Source of the DNA: a virus
Virus record (IMG/VR): IMGVR_UViG_3300037150_000013
Location: 1 to 41,218 of that record
Direction: 5' to 3' (one strand)
DNA: 41,218 nt
Part shown: positions 1 through 41,218 of the stretch, in pieces
Numbering within the stretch: the first letter of the stretch is position 1
Layout: every line of letters begins with the position of its first letter
Program-made: the position numbers and the translations under genes
Notes under the pieces: generated by a model
Database searches by the model: none
The model's input: only the letters and a program-made list of their open reading frames with translations
What the model was told of the DNA's origin: nothing

Positions 1-1
1 T

Positions 2-31
2 GAGATCGACGCCGCAAGCGCGATCAGCTAA
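2..31 (+). CDS. C-terminal end of an upstream gene (partial)
   Basis: Ten codons (ending in ...Ala-Ser-Ala-Ile-Ser then TAA at 29-31) run in from the window edge and stop 4 nt before a strong terminator stem. This is what the 3' end of a virion gene such as the major capsid protein would look like, but only nine residues are visible, so the product cannot be identified. The frame is inferred from the position of the stop relative to the terminator. Confidence 0.4.
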   Translation, partial: EIDAASAIS

Positions 32-35
32 CAAA

Positions 36-64
36 AAGCAAGGGGCGTAAAAACCCCCTTGCTT
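36..64 (+). terminator. Intrinsic terminator after the upstream gene
   Basis: A perfect 10-bp stem (AAGCAAGGGG at 36-45, CCCCTTGCTT at 55-64) with a 9-nt loop lies just behind the stop codon at 29-31. The downstream tract (AGTTCTTT) is only moderately T-rich. It probably reduces transcription out of the upstream gene. Confidence 0.7.
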
Positions 65-238
65 AGTTCTTTGAGGTGTGGTAAACTAAAGCAATGAGAG
101 CACACTCTGTTGAAATTCGAGAAATAGAGCCTACGGTCGAGTGGTAACTGATTTTGAATTACAGAGTAGACTTGAGCCTGTTTATACACTGGCTGCATCT
201 CTAAGGAAATAGCTAGTATCAACCAAAACTTCACACTA
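65..238. other. Non-coding gap between two terminators
   Basis: About 170 nt with no supportable ORF and no recognisable tRNA. It is bracketed by a terminator at 36-64 and a second, stronger one at 239-271. A -35-like TTGAAA near 110 followed 16 nt later by a poor -10 (TACGGT) is the only promoter-like signal and is weak. The layout would suit a small non-coding transcript ending at the second terminator, but nothing else supports this. Confidence 0.3.
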
Positions 239-271
239 GGGGACATGCTTCGGCGTGTCCCCTTTTGTTTT
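239..271 (+). terminator. Strong intrinsic terminator with UUCG tetraloop
   Basis: GGGGACATGC (239-248) pairs with GCGTGTCCCC (253-262) around a TTCG loop closed by C-G, the very stable cUUCGg tetraloop, with one T-G wobble in the stem. A TTTTGTTTT tract follows. It sits only 26 nt upstream of the next start codon, so the gene at 298 must be transcribed by read-through or from a promoter not recognised here. Confidence 0.88.
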
Positions 272-297
272 GAGTTGGGTCCAGAAAGGGACAAAAC

Positions 298-663
298 ATG
301 AGTTTGAATGCAGTATTCAATGGCGCACCTAGCAACGTACCGGCCCCCTCGGGCCAACCCGCGCTAGGTCTCGACCAAGTAAGCGGAACGCTTTACTTTT
401 CGGGTAAGGGCGCGACCGGCTGGACAGCAGTTCCGAACGCAGGCTCCAACGCCTCTTCGATTGACGGTGTAACCGTAACAGGTACGCCTTCCGCTGGGCA
501 GGTCATCGTTGCTACCGCAGCAGCGGCAGCACACTGGGCAGCCGCACCTACGACTGGTTTCAGTGGCACCATTGTGACGGCTCAGCTTACACCGAGCACC
601 GGCACGCAGGGTTCCATCACAGTTGTCAACGGCGTGATCACGGCAGTAGTCGCAGCTACCTAA
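298..663 (+). CDS. Small beta-rich virion-type protein
   Basis: A 121-residue protein rich in Ala, Gly, Thr and Ser, with no signal peptide or membrane segment. The start ATG is preceded by GAAAGGG at a normal distance. Residues 25-50 (QVSGTLYFSGKGATGWTAV) and the C-terminal TQGSITVVNGVITAV look like short phage tail-fibre or decoration strands. It is the first gene after two terminators and 23 nt ahead of an Ig-repeat protein, so a capsid or tail decoration role is inferred. No family was recognised with confidence. Confidence 0.7.
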   Translation: MSLNAVFNGAPSNVPAPSGQPALGLDQVSGTLYFSGKGATGWTAVPNAGSNASSIDGVTVTGTPSAGQVIVATAAAAAHWAAAPTTGFSGTIVTAQLTPSTGTQGSITVVNGVITAVVAAT

Positions 664-686
664 TAGGTAGAGAAAAGGAATAAGAT

Positions 687-1877
687 ATGAGTTTTCCAGC
701 ACAAACCACAGGTCTAGGCGTTGCGGCTAAGATTCTGGTGCAAGGCAATATCCATCCGGGCAACACTAAGCCGGGATACAATGGTGTTGTTTTGTCCCTG
801 AGCGGAGCCGACGCCCCCACCACGTTTCAATTGAATCCAGAAATTACTGACGTTTCTGGTGCAGTTGTCGATCCCGGCACTGAGTACGTATTGTCAGCAG
901 TTGCAGCTTCTACCATCGGCGTGCTAACCCTTACGGGTGCTGCCGCATCGGTAGCAGGCGATACAGCATACGCCGGTACGTTCTCGGGCGGGGGCAGCAA
1001 TGCTTACGCTGGAGTGACATTCACGGTGGCTGGGTTCACCAATGCGGGTAACAATGGATCGTTCATCTGCGTTGCGTCTACCACAAGCGCACTCACTCTC
1101 ATCAATCCTAACGGGGTTCTTGAAACGACTGCCGCAACTGCCACACCGGATGAAGGAACTGCTGTCTACACAGGTACGTTCACTGGAGCTACCACAGGTA
1201 GTCTTGTTGGACAGACCTTCGTTGTAACCGGCTTTACGGCTGCGAACAACAACGGCACGTTCATCGTAACGGCGAACAGTGGGACTACTACGGTCACCCT
1301 CGACAACCCGGTTGCTACGGCTGTCACGGCGGCAGGTACGGCTACTGCGCAGGAACCCGGTACAGAGTACGTTCTGTCGGCTGTAGGAAACGCTTCGGCG
1401 GGTTCTACTGTCTACACAGGCACGTTCACTGGAGCTACCACAGGTAGCCTTGTTGGACAGACCGCTACCATTACTGGCTTCGTCACTGCTGCCAATAACG
1501 GATCGTTCCTCATCACGGCGAACACCAGCACAACCTCTATCACCGTGAACAACGCGGCTGGCGTGGCTGTGACGGCGGCTGGGTCTGCGTTCGTCACCAG
1601 CGGGCCGGACGATCAGCTAACGTTCGTTGAGTACGGCTTCAGCACTTTGGTGCCGTCTCAGGCAACAGGGCCGAATGGTACGCCTGTGAAGGAAGCCATT
1701 GCTACTGTATCCGCTAGCGGTCTAATCACTGCTGTGGCTTTGGGCGGTACAGTTGTGGAGGTGTCTTACCCGTTTGCCAACAACACTGTCGGTGATGTAG
1801 TCTCTTCGAGGAACATCATGAACGGCTTGCCGATCAACAAGGTATACGCAGAGGTGAACGTTCGCGTAATACCGTAA
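687..1877 (+). CDS. Virion protein with tandem beta repeats and a C-terminal Ig-like (BIG2-type) domain
   Basis: A 396-residue protein. Residues ~1-65 form a unique N-terminus. From ~65 to ~310 come three related ~70-80-residue beta modules built around YTGTFTGATTGSLVGQ, then TGF.AANNGTF and a final AVTAAGTA. Residues ~325-396 resemble a BIG2 Ig-like fold (ATVSASGLITAVALGGT). Two repeats are almost identical at DNA level (1163-1217 and 1409-1463), so the array is young or homogenised. The same module recurs at 9890-10110 in the 1212-residue protein. The start has an AAAAGGA site. Likely a surface-exposed capsid or tail decoration protein (inferred from composition and position). It could also be a short fibre. 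Confidence 0.72.
   Translation: MSFPAQTTGLGVAAKILVQGNIHPGNTKPGYNGVVLSLSGADAPTTFQLNPEITDVSGAVVDPGTEYVLSAVAASTIGVLTLTGAAASVAGDTAYAGTFSGGGSNAYAGVTFTVAGFTNAGNNGSFICVASTTSALTLINPNGVLETTAATATPDEGTAVYTGTFTGATTGSLVGQTFVVTGFTAANNNGTFIVTANSGTTTVTLDNPVATAVTAAGTATAQEPGTEYVLSAVGNASAGSTVYTGTFTGATTGSLVGQTATITGFVTAANNGSFLITANTSTTSITVNNAAGVAVTAAGSAFVTSGPDDQLTFVEYGFSTLVPSQATGPNGTPVKEAIATVSASGLITAVALGGTVVEVSYPFANNTVGDVVSSRNIMNGLPINKVYAEVNVRVIP
1163..1463 (+). repeat. Near-identical 55-nt direct repeats inside the Ig-repeat gene
   Basis: Copies at 1163-1217 and 1409-1463, 246 nt (82 codons) apart and in frame, differ at only two positions. Such repeats allow the gene to gain or lose a module by homologous recombination. 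Confidence 0.85.
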
Positions 1878-1923
1878 CGAAAATCACCGCTTTGCATAAC
1901 GTCGTGAGACACCATGACCACAC

Positions 1924-1956
1924 GTACCACACCCGTTCAAAAGGCGGGTGTGGTAC
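1924..1956. other. Perfect 12-bp inverted repeat in the intergenic leader
   Basis: GTACCACACCCG (1924-1935) and CGGGTGTGGTAC (1945-1956) are perfect reverse complements around a 9-nt loop, between the Ig-repeat gene (stop 1877) and the gene starting at 2009. There is no T-tract after it, so it is not a classical intrinsic terminator. A rho-independent pause, an RNA-stabilising 3' hairpin or a protein-binding palindrome are all possible. Confidence 0.6.
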
Positions 1957-2008
1957 AATGTAGAGGTGAGGTAGATAAACCGGAAATGCGGAGGGGAGGC
2001 CGCATATC

Positions 2009-2440
2009 ATGGATAAATTTTATGAGGACGAGGAAATCAGAGACGCGACGAGGCTTCACAACCGCGCCCTGAGAACCGTGAACAAGTCGCTGCGTAAGCA
2101 GGCGGAAATCGCTAAGCAGCAGACTGATGAGATTGTGGCAGCACTGTTCGATGCACCCGCACCGACCAACGCAGCCGAGGAAGCACTGCGGAAACTTTGG
2201 GAAGAGGGAGGCTATGCGCCTTTCTGTAGCCCAGAGGACTATGACAAGCTGGTAGATCACGCTATTGAGAGTATGAAGTTTTCACGAGATATACTCAATA
2301 CGGCTAGAAACCAATTCCAGCACGAATGCGCCGTTTCTGGTAATACACCAGACTCGGTTAGCGTGAAGATCAGAGTCGGTTCGCTAACAAGCGAGGCCAC
2401 AGGCCAACCGAAAGTGCTAAAGATTGACGCACCTGTCTAA
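2009..2440 (+). CDS. Unknown helical protein
   Basis: A 143-residue, charged, mostly helical protein with no recognised family. Residues 1-60 are rich in Lys/Glu/Arg and likely coiled-coil. The C-terminal 40 residues (VKIRVGSLTSEATGQPKVL) are more beta-like. The start is well supported by a long purine-rich site (GGAGGGGAGG) upstream of ATG 2009. It lies in the late virion block, in front of a probable terminator. It could be a scaffold, head-completion or regulatory protein; the sequence does not decide. Confidence 0.7.
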   Translation: MDKFYEDEEIRDATRLHNRALRTVNKSLRKQAEIAKQQTDEIVAALFDAPAPTNAAEEALRKLWEEGGYAPFCSPEDYDKLVDHAIESMKFSRDILNTARNQFQHECAVSGNTPDSVSVKIRVGSLTSEATGQPKVLKIDAPV

Positions 2441-2528
2441 GGCCCGAGGGGTGGATTACCCCGGAGGACGCACTTTACACAGGTGATGCGCAGTCTGTGT
2501 GGCCCGCGAACCCGCATGATTGCACTGC

Positions 2529-2581
2529 CGTCAACGCATAACGTACACTTGCAAGGTGTCGTTGACGCGCAGTTTGTTTTT
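2529..2581 (+). terminator. Probable intrinsic terminator
   Basis: CGTCAACG (2529-2536) pairs with CGTTGACG (2560-2567). An inner ACAC/GTGT stem (2545-2548/2556-2559) stacks on it with a one-sided bulge, and TTTGTTTTT follows at 2573-2581. It separates the gene ending at 2440 from the gene starting at 2602. The bulged stem makes it weaker than the other terminators in the window. Confidence 0.5.
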
Positions 2582-2582
2582 A

Positions 2583-2601
2583 CCAAAGAGGGAGACTTTG
2601 G
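2583..2601 (+). promoter_or_regulatory. Shine-Dalgarno presented in a hairpin loop
   Basis: CCAAAG (2583-2588) and CTTTGG (2596-2601) are perfect complements, and the 7-nt loop AGGGAGA between them is the ribosome-binding site of the ATG that begins at 2602, immediately after the stem. The arrangement may hold the site single-stranded or be a target for a translational regulator. It decides the start at 2602. Confidence 0.6.
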
Positions 2602-3243
2602 ATGACTCCAGCAGTAGGAGGGACGCACACTAGCACAGCTAATCCTTGGGACACATACGCATCGGAGATGGATACCAAGATGAGTGCTGAGCTAGAGTCA
2701 GCCGTTGCAGAGTACGCCGAGAGGGTGTACGAGGCCGACCAATCAAGTTCAGAGAACCGGGAAGAGCTTGCTCGTCAGAAAGAGATGAGCGATGAGCTTT
2801 CCAAAGAGTACCAGTGGCTCACGCCCGAAGAGTACCGAGACTACGAAGCACGTATCGGTACGCCGATGACGCACGCTGAGTTCATTACCAAACTGCGACA
2901 GGCGGGAGTCTGTTGCCACTACAGACAGCACCCTCAAATTCAGAAGGCAGTCCTCTACGTGAGTAAGGACGGCGTAGCTGATGCAGAGGTAGCATGTTGG
3001 GTTCAGGTAGGACAGATGCCGGAATTATCTATGATGCGCTTTGATGATCACGGCGTCCCGCTCGATGAGCGCAGGCGTGGATGGCGCACATGCCTCTTGC
3101 AGTTGATCCTCAAAGGAATCATCAGTGAGGAGAAGGCAAACAAGGCGTTCGGCAGCCCAAAGGTCACCGTGCAGTTTCATCGTTACAACTCAATGCTTCA
3201 GGCTTTCCGCAATGCGGGCAACAGCCTGACATTGAGCGAGTAG
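2602..3243 (+). CDS. Unknown conserved-looking phage protein
   Basis: A 213-residue soluble protein. Residues ~20-75 are strongly charged and probably coiled-coil. The C-terminal half contains RRGWRTCLLQLILKG followed by ISEEKANKAFG, a pattern I associate with uncharacterised phage proteins rather than a named family. It contains two adjacent Cys and a nearby His (CCHY near residue 103) but no complete metal site. The start follows a hairpin-loop ribosome site, and the next gene begins 26 nt downstream. A head-to-tail or scaffold function is possible from location only. Confidence 0.72.
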   Translation: MTPAVGGTHTSTANPWDTYASEMDTKMSAELESAVAEYAERVYEADQSSSENREELARQKEMSDELSKEYQWLTPEEYRDYEARIGTPMTHAEFITKLRQAGVCCHYRQHPQIQKAVLYVSKDGVADAEVACWVQVGQMPELSMMRFDDHGVPLDERRRGWRTCLLQLILKGIISEEKANKAFGSPKVTVQFHRYNSMLQAFRNAGNSLTLSE

Positions 3244-3269
3244 TATATCCCTAAGGAGGATAGGTTAGC

Positions 3270-3884
3270 ATGGCAGAAAACATTATTGAGAAGGTAGAGA
3301 AGGGCGCACAACATCAGCAGCCCTCTCTTGAACCTGTGAAGACAGCAAAGCAAGCACAGCTTGAAGCGATGGAAGCTGAAATCAAGGCTCTTGAGCTTGA
3401 AGAGAAGCAACTGGCAGTGAAGTTCCAGAAGGCCAACTTGGTCGATATGGAAGAGCGTCTGGCCGAGCGCGAACTCAAGCGCGAGTCCCGGCGTCAAGAT
3501 GCCCAGTCGAAGGGCGCAGCACTCTCGGTCAAGGCCAAGAATGAAGCGACTCAGCAATCGAACTGCAATCACAAAAAGGGCGGCAACGGTGCTCAAGGCG
3601 TGGTTGGAGGTCAGGGCGACGACAGCCAGTATGCAGTTCTGAAGCACACGTTCGCAAATGGCGATACGTGGGTGCGTTGCTTGCGTTGCGGTAAGACATG
3701 GAAGCCTCCGGTCAAGTCGGACTTCAAGAACAACGCAGAGGGCTATACGGCTGCTATGAACGTTTACAAAGCGGCTCTACAGTTCCAAACCCGTAACGTT
3801 CCGTCGAAGGGTATTGTCTTTTCGTACGGTGAGGGCGGCGTTGAACTCTATCGTGAGAATACCAAAAACGCAAATTTGAGGTAG
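3270..3884 (+). CDS. Coiled-coil protein with a zinc-ribbon-like C-terminal half
   Basis: A 204-residue protein. Residues ~20-95 are a long Lys/Glu/Gln-rich coiled coil. Residues ~96-150 contain CNH and, about 40 residues later, CLRCGKTW, giving a C-x-H ... C-x2-C set that could bind one zinc ion. A Gly-rich linker (GGNGAQGVVGGQG) lies between the halves of the site. The start has AAGGAGG about 11 nt upstream. Its place between unknown virion-cluster genes suggests a scaffold or assembly factor, which is inference. No named family recognised. Confidence 0.7.
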   Translation: MAENIIEKVEKGAQHQQPSLEPVKTAKQAQLEAMEAEIKALELEEKQLAVKFQKANLVDMEERLAERELKRESRRQDAQSKGAALSVKAKNEATQQSNCNHKKGGNGAQGVVGGQGDDSQYAVLKHTFANGDTWVRCLRCGKTWKPPVKSDFKNNAEGYTAAMNVYKAALQFQTRNVPSKGIVFSYGEGGVELYRENTKNANLR

Positions 3885-3889
3885 CGTTA

Positions 3890-4005
3890 GTTCTCGATCT
3901 GAGAACAATCGTACTCATTTTGGGAACACCTCTCCGCCCATTGGCGGGGTGAATGTGAAAATCATAGCCAAGCCCGTATAGCCGGGCACTACATTCGGAG
4001 ACCAA
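3890..4005 (+). other. Structured intergenic leader
   Basis: The 121-nt gap before the gene at 4006 contains three short hairpins: GTTCTC/GAGAAC (3890-3895/3901-3906), CCGCC-CATT-GGCGG (3934-3947) extended by CACC/GGTG, and GCCCG/CGGGC (about 3974-3990). None has a T-tract, so they are not convincing terminators. They could stabilise the downstream mRNA or mark a processing site. Confidence 0.45.
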
Positions 4006-5121
4006 ATGCCTAACAGTTCCATTCAACTTCAGGAAGTGGTAGATGACGCTTCCTCTCTCGGGGACGTTTCCCCGGCCCTTGCAACTGGCGGCTTTGGTAC
4101 TGCACCAGCTATTTCAATTGCCAACGATGTGATGCAAGCGATGATCAATGGTGGGCCGGGAGGCCAGCCTTTCAACTGGAAGTGGAACAGAACCAACGTG
4201 ACACCCTTTGTCACGATCAGCTACCAGCAAGATTACTTCATCCCCGGACTCATCAGTCTCGGCTGGTTGGAGCACGCATGGGCGTCCTACCTGAACCAAA
4301 CAGCCATCCCAAAACAGAAGCAGCAGCTTGAGGTACGTAAAGACCTTGACGTGACGTATGACCAGACCGGCTACCCCGGAAAGATTTGCTGGCTACCGAA
4401 CTCGATGCTTCAGACAGGTACGTGGGGGGCGTCACCTCTCGGCCCAACAATCAACAACCCATCTGGTCAGATCGGAGCTATCGGTCTAAACCCAAGTGGT
4501 TTGCAGAACCCCGGCCCGAACGTGATCTACACGTCACCTTTCAACACACCGAACAACCCCATCAACGCAACTACCTGCATTACTGACCCCAACGGGAATC
4601 TTTGGGTGCTCACAACGTTTGGTACGTGCGGTGCAACGCAACCTACGTGGCCTTCGACTCCGGTGTACCCAACCATACAGAGTCCATCTACCGTGGCTAC
4701 GACACAAGTGGACGGTACGTGTGTGTGGACAGCAATCAACCCATCCGGCCAAGGCTTCCGCCTGAACCCAATACCGCCTCAGACAGGCGTGACGTGGTTG
4801 ATCCAGCCAGTCGCCCAGAAGAAGGCACCGCGCTTCTTGAATATGCAGCAGACGCTTGAGCCGATTCCAGATGATTTTGAGTGGGCCTTCAAAATGGGGT
4901 TTTTTGCCGAATGTTATCGCAGAAACCCAGACCCCAAAGTGCGTGCCAAATTCCCTATGGAACGGCAGTTGTGGTTAGAAGCCCTCGATAAAGCCGTCCG
5001 TCAAAGCGATAGAGAGGAAGATGACTATGGTTTTTATCCAAGCAGTAGTATAATGGACAGTGGCATTGGAACCAATCCAATAAATCCCGCATACCCGTTC
5101 GGGGCTTTCAATGGCTTCTAA
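4006..5121 (+). CDS. Adaptor/neck-like virion protein with an inserted repeat module
   Basis: A 371-residue protein that is a diverged paralogue of the protein at 5581. Both carry W.WNR followed by a QQDY motif and GW near residues 58-88, and later a conserved PIPDD/PIPDE segment before a helical C-terminus (residues ~285-345). Between them, residues ~187-247 hold a module (DPNGNLW ... PTW ... VDGTCVW) also found in the 5581 and 8889 proteins. In podoviruses two tail-tube proteins sit beside a large nozzle protein, so a head-tail adaptor or tail-tube role is the best inference, not proven. Its 3' end overlaps the HNH gene at 5111 by 11 nt. Confidence 0.72.
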   Translation: MPNSSIQLQEVVDDASSLGDVSPALATGGFGTAPAISIANDVMQAMINGGPGGQPFNWKWNRTNVTPFVTISYQQDYFIPGLISLGWLEHAWASYLNQTAIPKQKQQLEVRKDLDVTYDQTGYPGKICWLPNSMLQTGTWGASPLGPTINNPSGQIGAIGLNPSGLQNPGPNVIYTSPFNTPNNPINATTCITDPNGNLWVLTTFGTCGATQPTWPSTPVYPTIQSPSTVATTQVDGTCVWTAINPSGQGFRLNPIPPQTGVTWLIQPVAQKKAPRFLNMQQTLEPIPDDFEWAFKMGFFAECYRRNPDPKVRAKFPMERQLWLEALDKAVRQSDREEDDYGFYPSSSIMDSGIGTNPINPAYPFGAFNGF

Positions 5122-5578
5122 AACTAGAGGCCCAAAGCCCAAGACTCATTGTATAAACGGACACGAGCTTGTCGAGGGAAACATTCGACAGCTTTACAAC
5201 AAGAACGGCGGAAAGGATGGGCGGCGTTGTCTAAAATGCAGCGCCACTCGCATATCTCGTTACCGTGATTTGTACCCAGACAAGGCTAACGAATCCCGTA
5301 CGAACTCCGCTATAAAAATGAAGTTCGGTCTCAACGGAATCGTTGGGCGCGAAGAATTATTGGCTGCGCAAGGTAATAAATGTGCATCGTGCTTCACCGC
5401 AGATTGCACGTGGGGAAAAGGTTTCAAGAATAAGTGGCACATCGACCACGACCATAAGACAGGCAAGGTCAGGGGCATACTTTGCTCACGTTGCAATCTT
5501 ATCCTCGGACAGGTGCAGGACGATGTTGAGTATATGTGGAAGCTGTGTGCCTACCTGAACACAGAACCTAAGGAGTAG
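5111..5578 (+). CDS. Endonuclease VII-like HNH homing endonuclease
   Basis: A 155-residue protein. An N-terminal zinc-knuckle-like module (C14..H18 ... C40xxC43) is followed by the Endonuclease VII fold: CASC at 91-94, the metal/catalytic segment IDHDHKTGK at 111-119 and LCSRCN at 124-129. Enzymes of this family cut DNA and, as free-standing genes, spread by homing. It starts inside the last codons of the upstream gene and ends 2 nt before the next start, separating two paralogous virion genes (4006 and 5581). It therefore looks like an insertion tolerated between genes. Probably dispensable for the phage. Confidence 0.92.
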   Translation: MASKTRGPKPKTHCINGHELVEGNIRQLYNKNGGKDGRRCLKCSATRISRYRDLYPDKANESRTNSAIKMKFGLNGIVGREELLAAQGNKCASCFTADCTWGKGFKNKWHIDHDHKTGKVRGILCSRCNLILGQVQDDVEYMWKLCAYLNTEPKE

Positions 5579-5580
5579 TC

Positions 5581-6483
5581 ATGGCAGCTTCAAGTTCGAT
5601 CACGCTTCTCAATACCCTTGAATGGTCGAAGCGTTTCAATTTCAACCGCCGCTCCGCAATTGGTAACTACCTTGAGCCTGCTATGACAAGCGCAAACACT
5701 ATCCTTCAAACGATTGTGGGTGCGCCTTTCGCTTGGCGATGGAATAGGGTTGTAACTGGATTTGTTACAGTAGCCGGTCAGCAAGATTACACCCTCTTCA
5801 ACTACCTCGCAAACACTGCGGTCACCCTCGGGTGGTACACAGTCGATGATGCAGGCAACAGTCAACTATGCACAACAGCCGGTACCACCGGAAGCGGCCC
5901 GTCTTGGAATCACACCAAAGGCGGAACGACTCCAGACGGCAGTGTGACATGGACAAACATGGGCGCAGTAATTGCGAACGCCAAAGGCACTTACTCTTTG
6001 AACTGGATCGAGACATCCTCGGTACAAGACACGAAGGGTAAGTGGTGGGAGATGACGAGTAAGATCGTCCTCGGCCTTGAGTCGAATCAAGCACGACCTC
6101 AGTTCATCTCGGCGCAGTCTGATGACGGTCTCGGTAACGTGACCTTCCGATTGCTGACTTGTCCTGACGCGGCATATCCTGTAGCGATAACGTTGCAGCA
6201 GAAGCCTCCGCTCTTCACCACGGTGAACCAAACATGGTCACCTATCCCTGATGAGTACGCTCGACTATACAACTGGGGATTCCTCAGCTTGATGTGGTTG
6301 TTCGCGGACGATCCTCGATTCCAGATGGCGAACTCAAAGTTCATCGCCGGTCTGCTTGGAGCGTCGGAAGGCTTGACTGAGACGCAGCGTAACATCTTCT
6401 TGCAGGAGTGGCAGTCGATCACAGGGCAGCCAGTGTCTAACCAAGACCGAATGCAGCAGGGCTATCAGGCTCGTGGACAATAA
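5581..6483 (+). CDS. Adaptor/neck-like virion protein, paralogue of the 4006 product
   Basis: A 300-residue protein. Residues ~50-85 contain W.WNR, QQDY and GW as in the 4006 protein. Residues ~85-130 carry the shared module (CTTAGTTGSGPSWN, then PDGSVTWTNMG). Residues ~205-250 hold LQQKPP and PIPDEYARLYNWGF, after which the chain is helical. The protein ends in a Gln-rich tail. ATG 5581 follows AAGGAGT contributed by the end of the HNH gene. Together with the 4006 product it probably forms consecutive rings of a short tail or neck. That is an inference from pairing and position ahead of the large 8889 protein. Confidence 0.72.
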   Translation: MAASSSITLLNTLEWSKRFNFNRRSAIGNYLEPAMTSANTILQTIVGAPFAWRWNRVVTGFVTVAGQQDYTLFNYLANTAVTLGWYTVDDAGNSQLCTTAGTTGSGPSWNHTKGGTTPDGSVTWTNMGAVIANAKGTYSLNWIETSSVQDTKGKWWEMTSKIVLGLESNQARPQFISAQSDDGLGNVTFRLLTCPDAAYPVAITLQQKPPLFTTVNQTWSPIPDEYARLYNWGFLSLMWLFADDPRFQMANSKFIAGLLGASEGLTETQRNIFLQEWQSITGQPVSNQDRMQQGYQARGQ

Positions 6484-6485
6484 AC

Positions 6486-6587
6486 ATGCCATTCAAAGAC
6501 CCGGCAAAGCGTAAGGCTTATATCTCGAAAGGCAGTAAGCATAATGGCGCAAATAACTTTCCCTGCTTTACAGTTTTTCGATCCTGA
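6486..6587 (+). pseudogene. Possible remnant of an HNH homing endonuclease N-terminus
   Basis: A 33-codon frame opens 3 nt after the stop of the 5581 gene and reads MPFKDPAKRKAYISKGSKHN before running into the start of the 6544 gene in another frame. The opening resembles the MPYKDP-K-Y start common in small phage HNH endonucleases. No catalytic part is present. Most likely a scar left by a lost homing gene, or a chance frame. Confidence 0.35.
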
Positions 6588-6831
6588 AGGAAACCCGATA
6601 GCTGGTGGTCACGTTGACATCAGCCTATCAACCGACTGTCAGACGACAGGTAACACGCAGATCGGCAGTGGTCTTGTGACAAAGATTCCGCTCGACACAA
6701 CAGGTACAATCACCGGATCGTACCTCATCTGGCAGAACGCCAGCCTAACCCCCTCCGGTTCGTATTACATCCTTTCGGTGTATACGAGTTCCGGCCAGCT
6801 TGTACAGGGGCCGGACGTTATTACGTTTTAG
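6544..6831 (+). CDS. Small beta-rich tail protein
   Basis: A 95-residue protein, nearly all predicted beta strand, that matches the N-terminal ~95 residues of the next gene's product along its whole length. Shared features are an F.DP.GN or F.DA.GN opening, a G-x-I/V-x-x-x-L-S segment, a K-I-x-L-D segment, LTP then YYI.SVYT and GQLV.GP near the end. The pair therefore arose by tandem duplication. ATG 6544 has a weak GAAAGGC site. Probably a short tail-fibre or tail-tip subunit; the exact role is unknown. Confidence 0.72.
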   Translation: MAQITFPALQFFDPEGNPIAGGHVDISLSTDCQTTGNTQIGSGLVTKIPLDTTGTITGSYLIWQNASLTPSGSYYILSVYTSSGQLVQGPDVITF

Positions 6832-6840
6832 GAGACGCTT

Positions 6841-7566
6841 ATGCCAGCATCAAAAGTACAACTATCAGGTGGAGCGTTTCAGGATGCACTCGGAAACGTA
6901 GTAGCGAATGGCTACATCATCATGCAGCTTAGCCAAGACGCTCAGGTCACAGGCGCAAGCCCAGAGATTCAGATTACAGCCGGGCGCACACTCAAGATCA
7001 ACCTTGACAGCAGCGGTAACATCAACGCATCCCCGGCGCAGTCGGTGTGGCCTAACGACGTGCTCACACCCGCTAACACTTACTACATTGTCTCGGTGTA
7101 CACCGCAGCCGGGCAGCTTGTGTGGGGGCCGAATTCACAGCAAGTCCTGAGCAGCCCTTCCCCATACGATGTCGGTGCAGGATGGAGTCCCGCACGCGTC
7201 AACATCAACTCAGCCGCAGTCACGACGTACGACATCGGCGTGTTCTTTCCCGGCCCTGTGAGCAACAACCAGTTGCTTCTCCTTTTGCCGGTAGAGCGTC
7301 AAGTCAACTTTGCAGTAAACATGGTTCCAAGCGTCTCGGCGTGCGGCACCAATCCGACAGCCTCCGTAACTCTAACGCTAAATCGTAACGGCTCTTCAAT
7401 CGGTACTCTGATTGTGAACACTAGCGGGGTCGGAACTTTCGCCACATCAGCCACTACCTTCAACGCCGGTGACGTATTGACGATTGTAGGGCCGGTCACG
7501 GCAGATACGACATACGCTGATGTCGGCATAACCCTCAGTGGGACGACGCCGGGCAGCAGCAGCTAA
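6841..7566 (+). CDS. Tail/fibre-like protein with duplicated N-terminal domain
   Basis: A 241-residue protein. Residues 1-100 are a paralogue of the whole 6544 product. Residues ~135-241 form a second beta-sandwich-like domain (LLLLLPVERQVNFAVNM, then SVTLTLNRNGSSIGTL and AGDVLTIVGP), a pattern that recurs in phage tail and fibre proteins, usually as a C-terminal lectin-like domain. Residues ~104-135 are a linker. The start has a GGAGACGCTT context 9 nt after the previous stop. Predicted to be a receptor-facing tail component; no enzyme motif is visible. Confidence 0.72.
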   Translation: MPASKVQLSGGAFQDALGNVVANGYIIMQLSQDAQVTGASPEIQITAGRTLKINLDSSGNINASPAQSVWPNDVLTPANTYYIVSVYTAAGQLVWGPNSQQVLSSPSPYDVGAGWSPARVNINSAAVTTYDIGVFFPGPVSNNQLLLLLPVERQVNFAVNMVPSVSACGTNPTASVTLTLNRNGSSIGTLIVNTSGVGTFATSATTFNAGDVLTIVGPVTADTTYADVGITLSGTTPGSSS

Positions 7567-7575
7567 AGAGGTTTT

Positions 7576-8877
7576 ATGAGCACACGCACCGCCTCAGCCA
7601 TTCCAACATCCTTGACTAATTCGGGCACAGGCATCGTGTGGGCAAACCCAGCCAACGCAGCACTCACTGGAATAGGAACAGCACTTGCAGTAGTCATGCA
7701 GTCGTTTTCTATTTCTTCCAACGTACTTTCGGTATCGACCAATCCAAACGCTTTCGTATCCGGGCAGACAGTCACCATATCTGGCATGTTCTTCGGGACA
7801 TATTTGAATGGTGTGACGGTCACTGTGTTGTCGTCCGGGTTGTCTTCTTCTGGGTTCTCAGCAAACTTTACGCACGCTGATGTGTCATCGACTTTTGACG
7901 TGGGCCTTGTAACTCCGACTACTGCGTATACCACCGCTACTAATTTCTCATACGTCACTCTATCAGCCGGGCAACATGCCCTTTATATGACGCCTAAAGA
8001 TGGCCCACTTGGACAGTCTTTTTCTGGAAGCGAGTTTGGCGATCTTCCAGCTTCATTAGCTGCTATGACACGCGGCACAGGCGGAGTAAATGGTCAGTCT
8101 TTGGCACCTACGTCAGCAGGCAGTGCTTCCTACCCTCTACCCATACCCACGCTCCCAGCAGGGTCCACGGTAATAGGTATCCAACCGTATGCTACGGGGG
8201 CAATCACGGCAACAGGCGGAGGTGCATTCCTCAACTTTCAGGTCACAGGTACGGGAGTTACGGGAAGCTTTACATTGAATGGCTCTCCTTCGATCCTGCC
8301 CAGTATCGGCACCAATCTAAGCGCCATACCCTCAATCGTATTCACGAATCAGGGTGAATCTACGCTGGATACGAGGACCGGCTACAGCTTCGCAAATGCT
8401 ATTTCGGACTACGGTGTAGTTGTGGTGTACACGACCACAGGTACTCCTATACCGCCGACGCAGCTTCAGACTCTCGTGGCCACGAGCTTCGGTTACAGCG
8501 TTGCCCCTAACGCGTACGTCACCGGAATCCAACTAAATCTTGGATCGGGTATTGTAACTGGATCGAGTACAGTATCGCTTACCGCGCAGTTGACGCTAGG
8601 CGGAACTCCAGTCGGAACGACAAAGACTTTGACGGCTTTGAGTGGATGGCAAACTCCTTACTCTCTAGGCAGCAGTGCCGATGTGTGGGGAACAACTCTG
8701 CGAGGCTCGAACATCAACGGGTCGTCAGGGTTAGGCGTGAACATCACAGGCACACTGCCGAGTGGTAACCAGATAAACCTGAATGGCATGTCGCTCGTAG
8801 TGACGTACTCAACACCGGCTACGGTCGCACATATCACTATCGGAAACACACGACCACCAACGGTCGGATTCAACTAG
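7576..8877 (+). CDS. Beta-rich tail protein
   Basis: A 433-residue Ser/Thr/Gly-rich protein. Residues ~35-120 look like a diverged copy of the beta module found in the 687 and 8889 products (NAFVSGQTVTISGMFFGTYL then NGVTVTV). Residues ~150-300 and ~300-430 are two further beta-sandwich-like stretches with similar strand pattern (TGIQLNLGSGIVTGSSTVSL; LNGMSLVVTYST). No catalytic motif, signal peptide or membrane segment. It lies between a fibre-like protein and the giant nozzle-like protein with only 9-11 nt spacing, so all belong to one transcript. A tail fibre or tailspike-like structural role is inferred. Confidence 0.7.
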   Translation: MSTRTASAIPTSLTNSGTGIVWANPANAALTGIGTALAVVMQSFSISSNVLSVSTNPNAFVSGQTVTISGMFFGTYLNGVTVTVLSSGLSSSGFSANFTHADVSSTFDVGLVTPTTAYTTATNFSYVTLSAGQHALYMTPKDGPLGQSFSGSEFGDLPASLAAMTRGTGGVNGQSLAPTSAGSASYPLPIPTLPAGSTVIGIQPYATGAITATGGGAFLNFQVTGTGVTGSFTLNGSPSILPSIGTNLSAIPSIVFTNQGESTLDTRTGYSFANAISDYGVVVVYTTTGTPIPPTQLQTLVATSFGYSVAPNAYVTGIQLNLGSGIVTGSSTVSLTAQLTLGGTPVGTTKTLTALSGWQTPYSLGSSADVWGTTLRGSNINGSSGLGVNITGTLPSGNQINLNGMSLVVTYSTPATVAHITIGNTRPPTVGFN

Positions 8878-8888
8878 GAGAACGCAAT

Positions 8889-11800
8889 ATGCCTAATAAT
8901 TTGGGCCTCAACGGAGCACAGGCGCAGAAGCCTACGCGCTTCGCCCCAATATATACTGGAAGATGGGCTTCCGGCATCTGGACGAACCGCAGCCCAATGC
9001 GAGACGCTAACACTACTCGGCAGGTAGAGAAATTCTACGGCCCAGCGGGAGACGCTCTTATTGCAGGGTTGAACACAGAGATTACGACACGCCTCACAGT
9101 GGGCCGTCGTCCCGGCAATCCAGCATACGACACAAACTCTTGGTCAGACCCGGATAGTTTTTACTCTTTCCGTTTGTTCAGTTCAAATTCTGAGCAGATT
9201 GACGTTATGGTAGATCAGGCTTCTGCGCTGTACTCTTTGTACGCAGGAGCTAAGAGTCTGGTGTTTACGAAGGCAGCAGGCGCAGGCCAAGCGTATATGC
9301 AGTCAGTCGGCAACACGCTATATTTTGGTGACGGTCAGGACAACAAGAAATGGCTTCAAACGCTGGAGATATGGGCAGCTAATGCTGTTTGGAATACGCC
9401 CAGCACGCCTCTCTTCACAACATTCATCATCGACACAAACGGAAACATCCAGCAGCTAACTGGAGGGACAACGTTCATATCGGACGCGACCCCTCCTGTA
9501 TGGAGCACGGTAGTACCGGCAGCCGGTAACGACTACCAAGGTGGACTCACAACCGATGGTGGCGTGGTCTGGACTAACCGTGGCAACCCTATTGAGAATT
9601 GGGGAATTGCCAACGACGGTGTGGCAGTTGTGCCGACAGTCGGAACGTCTCGTTCAGCTTGGGTAGCGAACACTTACTACTCCATCGCAGGCGCGATCAT
9701 AGACTCAAACGGGAACCTGCAAATGGTCACCGTTGCTGGCACCAGCAGCGCAGGGCCGGTGACGTGGGCTACCTCAGTGGGCAATTTGACCACGGATGGT
9801 GGAGTTACTTGGATCATGATTCAAACCGCAGCCTCTCTTGCGTGGGCAGCGAGTACCGCGTACGTTCCGCAGAGCACTTTAGTTTTGAGCGCAGTTGCGA
9901 ACAACAGCGGCGGTCATACAGTTTACACGGGAACTATCACAGGAGGAGCATCAAACTTCTACGCAGGTTCGACCTTCATCATCTCGGGGTTCAATAACGC
10001 AGTCAATAACGGAACGTTCCTGTGCAGCGCATCGACATCAACAACCTTGACGCTGGTGAACACCGCAGGCGTTTCGGAGACGTTGGCTGGGTCAGCATTC
10101 ACTCCGGGGCAATACCTAATCGGTAACGCATCCGGTACGAACTGCTTGTTCAATCTAGTTGTACCGTCGCAACCGTACATCACAGGCAACATCAGCGCGT
10201 ATATCTACAACAACGTCACTTCAGGGCCGGTTGGATGTTTCAACCTGACCAACCCAACGACTACAGGCAGCGCATTGGCAAGTGCAACAACACTTACCAG
10301 CTTGAGCATGACCGGGGCAGCGTTAGGTACGGGTGCTACGATGGTGTGGGCGACGATCAACGGAGCAGGCACAACTACTGGGACGACTAACCCTTTCCCT
10401 GCGTTTACTCACGACTATCAGTTGATCGTGCTTGGCAACTTGTTCTTCCCGAAGGCTGGACAGTATTCACTGACCTGCCAACACCATGATGGAATGATCT
10501 GGGGTATGGGAGGCGGGGCAACACTCATTAGCGGTACGAACGATAACCCGATTGGACAGACTCTAACAGCCAACCAAGGCTACACAGTCTTCGGTGGAAC
10601 TAACCGAGGTCTGGGCGGAGGCGGTCAATGGAACGACACCTTCACAGTCAACGTTCCGACAGCCGGTTCGTATCCAGTAGAGATTGACTTCGCATACTGG
10701 TACCATTCAGGTCTCGACTTGATTTGGAACGCTCAAGGATTCCCGATTGCCAACGGCAATGCGATCAGCGGTACAGTGCAACCGATCTGGCCTTCGTGGA
10801 CGACAGCTTTTGCGCCCGCGTACCCAAGCGTGCAAGAGTCGGCTGGTCGTTACACGTGGAATAACATTGGGCCTACTGCCGACTTCACGTGGCAGGCACT
10901 AAGAGGCTTCACACTGCCGGACACTACGATCATCGACACGAACGGTTACCAAGAAGGCCCGTATCGAACTGGCTACAGCGGTTCGGTTGCGCCGACGTTC
11001 TCGACATCGTTGAATGCTCTGACAGCGGACAATCCTAATCTGACGTGGATCAACCAAGGCATAGCAGCAGCACCGCCAGCCGGAACGGTAAGCACATTCA
11101 ACGGTGGGTGGAGCTACGCAGTAGCGTTGGTCAACACACTGGACGATACCGTATCGAATGCGTCTCCTTTGTCTACAGCTACCGGAAACTTCATCGGTGC
11201 TGCGGGAATCACCATCCCTCCCGGCGCAGGACTTCCTGCCCTAGCCGACATTGATCCGCAGGCCGACTTCGTTGCCATTTATCGAACCACTGACGGAGAA
11301 GCAACACCGTTCTTGATTCCCGGTGCGACGACGGAGTACACCGTGCCGCTGTCAACGTACCTCGTAAGCGGATATGTCGATAGTACACCGGACACCGGGC
11401 TGAACAATTTGATTCAAGCAGCACTGGAAGGGGAGAACACGCCGCCTGCATTGGGCGCGATCAATCTGACCTACCACTTGAACCGAATCTTCTACAGCAT
11501 TGGCAACATCGTGTACTGGACTTCTGGCCCAGATACGCCGGATGGAAATGGCATCAACGGTACGTCGCCTCTAAACTACGACAGCTTCCCGTCGCTAGTG
11601 AAACGCATCGTACCAACAGCAAGCGGTGCTCTGGTCTTTACGGTGAGCGATGTCTACCTGATCCAAGGGTCGGGGACAGCATCGAGTCCTATCCAGAGCG
11701 GCATTCCACTTATGAAGGGAGTGGGCCTGCTGAGCTACAATGCACTAGACGTGAACGGCTCGATCATCGGGTTCTTCACTACGGACAACCAGTTCTGCAT

Positions 11801-12527
11801 CATCGACCCGTCCTCGGGCGTTGACTACGCAGGCTTCCCAATCGGTGACCAGCTTCGCCTGAACAACGGCGGTGTTGGAACTTCTTGGAACGCTGCGAAC
11901 GTTTACGTTGCTTGGCATGTGTCCGGTGAGGATCAGGGATGGTACGTATGTGACGGCGCGACTGGTTGGTACCGACTCATGCCCACACCGACACCTGAAC
12001 AAGGTTACACATGGTCTCCGTTCGCGCAGATCGTGGGAGGTGCAGGAGCAGTGCAGAGTATCGAAGTATCTCCCGGTTCGCACAAGTTGCTTATCGGGCC
12101 TACAGCCACAGGGCCGATCTTGAACCGAAGCCTGAGTAACTTTCAGGACAACGGCACAAGCTATACGGCATGGACAGTAGTGGGTTCTGCTGTTCTGGCA
12201 CAGCCGGGGCAGGTTGCAGTAGTTAGCTTCATCACGACCGAATCAGTGAAGACGGGAACACCGTTGAGCTTGTCCGTAATCTTTGATGACGCGCTACCGT
12301 ATTACACAGGGCCGTGGCCGACCATCACGGTGTCGGAGAACGATCCGCCGACGCTGAAGCCAAGCACGTCGTTCTTCGCACAGCGGTTTTACATGAGTGA
12401 CCTGCCGGGAATCGAATCAGAGGCAGTTTGCAGGCACTGCCAGATACGTGTGAATTGGGCAGTGGAAAACGCAGCAAATGAATTACAAACCATGACCGTA
12501 TTTGGTGCGTTTCTCCAAGAAGCGTAG
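8889..12527 (+). CDS. Giant mosaic virion protein, nozzle-like, with PA14-like and repeat modules
   Basis: A 1212-residue protein, the largest in the window. Residues 1-165 (RFAPIYTGRWASGIWTNR, then YGPAGDALIAGLN) and ~740-1212 (YHLNRIFYS, VSDVYLIQG, DQGWYVCDG) look like the wall of a podoviral tail nozzle, in the manner of tail tubular protein B. This assignment is tentative. Between them are inserts: two copies of the DGGVxWxNxG module (residues ~175-238 and ~258-313), one YTG-type repeat (~328-408) shared with the 687 protein, a PA14-like glycan-binding domain (~484-624: FPKAGQYSLTCQHHDGMIWG ... YHSGLDLIW), and a third module (~679-726). AGGAGAAC precedes ATG 8889. The inserts suggest host-surface glycan binding. 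Confidence 0.75.
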   Translation: MPNNLGLNGAQAQKPTRFAPIYTGRWASGIWTNRSPMRDANTTRQVEKFYGPAGDALIAGLNTEITTRLTVGRRPGNPAYDTNSWSDPDSFYSFRLFSSNSEQIDVMVDQASALYSLYAGAKSLVFTKAAGAGQAYMQSVGNTLYFGDGQDNKKWLQTLEIWAANAVWNTPSTPLFTTFIIDTNGNIQQLTGGTTFISDATPPVWSTVVPAAGNDYQGGLTTDGGVVWTNRGNPIENWGIANDGVAVVPTVGTSRSAWVANTYYSIAGAIIDSNGNLQMVTVAGTSSAGPVTWATSVGNLTTDGGVTWIMIQTAASLAWAASTAYVPQSTLVLSAVANNSGGHTVYTGTITGGASNFYAGSTFIISGFNNAVNNGTFLCSASTSTTLTLVNTAGVSETLAGSAFTPGQYLIGNASGTNCLFNLVVPSQPYITGNISAYIYNNVTSGPVGCFNLTNPTTTGSALASATTLTSLSMTGAALGTGATMVWATINGAGTTTGTTNPFPAFTHDYQLIVLGNLFFPKAGQYSLTCQHHDGMIWGMGGGATLISGTNDNPIGQTLTANQGYTVFGGTNRGLGGGGQWNDTFTVNVPTAGSYPVEIDFAYWYHSGLDLIWNAQGFPIANGNAISGTVQPIWPSWTTAFAPAYPSVQESAGRYTWNNIGPTADFTWQALRGFTLPDTTIIDTNGYQEGPYRTGYSGSVAPTFSTSLNALTADNPNLTWINQGIAAAPPAGTVSTFNGGWSYAVALVNTLDDTVSNASPLSTATGNFIGAAGITIPPGAGLPALADIDPQADFVAIYRTTDGEATPFLIPGATTEYTVPLSTYLVSGYVDSTPDTGLNNLIQAALEGENTPPALGAINLTYHLNRIFYSIGNIVYWTSGPDTPDGNGINGTSPLNYDSFPSLVKRIVPTASGALVFTVSDVYLIQGSGTASSPIQSGIPLMKGVGLLSYNALDVNGSIIGFFTTDNQFCIIDPSSGVDYAGFPIGDQLRLNNGGVGTSWNAANVYVAWHVSGEDQGWYVCDGATGWYRLMPTPTPEQGYTWSPFAQIVGGAGAVQSIEVSPGSHKLLIGPTATGPILNRSLSNFQDNGTSYTAWTVVGSAVLAQPGQVAVVSFITTESVKTGTPLSLSVIFDDALPYYTGPWPTITVSENDPPTLKPSTSFFAQRFYMSDLPGIESEAVCRHCQIRVNWAVENAANELQTMTVFGAFLQEA

Positions 12528-12535
12528 AGGTGTAA

Positions 12536-13024
12536 ATGAGAACCAAAAGAACGCACTGCAAGCGCGGACATGAGTATACTGAAGAAAATACTTGTGTCCG
12601 CGCAAGCGGTAAAAGGCAGTGCCGTATTTGTCGTTTAGAGTCTACCCGAAACTGGGTTGAAAATAATCGAGAAAGATGGAACGAATTGCACAGGGAATGG
12701 ATAGCTAAAAACCCAGAAAAAGCAAAAGCTATAAACTCAAGGGTATATAAGAAGTCTGGTAATCTTTGGCACAAAGAAAGAGACTTGAGGAAGTTGTATG
12801 GTATAACGTTAGAGCAGTTCGACAGTATGTTGGCAGACCAAGCCAATGCTTGCGCCGTGTGCGGCGAGGATTTGGTTGTGCCTTGCGTAGATCACTGTCA
12901 TTCGACAGGCAAGGTTAGAAAGATTTTGTGCCCCGCTTGCAATAAAGGTTTGGGCATGTTTAGAGACAATCCAGAGACGCTGGCTAAAGCTGCGCAGTAT
13001 GTGAGGGAATATGCCGCTCAATGA
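12536..13024 (+). CDS. Endonuclease VII-like HNH homing endonuclease
   Basis: A 162-residue protein with the same layout as the 5111 product: N-terminal C-x3-H ... C-x2-C module (C8, H12, C29, C32), a Lys/Glu/Arg-rich helical middle, then YGITLEQFDSML, CAVCGED, VDHCHSTGKVRK and LCPACNKGLG, the Endonuclease VII metal-binding and catalytic segments. The gene is visibly more AT-rich than its neighbours, a sign of recent transfer. It sits between the giant tail protein and a fibre-like protein, overlapping the next start by 14 nt. A free-standing homing gene is the natural reading. Confidence 0.92.
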   Translation: MRTKRTHCKRGHEYTEENTCVRASGKRQCRICRLESTRNWVENNRERWNELHREWIAKNPEKAKAINSRVYKKSGNLWHKERDLRKLYGITLEQFDSMLADQANACAVCGEDLVVPCVDHCHSTGKVRKILCPACNKGLGMFRDNPETLAKAAQYVREYAAQ

Positions 13025-13694
13025 CTCAAGCTCGACAAACCTTAGCGGCTATGTTCCTTTCACCCCGAGTGCAGGTCAGCCGTCTACTCCGAACTCTAAT
13101 CTTCAGCCGCCTCGTTCCAACACTATGCGGTGTCCGTTGCCTATTTTAGGCCAAGCTACGGCGGATTCACTTCGCTCGTTTTATTTACAAGGGAACGTCC
13201 CTCAGGTGCGTTTCCTGACCCCAGAGAGCGTCGTTATCAACGGGGGCGCCTCGACTACCACCGCCAGCGCATCGACGGCTTCTAGTGGCTCTAGCGGCTC
13301 AACAACCACCATCGTAGCCAAGACTTCGACCATAACAACCGCCGTCCTGTCACCCAACGCTCAGTTTACCGGCGTGATGTCGTTCTCGCGGTCGTTTCAA
13401 CTGCTCGTCCTCGCGGTGAATTCCGTAGCACGAGTTCGGCTTTACGGTACGGCGGCGGCCCAGAGCGGAGACCTCGGGCGCGGGCTAGACATTCCCCCGG
13501 CAGCAGGTACCGCGCAGAACATCATCTGCGATGTCGTATTAGATACGTCTCCGTTCACATGGTCATTCCAAGACCGAGTGGGCGCGAACGCGGATACGCC
13601 ACAGACGACTAACATCTACGTCACCGTGACGAACCTTGATACGAACAGCGATGCGATTACAGTGACGTTCCAGTACGTACCTCTTGAGGCTTAG
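13011..13694 (+). CDS. Tail-fibre-like protein
   Basis: A 227-residue protein. Residues 1-45 are Pro/Ser-rich. Residues ~80-105 are a Ser/Thr low-complexity linker (TASASTASSGSSGSTTT). Residues ~115-227 form a beta domain (FQLLVLAVNSVARVRLYGTA, then TSPFTWSFQDRVGAN and NIYVTVTNLD) of a kind seen in phage fibre and tail proteins. The first 14 nt overlap the end of the homing endonuclease. It stops 3 nt before the next start, indicating translational coupling through the fibre block. Confidence 0.7.
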   Translation: MPLNDSSSTNLSGYVPFTPSAGQPSTPNSNLQPPRSNTMRCPLPILGQATADSLRSFYLQGNVPQVRFLTPESVVINGGASTTTASASTASSGSSGSTTTIVAKTSTITTAVLSPNAQFTGVMSFSRSFQLLVLAVNSVARVRLYGTAAAQSGDLGRGLDIPPAAGTAQNIICDVVLDTSPFTWSFQDRVGANADTPQTTNIYVTVTNLDTNSDAITVTFQYVPLEA

Positions 13695-13696
13695 CT

Positions 13697-13978
13697 ATGA
13701 ATAGGGAATGCATCCAACCGGGAGGGGCCGGGATTTATCCTCTAATCGGCGATGTAACTAGCAGCGCAGGTAACAATCGCGTAGCTGTTACAGGACTGCA
13801 AAGCATACCGTTGTCCAGCACTACCCCGTTGCCGGGATCAGGCATTGAATACAATGCCAACAACTCGCAGTGGGAACCAACTCTTATAGCTACCATTCAG
13901 GTCAACGGTTTGACCCTGAGCGATGATGGATTGGTAAGCGTGAATGTAGTGAAGCCGATCCTAGTCAACGGGTCGTAG
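13697..13978 (+). CDS. Small fibre-like protein
   Basis: A 93-residue protein with the pattern GDVTSSAGNNRVAVTGLQSI followed by PLPGSGIEYNANNSQWEP. It resembles the short head-domain repeats of phage tail fibres, in which a dataset-like phrase 'GDVTG...' leads into a YN..nsqW segment. No enzyme motif. Spaced 2 nt from the upstream gene and 16 nt from the next. Probably part of a multi-subunit fibre or an interchangeable fibre tip. Confidence 0.65.
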   Translation: MNRECIQPGGAGIYPLIGDVTSSAGNNRVAVTGLQSIPLSSTTPLPGSGIEYNANNSQWEPTLIATIQVNGLTLSDDGLVSVNVVKPILVNGS

Positions 13979-13994
13979 TGAGGTTACGATAGAA

Positions 13995-14408
13995 ATGATA
14001 AATCTAAATTCAACACTTCCGGCAGCCCCTTCGGGAGGGTTCAACGTGGTTTGGCAATCCGACGCATCCGGCAACGTCTCCGCGTACACCGGTCCAGCCG
14101 CTAACGCACCAACGACCAACACCCCGGTAGCAGGCGTGCTCACAATCAACGCAGCAACCGGAGACAAGCAGAAGATAAACGTCAACGCAGCTATCACATC
14201 TATCGTGGTGAACAACCCCACGGATGGGCAGATCATGACGCTATTCTGGGTGCAAGACGGGACTGGACACGCGATCACATTGCCAGCCTTCTTTATCGGA
14301 GTGACCGCACCAAGCACCACAGCTAACAAGCACAGCATTCAGCAGATTTTCTACAACGTGACTGACACCAATTGGTACGGCGTTGCAGCGGGCCAGACTG
14401 GTCTATAA
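13995..14408 (+). CDS. Fibre-like protein, N-terminal module shared with the next gene
   Basis: A 137-residue protein. Residues 1-30 (NLNSTLPAAPSGGFNVVWQS, D.SGNVSA) match the segment near residues 20-55 of the 14419 product (NLNSTTPVAPGGKANVAWQS, DEFGNISA), suggesting a common attachment or oligomerisation module. The rest is beta-rich (KINVNAAITSIVVNNP, GQIMTLFWVQDGTGHAITLP) and resembles a fibre knob. The start lacks a strong ribosome site (GAGGTTACGATAGAA upstream) and may depend on coupling. Confidence 0.66.
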   Translation: MINLNSTLPAAPSGGFNVVWQSDASGNVSAYTGPAANAPTTNTPVAGVLTINAATGDKQKINVNAAITSIVVNNPTDGQIMTLFWVQDGTGHAITLPAFFIGVTAPSTTANKHSIQQIFYNVTDTNWYGVAAGQTGL

Positions 14409-14418
14409 GGAGACTTCA

Positions 14419-15555
14419 ATGTCAAGTTCAGCACTTCCAATTCCAACAAACCTTCGTGATTACATTCTCAAGTACGAGAACGTGAATCTCAACAGCACTA
14501 CACCGGTAGCCCCCGGTGGAAAGGCCAACGTAGCGTGGCAGTCCGATGAGTTCGGTAATATCTCGGCTAACGTTTCGAGTGGGGGCGGTGGAACCCCCGG
14601 AGGTTCTACTTCTCAAATTCAGTACAACAACTCGGGCGACTTTGCGGGGGCACCCGGAGGAACCACAGACGGTAACCATTTTGCTCTTGGCGCTGGCTCT
14701 GTAGTTGACGGAGCGCCCGTTAGCGACCCTGTACTCAACGGCGACTTCACAGCATCCACTGTAGAGGTCATTAGCGAAACTTCCACTGCCCCTAACGGAG
14801 TGAATGGACTTTATATCGGAGTCTCTGAGAATCCTGTAGGTGCTCCCATACCGAACAGCACCCCGTATGGCGTCTGGGTAAACATTAAGTACAATCAAGA
14901 CGCCACTACTGGCGCAGGCAATGCCCAGCCTAGCGGTATGATTTTATCTGCCGAGTCAGTTGGAAACGCTAACACTGGGGTGCCGGTGAATCTAACAGCC
15001 TTCCATACCGCGAGTGTAAATTCCGGCAATGGGGATCTGCTGCAAATCACTTCTAACATCACCGGAGACGGTAATGTTGGTAATGGCAATGTCGGATACT
15101 ACACTGGGATAAATCAAAACTACTCTCAGGTTGGTTCAGGAACTACTAACAACGCCTACGGGTACATAGCTGCATTTGGGGCCGAGGGTGGAACTATAAA
15201 CCATGCAGCACAGTTTTACGGTGACGTGGTTTTTATGGGCGGTGGAACCATCGGTGAGTATGATGGAATCTTCCTGAACGAGACTGCGGTTGCGGGTGTT
15301 ACCACACCGTATCAGATTCACTCTGTGGGCACTGCGCCATCTTTGTTCATGGGGCCGATGATTGCCACCTACTTCGGAGCATCAGCCGTATATAGCGCAG
15401 CGGGTACGCCACTACCTGCGGCTAGTGTAGGTTTGACTGGAGCGCGGGCAGTTGTAAGTGATGCGACCCTGCCTACATGGATGGGAACGTACACCAGTGG
15501 TGGAGCAGTTACTTGCCCTGTGTTCTGCAACGGAACAACTTGGCTTACCGCATAG
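14419..15555 (+). CDS. Tail-fibre-like protein
   Basis: A 378-residue protein starting at the ATG that follows AAGGAGACTTCA. An upstream in-frame start would lie inside the previous gene and is not needed. Residues ~20-55 are the NLNST/WQSD module shared with the 13995 product. A Gly-rich hinge (SGGGGTPGG) leads into STSQIQYNNSGDFAGAP, a phrase typical of phage fibre head domains. The rest is a long beta-rich region ending in a small domain (residues ~330-378, ARAVVSDATLPTWMGTYTSG). Predicted receptor-binding fibre component; no enzymatic residues seen. Confidence 0.7.
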   Translation: MSSSALPIPTNLRDYILKYENVNLNSTTPVAPGGKANVAWQSDEFGNISANVSSGGGGTPGGSTSQIQYNNSGDFAGAPGGTTDGNHFALGAGSVVDGAPVSDPVLNGDFTASTVEVISETSTAPNGVNGLYIGVSENPVGAPIPNSTPYGVWVNIKYNQDATTGAGNAQPSGMILSAESVGNANTGVPVNLTAFHTASVNSGNGDLLQITSNITGDGNVGNGNVGYYTGINQNYSQVGSGTTNNAYGYIAAFGAEGGTINHAAQFYGDVVFMGGGTIGEYDGIFLNETAVAGVTTPYQIHSVGTAPSLFMGPMIATYFGASAVYSAAGTPLPAASVGLTGARAVVSDATLPTWMGTYTSGGAVTCPVFCNGTTWLTA

Positions 15556-15564
15556 GAGTGATTC

Positions 15565-16155
15565 ATGCCCGCAACAGTGGTCAATTTGAACGGAGTGAAT
15601 GAGCTTGACCTGAACCTAGCAGGCACGGTCACAGCTACGACGGCAGCAGGCGTCACCACGATCAACCAGACCGGGGTAGCCTCGGTTCTGCTTGAGACCA
15701 ACGGAACTCCAAACGGAAGTCAGACTACTCTCAACCTCACGAATGACACAGGCATTAGCATCACCGATGCTGGTGCTGGAGTCGTCAAGATCAAGAACGT
15801 TTCGGTCGGCGGAGTCGGGGTCTCGATCTATGGAACGACCGTGCCTAACACCGGGTTGCTCGGATTCATACAAATGCCGTACTCTTGTACGATAACGTCA
15901 TGGACGATCATCACGAACAGTTCTAGCGGCAGCGCACAGTTCGACATCAAGAAGTCCAACTACGCGACGTACCCAACAACCACAAGCATCGTAGCAAGCG
16001 CACCGCCTGCGGTGACGACATCACAAACAGCAACAAGCTCAACATTGACCGGGTGGACTACCACGGTCACCGCAGGCGACGTGATCGAGTTTTATTTGAC
16101 AAGCGTCAGCACCGCGACCATCCTGTCGCTTGTGCTCGACGTAACGAGGACATAA
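15565..16155 (+). CDS. Fibre-like protein with a beta-sandwich C-terminus
   Basis: A 196-residue protein. Residues 1-40 (VNLNGVNELDLNLAGTV) echo the N-terminal segments of the two preceding gene products. Residues ~95-196 (GFIQMPYSCTITSWTIITNS, AQFDIKKSNYATYP, GDVIEFYLTSVSTATILSL) are a beta-sandwich domain often found at the tip of phage tail proteins. AGGAGTG precedes ATG 15565, and the next start is 1 nt after its stop. Probably a short fibre or tip protein. Confidence 0.7.
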   Translation: MPATVVNLNGVNELDLNLAGTVTATTAAGVTTINQTGVASVLLETNGTPNGSQTTLNLTNDTGISITDAGAGVVKIKNVSVGGVGVSIYGTTVPNTGLLGFIQMPYSCTITSWTIITNSSSGSAQFDIKKSNYATYPTTTSIVASAPPAVTTSQTATSSTLTGWTTTVTAGDVIEFYLTSVSTATILSLVLDVTRT

Positions 16156-16156
16156 C

Positions 16157-17137
16157 ATGAGCATTCTTTGGCAAGGGGGAGAAGACATCGACTTCCCGAA
16201 CGGCGGCGGCGTATTCGGTGACACAACGGCGGGAGTATTTCGCGCCGGGTACGCACGGTGCGGTATAGAAGGAACAACTGCCTCACCTATGAAGAGCACG
16301 TTGTTTCCGGGTGGAGCAATAACTTCTGCATGGGTTTCTGCAAGAATTTACAGTTCCAATGAAGGAACTGGAATGAAGATGGTTGGTTTCGGATTGAGCG
16401 GAACCACAAAAGGTTTGTTCATTGGTTTGGACGCCACAACGCTAGGTAAAGTAGCTCTCATCAAATATGACGGCACCACTGCAACTCAACTAGCGGCAGA
16501 GGCAGGTGTCAGCTTTCCTAGCATTTCTTTTCACCGACTGGATATGCAGGTTATCAACTACGGGGCAACGGCAACGGTGAATGTCTATTGGGATTTGGCG
16601 TTTCTGTTTACTTTCACAGGCGACGTTACTGTCACAGGTATGACTAACTTTGACAGTGTGTTTCTGTGGGGTATCAATAGCAGCTTTTATTCTCGATTCT
16701 CCGAAATAATCGTAGCCAACGAGGACACACGATCCTTCTCTCTATTGACGATGGCCCCTATCAGCGCAGGTACTACCGATCAGTGGACAGGTTTGTTTTC
16801 GGCGGTGAACCCAACCACCGTCAACGATGCAAACTCTAACTTCACCAACACGGTTGCGCAAGACCAGCAGTACAACGTCACGGCAGTTCCGAGTGGCACG
16901 TTTGCAGTTAGGCAGTTGAAGGTGAACGCTCGTATGTCTGCTACAGCAGGATCGACCGCGACAAAGGTAGCCACCGGGTTCAACCTGAGTGGCACAGTTT
17001 CCGTTGGTGCTCCATCTGCCGCGCTAGGCACAGCATTCATCAACAACGAGACTTACTTCGCTAACAACCCAGTGACCACTGCCGCTTGGACACAAACGCA
17101 GTTGAACACAATTCAAGTGGATATGAGGTCTTCGTAA
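16157..17137 (+). CDS. Phage tail/fibre protein with lectin-like N-terminal domain
   Basis: A 326-residue protein. It opens with ILWQGGEDIDFP and contains a jelly-roll-like stretch to about residue 185 (FDSVFLWGINS, FSEIIVANEDTR), then a second beta domain (residues ~190-326; DQWTGLFSAVNPTTVNDANS). The opening and EDTRSFSLLTMAP segments are familiar from phage tail proteins, but no exact function is known to me. It sits in the fibre block with almost no intergenic space. A host-binding role is inferred. Confidence 0.7.
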   Translation: MSILWQGGEDIDFPNGGGVFGDTTAGVFRAGYARCGIEGTTASPMKSTLFPGGAITSAWVSARIYSSNEGTGMKMVGFGLSGTTKGLFIGLDATTLGKVALIKYDGTTATQLAAEAGVSFPSISFHRLDMQVINYGATATVNVYWDLAFLFTFTGDVTVTGMTNFDSVFLWGINSSFYSRFSEIIVANEDTRSFSLLTMAPISAGTTDQWTGLFSAVNPTTVNDANSNFTNTVAQDQQYNVTAVPSGTFAVRQLKVNARMSATAGSTATKVATGFNLSGTVSVGAPSAALGTAFINNETYFANNPVTTAAWTQTQLNTIQVDMRSS

Positions 17138-17138
17138 A

Positions 17139-17594
17139 ATGGCAACCGGAACAGGCGTAAACGTAAGTAAGGTAAACATCTATAGCCTACTGACGCCGCC
17201 TGTCGGTGTGTCAGTCAGTAAGGTAAACACGTACAGTGTTTTGACCCCGCCTGTTGGTGTATCAGTAAGCAAGGTCAATATCTACGCGGTTCTAAGCACA
17301 GCCGCTCCTCCGATATGGGGGAGCTTTACCTTTGCCAACGGGACGGTAGGCACAGCCTACAGTCAGACTTTTTCAGTCGCTTCTGGATCGCCGCCGATCA
17401 CTTATTCGGTGTCATCTGGCAGCCTTCCACCCGGACTAACTTTGTCCGGCAGCACCATCTCAGGAACACCGACGACAGCCGGGATGTACTCGTTCACGCT
17501 GCAAGCTACTAACAGCTTCGGCTCTGACTTTCTCCCCACGTCGATCACAGTTGTGAATCCGGCCAGTGGCGGCGCTTTCGTCTTCGCATTCTAG
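17139..17594 (+). CDS. Repeat-bearing fibre protein with a putative Ig (He_PIG-type) domain
   Basis: A 151-residue protein. Residues 6-52 are 2.7 copies of a 17-residue repeat (GVSVSKVNTYSVLTPPV). Residues ~62-130 match the He_PIG-type Ig fold (GTVGTAYSQTFSVASGSPPI, then SGSLPPGLTLSGSTISGTPT and AGMYSFTLQATN). Such folds mediate weak surface binding in phage virions. The ribosome site is poor (AGG 13 nt upstream), so translation is probably coupled to the preceding gene, which ends 2 nt earlier. Last of the fibre block. Confidence 0.72.
   Translation: MATGTGVNVSKVNIYSLLTPPVGVSVSKVNTYSVLTPPVGVSVSKVNIYAVLSTAAPPIWGSFTFANGTVGTAYSQTFSVASGSPPITYSVSSGSLPPGLTLSGSTISGTPTTAGMYSFTLQATNSFGSDFLPTSITVVNPASGGAFVFAF
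17154..17294 (+). repeat. 51-nt in-frame tandem repeat (2.7 copies)
   Basis: Units of 51 nt encode the 17-residue motif around SKVN(I/T)Y and LTPPV. The first two units are separated by silent and a few missense changes; the third is truncated. A candidate for slippage or recombination-based length variation of a fibre stalk. Confidence 0.8.
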
Positions 17595-17602
17595 GAGCAA
17601 GC

Positions 17603-18016
17603 ATGAACAAGTTGACTGACCGTTGGATTGAACCGCAGGACGTAGCTCTTTTGGAGCTATGCTTGGAACGCGACCCACACCACTTAGGAACTAAAGTTGA
17701 GTTCTTTTTTCGTCCCGGTACCATTACAAAGGTGTACGAAGATGACAACGGCCAAGTTCTGTTCTTGAGGGGCGAAGGTATTGAACTGCCTGAAGGAAAG
17801 GTGCTGCGCATCGACGTGCAGTATGTAGACAACGAGGCCAACGAAAGAAACCGAATGGCGATGCTCGATGGTTTCCCCAGTCTGGTAGAGAAGGCCAAGC
17901 GCAACGGCTTCAACCAGATTCTATTCTTCACCAACGTGCGGGCATTGTCCGTGTTCTGCAAACGAGAGCTAGGCTTCAAGGAAGTAGCAAAGGGCGAACT
18001 GAGGAAGTACATCTAA
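17603..18016 (+). CDS. GNAT-like acetyltransferase-fold protein
   Basis: A 137-residue protein with a compact alpha/beta pattern: GTITKVYEDDNGQVLFLRGE near residues 39-58, a central strand LRIDVQYVD, a helix (MLDGFPSLVEKAKRNGFNQI) and a C-terminal FTNVRALSVFCKRELGFKEV, which is the usual end of a GNAT fold (F-cys-k-ELGF). The acetyl-CoA-binding Q/R-x-x-G-x-G/A loop is not evident, so catalysis is unproven. The gene lies between the fibre block and the internal virion proteins; small GNAT-like proteins occur at this place in some podoviruses. A modifying or purely structural role are both possible. Confidence 0.6.
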   Translation: MNKLTDRWIEPQDVALLELCLERDPHHLGTKVEFFFRPGTITKVYEDDNGQVLFLRGEGIELPEGKVLRIDVQYVDNEANERNRMAMLDGFPSLVEKAKRNGFNQILFFTNVRALSVFCKRELGFKEVAKGELRKYI

Positions 18017-18769
18017 ATGAAAATCTACACACGTATTGAAATGGAATGGGACAACGGCAAGCAAGCCTACGTTCCGATCCTAGAAGAGTCCTTTGAGTAT
18101 GACGGCCCAGTTGCTAAGCTCTGCGGTGCAGGAGCAGGGTTGACCAACGTTGCAAATGCGCAGAGTTCTGCGTATACTCAGATGACACAGCAAGCTCAGC
18201 AAGTATTCGGAAATTCGTCAACAGTGTTCAACGATTTAGTGAGCACATTCGCACCTACCGTTGCAGCAGGGCCAGATCAGCAAGGCTTCAGCCCAGCAGA
18301 AGTATCGGCCCTCAAGTCGCAGGCCATTACGCAAACAGGAAACTCATACAACAACGCGAAGTACGCAGTGGGCGAAGCGCAGGCAGCGAATGGCGGCGGT
18401 AACGTAGCTGATGTCAACGGCGGCTCTAAGACAGCAACCGACCTCGGCGTGGCGAATAGCGCGGCGGCTAACACAGCCAACGAACTGAACACCATCGACT
18501 TGAATAACTACCAGACTGGTCAGCAGAATTATGACACAGCGGTGTCTGGTTTGGAAAGCGCCCCTAATGTATTCAACGCGTCAACAAGTGCAGGGCAAGC
18601 CGCAACCGGGTCAGGCAGCGCGGCGGCTAATACGCAGAACCAAGTAGCGCAGCAGAACAACTCTTGGGTGCAGGCAGTGACCGGCGCACTCGGCGGTATC
18701 GCAGGCGATGTTGCAACGGGCGGCATGTCGAACCTTGGCAAAGGCGTAGGGTTCTTCGGAAACGGATAA
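18017..18769 (+). CDS. Ala/Gln-rich internal-virion-type protein
   Basis: A 250-residue protein that begins directly at the stop of the GNAT-like gene (TAAATG). The first 35 residues are ordinary. The remainder is strongly Ala/Gln/Asn/Gly/Ser-rich and likely helical, ending in a Gly-rich tail (GALGGIAGDVATGGMSNLGK). Composition, length and place at the head of three large late genes resemble the smaller internal (ejection) virion proteins of podoviruses. No catalytic motif. Identity rests on context and composition, so this is a moderate-confidence inference. Confidence 0.62.
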   Translation: MKIYTRIEMEWDNGKQAYVPILEESFEYDGPVAKLCGAGAGLTNVANAQSSAYTQMTQQAQQVFGNSSTVFNDLVSTFAPTVAAGPDQQGFSPAEVSALKSQAITQTGNSYNNAKYAVGEAQAANGGGNVADVNGGSKTATDLGVANSAAANTANELNTIDLNNYQTGQQNYDTAVSGLESAPNVFNASTSAGQAATGSGSAAANTQNQVAQQNNSWVQAVTGALGGIAGDVATGGMSNLGKGVGFFGNG

Positions 18770-18777
18770 GGTAAACA

Positions 18778-21243
18778 ATGAGCAATCCACAAGTACCAAT
18801 GGCAGACCCAAACGCACCGGCAGTTCAGACTGAGCAGCCCGCAGTGCAAACTGATCAACCATCCGTTCCAGCTACTTCCGAGAACACAGCAGGTCAAGGC
18901 CCAGTTGCCGCGATCCCTCCTGTGCAGCAGTCTGTGACAGTGAACGGCGGGGATAACAACTCGCAGCAAGTACCGACCGAAGACGCTGACACCAGCAAGA
19001 TCGGTTTGAACCCGAACGATCCGAAGAACAAAGAACAGGCGATGCCTGCGTATCAAGTTCCTCCTACTGACCCCGGCGTCAAGCAAGCTACGCGTATCAA
19101 CAAAATTGCGACCATGCTCACAGGCGGGCCGCACTTCACAACTACCGTTGATCCTGTGACAGGTCAGGTATCGCGTACGCAGAACCAAGTGAGCACTAAG
19201 AGCCTGCTACTAGCAGTTGCTATGGAAGCCCTTGGTGGCGCAGCCGCAGGTCTCACACAGAAGGGGCCGGGTAACGAGGGCAAAGCATTCGCAGCGGGTT
19301 TCCAAAGCGGGGGCCAGAGTCAGCAGGCAGCGCAGGCAGGTCAGCAAGAACAGGATCAACAGGCCAGTCAAGACCTAGCACGACAGGCCGCAGTCACAAA
19401 CGCCAACTTCACCACGCACTCGAATGCAATCAAGTTGACGCAACTGGATTACACACAGCACCAGCAGTGGGTAGCTGACAGTTCCCCTGTCATCGACAAC
19501 CTGCGCAGTGTAGGTGCAATCCTCGATAGTGGTGTGCATGAGAGTGATTTGCTCAGCAAGTATCACGTCTCGAAAGACATGGCTATTCCAGATGGTGTAA
19601 TTCCGCACATCGGCGCAGACGGTAAGACGGATGGGTACGAGAACACGTACACCGTTATCGACCCTAGCAAGAAGATTCAGATGCCAGATGAGGTCGCTCA
19701 GGACGCGGTTACGTGGCGCATACCCGGCACCTTCAAGATGGTTGACGGTAAGGCAGTACCTCAGGACTTCGTAGGTTCCGCCCCAATCAAAGCAGCACTG
19801 GTTGTGGATGTAGCTCAGAAGGTTGCAGGAGCGAAGCTGACACAGGCACAATTCGACAAGCAGTTCTCTGGGTTGAATGACCCCACAGATGAGAACAAGT
19901 TCGAGGCTAGTTTGAAGGGTGCGATTGCTGATGGCAGTCTCACTACTAAGGGCTTGCAAACGATCAGCAAGTATGCATCGCTACCGCTGAACCAAATCGC
20001 AGATGCAATGCGCAAGGATAAGGTGGACGGCGGAGTCATCGGGCAGTTCTTGAATCTCATCCCAGCAGGCGCAATTGAGAAGGCGAAGATCAATCAGACT
20101 AATCAAGAAGCGGACGCCAAGGCAGCCGAGGTACGGAAGAATCTGGTCATCACACCGACTAACGCAGATGCAGTCATTGCTGACAAGGAAGGCAAGTACA
20201 CACCTGAGCAGCGTGCCGAAGCAAAGAGCGTGCAGAAGCAGGCATTGAACACAGAGGTGCAGAAGGCTGGCGATACAGCAGCAGCCCGTACCCAAGCGGA
20301 AATCAACACCAAGATCAAGAACGGTATCGACATTCCGGGTAAGAAGCAGAATGCCGATTTCGGTAGTCCAACGTTGAATGATGCAGCTAAACAACCTGCA
20401 TCTCCTGACGGGGTGAACCATGCGTTCCTTGATGAACTATCAAAGACCGACCCTCGTGCAGCAACAGTGAAGGCAGTCGGTGAAGGTCGCAATACTCTTA
20501 GTGCATACGCATTGGCTAAGCAGTACGGCGGAGACTTCGCTAACCTAGTCAACGCTGCATATCCAGCTTGGGATCAAGGCAAGACGGAACAGTACCACAC
20601 AGCGTTGAAGCAATTCGCACCGGGCGGAAATCTTGGTAAGAACGTAGTTGCCGTCAATACCGCTCTGGCTCACATGCAGAACGCTTTGGATGCAGTTGGT
20701 TGGACTTCTACTGTACCCGGTGTGCGTAGTGCTGCTAGAGCGTTAGGCATTCAGAGTGCAGCAGATTATAACGCGCACATGCTGAACGTCGCAACTGAAG
20801 TCGCCACAGCGTATAAGGGTGGTATTCCTTCAGAGCCAGAAATTCAAGATCGTTTGAAGGCTTTGACAGGAAACCCGAATTCTGTGAAGGACACATTGCG
20901 CAGTTGGGCTAAGGACTTGGAAGGAAAGCAGGAAGCCAGCTATCATCAGTTTGATGAATCTGTACCTTCGTCGTTCGTTGCTCCTGTTCAGTTTGCCGAT
21001 CCGCAAGCGGCTCGAAGCTACAAGGCTCTAACAGGTCAGGACATCAACCCTGACCTCGTAGGCCGTTCCGCTTACCATCAGAATCAGAACCCCAACCCGA
21101 ATAACGGCGGGCCTAACACTGGCCCTAACGGTCTGACCAACCTGTACTTCAACGCGCAGACGAATCAGACAATCGGGTGGGACGACAAGGCTAAGCAGTA
21201 CGTCGATACGAAAACGTTGAAACCGTACACCGCACCTAAGTAG
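18778..21243 (+). CDS. Large internal-virion/ejection-type protein
   Basis: An 821-residue protein. Residues 1-75 are Pro/Gln/Val-rich and disordered-looking. Residues ~135-190 are Gly/Ala/Gln-rich (MEALGGAAAGLTQKGPG, GGQSQQAAQAGQQEQDQQ), followed by a long helical region. Residues ~600-720 (LAKQYGGDFANLVNAAYPAW, FAPGGNLGKNVVAVNTALAH) form a better-ordered helical domain of the kind seen in podoviral internal virion proteins. The C-terminus is Asn/Pro/Gly-rich. No transglycosylase glutamate motif was recognised. Probably ejected with the DNA to form a conduit across the cell envelope (inferred). Confidence 0.65.
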   Translation: MSNPQVPMADPNAPAVQTEQPAVQTDQPSVPATSENTAGQGPVAAIPPVQQSVTVNGGDNNSQQVPTEDADTSKIGLNPNDPKNKEQAMPAYQVPPTDPGVKQATRINKIATMLTGGPHFTTTVDPVTGQVSRTQNQVSTKSLLLAVAMEALGGAAAGLTQKGPGNEGKAFAAGFQSGGQSQQAAQAGQQEQDQQASQDLARQAAVTNANFTTHSNAIKLTQLDYTQHQQWVADSSPVIDNLRSVGAILDSGVHESDLLSKYHVSKDMAIPDGVIPHIGADGKTDGYENTYTVIDPSKKIQMPDEVAQDAVTWRIPGTFKMVDGKAVPQDFVGSAPIKAALVVDVAQKVAGAKLTQAQFDKQFSGLNDPTDENKFEASLKGAIADGSLTTKGLQTISKYASLPLNQIADAMRKDKVDGGVIGQFLNLIPAGAIEKAKINQTNQEADAKAAEVRKNLVITPTNADAVIADKEGKYTPEQRAEAKSVQKQALNTEVQKAGDTAAARTQAEINTKIKNGIDIPGKKQNADFGSPTLNDAAKQPASPDGVNHAFLDELSKTDPRAATVKAVGEGRNTLSAYALAKQYGGDFANLVNAAYPAWDQGKTEQYHTALKQFAPGGNLGKNVVAVNTALAHMQNALDAVGWTSTVPGVRSAARALGIQSAADYNAHMLNVATEVATAYKGGIPSEPEIQDRLKALTGNPNSVKDTLRSWAKDLEGKQEASYHQFDESVPSSFVAPVQFADPQAARSYKALTGQDINPDLVGRSAYHQNQNPNPNNGGPNTGPNGLTNLYFNAQTNQTIGWDDKAKQYVDTKTLKPYTAPK

Positions 21244-21257
21244 TAAAGGAGAAGTGA

Positions 21258-23369
21258 ATGTCTAACCCGAATTCCCAAGTACCTCCGCCACCTCCGGGCT
21301 TTGCTCCTGTAGCGGATCAAAGCTCGGCAGCCCCATCTACGCCACCCCCGCCACCTCCGGGGTTTGCGCCAGTGGCCAACCAATCGAGCCAGCCTCCTTC
21401 GGGACAGACACCTCCCCCTCAGGGAGGACAGGATGAAGGGTTCCTCAGCCGCGCTTATGAGACGAGTGGGGCAAAGGGATTGGTGGATTTAGGCAAGGCT
21501 GCGTTGTACCAGCGACCGATAGACTTGTATCACGAGATGGTGTCTAGTGCTCAGAAGGGTGATTACAAAACTGCCGCAGAAAGCGCGAACAAGTTGTTGA
21601 CGATGCCTATCACAGCGGGACTAAACGACAAGGATAGTCCCCTTCGTAAGGCAGCTACAGCAATTATCATGCAGCCTATCGACACCATCAAGAACGAGTA
21701 CAAGGAGCAGCGTGCTCAGGGTAAGACCCCGATGCAAGCGGTGCTCGATCCCGGCGACGAAGCACGTAAGGTTGTGTCTGACCTAAAAGGTGGGCATCCG
21801 TTGGATGCTCTTAGTTCGGCAGTCCATGCAGGGACTAGGGCAGTTGCAGCAGTTCCTTTGGTTGGCGGGGCGGCTGAGCAGGTCGGCAGTAACCTAGACA
21901 CCGATATTCATAACGGTAACTACAGCGCAGCTTTAGGTGACATTACTGGGCCTCTAACTACGATGGGTATTGGCAAGGTTCTAGGGGCACTAGGAGACGC
22001 TGGTGAGGCAGCAGGAGGGGTAGAGGCCGGTGAAGCCGGTGCAGCCGCTCCTGAGACTGCTGGTGTACCTCCGCCTCCGAGCGGTGAAGCTCCTGCGTCT
22101 GCTCCAATAACTCCCACGTCGTCTGTCACTCCGGGTACCGCAGGAGTTCGTCCTGCGACCGCGAGTGTGGCTGGTGAGAGTATACCAGTCGGGGCCACTA
22201 GCCCTGCATTGGCCGGTAAACCAAACCTATTAGCACGCGGAGTAGCCAGCTTTGCTACTAAGGAAGGTGCAGCTAAGTTCGTAGCAGAGCAAACACAACC
22301 TGCCGTGGTCAACGCACTTGGAAAGAATTTTGCAGACAGTGGACTAAACTATCTGAACGATCTGAAATCTTTGCGAGGTGATGAACCTATCACGATCCAA
22401 CCGGGGGACATCAAGAGCACAGATGATTTGGTTTCACTGATGCGCAAGGAGGCTAAACCTACTTACTCCAAACTGGATGAAGCAGCCGGTGAAGATCAAG
22501 CCGATTGGGATGCGCAATACGGCCCTGACTCGCCACACGCCAAGGCAGTAGAAGCAGCCGAGGAAGCTCAAAAAGCTCTCGGGCCGAATGCTAAGGTTAC
22601 GAGTAAGATTCCAGAGCCGCCCGAACGTCCCCAGTCGTTCACAGAGATGCAAGATGATCTGAATGACTATAACCGCATCTTGAAGAGCAAGGATGCAAGT
22701 ATAACCGACAAAGCCACAGCGAAGCAGATGGTTCCTAAGTTGCGCAATCAGATGTCTGCGTTCCTGAATAACCATGCTGATGTTGTGGAGCCGGGAGAAC
22801 TAGAAGCCGCTAATAAGACGTATGCTTTGGCAACACGGTATGATTACATTGCCGATAGACTGCGCTCAGCGGTAAAGGGAATTGAGGGTGGCAATCTCAC
22901 CACGAGTGCCACTAAATCAATTTCTCCAACAACGCTTGAGAATCTTCCAGATCAGTTTGACAATCATTTTCAACCGGGCGACTTCAAGAAGTTGCTTGGC
23001 AACGAGGGCATGAAGAACTACAACGACATTTCCCGTCTTCTAGCAGAACCGAAGACAGGTAGTGCATTCTTGAAGTTCTTGAACTCTCTGTCGTTCACTG
23101 ACAAGGCCAGTCCGCTAGGCACACCACTGAGCGCAGCCGCAGATAACGTACTCTTCAATCCAGCAGCCGGGCAAAAGGCAATGGCATTGTGGAAGGGCGT
23201 ATCCAATACGATTGCTAAACCGGCTAGTGCAGTCGCAGGAGCAGCTAAGGCAGCAGGTATGGTGCTCAACAAGACACCGACCGCAGCTAAGGTTGCAACG
23301 TATGGAGCACTCGCAGGCGCACTCGGCGGCCCGCAGGCAGAACAGCAAGCTCAACCAAACCCTCAGTAG
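21258..23369 (+). CDS. Proline-rich-headed internal virion protein, probable frameshift donor
   Basis: A 703-residue protein. Residues 5-60 contain two copies of a Pro-rich motif (PPPPGFAPVA) joined by Ser/Gln/Pro linkers. Residues ~60-215 are helical. A second Pro/Ala-rich disordered stretch follows (~255-300). The rest is helical with charged segments. AAAGGAGAAG precedes ATG 21258. The frame ends at TAG 23367, four nt past a slippery heptamer and inside the spacer/stem of a hairpin, so a fraction of ribosomes may slip to -1 and continue to 23977, giving about 906 residues. Likely an internal/ejection virion protein by position and composition. Confidence 0.66.
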   Translation: MSNPNSQVPPPPPGFAPVADQSSAAPSTPPPPPPGFAPVANQSSQPPSGQTPPPQGGQDEGFLSRAYETSGAKGLVDLGKAALYQRPIDLYHEMVSSAQKGDYKTAAESANKLLTMPITAGLNDKDSPLRKAATAIIMQPIDTIKNEYKEQRAQGKTPMQAVLDPGDEARKVVSDLKGGHPLDALSSAVHAGTRAVAAVPLVGGAAEQVGSNLDTDIHNGNYSAALGDITGPLTTMGIGKVLGALGDAGEAAGGVEAGEAGAAAPETAGVPPPPSGEAPASAPITPTSSVTPGTAGVRPATASVAGESIPVGATSPALAGKPNLLARGVASFATKEGAAKFVAEQTQPAVVNALGKNFADSGLNYLNDLKSLRGDEPITIQPGDIKSTDDLVSLMRKEAKPTYSKLDEAAGEDQADWDAQYGPDSPHAKAVEAAEEAQKALGPNAKVTSKIPEPPERPQSFTEMQDDLNDYNRILKSKDASITDKATAKQMVPKLRNQMSAFLNNHADVVEPGELEAANKTYALATRYDYIADRLRSAVKGIEGGNLTTSATKSISPTTLENLPDQFDNHFQPGDFKKLLGNEGMKNYNDISRLLAEPKTGSAFLKFLNSLSFTDKASPLGTPLSAAADNVLFNPAAGQKAMALWKGVSNTIAKPASAVAGAAKAAGMVLNKTPTAAKVATYGALAGALGGPQAEQQAQPNPQ

Positions 23370-23403
23370 GGTCAACGGCTACAAAGTCCAAAGTCGCTGA
23401 CCC
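23357..23403 (+). promoter_or_regulatory. Candidate programmed -1 ribosomal frameshift signal
   Basis: The heptamer A-AAC-CCT (23357-23363) has the X-XXY-YYZ form in the frame of the 21258 gene. After a 5-nt spacer, GGGTCA (23369-23374) pairs with TGACCC (23398-23403), and CGGCT (23376-23380) with AGTCG (23392-23396), interrupted by a single A/C mismatch, with an 11-nt loop. The zero-frame stop TAG is at 23367-23369. Slipping to -1 reads AAA CCC TCA GTA and enters the frame of the ORF that ends at 23977. The CCC second triplet is less common than AAA or TTT, so efficiency is uncertain. Confidence 0.6.
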
Positions 23404-23413
23404 GAACGATACC

Positions 23414-23977
23414 TTGAAACAGGTATTGTCTGAGAACAGCGGGATGGCAAAGAACTTCGACTTGAAGAATACCTCAGTTGTCTTTGCCAACCCGGAGCGT
23501 TCTAAGTACGGACTGAAGAACAACGGAAGCCTAGAGTATTGGTCAGCCGGTGAAAAAGGCGATGACAAATTTCCTTCACCCGACCCCAATAAGAATGTTT
23601 TGGAAGTTTACGATGACAAGCTAAAGAATAATCCAGAGGCGCTGAAGCAAGCTATCTATGGGGACTTGATGCACGGCATGGCGAACGACAAACATTGGAA
23701 CCAATTGCGAACTGAGTTCATGAGCAACTTCACACCTGAAGAAAGAAAACGGCAGCAAAACCGGTCAACATGGTGGGATGATGTGAATGGCCCCAAAGAG
23801 AAGTTTGGCAGCCCAACGTATGATGCGTATATCCGAGGTGTGATAGCTAACGATGGTGATTGGAAAGCTGGGCAGAAAGATTCCGGCAATACGATGTACT
23901 CTCCGAAGCAATTGCAGATATTGCAAAAGATGAAGGACTATATCAAGACCGGCAAGGAGGATCAGGGCCAGCAGTAG
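23414..23977 (+). CDS. ORF probably expressed as the C-terminal extension of the 21258 product
   Basis: A frame of up to 187 residues if counted from TTG 23414. That codon and the first ATG (23444) both lack a ribosome-binding site, and the sequence reads as protein already from the slip site at 23363 (SVGSTATKSKVADPNDT). It is soluble and charged, with a Trp-containing middle segment (FTPEERKRQQNRSTWWDDVN) and a helical C-terminus (SPKQLQILQKMKDYIKTG). No family recognised. It closes the virion operon, with the terminator hairpin overlapping its stop. If not made by frameshift, it might be a decayed or independently initiated gene. Confidence 0.6.
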   Translation: MKQVLSENSGMAKNFDLKNTSVVFANPERSKYGLKNNGSLEYWSAGEKGDDKFPSPDPNKNVLEVYDDKLKNNPEALKQAIYGDLMHGMANDKHWNQLRTEFMSNFTPEERKRQQNRSTWWDDVNGPKEKFGSPTYDAYIRGVIANDGDWKAGQKDSGNTMYSPKQLQILQKMKDYIKTGKEDQGQQ

Positions 23978-23998
23978 TGGCCCTGACCGCAACTTTTT
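23962..23998 (+). terminator. Intrinsic terminator closing the virion operon
   Basis: TCAGGGCC (23962-23969) and GGCCCTGA (23979-23986) are perfect complements around a 9-nt loop that includes the stop codon of the ORF ending at 23977. A TTTTT run lies at 23994-23998, 7 nt after the stem. Probably marks the original end of the structural gene block, before the GIY-YIG insertion. Confidence 0.7.
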
Positions 23999-24023
23999 AC
24001 CGGAGATAGGGTTTATATAGGTT

Positions 24024-24593
24024 ATGTACATTTACAAACTTACGAACCAGATCAACGGTAAGATATACGTTGGCAAAACTACCCACAAGAATTTGAACTC
24101 CTACTTGAGCAACAAGCGTTGCTTGGCTAGGCAGGGAAAGCATTCACATCCTATCGTATCTGCGATGGCTAAGTATGGGGTTGACAGTTTCTCAACCGAG
24201 GTTCTTGCTACTGCAAGCTCTAGTGAATGGTTAGACTATTTGGAAGTATTGTGGATCATGTTATTGGATTCACGGAACCCAGAGGTAGGTTATAATATCC
24301 ATGCAGGAGGCGGCAAAGGAGCTTTAGGACAAGTAATGTCAGCGGAGCAAAAGGCTAAGATCGGAGCGGCTAATAAGGGAAGAAAACCTAAAGGTTATGT
24401 CCGAACTGAGCTTCATAGGCAGCAAAGGCGCGATGCGATGAAGGGTAATAAACTTGGGACTAAGTTTACATCAGAAAGTGCTAGACAAGCTATCCTAAAT
24501 GAGACGCCCACAAATAAAGCTAAACGTATTGCTGGTATACAAGCTGCATGGGATCGAAAAAGAGGAATAAAAGGAGTGTTTTCAAATACTTAG
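24024..24593 (+). CDS. GIY-YIG homing endonuclease
   Basis: A 189-residue protein. Residues 1-18 (MYIYKLTNQINGKIYVGK) are the GIY-YIG nuclease core with the YVGKT form of the second motif. A helical stretch (LEVLWIMLLDS) and GYNIHAGG complete the domain by about residue 95. Residues ~105-190 carry NUMOD3-like DNA-binding motifs (SAEQKAKIGAANKG and SESARQAI). The gene is AT-rich against its surroundings, consistent with recent transfer. It follows the virion-operon terminator and runs into the 5' end of the cell-wall hydrolase gene, whose ribosome site lies within its last codons. No intron splice signals were recognised. Confidence 0.92.
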   Translation: MYIYKLTNQINGKIYVGKTTHKNLNSYLSNKRCLARQGKHSHPIVSAMAKYGVDSFSTEVLATASSSEWLDYLEVLWIMLLDSRNPEVGYNIHAGGGKGALGQVMSAEQKAKIGAANKGRKPKGYVRTELHRQQRRDAMKGNKLGTKFTSESARQAILNETPTNKAKRIAGIQAAWDRKRGIKGVFSNT

Positions 24594-24621
24594 ACAGGAT
24601 GATTTTCTCAAAGGGCAGATT

Positions 24622-24996
24622 GTGTTGGAAGCATGGCGTCAGATGTACGAGCAGGGTGGCCATCTTGCTTGCGTTCTAGTGATGGGAGTCCTTGCTTGCC
24701 GCGTACGAAAGGGATGGGGAAACTGGTTAGAAGTCTTAGCTTCACTTCCTAAACATAGCGCACTGAAAGACCAACCAAACCGCGACAAGTTTCCGCCGAT
24801 ATGGGAGCCACAGTTTGTACGCTTACTTCACGAAATCGAGCCAGTATTTGATGGCACGTCCGATCCGGCCAAAGGCGCACTGTATTGGTGCGATACGCGC
24901 TACGTTGAGACAGACTTTTTCAAAGACAAGATTCTAAGTAACAAAGACGACCATCCTCGGGTGGTTGAGATGAATAGCCTAGCGTTATTCAGATAG
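24622..24996 (+). CDS. Cell-wall hydrolase (SleB/Hydrolase_2-like), probable endolysin
   Basis: 124 residues from the first canonical start, GTG 24622. The pattern IVLEAWR...GGHLACVL, then RVRKGWGNW and, near the end, GALYWCD and HPRVVEM resembles the SleB-type cell-wall hydrolase family, in which the early glutamate is catalytic and a GALY/W(Y) segment lies near the C-terminus. The frame is open and coding-like further upstream (LRQDDFLKGQ). A strong AAGGAG at 24571-24576 lies 9 nt before an in-frame ATA at 24586, which may be the actual start. It heads the lysis cassette with two membrane proteins. No signal peptide is seen, so release probably depends on a holin. Confidence 0.65.
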   Translation: MLEAWRQMYEQGGHLACVLVMGVLACRVRKGWGNWLEVLASLPKHSALKDQPNRDKFPPIWEPQFVRLLHEIEPVFDGTSDPAKGALYWCDTRYVETDFFKDKILSNKDDHPRVVEMNSLALFR

Positions 24997-25003
24997 GAGC
25001 AGT

Positions 25004-25354
25004 ATGAACTTCAAGGACATCATTGCGAAGCTGAAAGGACTCAAGGCGATTCAACGCTTTCTACCCCCTTCGCTCAGAGAGGCACTGTCCGAGGATGGAG
25101 TAGCTTCCTATAGCCGCTACAGTGGGTTCCTCGTAGTCTCCGCCTGTGTTATGTGGGTTTCGTTCCTCGTAGTACGCAATCATACGATTCCTGATGTTGG
25201 TGGACTGGCTGAGATTATCACAGCCGGTAACTCCGCGTACGTCGCCAATCAGGTGAAGCGCGTGGTCGCAGCTAACAAGACAGGCGTGCCGAACGCACAA
25301 TCCGGCCCGGCCCCCGACCCAACAGAAGGAGACCCCAATGCCAGTACCACTTAG
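25004..25354 (+). CDS. Small membrane protein, holin-like
   Basis: A 116-residue protein with one clear hydrophobic segment (residues ~42-57, FLVVSACVMWVSFLVV) and a second weaker one (~65-80, GGLAEIITAGNSAYVA), an amphipathic N-terminus and a Pro-rich charged C-terminal tail. AGGAGCAGT precedes ATG 25004, 7 nt after the hydrolase stop. Position between a cell-wall hydrolase and a second membrane protein makes a holin or holin-like role plausible. No specific holin family was recognised. Confidence 0.62.
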   Translation: MNFKDIIAKLKGLKAIQRFLPPSLREALSEDGVASYSRYSGFLVVSACVMWVSFLVVRNHTIPDVGGLAEIITAGNSAYVANQVKRVVAANKTGVPNAQSGPAPDPTEGDPNASTT

Positions 25355-25703
25355 TCCCGACATAATCGCACTCGCTATGGTGATTTACAACTATGGCAAG
25401 TTCGTTCTCGGTTTCGGCAGTGTTGCAGTTGCAGTGTGGAAGGTGGTACAATGGGTAAAGGAAATACGCACAAAGGATTTTGCTGACCTACGCGTGGCAG
25501 TAACCAAGACGCAAGGCTCCATCGAAGCCCTCGGGCATAAGGTGGACGCGCAGACCAATGCAGTTGTGAACGAGTTGCGAGAATTGCGCAGTGACTTCCG
25601 AACGTTCTACACTCAACCAGTACCCCAGATGCTTCCGGCGCAGTCGAAGCCGAAGCGCGTGCTAAAGCCACGAGCAGTGGTCAAGCCAGAGGCAGCCGCC
25701 TAA
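25338..25703 (+). CDS. Small membrane-anchored coiled-coil protein (holin- or spanin-like)
   Basis: A 121-residue protein. An N-terminal hydrophobic segment (residues ~8-34, IALAMVIYNYGKFVLGFGSV) is followed by a coiled coil (~45-90) and a very basic Pro/Lys tail (SKPKRVLKPRAVVKP). The start has AAGGAGA upstream and overlaps the previous gene by 17 nt. The topology suits an inner-membrane spanin subunit or a one-TM holin. No outer-membrane lipoprotein partner was seen in the alternative frames, so the spanin reading is weaker. Confidence 0.6.
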   Translation: MPVPLSPDIIALAMVIYNYGKFVLGFGSVAVAVWKVVQWVKEIRTKDFADLRVAVTKTQGSIEALGHKVDAQTNAVVNELRELRSDFRTFYTQPVPQMLPAQSKPKRVLKPRAVVKPEAAA

Positions 25704-25707
25704 GAGC

Positions 25708-25737
25708 TTGACATGATTAGTCCTCCTGTGTTATATT
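25708..25737 (+). promoter_or_regulatory. Sigma70-type promoter for the phosphoesterase gene
   Basis: TTGACA at 25708-25713 is a perfect -35. The -10 is TATATT at 25732-25737 with an 18-nt spacer, or TTATAT one base earlier with 17 nt. Transcription would start near 25744, giving a ~22-nt leader ahead of ATG 25766. Marks the change from late lysis genes to an early-type cluster. Confidence 0.75.
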
Positions 25738-25763
25738 AGAAGGACAATCGCACCACAGGAGGA
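25721..25763 (+). promoter_or_regulatory. Inverted repeat pairing promoter spacer with the Shine-Dalgarno
   Basis: TCCTCCTGTG (25721-25730, between -35 and -10) is the exact complement of CACAGGAGGA (25754-25763), which contains the AGGAGGA ribosome site 3 nt before ATG 25766. A transcript starting at the local promoter lacks the left arm. A transcript reading through from the lysis genes contains both arms and would mask the site. Confidence 0.65.
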
Positions 25764-25765
25764 AG

Positions 25766-27064
25766 ATGAGTACACCCTACAAAGATGTAGACAGCAACGC
25801 GATCCTTGCCGACATTCAGAAAGTAGCCCGTGAGCATGGGCCGGTAACACGCGTTCAGTACCGCAAGTACGGTACGTTTAGTGAGCGAAGTATCATTGAG
25901 AAGTTCGGCGGGTTCTTCAACGCTGTGCAGGCAGCCGGTTCCGGCAAGTCGGCGCAGAGCACACCTACGCTCGTTGAGACCAACGAGGTATCTGGGAACA
26001 AGTGGGAGATTACTCTTCCCAAGACACGCATCCACACGCTTCCTCAGCTTCTTGAACACGCTAAGGTGGACACTTCCATTTGGAAGGTAGATCGCTTTGT
26101 CGTCAACTGCTGGGAGATGGGCTTCAAGGATAGCAACGATAAACCTGCTACACAGCCATTGTATCAAGTCAAGGCGACACTGATCCGCGACGTAGTTATG
26201 ATCGACGTTCGACAGGAGATTGAAGCCCTGAAGGATGAGGTCAAGAAGGTCGCACGTGTACCGAAGTCAGTGATTCACTCTGCTAAATCCAGCGGTAACT
26301 TGCTGGAGTTGATGATCCCAGATTTGCACGCAGGCAAGCTCTGCTGGGCCAAGGAGACAGGTTACCAAAACTACGACACTCCGATAGCAATTGCGACTTA
26401 TCGCAATGCCGTGGACAGTCTGTTAGTTGCGACCAAAGGTTACACCTTCGACAAGATTATTCTAGGCGTGGGTAATGATCTTCTGCAATCGGACAACATC
26501 CAAGGCACTACGTACAGCGGTACGAAGGTGGATACTGACGTACGGTTCCGCAAGACGTATCGCATGGTTCGGGAGATGCTTTCAGAGACGGTCGAGAAGT
26601 TGAGGTTGTTGGCACCTGTGGAAGTGAAGCTAGTGCCCGGCAACCATGACACCCTTTCTACCTTCACGCTTGGGGATTCCCTTGAGTGTAGGTTCCACAA
26701 CTACTCTGACGTGCTCGTAGATAACGGGCCGTCGATGCACAAGACAGTCGAGTGGGGAGAAACATTTTTAGTTCTCACACATGGTCATGAAGGTAAACAA
26801 GCTGATTACGCGGCATGGATCGCGTCAAAGTATCCACGCGAGTTCGGAAGAACAAAGTTCCGTGAGGTTCACGTTGGTCATAAACACAAGTCAGCACTGG
26901 ATGAGAAATTTGGTGTACGGGTACGTACACTAAGCTCTTTGACTCCACCTGACGCGTGGCACTCGGATAACAACTTTGTTGGAAACTTGCGCGTAGCTGA
27001 GGGCTTGGTGTTCAACAAAGAGCGAGGACTTGTGGCACAGTTTTACCATACAGAGACCGATTGA
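25766..27064 (+). CDS. Calcineurin-like metallophosphoesterase with N-terminal HNH-repeat DNA-binding domain
   Basis: A 432-residue protein. Residues ~10-58 (ILADIQKVAREHGPVTRVQY, then EKFGGFFNAVQAAG) match the homing-endonuclease-associated HNH repeat, a small DNA-binding helical unit. Residues ~180-385 hold all the phosphoesterase metal motifs in order: PDLHAG (D186, H188), GVGNDLL (N237, D238), PGNHDT (292-296), LTHGHE (H339, H341) and VGHKHK (H372, H374). The middle (~105-140, WKVDRFVVNCWEMGF) is a conserved-looking linker. It should hydrolyse a phosphodiester with two metal ions, but the substrate (DNA end, cyclic nucleotide or other) is unknown. First gene of the early-type cluster, behind a strong promoter. 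Confidence 0.85.
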   Translation: MSTPYKDVDSNAILADIQKVAREHGPVTRVQYRKYGTFSERSIIEKFGGFFNAVQAAGSGKSAQSTPTLVETNEVSGNKWEITLPKTRIHTLPQLLEHAKVDTSIWKVDRFVVNCWEMGFKDSNDKPATQPLYQVKATLIRDVVMIDVRQEIEALKDEVKKVARVPKSVIHSAKSSGNLLELMIPDLHAGKLCWAKETGYQNYDTPIAIATYRNAVDSLLVATKGYTFDKIILGVGNDLLQSDNIQGTTYSGTKVDTDVRFRKTYRMVREMLSETVEKLRLLAPVEVKLVPGNHDTLSTFTLGDSLECRFHNYSDVLVDNGPSMHKTVEWGETFLVLTHGHEGKQADYAAWIASKYPREFGRTKFREVHVGHKHKSALDEKFGVRVRTLSSLTPPDAWHSDNNFVGNLRVAEGLVFNKERGLVAQFYHTETD

Positions 27065-27138
27065 TGCCAGCTAAAGGATATCGCGCTGCGTTGTATTTGA
27101 GACGTACATCTGTAGATAGTCAGGGATTGGCCGCTTGA
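27064..27138 (+). CDS. Possible micro-ORF overlapping the phosphoesterase stop
   Basis: A 24-codon frame starts at the ATG of TGATG, overlapping the upstream stop, and encodes MPAKGYRAALYLRRTS plus eight residues, ending inside the following inverted repeat. The ALYLR..S..SQG pattern is faintly like the start of a serine recombinase, with one residue too many. There is no ribosome site of its own, so it would need re-initiation. It may be a leader peptide, a recombinase scar or chance. Confidence 0.25.
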   Translation: MPAKGYRAALYLRRTSVDSQGLAA

Positions 27139-27150
27139 CTATCTACAGAT
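27108..27150. promoter_or_regulatory. Perfect 15-bp inverted repeat over a promoter (operator-like)
   Basis: ATCTGTAGATAGTCA (27108-27122) and TGACTATCTACAGAT (27136-27150) are exact complements with a 13-nt centre. The right arm covers most of the -35 and the first ten spacer bases of the promoter at 27135-27163. No T-tract follows. It could be a repressor operator, or a 3' hairpin for transcripts coming from the phosphoesterase gene. Confidence 0.72.
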
Positions 27151-27163
27151 CATCATGTATAAT
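27135..27163 (+). promoter_or_regulatory. Near-consensus sigma70 promoter
   Basis: TTGACT (27135-27140), exactly 17 nt, then a perfect TATAAT (27158-27163). Transcription would begin near 27170, leaving a ~10-nt leader carrying AGAGGTGA before ATG 27181. This is the best promoter in the window and should be recognised early by the host polymerase. Confidence 0.88.
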
Positions 27164-27180
27164 GTTTCCAGAGGTGATCA

Positions 27181-27366
27181 ATGGACATAACGATTACACC
27201 AGAGGCCGTTGAGGGGGTTTGTACAGGAGAGGTGTTCAAGTGGAACGGTAAGAAGTACCGCATCCAGAAGAAGACGCGCTCCGCGTTGTCGGTGACTAGG
27301 TACTACTGGTTCGACGCCGCCGCCGACTGGATCAAGCGCAAAGCACAAGCGTGGGTGCAGAAGTGA
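27181..27366 (+). CDS. Small early-type protein, paralogue of the next gene
   Basis: A 61-residue basic protein directly behind a consensus promoter. It shares with the next product the pattern GEVF...GK+(Y/F)...RY..FD.-A.., including GEVFKWNGKKYRI and RYYWFDAAADW. The fold looks like a short beta unit plus a C-terminal helix. Strong early expression and small size are typical of host-takeover or anti-defence proteins, but no such function can be shown. No family recognised. Confidence 0.7.
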   Translation: MDITITPEAVEGVCTGEVFKWNGKKYRIQKKTRSALSVTRYYWFDAAADWIKRKAQAWVQK

Positions 27367-27599
27367 GCCTACGCCGCAGGGTGCCCCTGCTCAAGATCAG
27401 ACATCACTACAGCCCCAGCAGCGACCTTGCCGATGTAGCGATAGGCGAGGTGTTCAATCACGTTGACGGAAAACGGTTCATGCTTATCGACCGCGATCCG
27501 TGGCAGGCAGTTGTCATTCGCTACACACGCTTTGACTCATTTGCGTATTGCTTGGGTGTATGGTTTCGTTCTAAGTTACTGACGTTGAAGAAAAGGTAA
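27351..27599 (+). CDS. Small early-type protein, paralogue of the previous gene
   Basis: An 82-residue basic protein. Residues ~28-65 (IGEVFNHVDGKRFMLIDRDP, then VVIRYTRFDSFAY) align with the 27181 product, so the two arose by tandem duplication and then diverged. GTG 27351 is the longest start. GTG 27363, overlapping the previous stop as GTGA, is an equally good choice and would drop four residues. No function is apparent. Confidence 0.65.
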   Translation: MGAEVSLRRRVPLLKIRHHYSPSSDLADVAIGEVFNHVDGKRFMLIDRDPWQAVVIRYTRFDSFAYCLGVWFRSKLLTLKKR

Positions 27600-27608
27600 G
27601 GAGAGACC

Positions 27609-28049
27609 TTGACAGTAGAAGTTGCACCAAAATCAAAAGCCGATTCAACCAACCCTAAAGACCTTGTGGGGAATACCAAGGTTTCACTTTCAAAACTACC
27701 AGTTATTGCTGTAGCGCACGGAGCAATGGCAATGATGGATGGCGCAGAGAAGTACGGGCCTTACAACTGGCGCGACAAGTCAGTGGTTGCCAGCATCTAT
27801 GTGGACGCGGCGATGCGCCATCTCCAGTGTTGGTTTGAGGGTCAGGAACAAGCTACTGACAGTAAGGTGCATCATCTGGGCCATGCCATAGCTTGTTGTG
27901 CCATATTGCTTGATGCTCAGGCAAAGAGCAAGTTGGTGGATGATCGTCCTAAGAATGCAGAAGACCTTGACTTTATGGAGAAGCAGTTAGATAGTTTGAG
28001 TGCTCTGATAAAGTTGAAGAGGGCAGAAAAGAATGCGAAGACTGGCTAA
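27609..28049 (+). CDS. dATP/dGTP diphosphohydrolase (dGTP_diPhyd_N / MazZ-like)
   Basis: A 146-residue protein starting at TTG 27609 after AAGGAGAG. Diagnostic segments are NPKDLVGNTKVSLSKLP (residues 15-31), GAEKYGPYNWRDK (45-57), AAMRHLQCWFEGQE (67-80), VHHLGHAIACCAILLDA (87-103) and DDRP (111-114). This is the family first known as DUF5664 and later shown, in the S-2L phage MazZ group, to split dGTP or dATP to the monophosphate and pyrophosphate. The HH and D/E residues are the expected metal ligands. With ribonucleotide reductase and MazG in the same window it should reshape the purine pool. No PurZ gene is visible here, so a Z-DNA genome is not implied. Confidence 0.88.
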   Translation: MTVEVAPKSKADSTNPKDLVGNTKVSLSKLPVIAVAHGAMAMMDGAEKYGPYNWRDKSVVASIYVDAAMRHLQCWFEGQEQATDSKVHHLGHAIACCAILLDAQAKSKLVDDRPKNAEDLDFMEKQLDSLSALIKLKRAEKNAKTG

Positions 28050-28064
28050 GTTGGAGGGAACGCG

Positions 28065-28313
28065 ATGAGCAAAGTCAAGGTCAATTATAAAACCAAAACG
28101 GTCGTACTGAACGATGAAGCCCGCCTCGCACTCAAGCGCAGCGGGCCTAGTAACGTTCGCATAGCGCAGATCGTCTTGAGCAACGAGGAGCGGCACATGC
28201 CGACCTCAGAGGAGGCCCGGTGGCTTGGGGCCGCTGTGTTGTTCTACAACGGTTATGCGTTCGACCCGCCCATCAAGCTCAAGCAGAAGACCCGCAAGGC
28301 GAAGGTGAAATAA
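28065..28313 (+). CDS. Small basic unknown protein
   Basis: An 82-residue basic protein with a good ribosome site (TTGGAGGGAAC) before ATG 28065. The middle is mixed alpha/beta (DEARLALKRSGPSNVRIAQI) and the C-terminus is Lys-rich (KLKQKTRKAKVK), suggesting nucleic-acid contact. Its TAA stop overlaps the ATG of the next gene (TAATG), so the two are coupled. No family recognised. Confidence 0.65.
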   Translation: MSKVKVNYKTKTVVLNDEARLALKRSGPSNVRIAQIVLSNEERHMPTSEEARWLGAAVLFYNGYAFDPPIKLKQKTRKAKVK

Positions 28314-28627
28314 TGCCTCCGTTCTCTGGTGGAGTGAGCATCGACAAGAAGGGATACCTCGTCGTCAAGTCCGGCCCGTGCAGAGATGTACGCGTTCATA
28401 TCTTGGTGGCAGAGGCAATGCTCGGTCGCAAACTCAAAGAAGGCGAAGAGGTCCACCACCGAGACGAGAACAAGCTCAACCCAGAGTGGACTAATCTAGA
28501 AGTGTTAGACCCAGTTACCCACGCCAAGATCAGCAACAAGAAACGCTGGATGCTGAAGGACCAAGATGTGCGCGAGCTTGAAGCTATCGAAGCCTTCGAG
28601 TCCGCGAAAGAAGAGGTTCCATTTTGA
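28313..28627 (+). CDS. HNH endonuclease
   Basis: A 104-residue protein. VRVHILVAEAMLGRKL leads into the HNH core EVHHRDENKLNPEWTNLEVL with its double histidine, Asp and Asn residues, the usual H-H-N metal finger of small phage homing endonucleases. A following TH motif (VTHAKISNKKRW) fits the same family. ATG 28313 overlaps the previous stop; a longer start upstream would lie wholly in that gene. Probably a free-standing homing or DNA-processing endonuclease. Confidence 0.88.
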   Translation: MPPFSGGVSIDKKGYLVVKSGPCRDVRVHILVAEAMLGRKLKEGEEVHHRDENKLNPEWTNLEVLDPVTHAKISNKKRWMLKDQDVRELEAIEAFESAKEEVPF

Positions 28628-28806
28628 CCTACATTCCAAATGAAGTACCTAAGAACGACAAGCCGGACAACACCCTGTTGAAGGTTGTCGAGTCCGTCCC
28701 GGTCGGCACAAAGGTTATCGCCAGCCGGTACAATCCGAAGATCGTCCCAAGTCGGTACAACCCGATTGAAGTCTGCGACGATGACATGGACGCTGACGAT
28801 GCCTAA
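28624..28806 (+). CDS. Small acidic-tailed unknown protein
   Basis: A 60-residue protein starting at TTG 28624, overlapping the HNH stop (TTGA). It contains an internal repeat (ASRYNPKIV / PSRYNPIEV) and ends in an acidic run (CDDDMDADDA). The next ATG overlaps its end by 8 nt, so the group 28065-28975 is translated as a coupled set. Function unknown. Confidence 0.55.
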   Translation: MTYIPNEVPKNDKPDNTLLKVVESVPVGTKVIASRYNPKIVPSRYNPIEVCDDDMDADDA

Positions 28807-28975
28807 ACAATATCTGGTAGAGCAGTATCTCACTGTTGTGGAGATGGAGAATCGTATCAACGAACTCTATTGTAAGCCAACGGGAGAACGCTACGACCCG
28901 ATCACCGTAACCGAGACCCCGGACAACTTTACTGTCCTGTATGGTCTCTTCATGAAGAAGTTTCGCAGAACCTAA
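28799..28975 (+). CDS. Small unknown protein
   Basis: A 58-residue protein beginning at ATG 28799 within the end of the preceding gene. It is mostly helical at first (YLVEQYLTVVEMENRINELY) with a beta-like middle (RYDPITVTETPDNFTVLY) and a basic C-terminus (MKKFRRT). Its TAA overlaps the first base of the terminator stem that follows. No family recognised. Confidence 0.6.
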   Translation: MPKQYLVEQYLTVVEMENRINELYCKPTGERYDPITVTETPDNFTVLYGLFMKKFRRT

Positions 28976-28998
28976 CCGCCCTTCGGGGCGGTCGTTTT
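28975..28998 (+). terminator. Intrinsic terminator with TTCG loop
   Basis: ACCGCCC (28975-28981) and GGGCGGT (28986-28992) enclose a TTCG loop closed by C-G, followed after CG by TTTT at 28995-28998. The short T-tract makes it a partial terminator. It ends the small-gene cluster begun at the 27135 promoter. Confidence 0.8.
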
Positions 28999-29018
28999 GC
29001 TGTCTATGGAGGATTTTT

Positions 29019-29786
29019 ATGGCAACACCAGTCATCACCACACCCGAACCAAGTACGTTACAAACCGAAGTGGCCGAGGCCCGCAGTTGGCTTCAAAAGC
29101 ATGAACGCATTCTCATCATCTTCCTTGCGATCCTCGCCGGGGTCTTCCTGTACAACAAGGTACTTGATCATGAAGCTGCCCATGACGTTTTAGTCGCAGC
29201 CCAAGCAACTCAAGTGCTAAACCAGCAGGAAGCTAAGGACGCGACACTGGCGCAGGCCGCCGCCGCCCAACAGCAGGAGTACGTCGCGCTGGTTCAGCAA
29301 CTCACCCAGCAGAACTCCGCGCTGACCGCAGCGATGCAAAACCGGACGACCGTGCTCCAAGTACAGCAAAAAGCTGACGCAGCCCTCCCAATGCCCGCTC
29401 TAGGCACTCGCCTTGGCACGCTTTTGGGGGTAGGAGCGACCGATGTGGTTCCGACGACCTCTGGCCTCACCCTTTCACCAGCGGCCTCGTATAGGGCCAC
29501 TGAGAGCCTTGAGCAGCTTCCCGTGCTGACCGCCAACCTCGCGGACAGTCAAACCCAGAACCAAAACCTCACCAAGGAGCTTGCCGCAGCCGACGACCTC
29601 AGCGCGACGAAGGATGAGCAGATCACAAACCTGAAGCAAACCGTAACGGATACGCAAGTTGCCGGGGACAAGAATCTGGCAGCGTGCAAGGCAACGGCCC
29701 GACGAGGGAAGCTCCACAGCTTTTTCTACGGAGTAGGAGTTGGGGCCGGTGCAGTTGCGGCCATAGTCATTCACCACATATTGTAA
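29019..29786 (+). CDS. Two-TM coiled-coil membrane protein
   Basis: A 255-residue protein with a hydrophobic segment at ~31-47 (ILIIFLAILAGVFLYNK), a long Gln/Ala/Thr-rich coiled region (~55-225) and a second hydrophobic segment at the C-terminus (~235-255, FFYGVGVGAGAVAAIVI). GGAGG lies upstream of ATG 29019. The topology suggests a rod held in a membrane at both ends, somewhat like a spanin, but spanins usually have one membrane anchor and a lipobox or outer-membrane partner. A superinfection-exclusion or membrane-scaffold role is equally possible. It is flanked by terminator-like hairpins. Confidence 0.65.
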   Translation: MATPVITTPEPSTLQTEVAEARSWLQKHERILIIFLAILAGVFLYNKVLDHEAAHDVLVAAQATQVLNQQEAKDATLAQAAAAQQQEYVALVQQLTQQNSALTAAMQNRTTVLQVQQKADAALPMPALGTRLGTLLGVGATDVVPTTSGLTLSPAASYRATESLEQLPVLTANLADSQTQNQNLTKELAAADDLSATKDEQITNLKQTVTDTQVAGDKNLAACKATARRGKLHSFFYGVGVGAGAVAAIVIHHIL

Positions 29787-29789
29787 CGA

Positions 29790-29810
29790 AACCCCCTTTT
29801 TCGAGGGGTT
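29790..29810 (+). terminator. Weak terminator-like hairpin
   Basis: AACCCC (29790-29795) pairs with GGGGTT (29805-29810) around a loop containing TTTTT. No T-tract follows, so efficiency is doubtful. It may instead shape the leader of the ribonucleotide reductase gene. Confidence 0.35.
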
Positions 29811-29844
29811 CTGTAGCACAACGTTGTAAAGAGGGAGTTGTAAG

Positions 29845-31488
29845 TTGAACACCGAGATGAGTGCCTTCGCAAGGCGCATCATGGAACAGAAGTATTCGCA
29901 CACGAAGATCGACGGGTCTAAGGAAACTTGGGCCGAGATAGCACACCGCGTAGCCAAGAATGTACTGGGCGCGGTCAACGCAACGAAAGCAGAGATTGCC
30001 GAGACCACCGCCCTTATCACCCAACGCAAATTCATCCCCGGAGGTCGATACCTGTACGCATCAGGACGATCCTTCCATCAAGTTCAAAACTGCCTGCTCA
30101 TGCGGGCAGAAGACAGCCGTGAGGGTTGGGCCGAACACCTTCACAAATGCGCCATGAGTCTTATGACCGGCGCAGGTATCGGAATCGAGTACAGTCGCGT
30201 GCGTGAGCGAGGAGCAATCATCCGTCGCACAGGCGGTACAGCCACCGGGCCATTAGCCCTTATGGAAATGACGAACTGTGCAGGACGTGGCATACAGCAG
30301 GGCGGAGCACGACGATCCGCGATCTGGGCAGGTTTGAAGTGGTGGCATCCAGACATAGACGAGTTCATTCGTATGAAGGATTGGTCATATGAGGTCAAAG
30401 CTCTCAAGGAGAAGGACTATAACTTCCCGGCCCCTATGGACGGTACGAACATCAGCGTTGGCCTTGATACCGAGTTCTTCAAGGCTTACCACAACAAGAA
30501 GCACCCGAAGCACGACAAGGCCCAGAAGGTTTACTGGGACACTGTACGCCACATGCTTGAGACTGGTGAACCGGGATTCAGTATTGACTGTGACGAGAAC
30601 GACGGCGAAGACCTACGCAACGCCTGTACTGAGGTGACCAGCCGGGATGACTCGGATGTGTGCAACCTTGGCTCGATCAACATGGCGGAGATTTACACGC
30701 TCGAAGAGATGGAGTTGGCAGTGCGCGTAGGAGTGCGGTTCTTGCTGGCTGGCACGCTCTACAGCGACCTGCCGTACGAAAAGGTAGGCGAGATACGCAC
30801 CAAGAACCGGCGACTCGGCCTTGGGGTTATGGGGATTCATGAATGGCTTCTCAAGCGAGGATACCGATACGGTTCAAACCCAGAGCTTCAATCTTACATG
30901 GAACTCTACGCACGCAGCACAGATGTTGCAGCAGTTATTGCGGACTCGTACGGAATATCCCGTCCTGTCAAGACACGAGCTATCGCTCCGACCGGGACGA
31001 TTGGAATTGTAGCGGAGACGACGACCGGCCTTGAGCCAATCTTCTGCGTTGCATATAAGCGTAGAAATCTCATCGGTGACCGGGTTGCATACGAATACGT
31101 AATTGATCCATCAGCCAAACGGCTCATTGACTCGGGTGTCGATCCTGACCTCATCGAGGATTCGTACGATCTGGCCAAGGAACCTGAACGGCGCATCGCG
31201 TTTCAAGCGTGGCTGCAAGGCTACGTCGATCACGCGATCAGCAGCACACTCAACCTTCCTCAATGGGGAAGCGAGTACAACAACGCGGATACGGTCAAGC
31301 CTTTCGGTGACATGCTAGTTAGATATTTGCCACACCTTAGGGGAATGACTTGCTACCCTGACGGATCACGAGGAGGTCAACCCTTGTCACCTGTCAAGCT
31401 GGCCACGGCTCTCAAGCACAAGGATCAGGTCTTCTATGAGCAGGCCGACATCTGTTCGATTACTAAAGGTGAATCATGCGGAGCATAA
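29845..31488 (+). CDS. nrdJ: Ribonucleotide reductase, probably class II (adenosylcobalamin-dependent)
   Basis: A 547-residue protein starting at TTG 29845, 8 nt after GGAG; the next ATG (29857) is too far from that site. Hallmarks are NCLLM (first redox cysteine, C83), FSIDCDEN, NACTE (N259, C261 and E263, the radical-site Asn-Cys-Glu), CNLGSINM (second redox cysteine, C273), APTGTIGIVAETTTGLEPIF (~381-400) and a C-terminal pair (C537, C545). It makes deoxynucleotides for phage DNA. There is no radical-generating small subunit (NrdB) or glycyl-radical activase next to it, and the NxCxE-to-Cys distance (12) resembles the monomeric class II enzymes, hence the class call. It is the last + strand gene before a terminator. 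Confidence 0.88.
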   Translation: MNTEMSAFARRIMEQKYSHTKIDGSKETWAEIAHRVAKNVLGAVNATKAEIAETTALITQRKFIPGGRYLYASGRSFHQVQNCLLMRAEDSREGWAEHLHKCAMSLMTGAGIGIEYSRVRERGAIIRRTGGTATGPLALMEMTNCAGRGIQQGGARRSAIWAGLKWWHPDIDEFIRMKDWSYEVKALKEKDYNFPAPMDGTNISVGLDTEFFKAYHNKKHPKHDKAQKVYWDTVRHMLETGEPGFSIDCDENDGEDLRNACTEVTSRDDSDVCNLGSINMAEIYTLEEMELAVRVGVRFLLAGTLYSDLPYEKVGEIRTKNRRLGLGVMGIHEWLLKRGYRYGSNPELQSYMELYARSTDVAAVIADSYGISRPVKTRAIAPTGTIGIVAETTTGLEPIFCVAYKRRNLIGDRVAYEYVIDPSAKRLIDSGVDPDLIEDSYDLAKEPERRIAFQAWLQGYVDHAISSTLNLPQWGSEYNNADTVKPFGDMLVRYLPHLRGMTCYPDGSRGGQPLSPVKLATALKHKDQVFYEQADICSITKGESCGA

Positions 31489-31492
31489 AGAA

Positions 31493-31530
31493 ACCCCCAC
31501 TCAAAACATCGAGTGGGGGTATTTTGTTGT
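31493..31530. terminator. Bidirectional terminator between convergent operons
   Basis: ACCCCCACTC (31493-31502) pairs perfectly with GAGTGGGGGT (31511-31520). A T-rich tract follows on + (ATTTTGTTGTTTG), and on - the stem is followed by TTCTTTAT. It ends the ribonucleotide reductase transcript and the - strand operon that reaches 31555. Confidence 0.88.
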
Positions 31531-31554
31531 TTGTCAAGTTTTGTTGCAGAAAAA

Positions 31555-31749
31555 CTAGGTTATGTGTGGTAAGAGGTTGAGGCGATCCATACCGGCCATC
31601 CACTGCATCACTTCAGGATCGTGCCGGTGCTTCTCCAGTTCCCCTAGGAGGTACTGGTCATGATCGGTGCCGGTGAGCAGCAGAGCGTTGTGAACGATGC
31701 TGCCCAACTTGGCGAGGAGTGTGCTCGGAGGCTTCAACGGGTCGGTCAT
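31555..31749 (-). CDS. Small unknown protein, last gene of the minus operon
   Basis: A 64-residue protein (LAKLGSIVHNALLLTGTDHD, GELEKHRHDPEVMQW). It is probably helical, with several His residues. No ribosome site is visible, and the start lies 3 nt after the stop of the preceding gene, so translation is probably coupled. No family recognised. Confidence 0.6.
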   Translation of the reverse strand: MTDPLKPPSTLLAKLGSIVHNALLLTGTDHDQYLLGELEKHRHDPEVMQWMAGMDRLNLLPHIT

Positions 31750-31752
31750 GCG

Positions 31753-32058
31753 TTACGCCAAGCTCCACACGCGAATCTTGCGACCGCGATTGGACGGGCG
31801 GGCCGACTTCACCTCGGTGCCGGTGAATGCGAATCCCTTACGGAACAGGTTGCCAGCGGTGGAACCTAGCTCAGCTACGTTCTCTCCGGTCGCTTCCAGT
31901 GCTTCGTAAACGTCGTCAGAGGTCACAGTGCCCTTGAGTGCGGCAATCGACTTGGCAATGGTCTGGGCCTTGGTGAACAAGGTCTCAGGCTCGAAGACGA
32001 CGGCAATGTTACTGCCGCCTTCCTCAGGTGTAAAGGTTGCGTTGATGATGTCTGTCAA
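31753..32058 (-). CDS. Small unknown, possibly winged-helix-like protein
   Basis: A 101-residue protein. Residues ~45-80 (VTSDDVYEALEATGENVAEL, then AGNLFRKGFAFTG) suggest two helices and a wing, as in small DNA-binding proteins. The C-terminus is basic (SARPSNRGRKIRVW). It overlaps the MazG-like gene's stop by 4 nt. The DNA-binding idea is weak and rests on pattern only. Confidence 0.6.
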   Translation of the reverse strand: MTDIINATFTPEEGGSNIAVVFEPETLFTKAQTIAKSIAALKGTVTSDDVYEALEATGENVAELGSTAGNLFRKGFAFTGTEVKSARPSNRGRKIRVWSLA

Positions 32059-32396
32059 CGGTTGTCCCCCTCACTCTTGATTACGCCGCGATCACGGCGG
32101 TCGAACAACTTCACGAGATTGATAGCTGCGATTGCTCCCAGCTTCACTCCAATCTCCTTGGCGAGTGCTGCACAGTACCACAGGCAGTCACCAATCTCCT
32201 TCACGATGGCGTCCCGTTGTTCCACGGTGAGCTTCTTGCCATCCATGATGCCGAGGTTGCGCCAGAGCTTCTTGACCTTCTCTGCCACTTCCCCGGCCTC
32301 ACCCGCCAATCCCAACGCCGGGTAGACCATGTTGCTGCCTACGTCCGGGTAGGTGGCGAGTGAGGTTGCTTTGTCTTGATACTCGTTGAAGTCCAA
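32055..32396 (-). CDS. MazG-like nucleotide pyrophosphohydrolase
   Basis: A 113-residue protein. GLAGEAGEVAEKVKKLWRN (residues 29-47) and VKEIGDCLWYCAALAKEIG (65-83) give the MazG/all-alpha NTP-PPase metal signature: E33/E36/E39 and E67-x-x-D70. Length and the single domain match phage MazG-like enzymes. It should hydrolyse a (d)NTP, or possibly (p)ppGpp, to a monophosphate and pyrophosphate, thereby affecting the host stringent response or cleaning the nucleotide pool. It sits beside small unknown genes in the - strand operon, 4 nt overlapping the next. Confidence 0.9.
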   Translation of the reverse strand: MDFNEYQDKATSLATYPDVGSNMVYPALGLAGEAGEVAEKVKKLWRNLGIMDGKKLTVEQRDAIVKEIGDCLWYCAALAKEIGVKLGAIAAINLVKLFDRRDRGVIKSEGDNR

Positions 32397-32399
32397 GTG

Positions 32400-32723
32400 T
32401 TAGTCCTCCTCGTGGACGAACTTGACGTTGAACGTGAGAGGCTTCAGCTTGGCTGCCGACTCCTTGCTCTTGTCGAATGCGGTGATGAACTTGTCCACCT
32501 TCTTAGGAAGCTGGGCGATGTAGACCTTGCCTCCCTTGGTTGCGTTCGCGGTCGAAAATCCGTTGACGCTAACGTCACGCAGCTTGAGTCCGCGCAGTGC
32601 CAGTGCTACCGGGCAATCCTTTTCCCGGTTCTCTTCGCCATAGAGCTTCAGTGCCTTGGCGATGTTCTTTGCCGACACCACTACGGTGCACTTGAACCAA
32701 CTCTGTTTCCTCTTCGTGCTCAT
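32400..32723 (-). CDS. Small unknown protein
   Basis: A 107-residue basic protein (KCTVVVSAKNIAKALKLYGE; CPVALALRGLKLRDVSVNG; KVYIAQLPKKVDKFITAFD). Alternating strands and helices suggest a compact alpha/beta fold. The start overlaps the previous gene's end by 4 nt. No family recognised and no catalytic motif. Confidence 0.65.
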   Translation of the reverse strand: MSTKRKQSWFKCTVVVSAKNIAKALKLYGEENREKDCPVALALRGLKLRDVSVNGFSTANATKGGKVYIAQLPKKVDKFITAFDKSKESAAKLKPLTFNVKFVHEED

Positions 32724-32878
32724 AGTCCCTCCCCTTCTAACTGCTCAGCCATCTCCCTGAATGCGTCGGACAGCAAGCCGCCCGAGGTCTCCAAGTCCGG
32801 CGTACCGGGAACGCGCAACGTCAGCACGAACTCCTTACGCCCTTCATCGTAGCGAATGAAAACGCCCTTCTCATCCAT
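32720..32878 (-). CDS. Very small unknown protein
   Basis: A 52-residue acidic protein (MDEKGVFIRYDEGRKEFVLT). Start chosen at ATG 32878 because AGGAGG lies 9 nt upstream. An in-frame frame continues upstream but falls inside the lysozyme gene. It overlaps the lysozyme stop by 8 nt, so it is translationally coupled. Function unknown. Confidence 0.65.
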   Translation of the reverse strand: MDEKGVFIRYDEGRKEFVLTLRVPGTPDLETSGGLLSDAFREMAEQLEGEGL

Positions 32879-33317
32879 TCGGTGTACCTCCTGATGTGAA
32901 CTCGTCCTGCTCGGCCTGACGCCGGTTCCAGAGTCCCTTGTTGACTTGCCCCTTGACGAAGACCCAACTCTTGAAGGCAGCGTTAGCACCGGCATAGTTG
33001 CCAGCGTTGAGCAGCTTCAAAAGCGTGGAAGTCTCGAACGCGTGTACACCTACGTTGAATGTAAAGTCTACGAGCGAGTCGAATTCCTGTTGGGTCACTG
33101 ATACGCGGACACTGGCGTTGACTGCTGTTACGGATTTGGCAAAGTCATGCTGGAACCAGATGACCGCCTGCTCTCGGGTGATGGCCCTGCCGGGTATAAC
33201 ATCCGGCCCGGTGTGTCCCCATCCCGCCGTCCAGACTCCGCCTTGGTCTTGGTACGGCATTAGCCGAAGGGCTTCCTCACGCTCGGTAAGGGCTTGCCCT
33301 GCGATAGAGTATTCCAT
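32871..33317 (-). CDS. T4-type lysozyme (GH24 endolysin)
   Basis: 148 residues from ATG 33317, which has AGGAGG 3 nt upstream. The catalytic triad fits T4 lysozyme spacing exactly: E15, nine residues later D24, six later T30 (E.LRLMPYQDQGGVWT), followed by GWGHTG and the C-terminal helical lobe (VSVTQQEFDSLVDFTFNVGV, GLWNRRQAEQDEF). It should cleave the peptidoglycan MurNAc-GlcNAc bond. No signal-anchor sequence is present, so release needs a holin. It lies on the replication strand, away from the + strand lysis cassette and its SleB-type hydrolase. Confidence 0.94.
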   Translation of the reverse strand: MEYSIAGQALTEREEALRLMPYQDQGGVWTAGWGHTGPDVIPGRAITREQAVIWFQHDFAKSVTAVNASVRVSVTQQEFDSLVDFTFNVGVHAFETSTLLKLLNAGNYAGANAAFKSWVFVKGQVNKGLWNRRQAEQDEFTSGGTPNG

Positions 33318-33324
33318 GTTCCTC

Positions 33325-33660
33325 CTAAAGTACGATCTGCACACCCTCCGTATTTTTTACGCGTCGTACCTTTGTTGGTTTATTGCACTTACCACAACGC
33401 CAACTTCCTTTGTGGTTCTCAGAGAACTTCTTCTCCTCTTTGTCCTTCGCACCCCACACCAGCGGTTCCTTCTTGCCGGGCACGTCGCAGCATTCACTGA
33501 TGTACAGGAACGCCGGGGTGAACATCTTCACTGCGACCACGACCGGAGCCTTCTCCGTGCGCTTGTCCTTTGGACGCTTCTTCTGGGTTGCTTGCTTACC
33601 GCCCTTGAATTTCTTCTTGAGCGGATTCTGGGTGGTTCCGGTGGTAGTGGTCTCAGACAT
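33325..33660 (-). CDS. Small basic protein with Cys pairs
   Basis: A 111-residue protein with a very basic N-terminus (KKKFKGGKQATQKKRPKDKR) and Cys at two places, ECCDVPG and WRCGKCNKP, which could form a zinc ribbon. Strong ribosome site (GGAGGACT) before ATG 33660. Its stop lies within the lysozyme's ribosome-site region. Nucleic-acid binding is a reasonable guess; no family recognised. Confidence 0.65.
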   Translation of the reverse strand: MSETTTTGTTQNPLKKKFKGGKQATQKKRPKDKRTEKAPVVVAVKMFTPAFLYISECCDVPGKKEPLVWGAKDKEEKKFSENHKGSWRCGKCNKPTKVRRVKNTEGVQIVL

Positions 33661-34387
33661 AGTCCTCCTTGTAGTAGTACGGTTTGCGGATCAGAGCAGC
33701 GGTGTTCACCGGCACGCGTCCTAGGTTGATTTCATTGGTGAGAGTGAGCAACGCCTGCAAGTAATCGCTTCTGAGGAAGTAACGATACGCGATCCCGTTC
33801 TGCACGAGATGCCATTCGTAGTCACGTTGGCTGTACTTGACAACCGCAATGCCCTCGGTGTTCTTGAGAACCTGACCTTTGTAACTATAGCGCTCATCAC
33901 GCAGAGTCGAGATGTAGTCAGATTGGTTCTGAATCGAACCGGCCTGACGACCTACGATTCCTTCAAGCTCCTTGACGCGGCTCTTGGATATTTCCAGTTC
34001 CGTGCTCAGGTGCGTGTTGCGCTTGTCGCGCCCTTCAAGGTCACTCAGTAGGCCGTGGATGGTACGGGCCTGACGCTGCCAGCACGCCTTCGTACTTACG
34101 TCGGTGTCGTCCTTCGGAGCATCTGGCAGGAACTCAGCGTTGATGTAGTGGAATAGGGGTAGCTTGCGCGGGTCGATAGACTCGACAACCACCTCTGCGC
34201 ACGGGTTCGTGACAGGGGACGGTGATGCAGCACCCGTAAGCTCAGCAGTCTTGACTGCCGGGGATTCCTGCTTAGTGTTTACGTCTTTGAAGGGACGAAA
34301 CGGCTGACCAAAGGACGGCCACTTTTCCCTTACAGGTGAAGTATACGGCGCTACTGGCGGAACTTTTGATATGAAGATAAAATCCAT
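33653..34387 (-). CDS. Unknown protein with central coiled coil
   Basis: 244 residues from ATG 34387, which has AGGAGG 6 nt upstream; the frame's longer extension upstream overlaps recA and a gene relic and is not used. Residues 1-70 are Pro-rich. Residues ~110-165 (LSDLEGRDKRNTHLSTELEI) form a coiled coil. Residues ~170-244 look like a compact domain (AVVKYSQRDYEWHLVQNGIA) ending in KPYYYKEDYV. It overlaps the next start by 8 nt. Function unknown. Confidence 0.65.
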   Translation of the reverse strand: MDFIFISKVPPVAPYTSPVREKWPSFGQPFRPFKDVNTKQESPAVKTAELTGAASPSPVTNPCAEVVVESIDPRKLPLFHYINAEFLPDAPKDDTDVSTKACWQRQARTIHGLLSDLEGRDKRNTHLSTELEISKSRVKELEGIVGRQAGSIQNQSDYISTLRDERYSYKGQVLKNTEGIAVVKYSQRDYEWHLVQNGIAYRYFLRSDYLQALLTLTNEINLGRVPVNTAALIRKPYYYKEDYV

Positions 34388-34397
34388 GTGAACCTCC

Positions 34398-34496
34398 TTA
34401 GAGTTCGGTGAGTGACTTGATGTTGAATCCGGCAGCGTTCTTGTGACCGCCTCCGCCGTATTGCTTTGCGATTTCCGAAACGTCTTGTGTCCTCGT
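34398..34496 (-). pseudogene. Relic of a DHH-family phosphoesterase C-terminus (DHHA1 motif)
   Basis: Directly after the recA stop and in the same frame, 32 codons read TRTQDVSEIAKQYGGGGHKN followed by AAGFNIKSLTEL and TAA (34398-34400). The GGGGHK.AAGF signature is the DHHA1 nucleic-acid-binding motif that ends RecJ/NrnA-type DHH phosphoesterases. The catalytic DHH domain is absent and there is no start codon, so it is the surviving 3' end of a deleted gene. A gene conversion or recombination junction at the recA end is the natural explanation. Confidence 0.75.
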
Positions 34497-35657
34497 TCAT
34501 GCGGCGTCTGCCTCCTGTTGGGCTTTGATAGCTTTGCCAATCTCAGCCTGAATCTTCTTGAATAGTACATCGTTGCCACGGATCGTGTCAATAACATTCT
34601 TCTCGCCTTGACCCAGACGTTCACCGTTGAACGAGTACCAAGCTCCTGCCTTCTCGATTGCTCCGACAGTGATGGCGAACCGTATGGTGTCTGAGAACTT
34701 GTCGATGCCTTTGCCGTAGATCAGATCGACCTCGGTAGTCTTGAACGGTGCAGCCACCTTGTTCTTGACGGACTTGATCTTCATGCGGTGACCAATCACA
34801 ACGTCACCAGACTTGACCTGCCCGGCCTCGCCGCCGATGCGCCGAACGTCCAAGCGTACGGATGCGTAGAACTTCAGTGCCTTACCGCCAGTTGTGGTCT
34901 CAGGACTTCCGAACATCACTCCGATCTTCTCACGAATCTGGTTGATGAAGATGAGCTTCACACCGTTGACCGCAGCGATACCACGCAGTTTGCGCATACC
35001 CTGCGACATCAGCCGGGCCTGTAGGCCCATGTGCGAGTCTCCCATCTCGCCGTCCAGTTCCGCCTGAGGCGTCAGAGCAGCTACCGAGTCGATGACCACG
35101 ATAGATACAGCACGCGACTTCACCAGAGCCTCGACAGTCTCAAGAGCCTGCTCACCGGAGTCCGGCTGCGACACTACGAGGTTGTCAACGTCCACACCAA
35201 GTTGCTTGGCGTAGTTAGGATCGAGCGCGTGTTCAGCATCTACGAACGCGGCAAGCTCTCCAGCCTCCTGCTCAGCAGCGACCAGTTGCAACGCGATGGT
35301 CGTCTTACCTGCCGACTCAGGCCCGAAGATTTCAATGATACGTCCGTCCGGGGTACCGCCGATGCCATAGACTCCATAGTCAAGCGACGGTATCCCAGTA
35401 GGACGATGTGGCATAGCGATGCCCAGCTTCTTGCCTAACCTCACAAGCGAATTCGTTGTTGTGAACTGCTTGTCAAGTTGTTTGCCGACCGCATCAAGCA
35501 CGGCCAGCTTCTCCTTGTTAGTCAGCGGCTTCTGCTGTGATGGCGTCTCCGGTGCCTTCGGTGCTTCCTTCTTGCTCGGCGTAGGTGGAGTATTCGTACC
35601 CGCCGCTTTCGTCGTCGGCTTCGCTACCACTGCCGACAGTTGCTTCAGTGCTCCCAT
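34497..35657 (-). CDS. recA: RecA-type recombinase with N-terminal extension
   Basis: A 386-residue protein, full-length RecA core plus a ~50-residue Ala/Pro/Lys/Thr-rich extension. Core landmarks are GPESAGKTT (112-120, Walker A), VDAEHALDP (139-147, with the catalytic Glu), IVVIDSVAALTP (Walker B), MSQGMRKLRG, and INQIREKIGVMFGSPETTTG (loop L2 with the NQ sensor). It binds ssDNA and ATP and drives strand exchange in phage recombination and repair. The start at ATG 35657 is supported by AAAGGAGAAGA. The first 140 nt overlap, in another frame, the gene ending at 35518. The bacterial C-terminal acidic tail is short (EADAA). Its stop abuts a DHHA1 relic. Confidence 0.95.
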   Translation of the reverse strand: MGALKQLSAVVAKPTTKAAGTNTPPTPSKKEAPKAPETPSQQKPLTNKEKLAVLDAVGKQLDKQFTTTNSLVRLGKKLGIAMPHRPTGIPSLDYGVYGIGGTPDGRIIEIFGPESAGKTTIALQLVAAEQEAGELAAFVDAEHALDPNYAKQLGVDVDNLVVSQPDSGEQALETVEALVKSRAVSIVVIDSVAALTPQAELDGEMGDSHMGLQARLMSQGMRKLRGIAAVNGVKLIFINQIREKIGVMFGSPETTTGGKALKFYASVRLDVRRIGGEAGQVKSGDVVIGHRMKIKSVKNKVAAPFKTTEVDLIYGKGIDKFSDTIRFAITVGAIEKAGAWYSFNGERLGQGEKNVIDTIRGNDVLFKKIQAEIGKAIKAQQEADAA

Positions 35658-36090
35658 TCTTCTCCTTTGCTGCGGCGTCTGCCGCCAGCTTGTACTGCGC
35701 TACCGTAGACATGAACTTGAGGAAGTTGTCAAGGAACTTCTCTCCACGCAGAGCGACGATGGCGGGCTTGCCGTGCTTCTGGAAGACCTCCTCGACAGAC
35801 TGGGTAAGCTCACCGTGAACTTGGAAGAACACGAACCAGCAGTGCTGGCAGTTCCGGTGACGCGGTTCATGGCCCGGTACAAACTTGTGACCGCACATTG
35901 GAATCTTCTGGTGCTTCACAGTGAACGTGTCGTGCATTGCTTTCTTGTACTCGGCCCGAGTAATCTCCTCATACGCGCCCGTCTCCTTGTTGATCCGGTA
36001 GTACGGGAACTTCGGCTGGGCTGCATTGGTCACAGCGTCGATGTTGTTTCGCGCTTCGATGGCTTGTGCTTCCTGTGCGTTATCGTACAT
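35518..36090 (-). CDS. Unknown protein with Cys/His cluster and acidic tail
   Basis: A 190-residue protein. Residues ~65-86 (CGHKFVPGHEPRHRNCQHCW) form a dense Cys/His cluster (C..H....H...H..C..C) that could bind zinc. Residues ~95-135 are helical (VEEVFQKHGKPAIVALRGEK). The last ~46 residues (EGSTEGTGDAITAEAAD and before) are acidic and Gly/Ser/Thr-rich, and are encoded by DNA that also encodes the recA extension in another frame. Role unknown; adjacency to recA hints at a recombination function, which is only inference. Confidence 0.7.
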   Translation of the reverse strand: MYDNAQEAQAIEARNNIDAVTNAAQPKFPYYRINKETGAYEEITRAEYKKAMHDTFTVKHQKIPMCGHKFVPGHEPRHRNCQHCWFVFFQVHGELTQSVEEVFQKHGKPAIVALRGEKFLDNFLKFMSTVAQYKLAADAAAKEKNGSTEATVGSGSEADDESGGYEYSTYAEQEGSTEGTGDAITAEAAD

Positions 36091-36301
36091 TGGTCGCCTC
36101 CACGAGGGCAGAGATGCCTAAGTCCGCTAACTCGCCTACCGTAAACACTGGGTCGGTAAGACCGTATTTCATCTCAAGCGCGAACCGTTGGGGGTTGGTG
36201 ATCGGTTCGCCGTCAATCTCCGCACGCAGTTGCTTGCGAAGGTCGGCACGCAAAACGTCAGAGACCTCGTTAGAGGGTGAACTGCTTTCTGGGTTTGCCA
36301 T
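36080..36301 (-). CDS. Small unknown protein
   Basis: A 73-residue acidic protein (SNEVSDVLRADLRKQLRAEI; ITNPQRFALEMKYGL; FTVGELADLGISALVEAT). The helical N-terminal half and compact C-terminal half give no family match. It overlaps the previous gene by 32 nt and the next by 11 nt, so it belongs to a tightly packed run. Confidence 0.6.
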   Translation of the reverse strand: MANPESSSPSNEVSDVLRADLRKQLRAEIDGEPITNPQRFALEMKYGLTDPVFTVGELADLGISALVEATNVR

Positions 36302-36749
36302 GTTGCCTCTTTTCTCCGATGGATTGTCGGATGGTTAGAAAGTATTTTGAAACCGGCGATATGCCATTTCTACGAAAGAGCTTGCCTAAGGTCTGCTCAA
36401 GGACTTGTCTTTCTTTGGGCGTGTACAAGGTCTCGGAATCCTCGGTAATGTACGTCGCCTCGAATCGAGCTATCTCCTTCTTGTCCCCATCGAACGCTAG
36501 GCTGATCATGTGATCAACGTCGCAAAAGAAATCAGTGTGACTCGGCTGTGCCGTGTTCCGTGTGGCGTGCCCCGAGTCGAAGTCGTTGTTGGCTACCAAG
36601 ATCGAACTGCGCTTCTTCATGCGGTCGAGGTTACCTTGCACGGGTTCGGGAACTGCGAACGGGTCTCCGATTACATCATCGAACGCGTTCTTGTTGAACT
36701 TGAACTCCTCGTTATACTTTCCAATGTTGTTGGCACTACGGTTTCCCAT
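36270..36749 (-). CDS. Unknown protein
   Basis: A 159-residue protein. The first ~60 residues are polar (NNIGKYNEEFKFNKNAFDDV, PEPVQGNLDRMKKRSSILVA). Then comes a segment with Cys and His (TDFFCDVDHMISLAFDGDKK) and a helical region (ERQVLEQTLGKLFRRNG), with a basic C-terminus (GEKRQHGKPRKQF). No domain recognised. It overlaps the Endonuclease VII-like gene upstream by 14 nt. Confidence 0.62.
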   Translation of the reverse strand: MGNRSANNIGKYNEEFKFNKNAFDDVIGDPFAVPEPVQGNLDRMKKRSSILVANNDFDSGHATRNTAQPSHTDFFCDVDHMISLAFDGDKKEIARFEATYITEDSETLYTPKERQVLEQTLGKLFRRNGISPVSKYFLTIRQSIGEKRQHGKPRKQFTL

Positions 36750-37173
36750 CTCTCTCCTGTTTGATCTTGTCCAGCAACTTCCTGCGCTTCTTCGTACCCA
36801 CCTTCCCCGGCGCAGTGAGTATCACTCTACCAAGGAACTTCGTGAATGTCGATTCAGCAAAATACTTACCGGCAGCTATGAACAACTCCGCAGCTTCCGG
36901 GTGGAACCTCTGGAAAGCTCCGATGGCCCGGTTGCATTTCCAGCACAGCAGACCTCTTAGTAATCCGGTCTTGTGATGATGGTCTACAGCGAACGCCGTC
37001 TTCGATTCCGCGAGGGGCATCTGGCATATCGCACAACGCGAATCCTGCCCCCTGAGGACGCGATTGTATTCCGGTAGGGTAATACCATACTCCCGGCGTA
37101 AACGTGCGTCCTTGGCCCTATTCCGGGCCGTCAATGGCCTACTCACAGCTACTCCAGTTCTCCCCCGAAACAT
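36736..37173 (-). CDS. Endonuclease VII-like HNH homing endonuclease
   Basis: A 145-residue protein. REYGITLPEYNRVLRGQ leads into CAICQMP, then FAVDHHHKTGLLRG and LCWKCNRAIGAF, the Endonuclease VII motifs (two CxxC, DHHH, TG, CN). Unlike two relatives in this window it lacks the N-terminal C-x3-H/C-x2-C module. The C-terminus is long and basic (GKVGTKKRRKLLDKIKQER). It overlaps the kinase-like gene by 25 nt and the next gene by 14 nt. Probably a homing gene wedged into the replication operon. Confidence 0.9.
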   Translation of the reverse strand: MFRGRTGVAVSRPLTARNRAKDARLRREYGITLPEYNRVLRGQDSRCAICQMPLAESKTAFAVDHHHKTGLLRGLLCWKCNRAIGAFQRFHPEAAELFIAAGKYFAESTFTKFLGRVILTAPGKVGTKKRRKLLDKIKQERDGKP

Positions 37174-37700
37174 CCTAGGTCGATGATCCGCAACTTCCCG
37201 TCGCGGTCAATCCCGTAATTGTCCCTCTTGTCCGGCCCAACGTCTCCGTCCATGACTCCGATCCCTGCAAGGTTGGCGATGATCTGGTCTATCTCCGCGT
37301 CGTACTTCTTGGTGTAGGCCCACGGTAACGGACGGTAGTAATCAGTCAGGGTCACGCCGGTCGAAGGGATGAGGCAATGAAGCGCGGGCATGTACGGTCG
37401 GAAGAACTCGTACTTCTTTTCGCGCATCACCTTCTTGCGGTACTTCCATTCGGTATTAGCGTGAACGAGTGGCGTGTGAGCATAGTTGTGACCCAACTCC
37501 GCCTGATCCTTCTCAGTCATAGGAACCTTGACTACCAGCCCGGTGCCGACAATTTTGAACACCACACGAAAGCCGCCGTCACCGATGAACTTCAAAGTCA
37601 GTCCACAACAGATGAGCAGGTCTTCAACGGTCTTAGGCTTCTCCTTCTTCAGCGTAAGAGCGATGTTGTTGGCTTTCATGAGGTGATCAATTCTTGTCAT
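37149..37700 (-). CDS. Minimal protein-kinase-fold protein
   Basis: A 183-residue protein with the kinase motifs in order: glycine loop FIGDGGFRVVFKI (38-50), an invariant-type lysine in VVKVP (K58), a helix-C glutamate candidate E84, the catalytic segment GVMDGDVGPDKRDNYGI (148-164) and RIIDLG (171-176), equivalent to the DFG metal site. It is far shorter than ordinary kinases (~250-300 residues), and the Asp-to-Asn spacing in the catalytic loop looks longer than in HRDxKxxN. It may phosphorylate a host protein or small molecule, or be a pseudokinase. ATG overlaps the helicase stop (ATGA). Confidence 0.72.
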   Translation of the reverse strand: MTRIDHLMKANNIALTLKKEKPKTVEDLLICCGLTLKFIGDGGFRVVFKIVGTGLVVKVPMTEKDQAELGHNYAHTPLVHANTEWKYRKKVMREKKYEFFRPYMPALHCLIPSTGVTLTDYYRPLPWAYTKKYDAEIDQIIANLAGIGVMDGDVGPDKRDNYGIDRDGKLRIIDLGCFGGELE

Positions 37701-39760
37701 AGCTTCACGACTTCCTCTTCATCCGTATACGGTACGGCAGCCGCAGTCGGTGTGGCCGGTACCTCTACCGGGGCCGCCTCTGTCTTCGGTTTCACCACGG
37801 CCTTCAGCTTGTTCAACTGTTGCTCGTAGCCAATGTTCTTCTGAGCGATGGCCTTCATCTTAGCGATCTGGCCTTCGTTGTTCTCGCTTATTGTACTCGT
37901 TGCGCCGTTATAATGCAAGGTCGTTCTGCCACCTCCACTATACCTACTCAACCCCACGGTCACGACCATTTCGTCTCCGAACGATGTTTCCTCGTACACG
38001 TATCCCATATCCTTCACGTCTTGGGCAGTGAGTTCCCCGCCAGTACGCTCACGATGCAGAACCATCATGCAGTCGCAGTCCTTGCCGATCTGAGATGCGC
38101 CGTCAACGTTGTCGCTCGTAGCCAGTGCGCCCGCCTTGATGCGGTGGGGTTGCAGGATACGAATGATCTGAACGTTGTAGTCCTTAGCGATCTGGGAGAT
38201 GACTTTGCTTATCTCCGAGAGGTGCTGCGTGCGGCCTTTGTCTCCCAACGTCGTATCACACAACCGTTGGATGTTGTCAATACAAATCCACTTCGCACCG
38301 TACCGGCGAATGCAGTCACGCATCAGTCCGTAGATGTCGTCAACCGTTTTGTACTTCGGGTAGCAGAAGTAGAAGTCGCCCTCTCGATTTGCGGACGCGT
38401 TCTGTACAAGAGGAACAGCAGTGAGGAATGCGTGCTTGAGTGCTTCGGCCTCCACTGGGTTGCGCGGGATGTTGTCCGCGATCTGAGCCTTGTACGCGAT
38501 CCACTTGCGGGCCATGCGTGCTCGGGTCATCTCCAGACAGATGAACACCCCGTCTTCCCCGTACGCGTCCACGATATCTTCCATGATGTTCATGGCGAAC
38601 GTTGTCTTGCCCACCTTCTCCGGTGCGAGGATGTCGATGACATCTCCCTCATCGAAACCGACCAGCGTGTTCAACGTCGGCCAGCGCGTCTTGTACTTCG
38701 GCTCTACACCGTTGGTGGTCAACTCCTCGTAGAACTCCTGCACAGCATCCTTCGAGGACGCGACACCGGCTACGTCGAAGAGCACAGCCTCCTGCTTCAG
38801 CTTCTCGAACTCCTCAGCAGTACCGCCGCCCTGAGTGAACCATTCGTTTAGGTCTTTGCCGGGGCGAATCTGGCCGTCTTCAGTGGTGACCTGAAAGTCC
38901 GGCAGAGTAATCTTCCAGCACTTCTCGATGCCGATTCGGTTCGCAAGTTCCTGAGCAGCCTTCTGACCCGTCTTGTCCTTGTCATAGCAAATGTAAACCC
39001 TTTCCAGTTTATCGAGCGAGTCGATCCACTCCGCCTTCTTGAAGTTTGCGCCGGGAATGCCGCAGAAGCCGGTGAGTCCCTTATCCATTGCAGCAATCGT
39101 ATTGGGTTCCCCCTCAACGAACGTCACGTCGGTCATGTTAGGGAAGTTCAGAATCTCCCCATTGTACAGCGGCGCGTCCCAGCCCTTCGGTGAACTGAAA
39201 GCCTTGACGACTTTGTTTTCGCTCAGAGGCATGGTCGGCAGCGTGCGGAAATGGGCGAAGACCTGCTGACCGTTTACCAAATACGGGTACACCAGAGCTT
39301 TTACTTCTCCGCACTCTCTGAAGAACCGTTTGTCCAGCAGCCCGATCTTCTGCTGCTTGATAATTGCCATACTAAAGCCGCGCCCGTTGATAAGGTAATC
39401 CATCGCAGATTCGTCGGCAAGTAAACGTTCATGGCACGCTTCCAAGTCAGGCAGTGGCTCAGTCTCTTTCGTCCCTCCTGCGTCCTTACGTGATTCTAGA
39501 TTGGGTACTATAAAACCTAACTTTTGCTTTAGCGAGTACAGGTTTCCACCTTCTCCGCACTTCACGCAAATGTACAAACCGTCCCGGTTTTTCAGTTCCT
39601 CGTCTTGGCGGTGCAACTCCATCATGCAGTGGTAGTTGTCTTTTTTGCACGATGGGCATATCTCCAACTCAATCTTAGGCTCAGAGACGTAACGCCACTT
39701 CCAACCTTGGCTGATTACGAATTGTAAAGCCGGGCTATCCTTCGCTTCGACTTGGCTCAT
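37697..39760 (-). CDS. Bifunctional primase-helicase (T7 gp4/Twinkle-like)
   Basis: A 687-residue protein. A Cys4 zinc finger (C35xxC38, C65xxC68) is followed by a TOPRIM primase domain with VTFVEGEPN (E216) and YICYDKDKTG (D260, D262), then a DnaB-like RecA-fold helicase from ~365: APEKVGKTT (Walker A, 379-387), WICIDNIQRL (Walker B, 491-500), and the motif H4/R-finger region (QIIRILQPHRIK, ASQIGKDCDCMM). It would unwind the fork and lay primers in one chain. The last ~90 residues are Ala/Glu/Pro-rich and acidic, as in T7 gp4, where they recruit polymerase. DNA polymerase is not in the window. Confidence 0.92.
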   Translation of the reverse strand: MSQVEAKDSPALQFVISQGWKWRYVSEPKIELEICPSCKKDNYHCMMELHRQDEELKNRDGLYICVKCGEGGNLYSLKQKLGFIVPNLESRKDAGGTKETEPLPDLEACHERLLADESAMDYLINGRGFSMAIIKQQKIGLLDKRFFRECGEVKALVYPYLVNGQQVFAHFRTLPTMPLSENKVVKAFSSPKGWDAPLYNGEILNFPNMTDVTFVEGEPNTIAAMDKGLTGFCGIPGANFKKAEWIDSLDKLERVYICYDKDKTGQKAAQELANRIGIEKCWKITLPDFQVTTEDGQIRPGKDLNEWFTQGGGTAEEFEKLKQEAVLFDVAGVASSKDAVQEFYEELTTNGVEPKYKTRWPTLNTLVGFDEGDVIDILAPEKVGKTTFAMNIMEDIVDAYGEDGVFICLEMTRARMARKWIAYKAQIADNIPRNPVEAEALKHAFLTAVPLVQNASANREGDFYFCYPKYKTVDDIYGLMRDCIRRYGAKWICIDNIQRLCDTTLGDKGRTQHLSEISKVISQIAKDYNVQIIRILQPHRIKAGALATSDNVDGASQIGKDCDCMMVLHRERTGGELTAQDVKDMGYVYEETSFGDEMVVTVGLSRYSGGGRTTLHYNGATSTISENNEGQIAKMKAIAQKNIGYEQQLNKLKAVVKPKTEAAPVEVPATPTAAAVPYTDEEEVVKL

Positions 39761-40272
39761 ACTCTCCTTAGGTACTGAATAGCTCTTTGCAAACTCTCCA
39801 CACTATCTGCGAGAAATCCAAGAGCTTTGTTGCATTTGTGGCACAGCAGACCACGTACGCATTTACCACACGTCATTGATCCTGAGCAACAAGCATGGTC
39901 ATGATCCACATGGGGCTTGTTATCTTCACTAAATTCTAAAGTACACACCGGGCACGCATTTCCTTGGCTCTCAAGCATCGAGTCGTATTGTCCGGGGTCA
40001 AGATTGTAGCGAGAGTTGCGGTAGCTTTCTTTGTTCCTCTTGGAATCAGATTCTCTCCACTCTTGCACCGTTTCCTTTATCTCACTTGCATGGCGGGTGT
40101 AGTAAGACTTCTGTGAAGCTATGCGACAATCGACACACCACAGACACAGACCGTCCTTTTTCTGCTTATCCTTGTTGAATTCCCCTGTGTCCTTTTCTTT
40201 TTTGCATTTGGTGCAAGTTCGCAGTCTTCCAGTGAAGATTCCTTTACGTTTTCGTCGTTTCATTGTTTCCAT
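39757..40272 (-). CDS. Endonuclease VII-like HNH homing endonuclease
   Basis: 171 residues from ATG 40272; ATG 40263 and TTG 40299 are alternatives. CTKCKKEKDTGEF and CLWCVDCR form an N-terminal Cys4 zinc knuckle. Then come YNLDPGQYDSMLESQGNAC, CPVC, VDHDHACCSGSMTCGKCVRG and LCHKCNKALGFL, the Endonuclease VII motifs with an insert (CCSGSMTCGKC) in the usual TGK turn. It is AT-rich against its neighbours. The gene overlaps the primase-helicase start by 4 nt. A good promoter overlies its 5' end. Likely a recent homing invader. Confidence 0.9.
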   Translation of the reverse strand: METMKRRKRKGIFTGRLRTCTKCKKEKDTGEFNKDKQKKDGLCLWCVDCRIASQKSYYTRHASEIKETVQEWRESDSKRNKESYRNSRYNLDPGQYDSMLESQGNACPVCTLEFSEDNKPHVDHDHACCSGSMTCGKCVRGLLCHKCNKALGFLADSVESLQRAIQYLRRV

Positions 40273-40299
40273 TCTACTACAAAACAAACCACTTGTCAA
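40271..40299 (-). promoter_or_regulatory. Sigma70-type promoter on the minus strand
   Basis: Read on -, TTGACA (40299-40294), 17 nt, then TAGAAT (40276-40271). It overlies the start region of the 39757 homing gene. Transcription would begin near 40264, at or just before ATG 40263, so that start would be leaderless from this promoter. It would drive the primase-helicase and the genes below it. Confidence 0.7.
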
Positions 40300-40505
40300 C
40301 GCCCAGTCAGTTTGTAAACACGAACGCGTTCAAGTAAATCATGCTCGAACGATACAGCGTTCTTCGCAAAGGTGACCAGCATCCGGGCCGCCGCTAGGTT
40401 TTGGTTTCGCACCGCGTCAGTGCTGCGCATCTCTTGCTGTTGCAGGTAGTCGAGCACACGTTGCATACCGTTCTTTGCGTAGCCTAAGTGATGAATGTAA
40501 TCCAT
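40296..40505 (-). CDS. Small helical unknown protein
   Basis: A 69-residue mainly helical protein (MQRVLDYLQQQEMRSTDAVR, NQNLAAARMLVTFAKNAV). AAGGAGGC precedes ATG 40505. It lies between an inverted-repeat-bearing gap and a homing endonuclease. No family recognised. Confidence 0.65.
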   Translation of the reverse strand: MDYIHHLGYAKNGMQRVLDYLQQQEMRSTDAVRNQNLAAARMLVTFAKNAVSFEHDLLERVRVYKLTGR

Positions 40506-40523
40506 GATGCCTCCTTGCCTAAC

Positions 40524-40565
40524 ATACGAGGCATTCAGGACTCCTCCATCCCAAATGCCTCGTAT
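40524..40565. other. Perfect 12-bp inverted repeat in the gap below the RNA ligase
   Basis: ATACGAGGCATT (40524-40535) and AATGCCTCGTAT (40554-40565) are exact complements with an 18-nt centre, between the stop of the RNA ligase gene (40571) and the start at 40505. On - there is no T-tract after it. An operator, or an mRNA hairpin that protects the ligase transcript or attenuates the genes below, are both possible. Confidence 0.6.
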
Positions 40566-40570
40566 ACTGG

Positions 40571-41218
40571 CTACTTGTTGTCCTTCTCCAAGAAGACGTT
40601 CGAGACGATCTTCAGTTGAGTGCGGCCCAGACCACGCTGCGAGACCTCACGGGTCGTGCGTATCACTACGCCTTCACGGATGTGCTTGCCACCGGCAGCA
40701 ATGGAAGTACCATCGACCAGCTTGCTGATCTTCTCGAAGTTGTACGGGCCGTAGTAGAGCAGCGGTACCATGTACTTGCCGATGGCCTCGTTGATCCCGT
40801 ACGTTCCGTAGTCGTCGTAATCGACCCACTCCTTGCCCGGCGTGTAGATGTCGAACCAGAAGAACTTGACCTCCCCATCCTTGCACCCGTACGAGAATCC
40901 TCCCTGCGTCGGTGTGACCTCGCCGTACAACGCGAACCCCTCATGCTCCTTGCACCAGTCTTCGATCCAAGGGTTCTGCTTGAGAGCCTTGCGCCACACG
41001 CAGTTGGAATCCTTCGCCTTCCACAGTTGGCGCGATCCAGCGTACATCTCGCCGTCGAGGTACAGGAAGCGTGCGTTGCTTCCGTGAACCTTCTCGGTCA
41101 CTACGACCGTGACAGGCTCAGTCAGCACAGCCCGGCCAACGCCTTGCAGATTGTCGAACGCGTTATTGTAGTTCTTCAGCGCATCGACATCGTACGTCGG
41201 CACATGGAACGGAACGTC
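40571..41218 (-). CDS. RNA ligase, Rnl2/DRB0094-like nucleotidyltransferase (5' end outside the window)
   Basis: The frame runs to the window edge without a stop, so the N-terminus is missing; GTG 41203 is a possible but weak start. The nucleotidyltransferase motifs are present: TEKVHGSN (motif I, K-x-x-G, lysine near 41092), GEVTPTQGGFSYG (motif III), KFFWFDIY (IIIa), REGVVIRT (IV) and LKIVSN (V). Such enzymes seal nicks in RNA after adenylylation of the motif I lysine. In phages they repair tRNA cleaved by host anticodon nucleases. An N-terminal OB domain, as in the DRB0094 group, could lie beyond the edge. No partner polynucleotide kinase is seen. Confidence 0.87.
   Translation of the reverse strand, partial: DVPFHVPTYDVDALKNYNNAFDNLQGVGRAVLTEPVTVVVTEKVHGSNARFLYLDGEMYAGSRQLWKAKDSNCVWRKALKQNPWIEDWCKEHEGFALYGEVTPTQGGFSYGCKDGEVKFFWFDIYTPGKEWVDYDDYGTYGINEAIGKYMVPLLYYGPYNFEKISKLVDGTSIAAGGKHIREGVVIRTTREVSQRGLGRTQLKIVSNVFLEKDNK

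Follow-up and report, generated by a model that had tools for sequence, protein, structure and literature searches.

Frameshift-made protein pairs are well known in phages, both in the tail chaperones and in some coat proteins. A canonical -1 signal combines an X_XXY_YYZ heptamer with an RNA structure 5-9 nt further on; in bacteria it is often, though not necessarily, preceded by an SD-like stimulator. In the lambda-type chaperones G and GT, the longer product arises from a -1 slip (Xu, Hendrix and Duda 2004, as cited in PMC5009743), and C-terminal extensions derived by frameshifting have been described for 10B of T3/T7, for Lactobacillus phage A2, and for the Listeria phages A118, A500 and PSA (PMC5009743). 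The tau/gamma pair of E. coli dnaX uses an SD-like element, a slippery heptamer and a downstream stem, and the arrangement is reversed in the dnaX genes of a few bacteria (PMC5009743). In annotated phage frameshift heptamers, the Y position is not restricted to A or U (PRFect; PMC10885494). The word frameshift is absent from a review of podoviral ejection proteins (PMC8954989).

Here we analyse a frame junction in 41,218 nucleotides of viral DNA (IMG/VR record IMGVR_UViG_3300037150_000013), referred to below as the window. A preliminary description of this DNA, made from its letters, had proposed that a programmed -1 frameshift fuses two ORFs, ORF1 and ORF2, into the longer version of an ejection-type virion protein.

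Results

Putative slip site and stem at the end of ORF1

The zero frame of ORF1 ends with ..CCA AAC CCT CAG TAG, the heptamer being in phase and the stop following one codon later, and the -1 frame is open up to 23977 (Table 1). The stem downstream (23369-23403, GGGTCAaCGGCT / AGTCGcTGACCC) consists of 11 pairs, including one G-U, plus one A/C mismatch. All these elements of the preliminary description, i.e. the zero-frame heptamer, the stop, the 5-nt spacer and the 11-bp stem, were re-derived. The stem has an MFE of -16.2 kcal/mol, compared with -7.6 for shuffles (z -3.76), and an equally good fold was obtained in 1 of 200 shuffled sequences. The coding-like sequence that had been claimed to begin at the slip was also recovered: a codon-usage score trained on the clear ORFs of the window takes positive values in frame 0 as far as about 23359, and from about 23360 onwards it does so in frame -1.

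Three in-phase X_XXY_YYZ heptamers are present in ORF1, AAACCCT only once, and when up to 2 mismatches were allowed in AAACCCTCNGTAGGG, for which 0.25 matches are expected in the window, the sole match was the exact one. With CCC as its YYY, the heptamer is not among the classical A/U-type sites and is not a classical efficient heptamer. No convincing SD-like stimulator was found upstream of the window slip site (anti-SD -3.6, equalled in 43% of upstream windows). The two versions foreseen, of about 703 and about 906 residues, agree with the computed 703 aa for the zero-frame product and 702 + 204 = 906 residues for the predicted long form. The junction peptide has to be corrected: it had been given as QPKPSVGS, and with tandem slippage it should read ..QPNPSVGS.., because AAC and CCU would be decoded before the slip.

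Table 1. Features of the frame junction at the end of ORF1 (positions in the window).
Feature	Position	Strand	Remarks
ORF1, zero-frame product, 703 aa, ending ..QPNPQ-stop	21258..23369	+	Homologue of Tunturi_3 gp25; probable virion-associated protein
Slippery heptamer A_AAC_CCT, X_XXY_YYZ phase	23357..23363	+	Kept in L041 and L044; same gene position in L003 and L008
15-nt core AAACCCTC[A/G]GTAGGG	23357..23371	+	Common to -1 junctions of unrelated phage genes
5-nt spacer CAGTA	23364..23368	+	Equal length in L041, L044, family B, L003, L008 and L042
Zero-frame stop TAG	23367..23369	+	
Putative stimulatory stem, 5' arm (GGGTCAACGGCT)	23369..23380	+	
Putative stimulatory stem, 3' arm (AGTCGCTGACCC)	23392..23403	+	
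-1 frame extension, 204 codons + stop, giving the predicted 906-aa form	23363..23977	+	Linker, then folded domain from ~23399

A downstream domain without a usable start

Relatives of the -1-frame domain (ORF2) were found in IMG/VR by profile searches, which matched viral contigs and gave none in genome contigs; P0002 as a single query matched nothing in either set. ORF2 has no family match in Pfam, PHROGs or NCBIfam, and PDB gave no function. The AlphaFold2 model based on 21 sequences (pLDDT 83.7) is a folded domain, in which residues 1-11 form a disordered linker and the first helix, residues 17-27, has a high pLDDT. The model has no significant PDB match, the only match being an uncharacterised viral protein (A0A6J5QT87, E 1.4e-6). 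Weak matches to a metallopeptidase-like fold were not relied on, and a match to Caulobacter phage Cr30 was dropped as chance owing to its poor alignment.

ORF2 might be a separate gene, translated from a weak TTG 23414 or ATG 23444 or by re-initiation after the TAG, the heptamer being incidental. Free-standing homologues with their own SD and ATG do exist: near the major capsid gene in L010-L014, after another gene in L043, L045 and L046, and after an M15 peptidase in the group of phage ctz7E20; moreover, ATG 23444 would retain most of the domain. The anti-SD energies at the starts of such free-standing relatives range from -4.7 to -11.8, and that of ORF1 is -8.7, whereas upstream of TTG 23414 and ATG 23444 they are +0.1 and -2.7, so the earlier statement that both lack a ribosome site holds. 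Neither start is kept in relatives (in L044, no start codon occurs before GTG 6118, which lies inside the domain), the first helix of the model begins upstream of both, homology and coding signal extend upstream to the slip, and the conserved 15-mer and stem would be left unexplained. We therefore consider a separate gene decidedly improbable; the downstream domain is without a usable start. Separate, well-initiated homologues had been named as an observation that would speak against frameshifting. They were found for the downstream domain, but since they possess the SD and ATG that the window lacks, they represent an alternative arrangement and do not contradict a frameshift.

Two further relatives deserve a separate mention. 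In L015 (3996-4008), a distant ORF2 relative stands in the -1 register to a 540-aa ORF ending GCG GGG GGG CTT TAG. The seven G before the stop were considered as a third slip site; there is no strong stem and a homopolymer invites error, and we keep it as a possible poly-G slip only. L042 (109-165) carries an ORF2 relative with a homologue of window 24622-24996 downstream, and has C_CCA_AAA CAG TAG, a 5-nt spacer as in the window, and a near-perfect 20-bp hairpin (z -11). Its domain goes on in frame 0 past the TAG; the stop may be read through, or the assembly may be off by one base at what is a -1 site.

The same junction behind a different gene

L041 and L044 were found by protein similarity, using patterns far downstream of the slip, and not by the motif. 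Their ORF2-type domains are 60-63% identical to that of the window and follow upstream ORFs of 502 and 492 aa, respectively, that differ from ORF1: for the L041 upstream protein, with which the comparison was run, no similarity could be detected either to ORF1 or to the 821-aa neighbour, and the fetched stretches of both contigs have nothing in common with the window besides the domain and the junction. The junction itself is that of the window, CCAAACCCTC[A/G]GTAGGG in the -1 register. In all three, frame 0 ends with PNPQ or PNPR directly before the stop, and frame -1 reads KPSVGS into the domain.

Between the window and L041, the motif codons are identical in 5 of 5 cases, compared with 10 of 41 (24%) for conserved K/P/S/V/G codons elsewhere. 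Stem pairs 4-6, which are U-A, C-G and A-U in the window, are A-U, G-C and C-G in L041 and L044, both sides having changed, and the codon in this part of the stem is TCA in the window and AGC in the two contigs, encoding Ser both times. Hence the conservation of heptamer and stem that the preliminary description had proposed to look for in relatives is present here, together with the 5-nt spacer and compensatory changes; as L041 and L044 are 76% identical in the domain, this amounts to little more than one independent comparison.

A mirror arrangement in Tunturi_3

The relatives of ORF1 are gp25 of Tunturi_3 (1070 aa; 30% over 83% by tblastn, E 5e-70), a 1019-aa protein of L008, and that of L002, which is the closest. 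Tunturi_3 (L003) is an isolated podovirus of Tunturiibacter (PMC11924767). Both in Tunturi_3 and in L008 the gene is continuous, with an in-frame C-terminal extension that is a domain different from that of the window; Tunturi_3 thus provides the single fused gene that had been anticipated among relatives. At the border of the shared part and the extension, both carry an in-phase A_AAC_CCT, a 5-nt spacer and the stem GGGGAAG..CTTCCCC (chance 0.004 each), and in L008 this is the only in-phase X_XXY_YYZ heptamer of the gene. Here it is frame 0 that stays open, and frame -1 meets a stop immediately (AAA CCC TAA). From the arrangement of frames, the predicted slippage product is the long form in the window and the short form in Tunturi_3.

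L002, which has no extension, ends with AAC CAG TAG and has no heptamer. A CAGTAGGGCC hairpin (7813-7845) remains at the end of its ORF1 despite the absent extension, and this ORF1 looks broken by one base at 5586. A second in-phase AAACCCT lies at 8490 of L003, within the gp25 extension and away from any frame junction.

The continuous genes raise the question of whether the window once had such a gene as well, broken by a frameshift mutation or by a one-base error of sequencing or assembly, much as ORF1 of L002 looks broken by one base elsewhere. Such a break would have to be identical, down to the nucleotides, in independent contigs with different upstream genes, and it would account neither for the extra constraint on the motif codons nor for the covarying stems; besides, the extensions of Tunturi_3 and L008 are a different domain. 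We assign a broken gene a negligible probability. In particular, the recurrence of this site in independent contigs makes a one-base sequencing error, mentioned in the preliminary description as fatal to its proposal, very unlikely.

The 15-mer in other phage genes

A search for AAACCCTCNGTAGGG over all viral contigs gave 59 distinct sites. A -1 junction, defined as a long ORF upstream in frame 0, the TAG in the motif and a long ORF downstream in frame -1, was present at 18 of the 31 sites with A or G at N and at none of the 28 with C or T (Fisher p 3.4e-7). These 18 sites fall into five unrelated gene families (A-E), four of them besides that of the window, which forms family A with L041 and L044. 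Family B (L065, L068, L077, L088, L093 and L106) has a 154-aa extension and 9-10-bp stems with z of about -3 to -4.5. The extension of family C (L080) is an SLT transglycosylase domain (PF01464, 2.8e-27) that starts a few residues after the slip, and family D is represented by L102. In family E (L079, L105, L112 and others), proteins of 130-175 aa acquire extensions of about 88 aa; in L105 and L112 they lie upstream of PhageMin_Tail tape-measure genes, i.e. they are tail-chaperone-like G/GT pairs. Two of the four families found by the motif are proteins of no known kind.

SD-like tetramers occur upstream of 13 of 16 motif sites against a background of 24%, the window being among the exceptions. 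No strong stem was found in families C and D, and at several sites of family E the fold is no better than in shuffled sequences. Families B-E were picked by the motif itself, so its conservation there is not independent evidence. When family B was searched by protein alone, only its six known contigs came back, and no homologue without the motif turned up. Nothing in the phage collection matched families B, D or E; therefore, no annotated isolate with the 15-mer was found.

The presence of the same 15-mer and ORF2 behind unrelated genes in otherwise unrelated contigs would also be expected if the 15-mer were a DNA recombination or insertion site for the exchange of C-terminal domains and fell at frame junctions only as a by-product. 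CCCT..AGGG is partly palindromic, and in the window the next gene downstream encodes a GIY-YIG endonuclease. A DNA site, however, would need neither a fixed -1 register, a zero-frame stop and SD-like sequences upstream, nor a compensatory stem at a fixed distance of 5 nt, and it would have no cause to occur in tail chaperones, whose known mechanism is -1 shifting. The probability of this explanation is very slight. Recombination is nonetheless compatible with frameshifting and may help to spread a frameshift cassette.

ORF1 and its neighbourhood

For ORF1, searches of Pfam, PHROGs, NCBIfam and PDB gave no match; ejection proteins of the T7, P22 or N4 type were thus not among the homologues recovered. 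ORF1 and its neighbours are homologous to those of the podovirus Tunturi_3. Judging by the podoviral homologue and the gene position, ORF1 is more likely than not a virion-associated ejection-type protein. Neither ORF1 nor ORF2 is homologous to known tail chaperone families (Pfam, PHROGs, NCBIfam), and directly downstream a tape-measure gene is absent, its place being taken by the GIY-YIG endonuclease gene and homologues of the Tunturi_3 endolysin region.

The GIY-YIG gene (24024-24593) directly follows the -1 ORF, and L002 has neither at that place. Other observations concern the wider window. Four ORFs (5111-5578, 12536-13024, 36736-37173 and 39757-40299) match one L002 stretch (10358-10729) and form a repeated, probably mobile gene family. 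The HNH-repeat and metallophosphatase-like protein encoded at 25766-27064 is 98.6% identical to that of L002, compared with ~50-92% for adjoining genes, which suggests a recent exchange. The B12-type ribonucleotide reductase at 29845-31488 has only 547 aa, with Pfam matches in three stretches, and is possibly rearranged or split.

Discussion

The proposed -1 frameshift fusing the two ORFs is supported by the conservation of the site, the compensatory stem changes, the fused relative, and the recurrence of the motif at unrelated junctions. We are confident that the site at 23357-23403 is a programmed -1 ribosomal frameshift signal, and we infer from it real slippage, occurring in tandem at AAC-CCU with an efficiency that would leave the long form in the minority. 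Accordingly worded as a model, the majority of ribosomes would stop ORF1 at the TAG and release the 703-residue protein. A minority, stalled at the stem 5 nt downstream while AAC and CCU occupy the P and A sites, respectively, would slip jointly onto AAA CCC, read the -1 frame and add 204 residues, giving 906 in total with the junction ..QPNP/SVGS... As in phage tail chaperones and dnaX, one probable virion-associated protein would then exist in two lengths, short and long, at a fixed ratio. In the unrelated genes that carry the 15-mer, too, the signal appears to govern the amounts of a long and a short protein. As for what the long form does here, we would guess that ORF1 belongs to the podoviral ejection- or internal-type proteins and that only some copies carry the C-terminal domain.

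A broader reading, which we advance tentatively and rate as slightly less likely than not, is that a transferable -1 cassette (AAACCCTC[A/G]GTAGGG, a 5-nt spacer, a stem and, as a rule, an SD-like element) moves between unrelated phages and has repeatedly been put between virion-morphogenesis genes and a C-terminal domain, making a sub-stoichiometric, domain-tagged internal or tail protein, with the direction of the site flipped in one podovirus lineage. Within this cassette reading, the flip suggests that the ratio of long to short form is what selection keeps.

In the open-licence literature, we found no report of a frameshifted podoviral internal-type protein, nor of one extended motif common to unrelated phage genes. 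If our reading is true, gene callers miss the C-terminal domains of many phage proteins, and the 15-mer (AAACCCTCRGTAGGG) is a simple search key for such missed domains. The flip between the window and Tunturi_3 would then be a natural experiment on the importance of the long-to-short ratio, and the prediction is directly testable because Tunturi_3 and its host are in culture.

Compared with the described systems, ORF1 resembles the ejection proteins T7 gp14-16 and P22 gp7/16/20 (PMC8954989) in size and in its position in a podovirus-type gene order, although no sequence homology between them and ORF1 was found. With the coat and tail extensions, the locus shares a predicted minor long virion protein with an extra C-terminal domain and a type of shift that varies between relatives; there, however, Ig-like or other extensions are attached to major capsid or tail proteins, whereas here a probable internal-type protein would receive an uncharacterised domain. 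As in G/GT, a -1 slip near the 3' end of a virion-morphogenesis gene would yield a minor, C-terminally extended product, and the family E pairs before PhageMin_Tail genes use the very 15-mer of the window. The window differs from G/GT in that ORF1 has 703 aa, belongs to a podovirus-type lineage, has no tape-measure gene next to it and no chaperone homology, and in that its extension is a 200-aa domain. Relative to dnaX, the gene is another one, the heptamer is A_AAC_CCT and not A_AAA_AAG, and the extension domain varies among the relatives of the window. Nevertheless, the short form of Tunturi_3 and L008 would, as in dnaX, be the product of the shift, a stop being met immediately in the -1 frame, and the reversed dnaX genes parallel the relation between the window and Tunturi_3.
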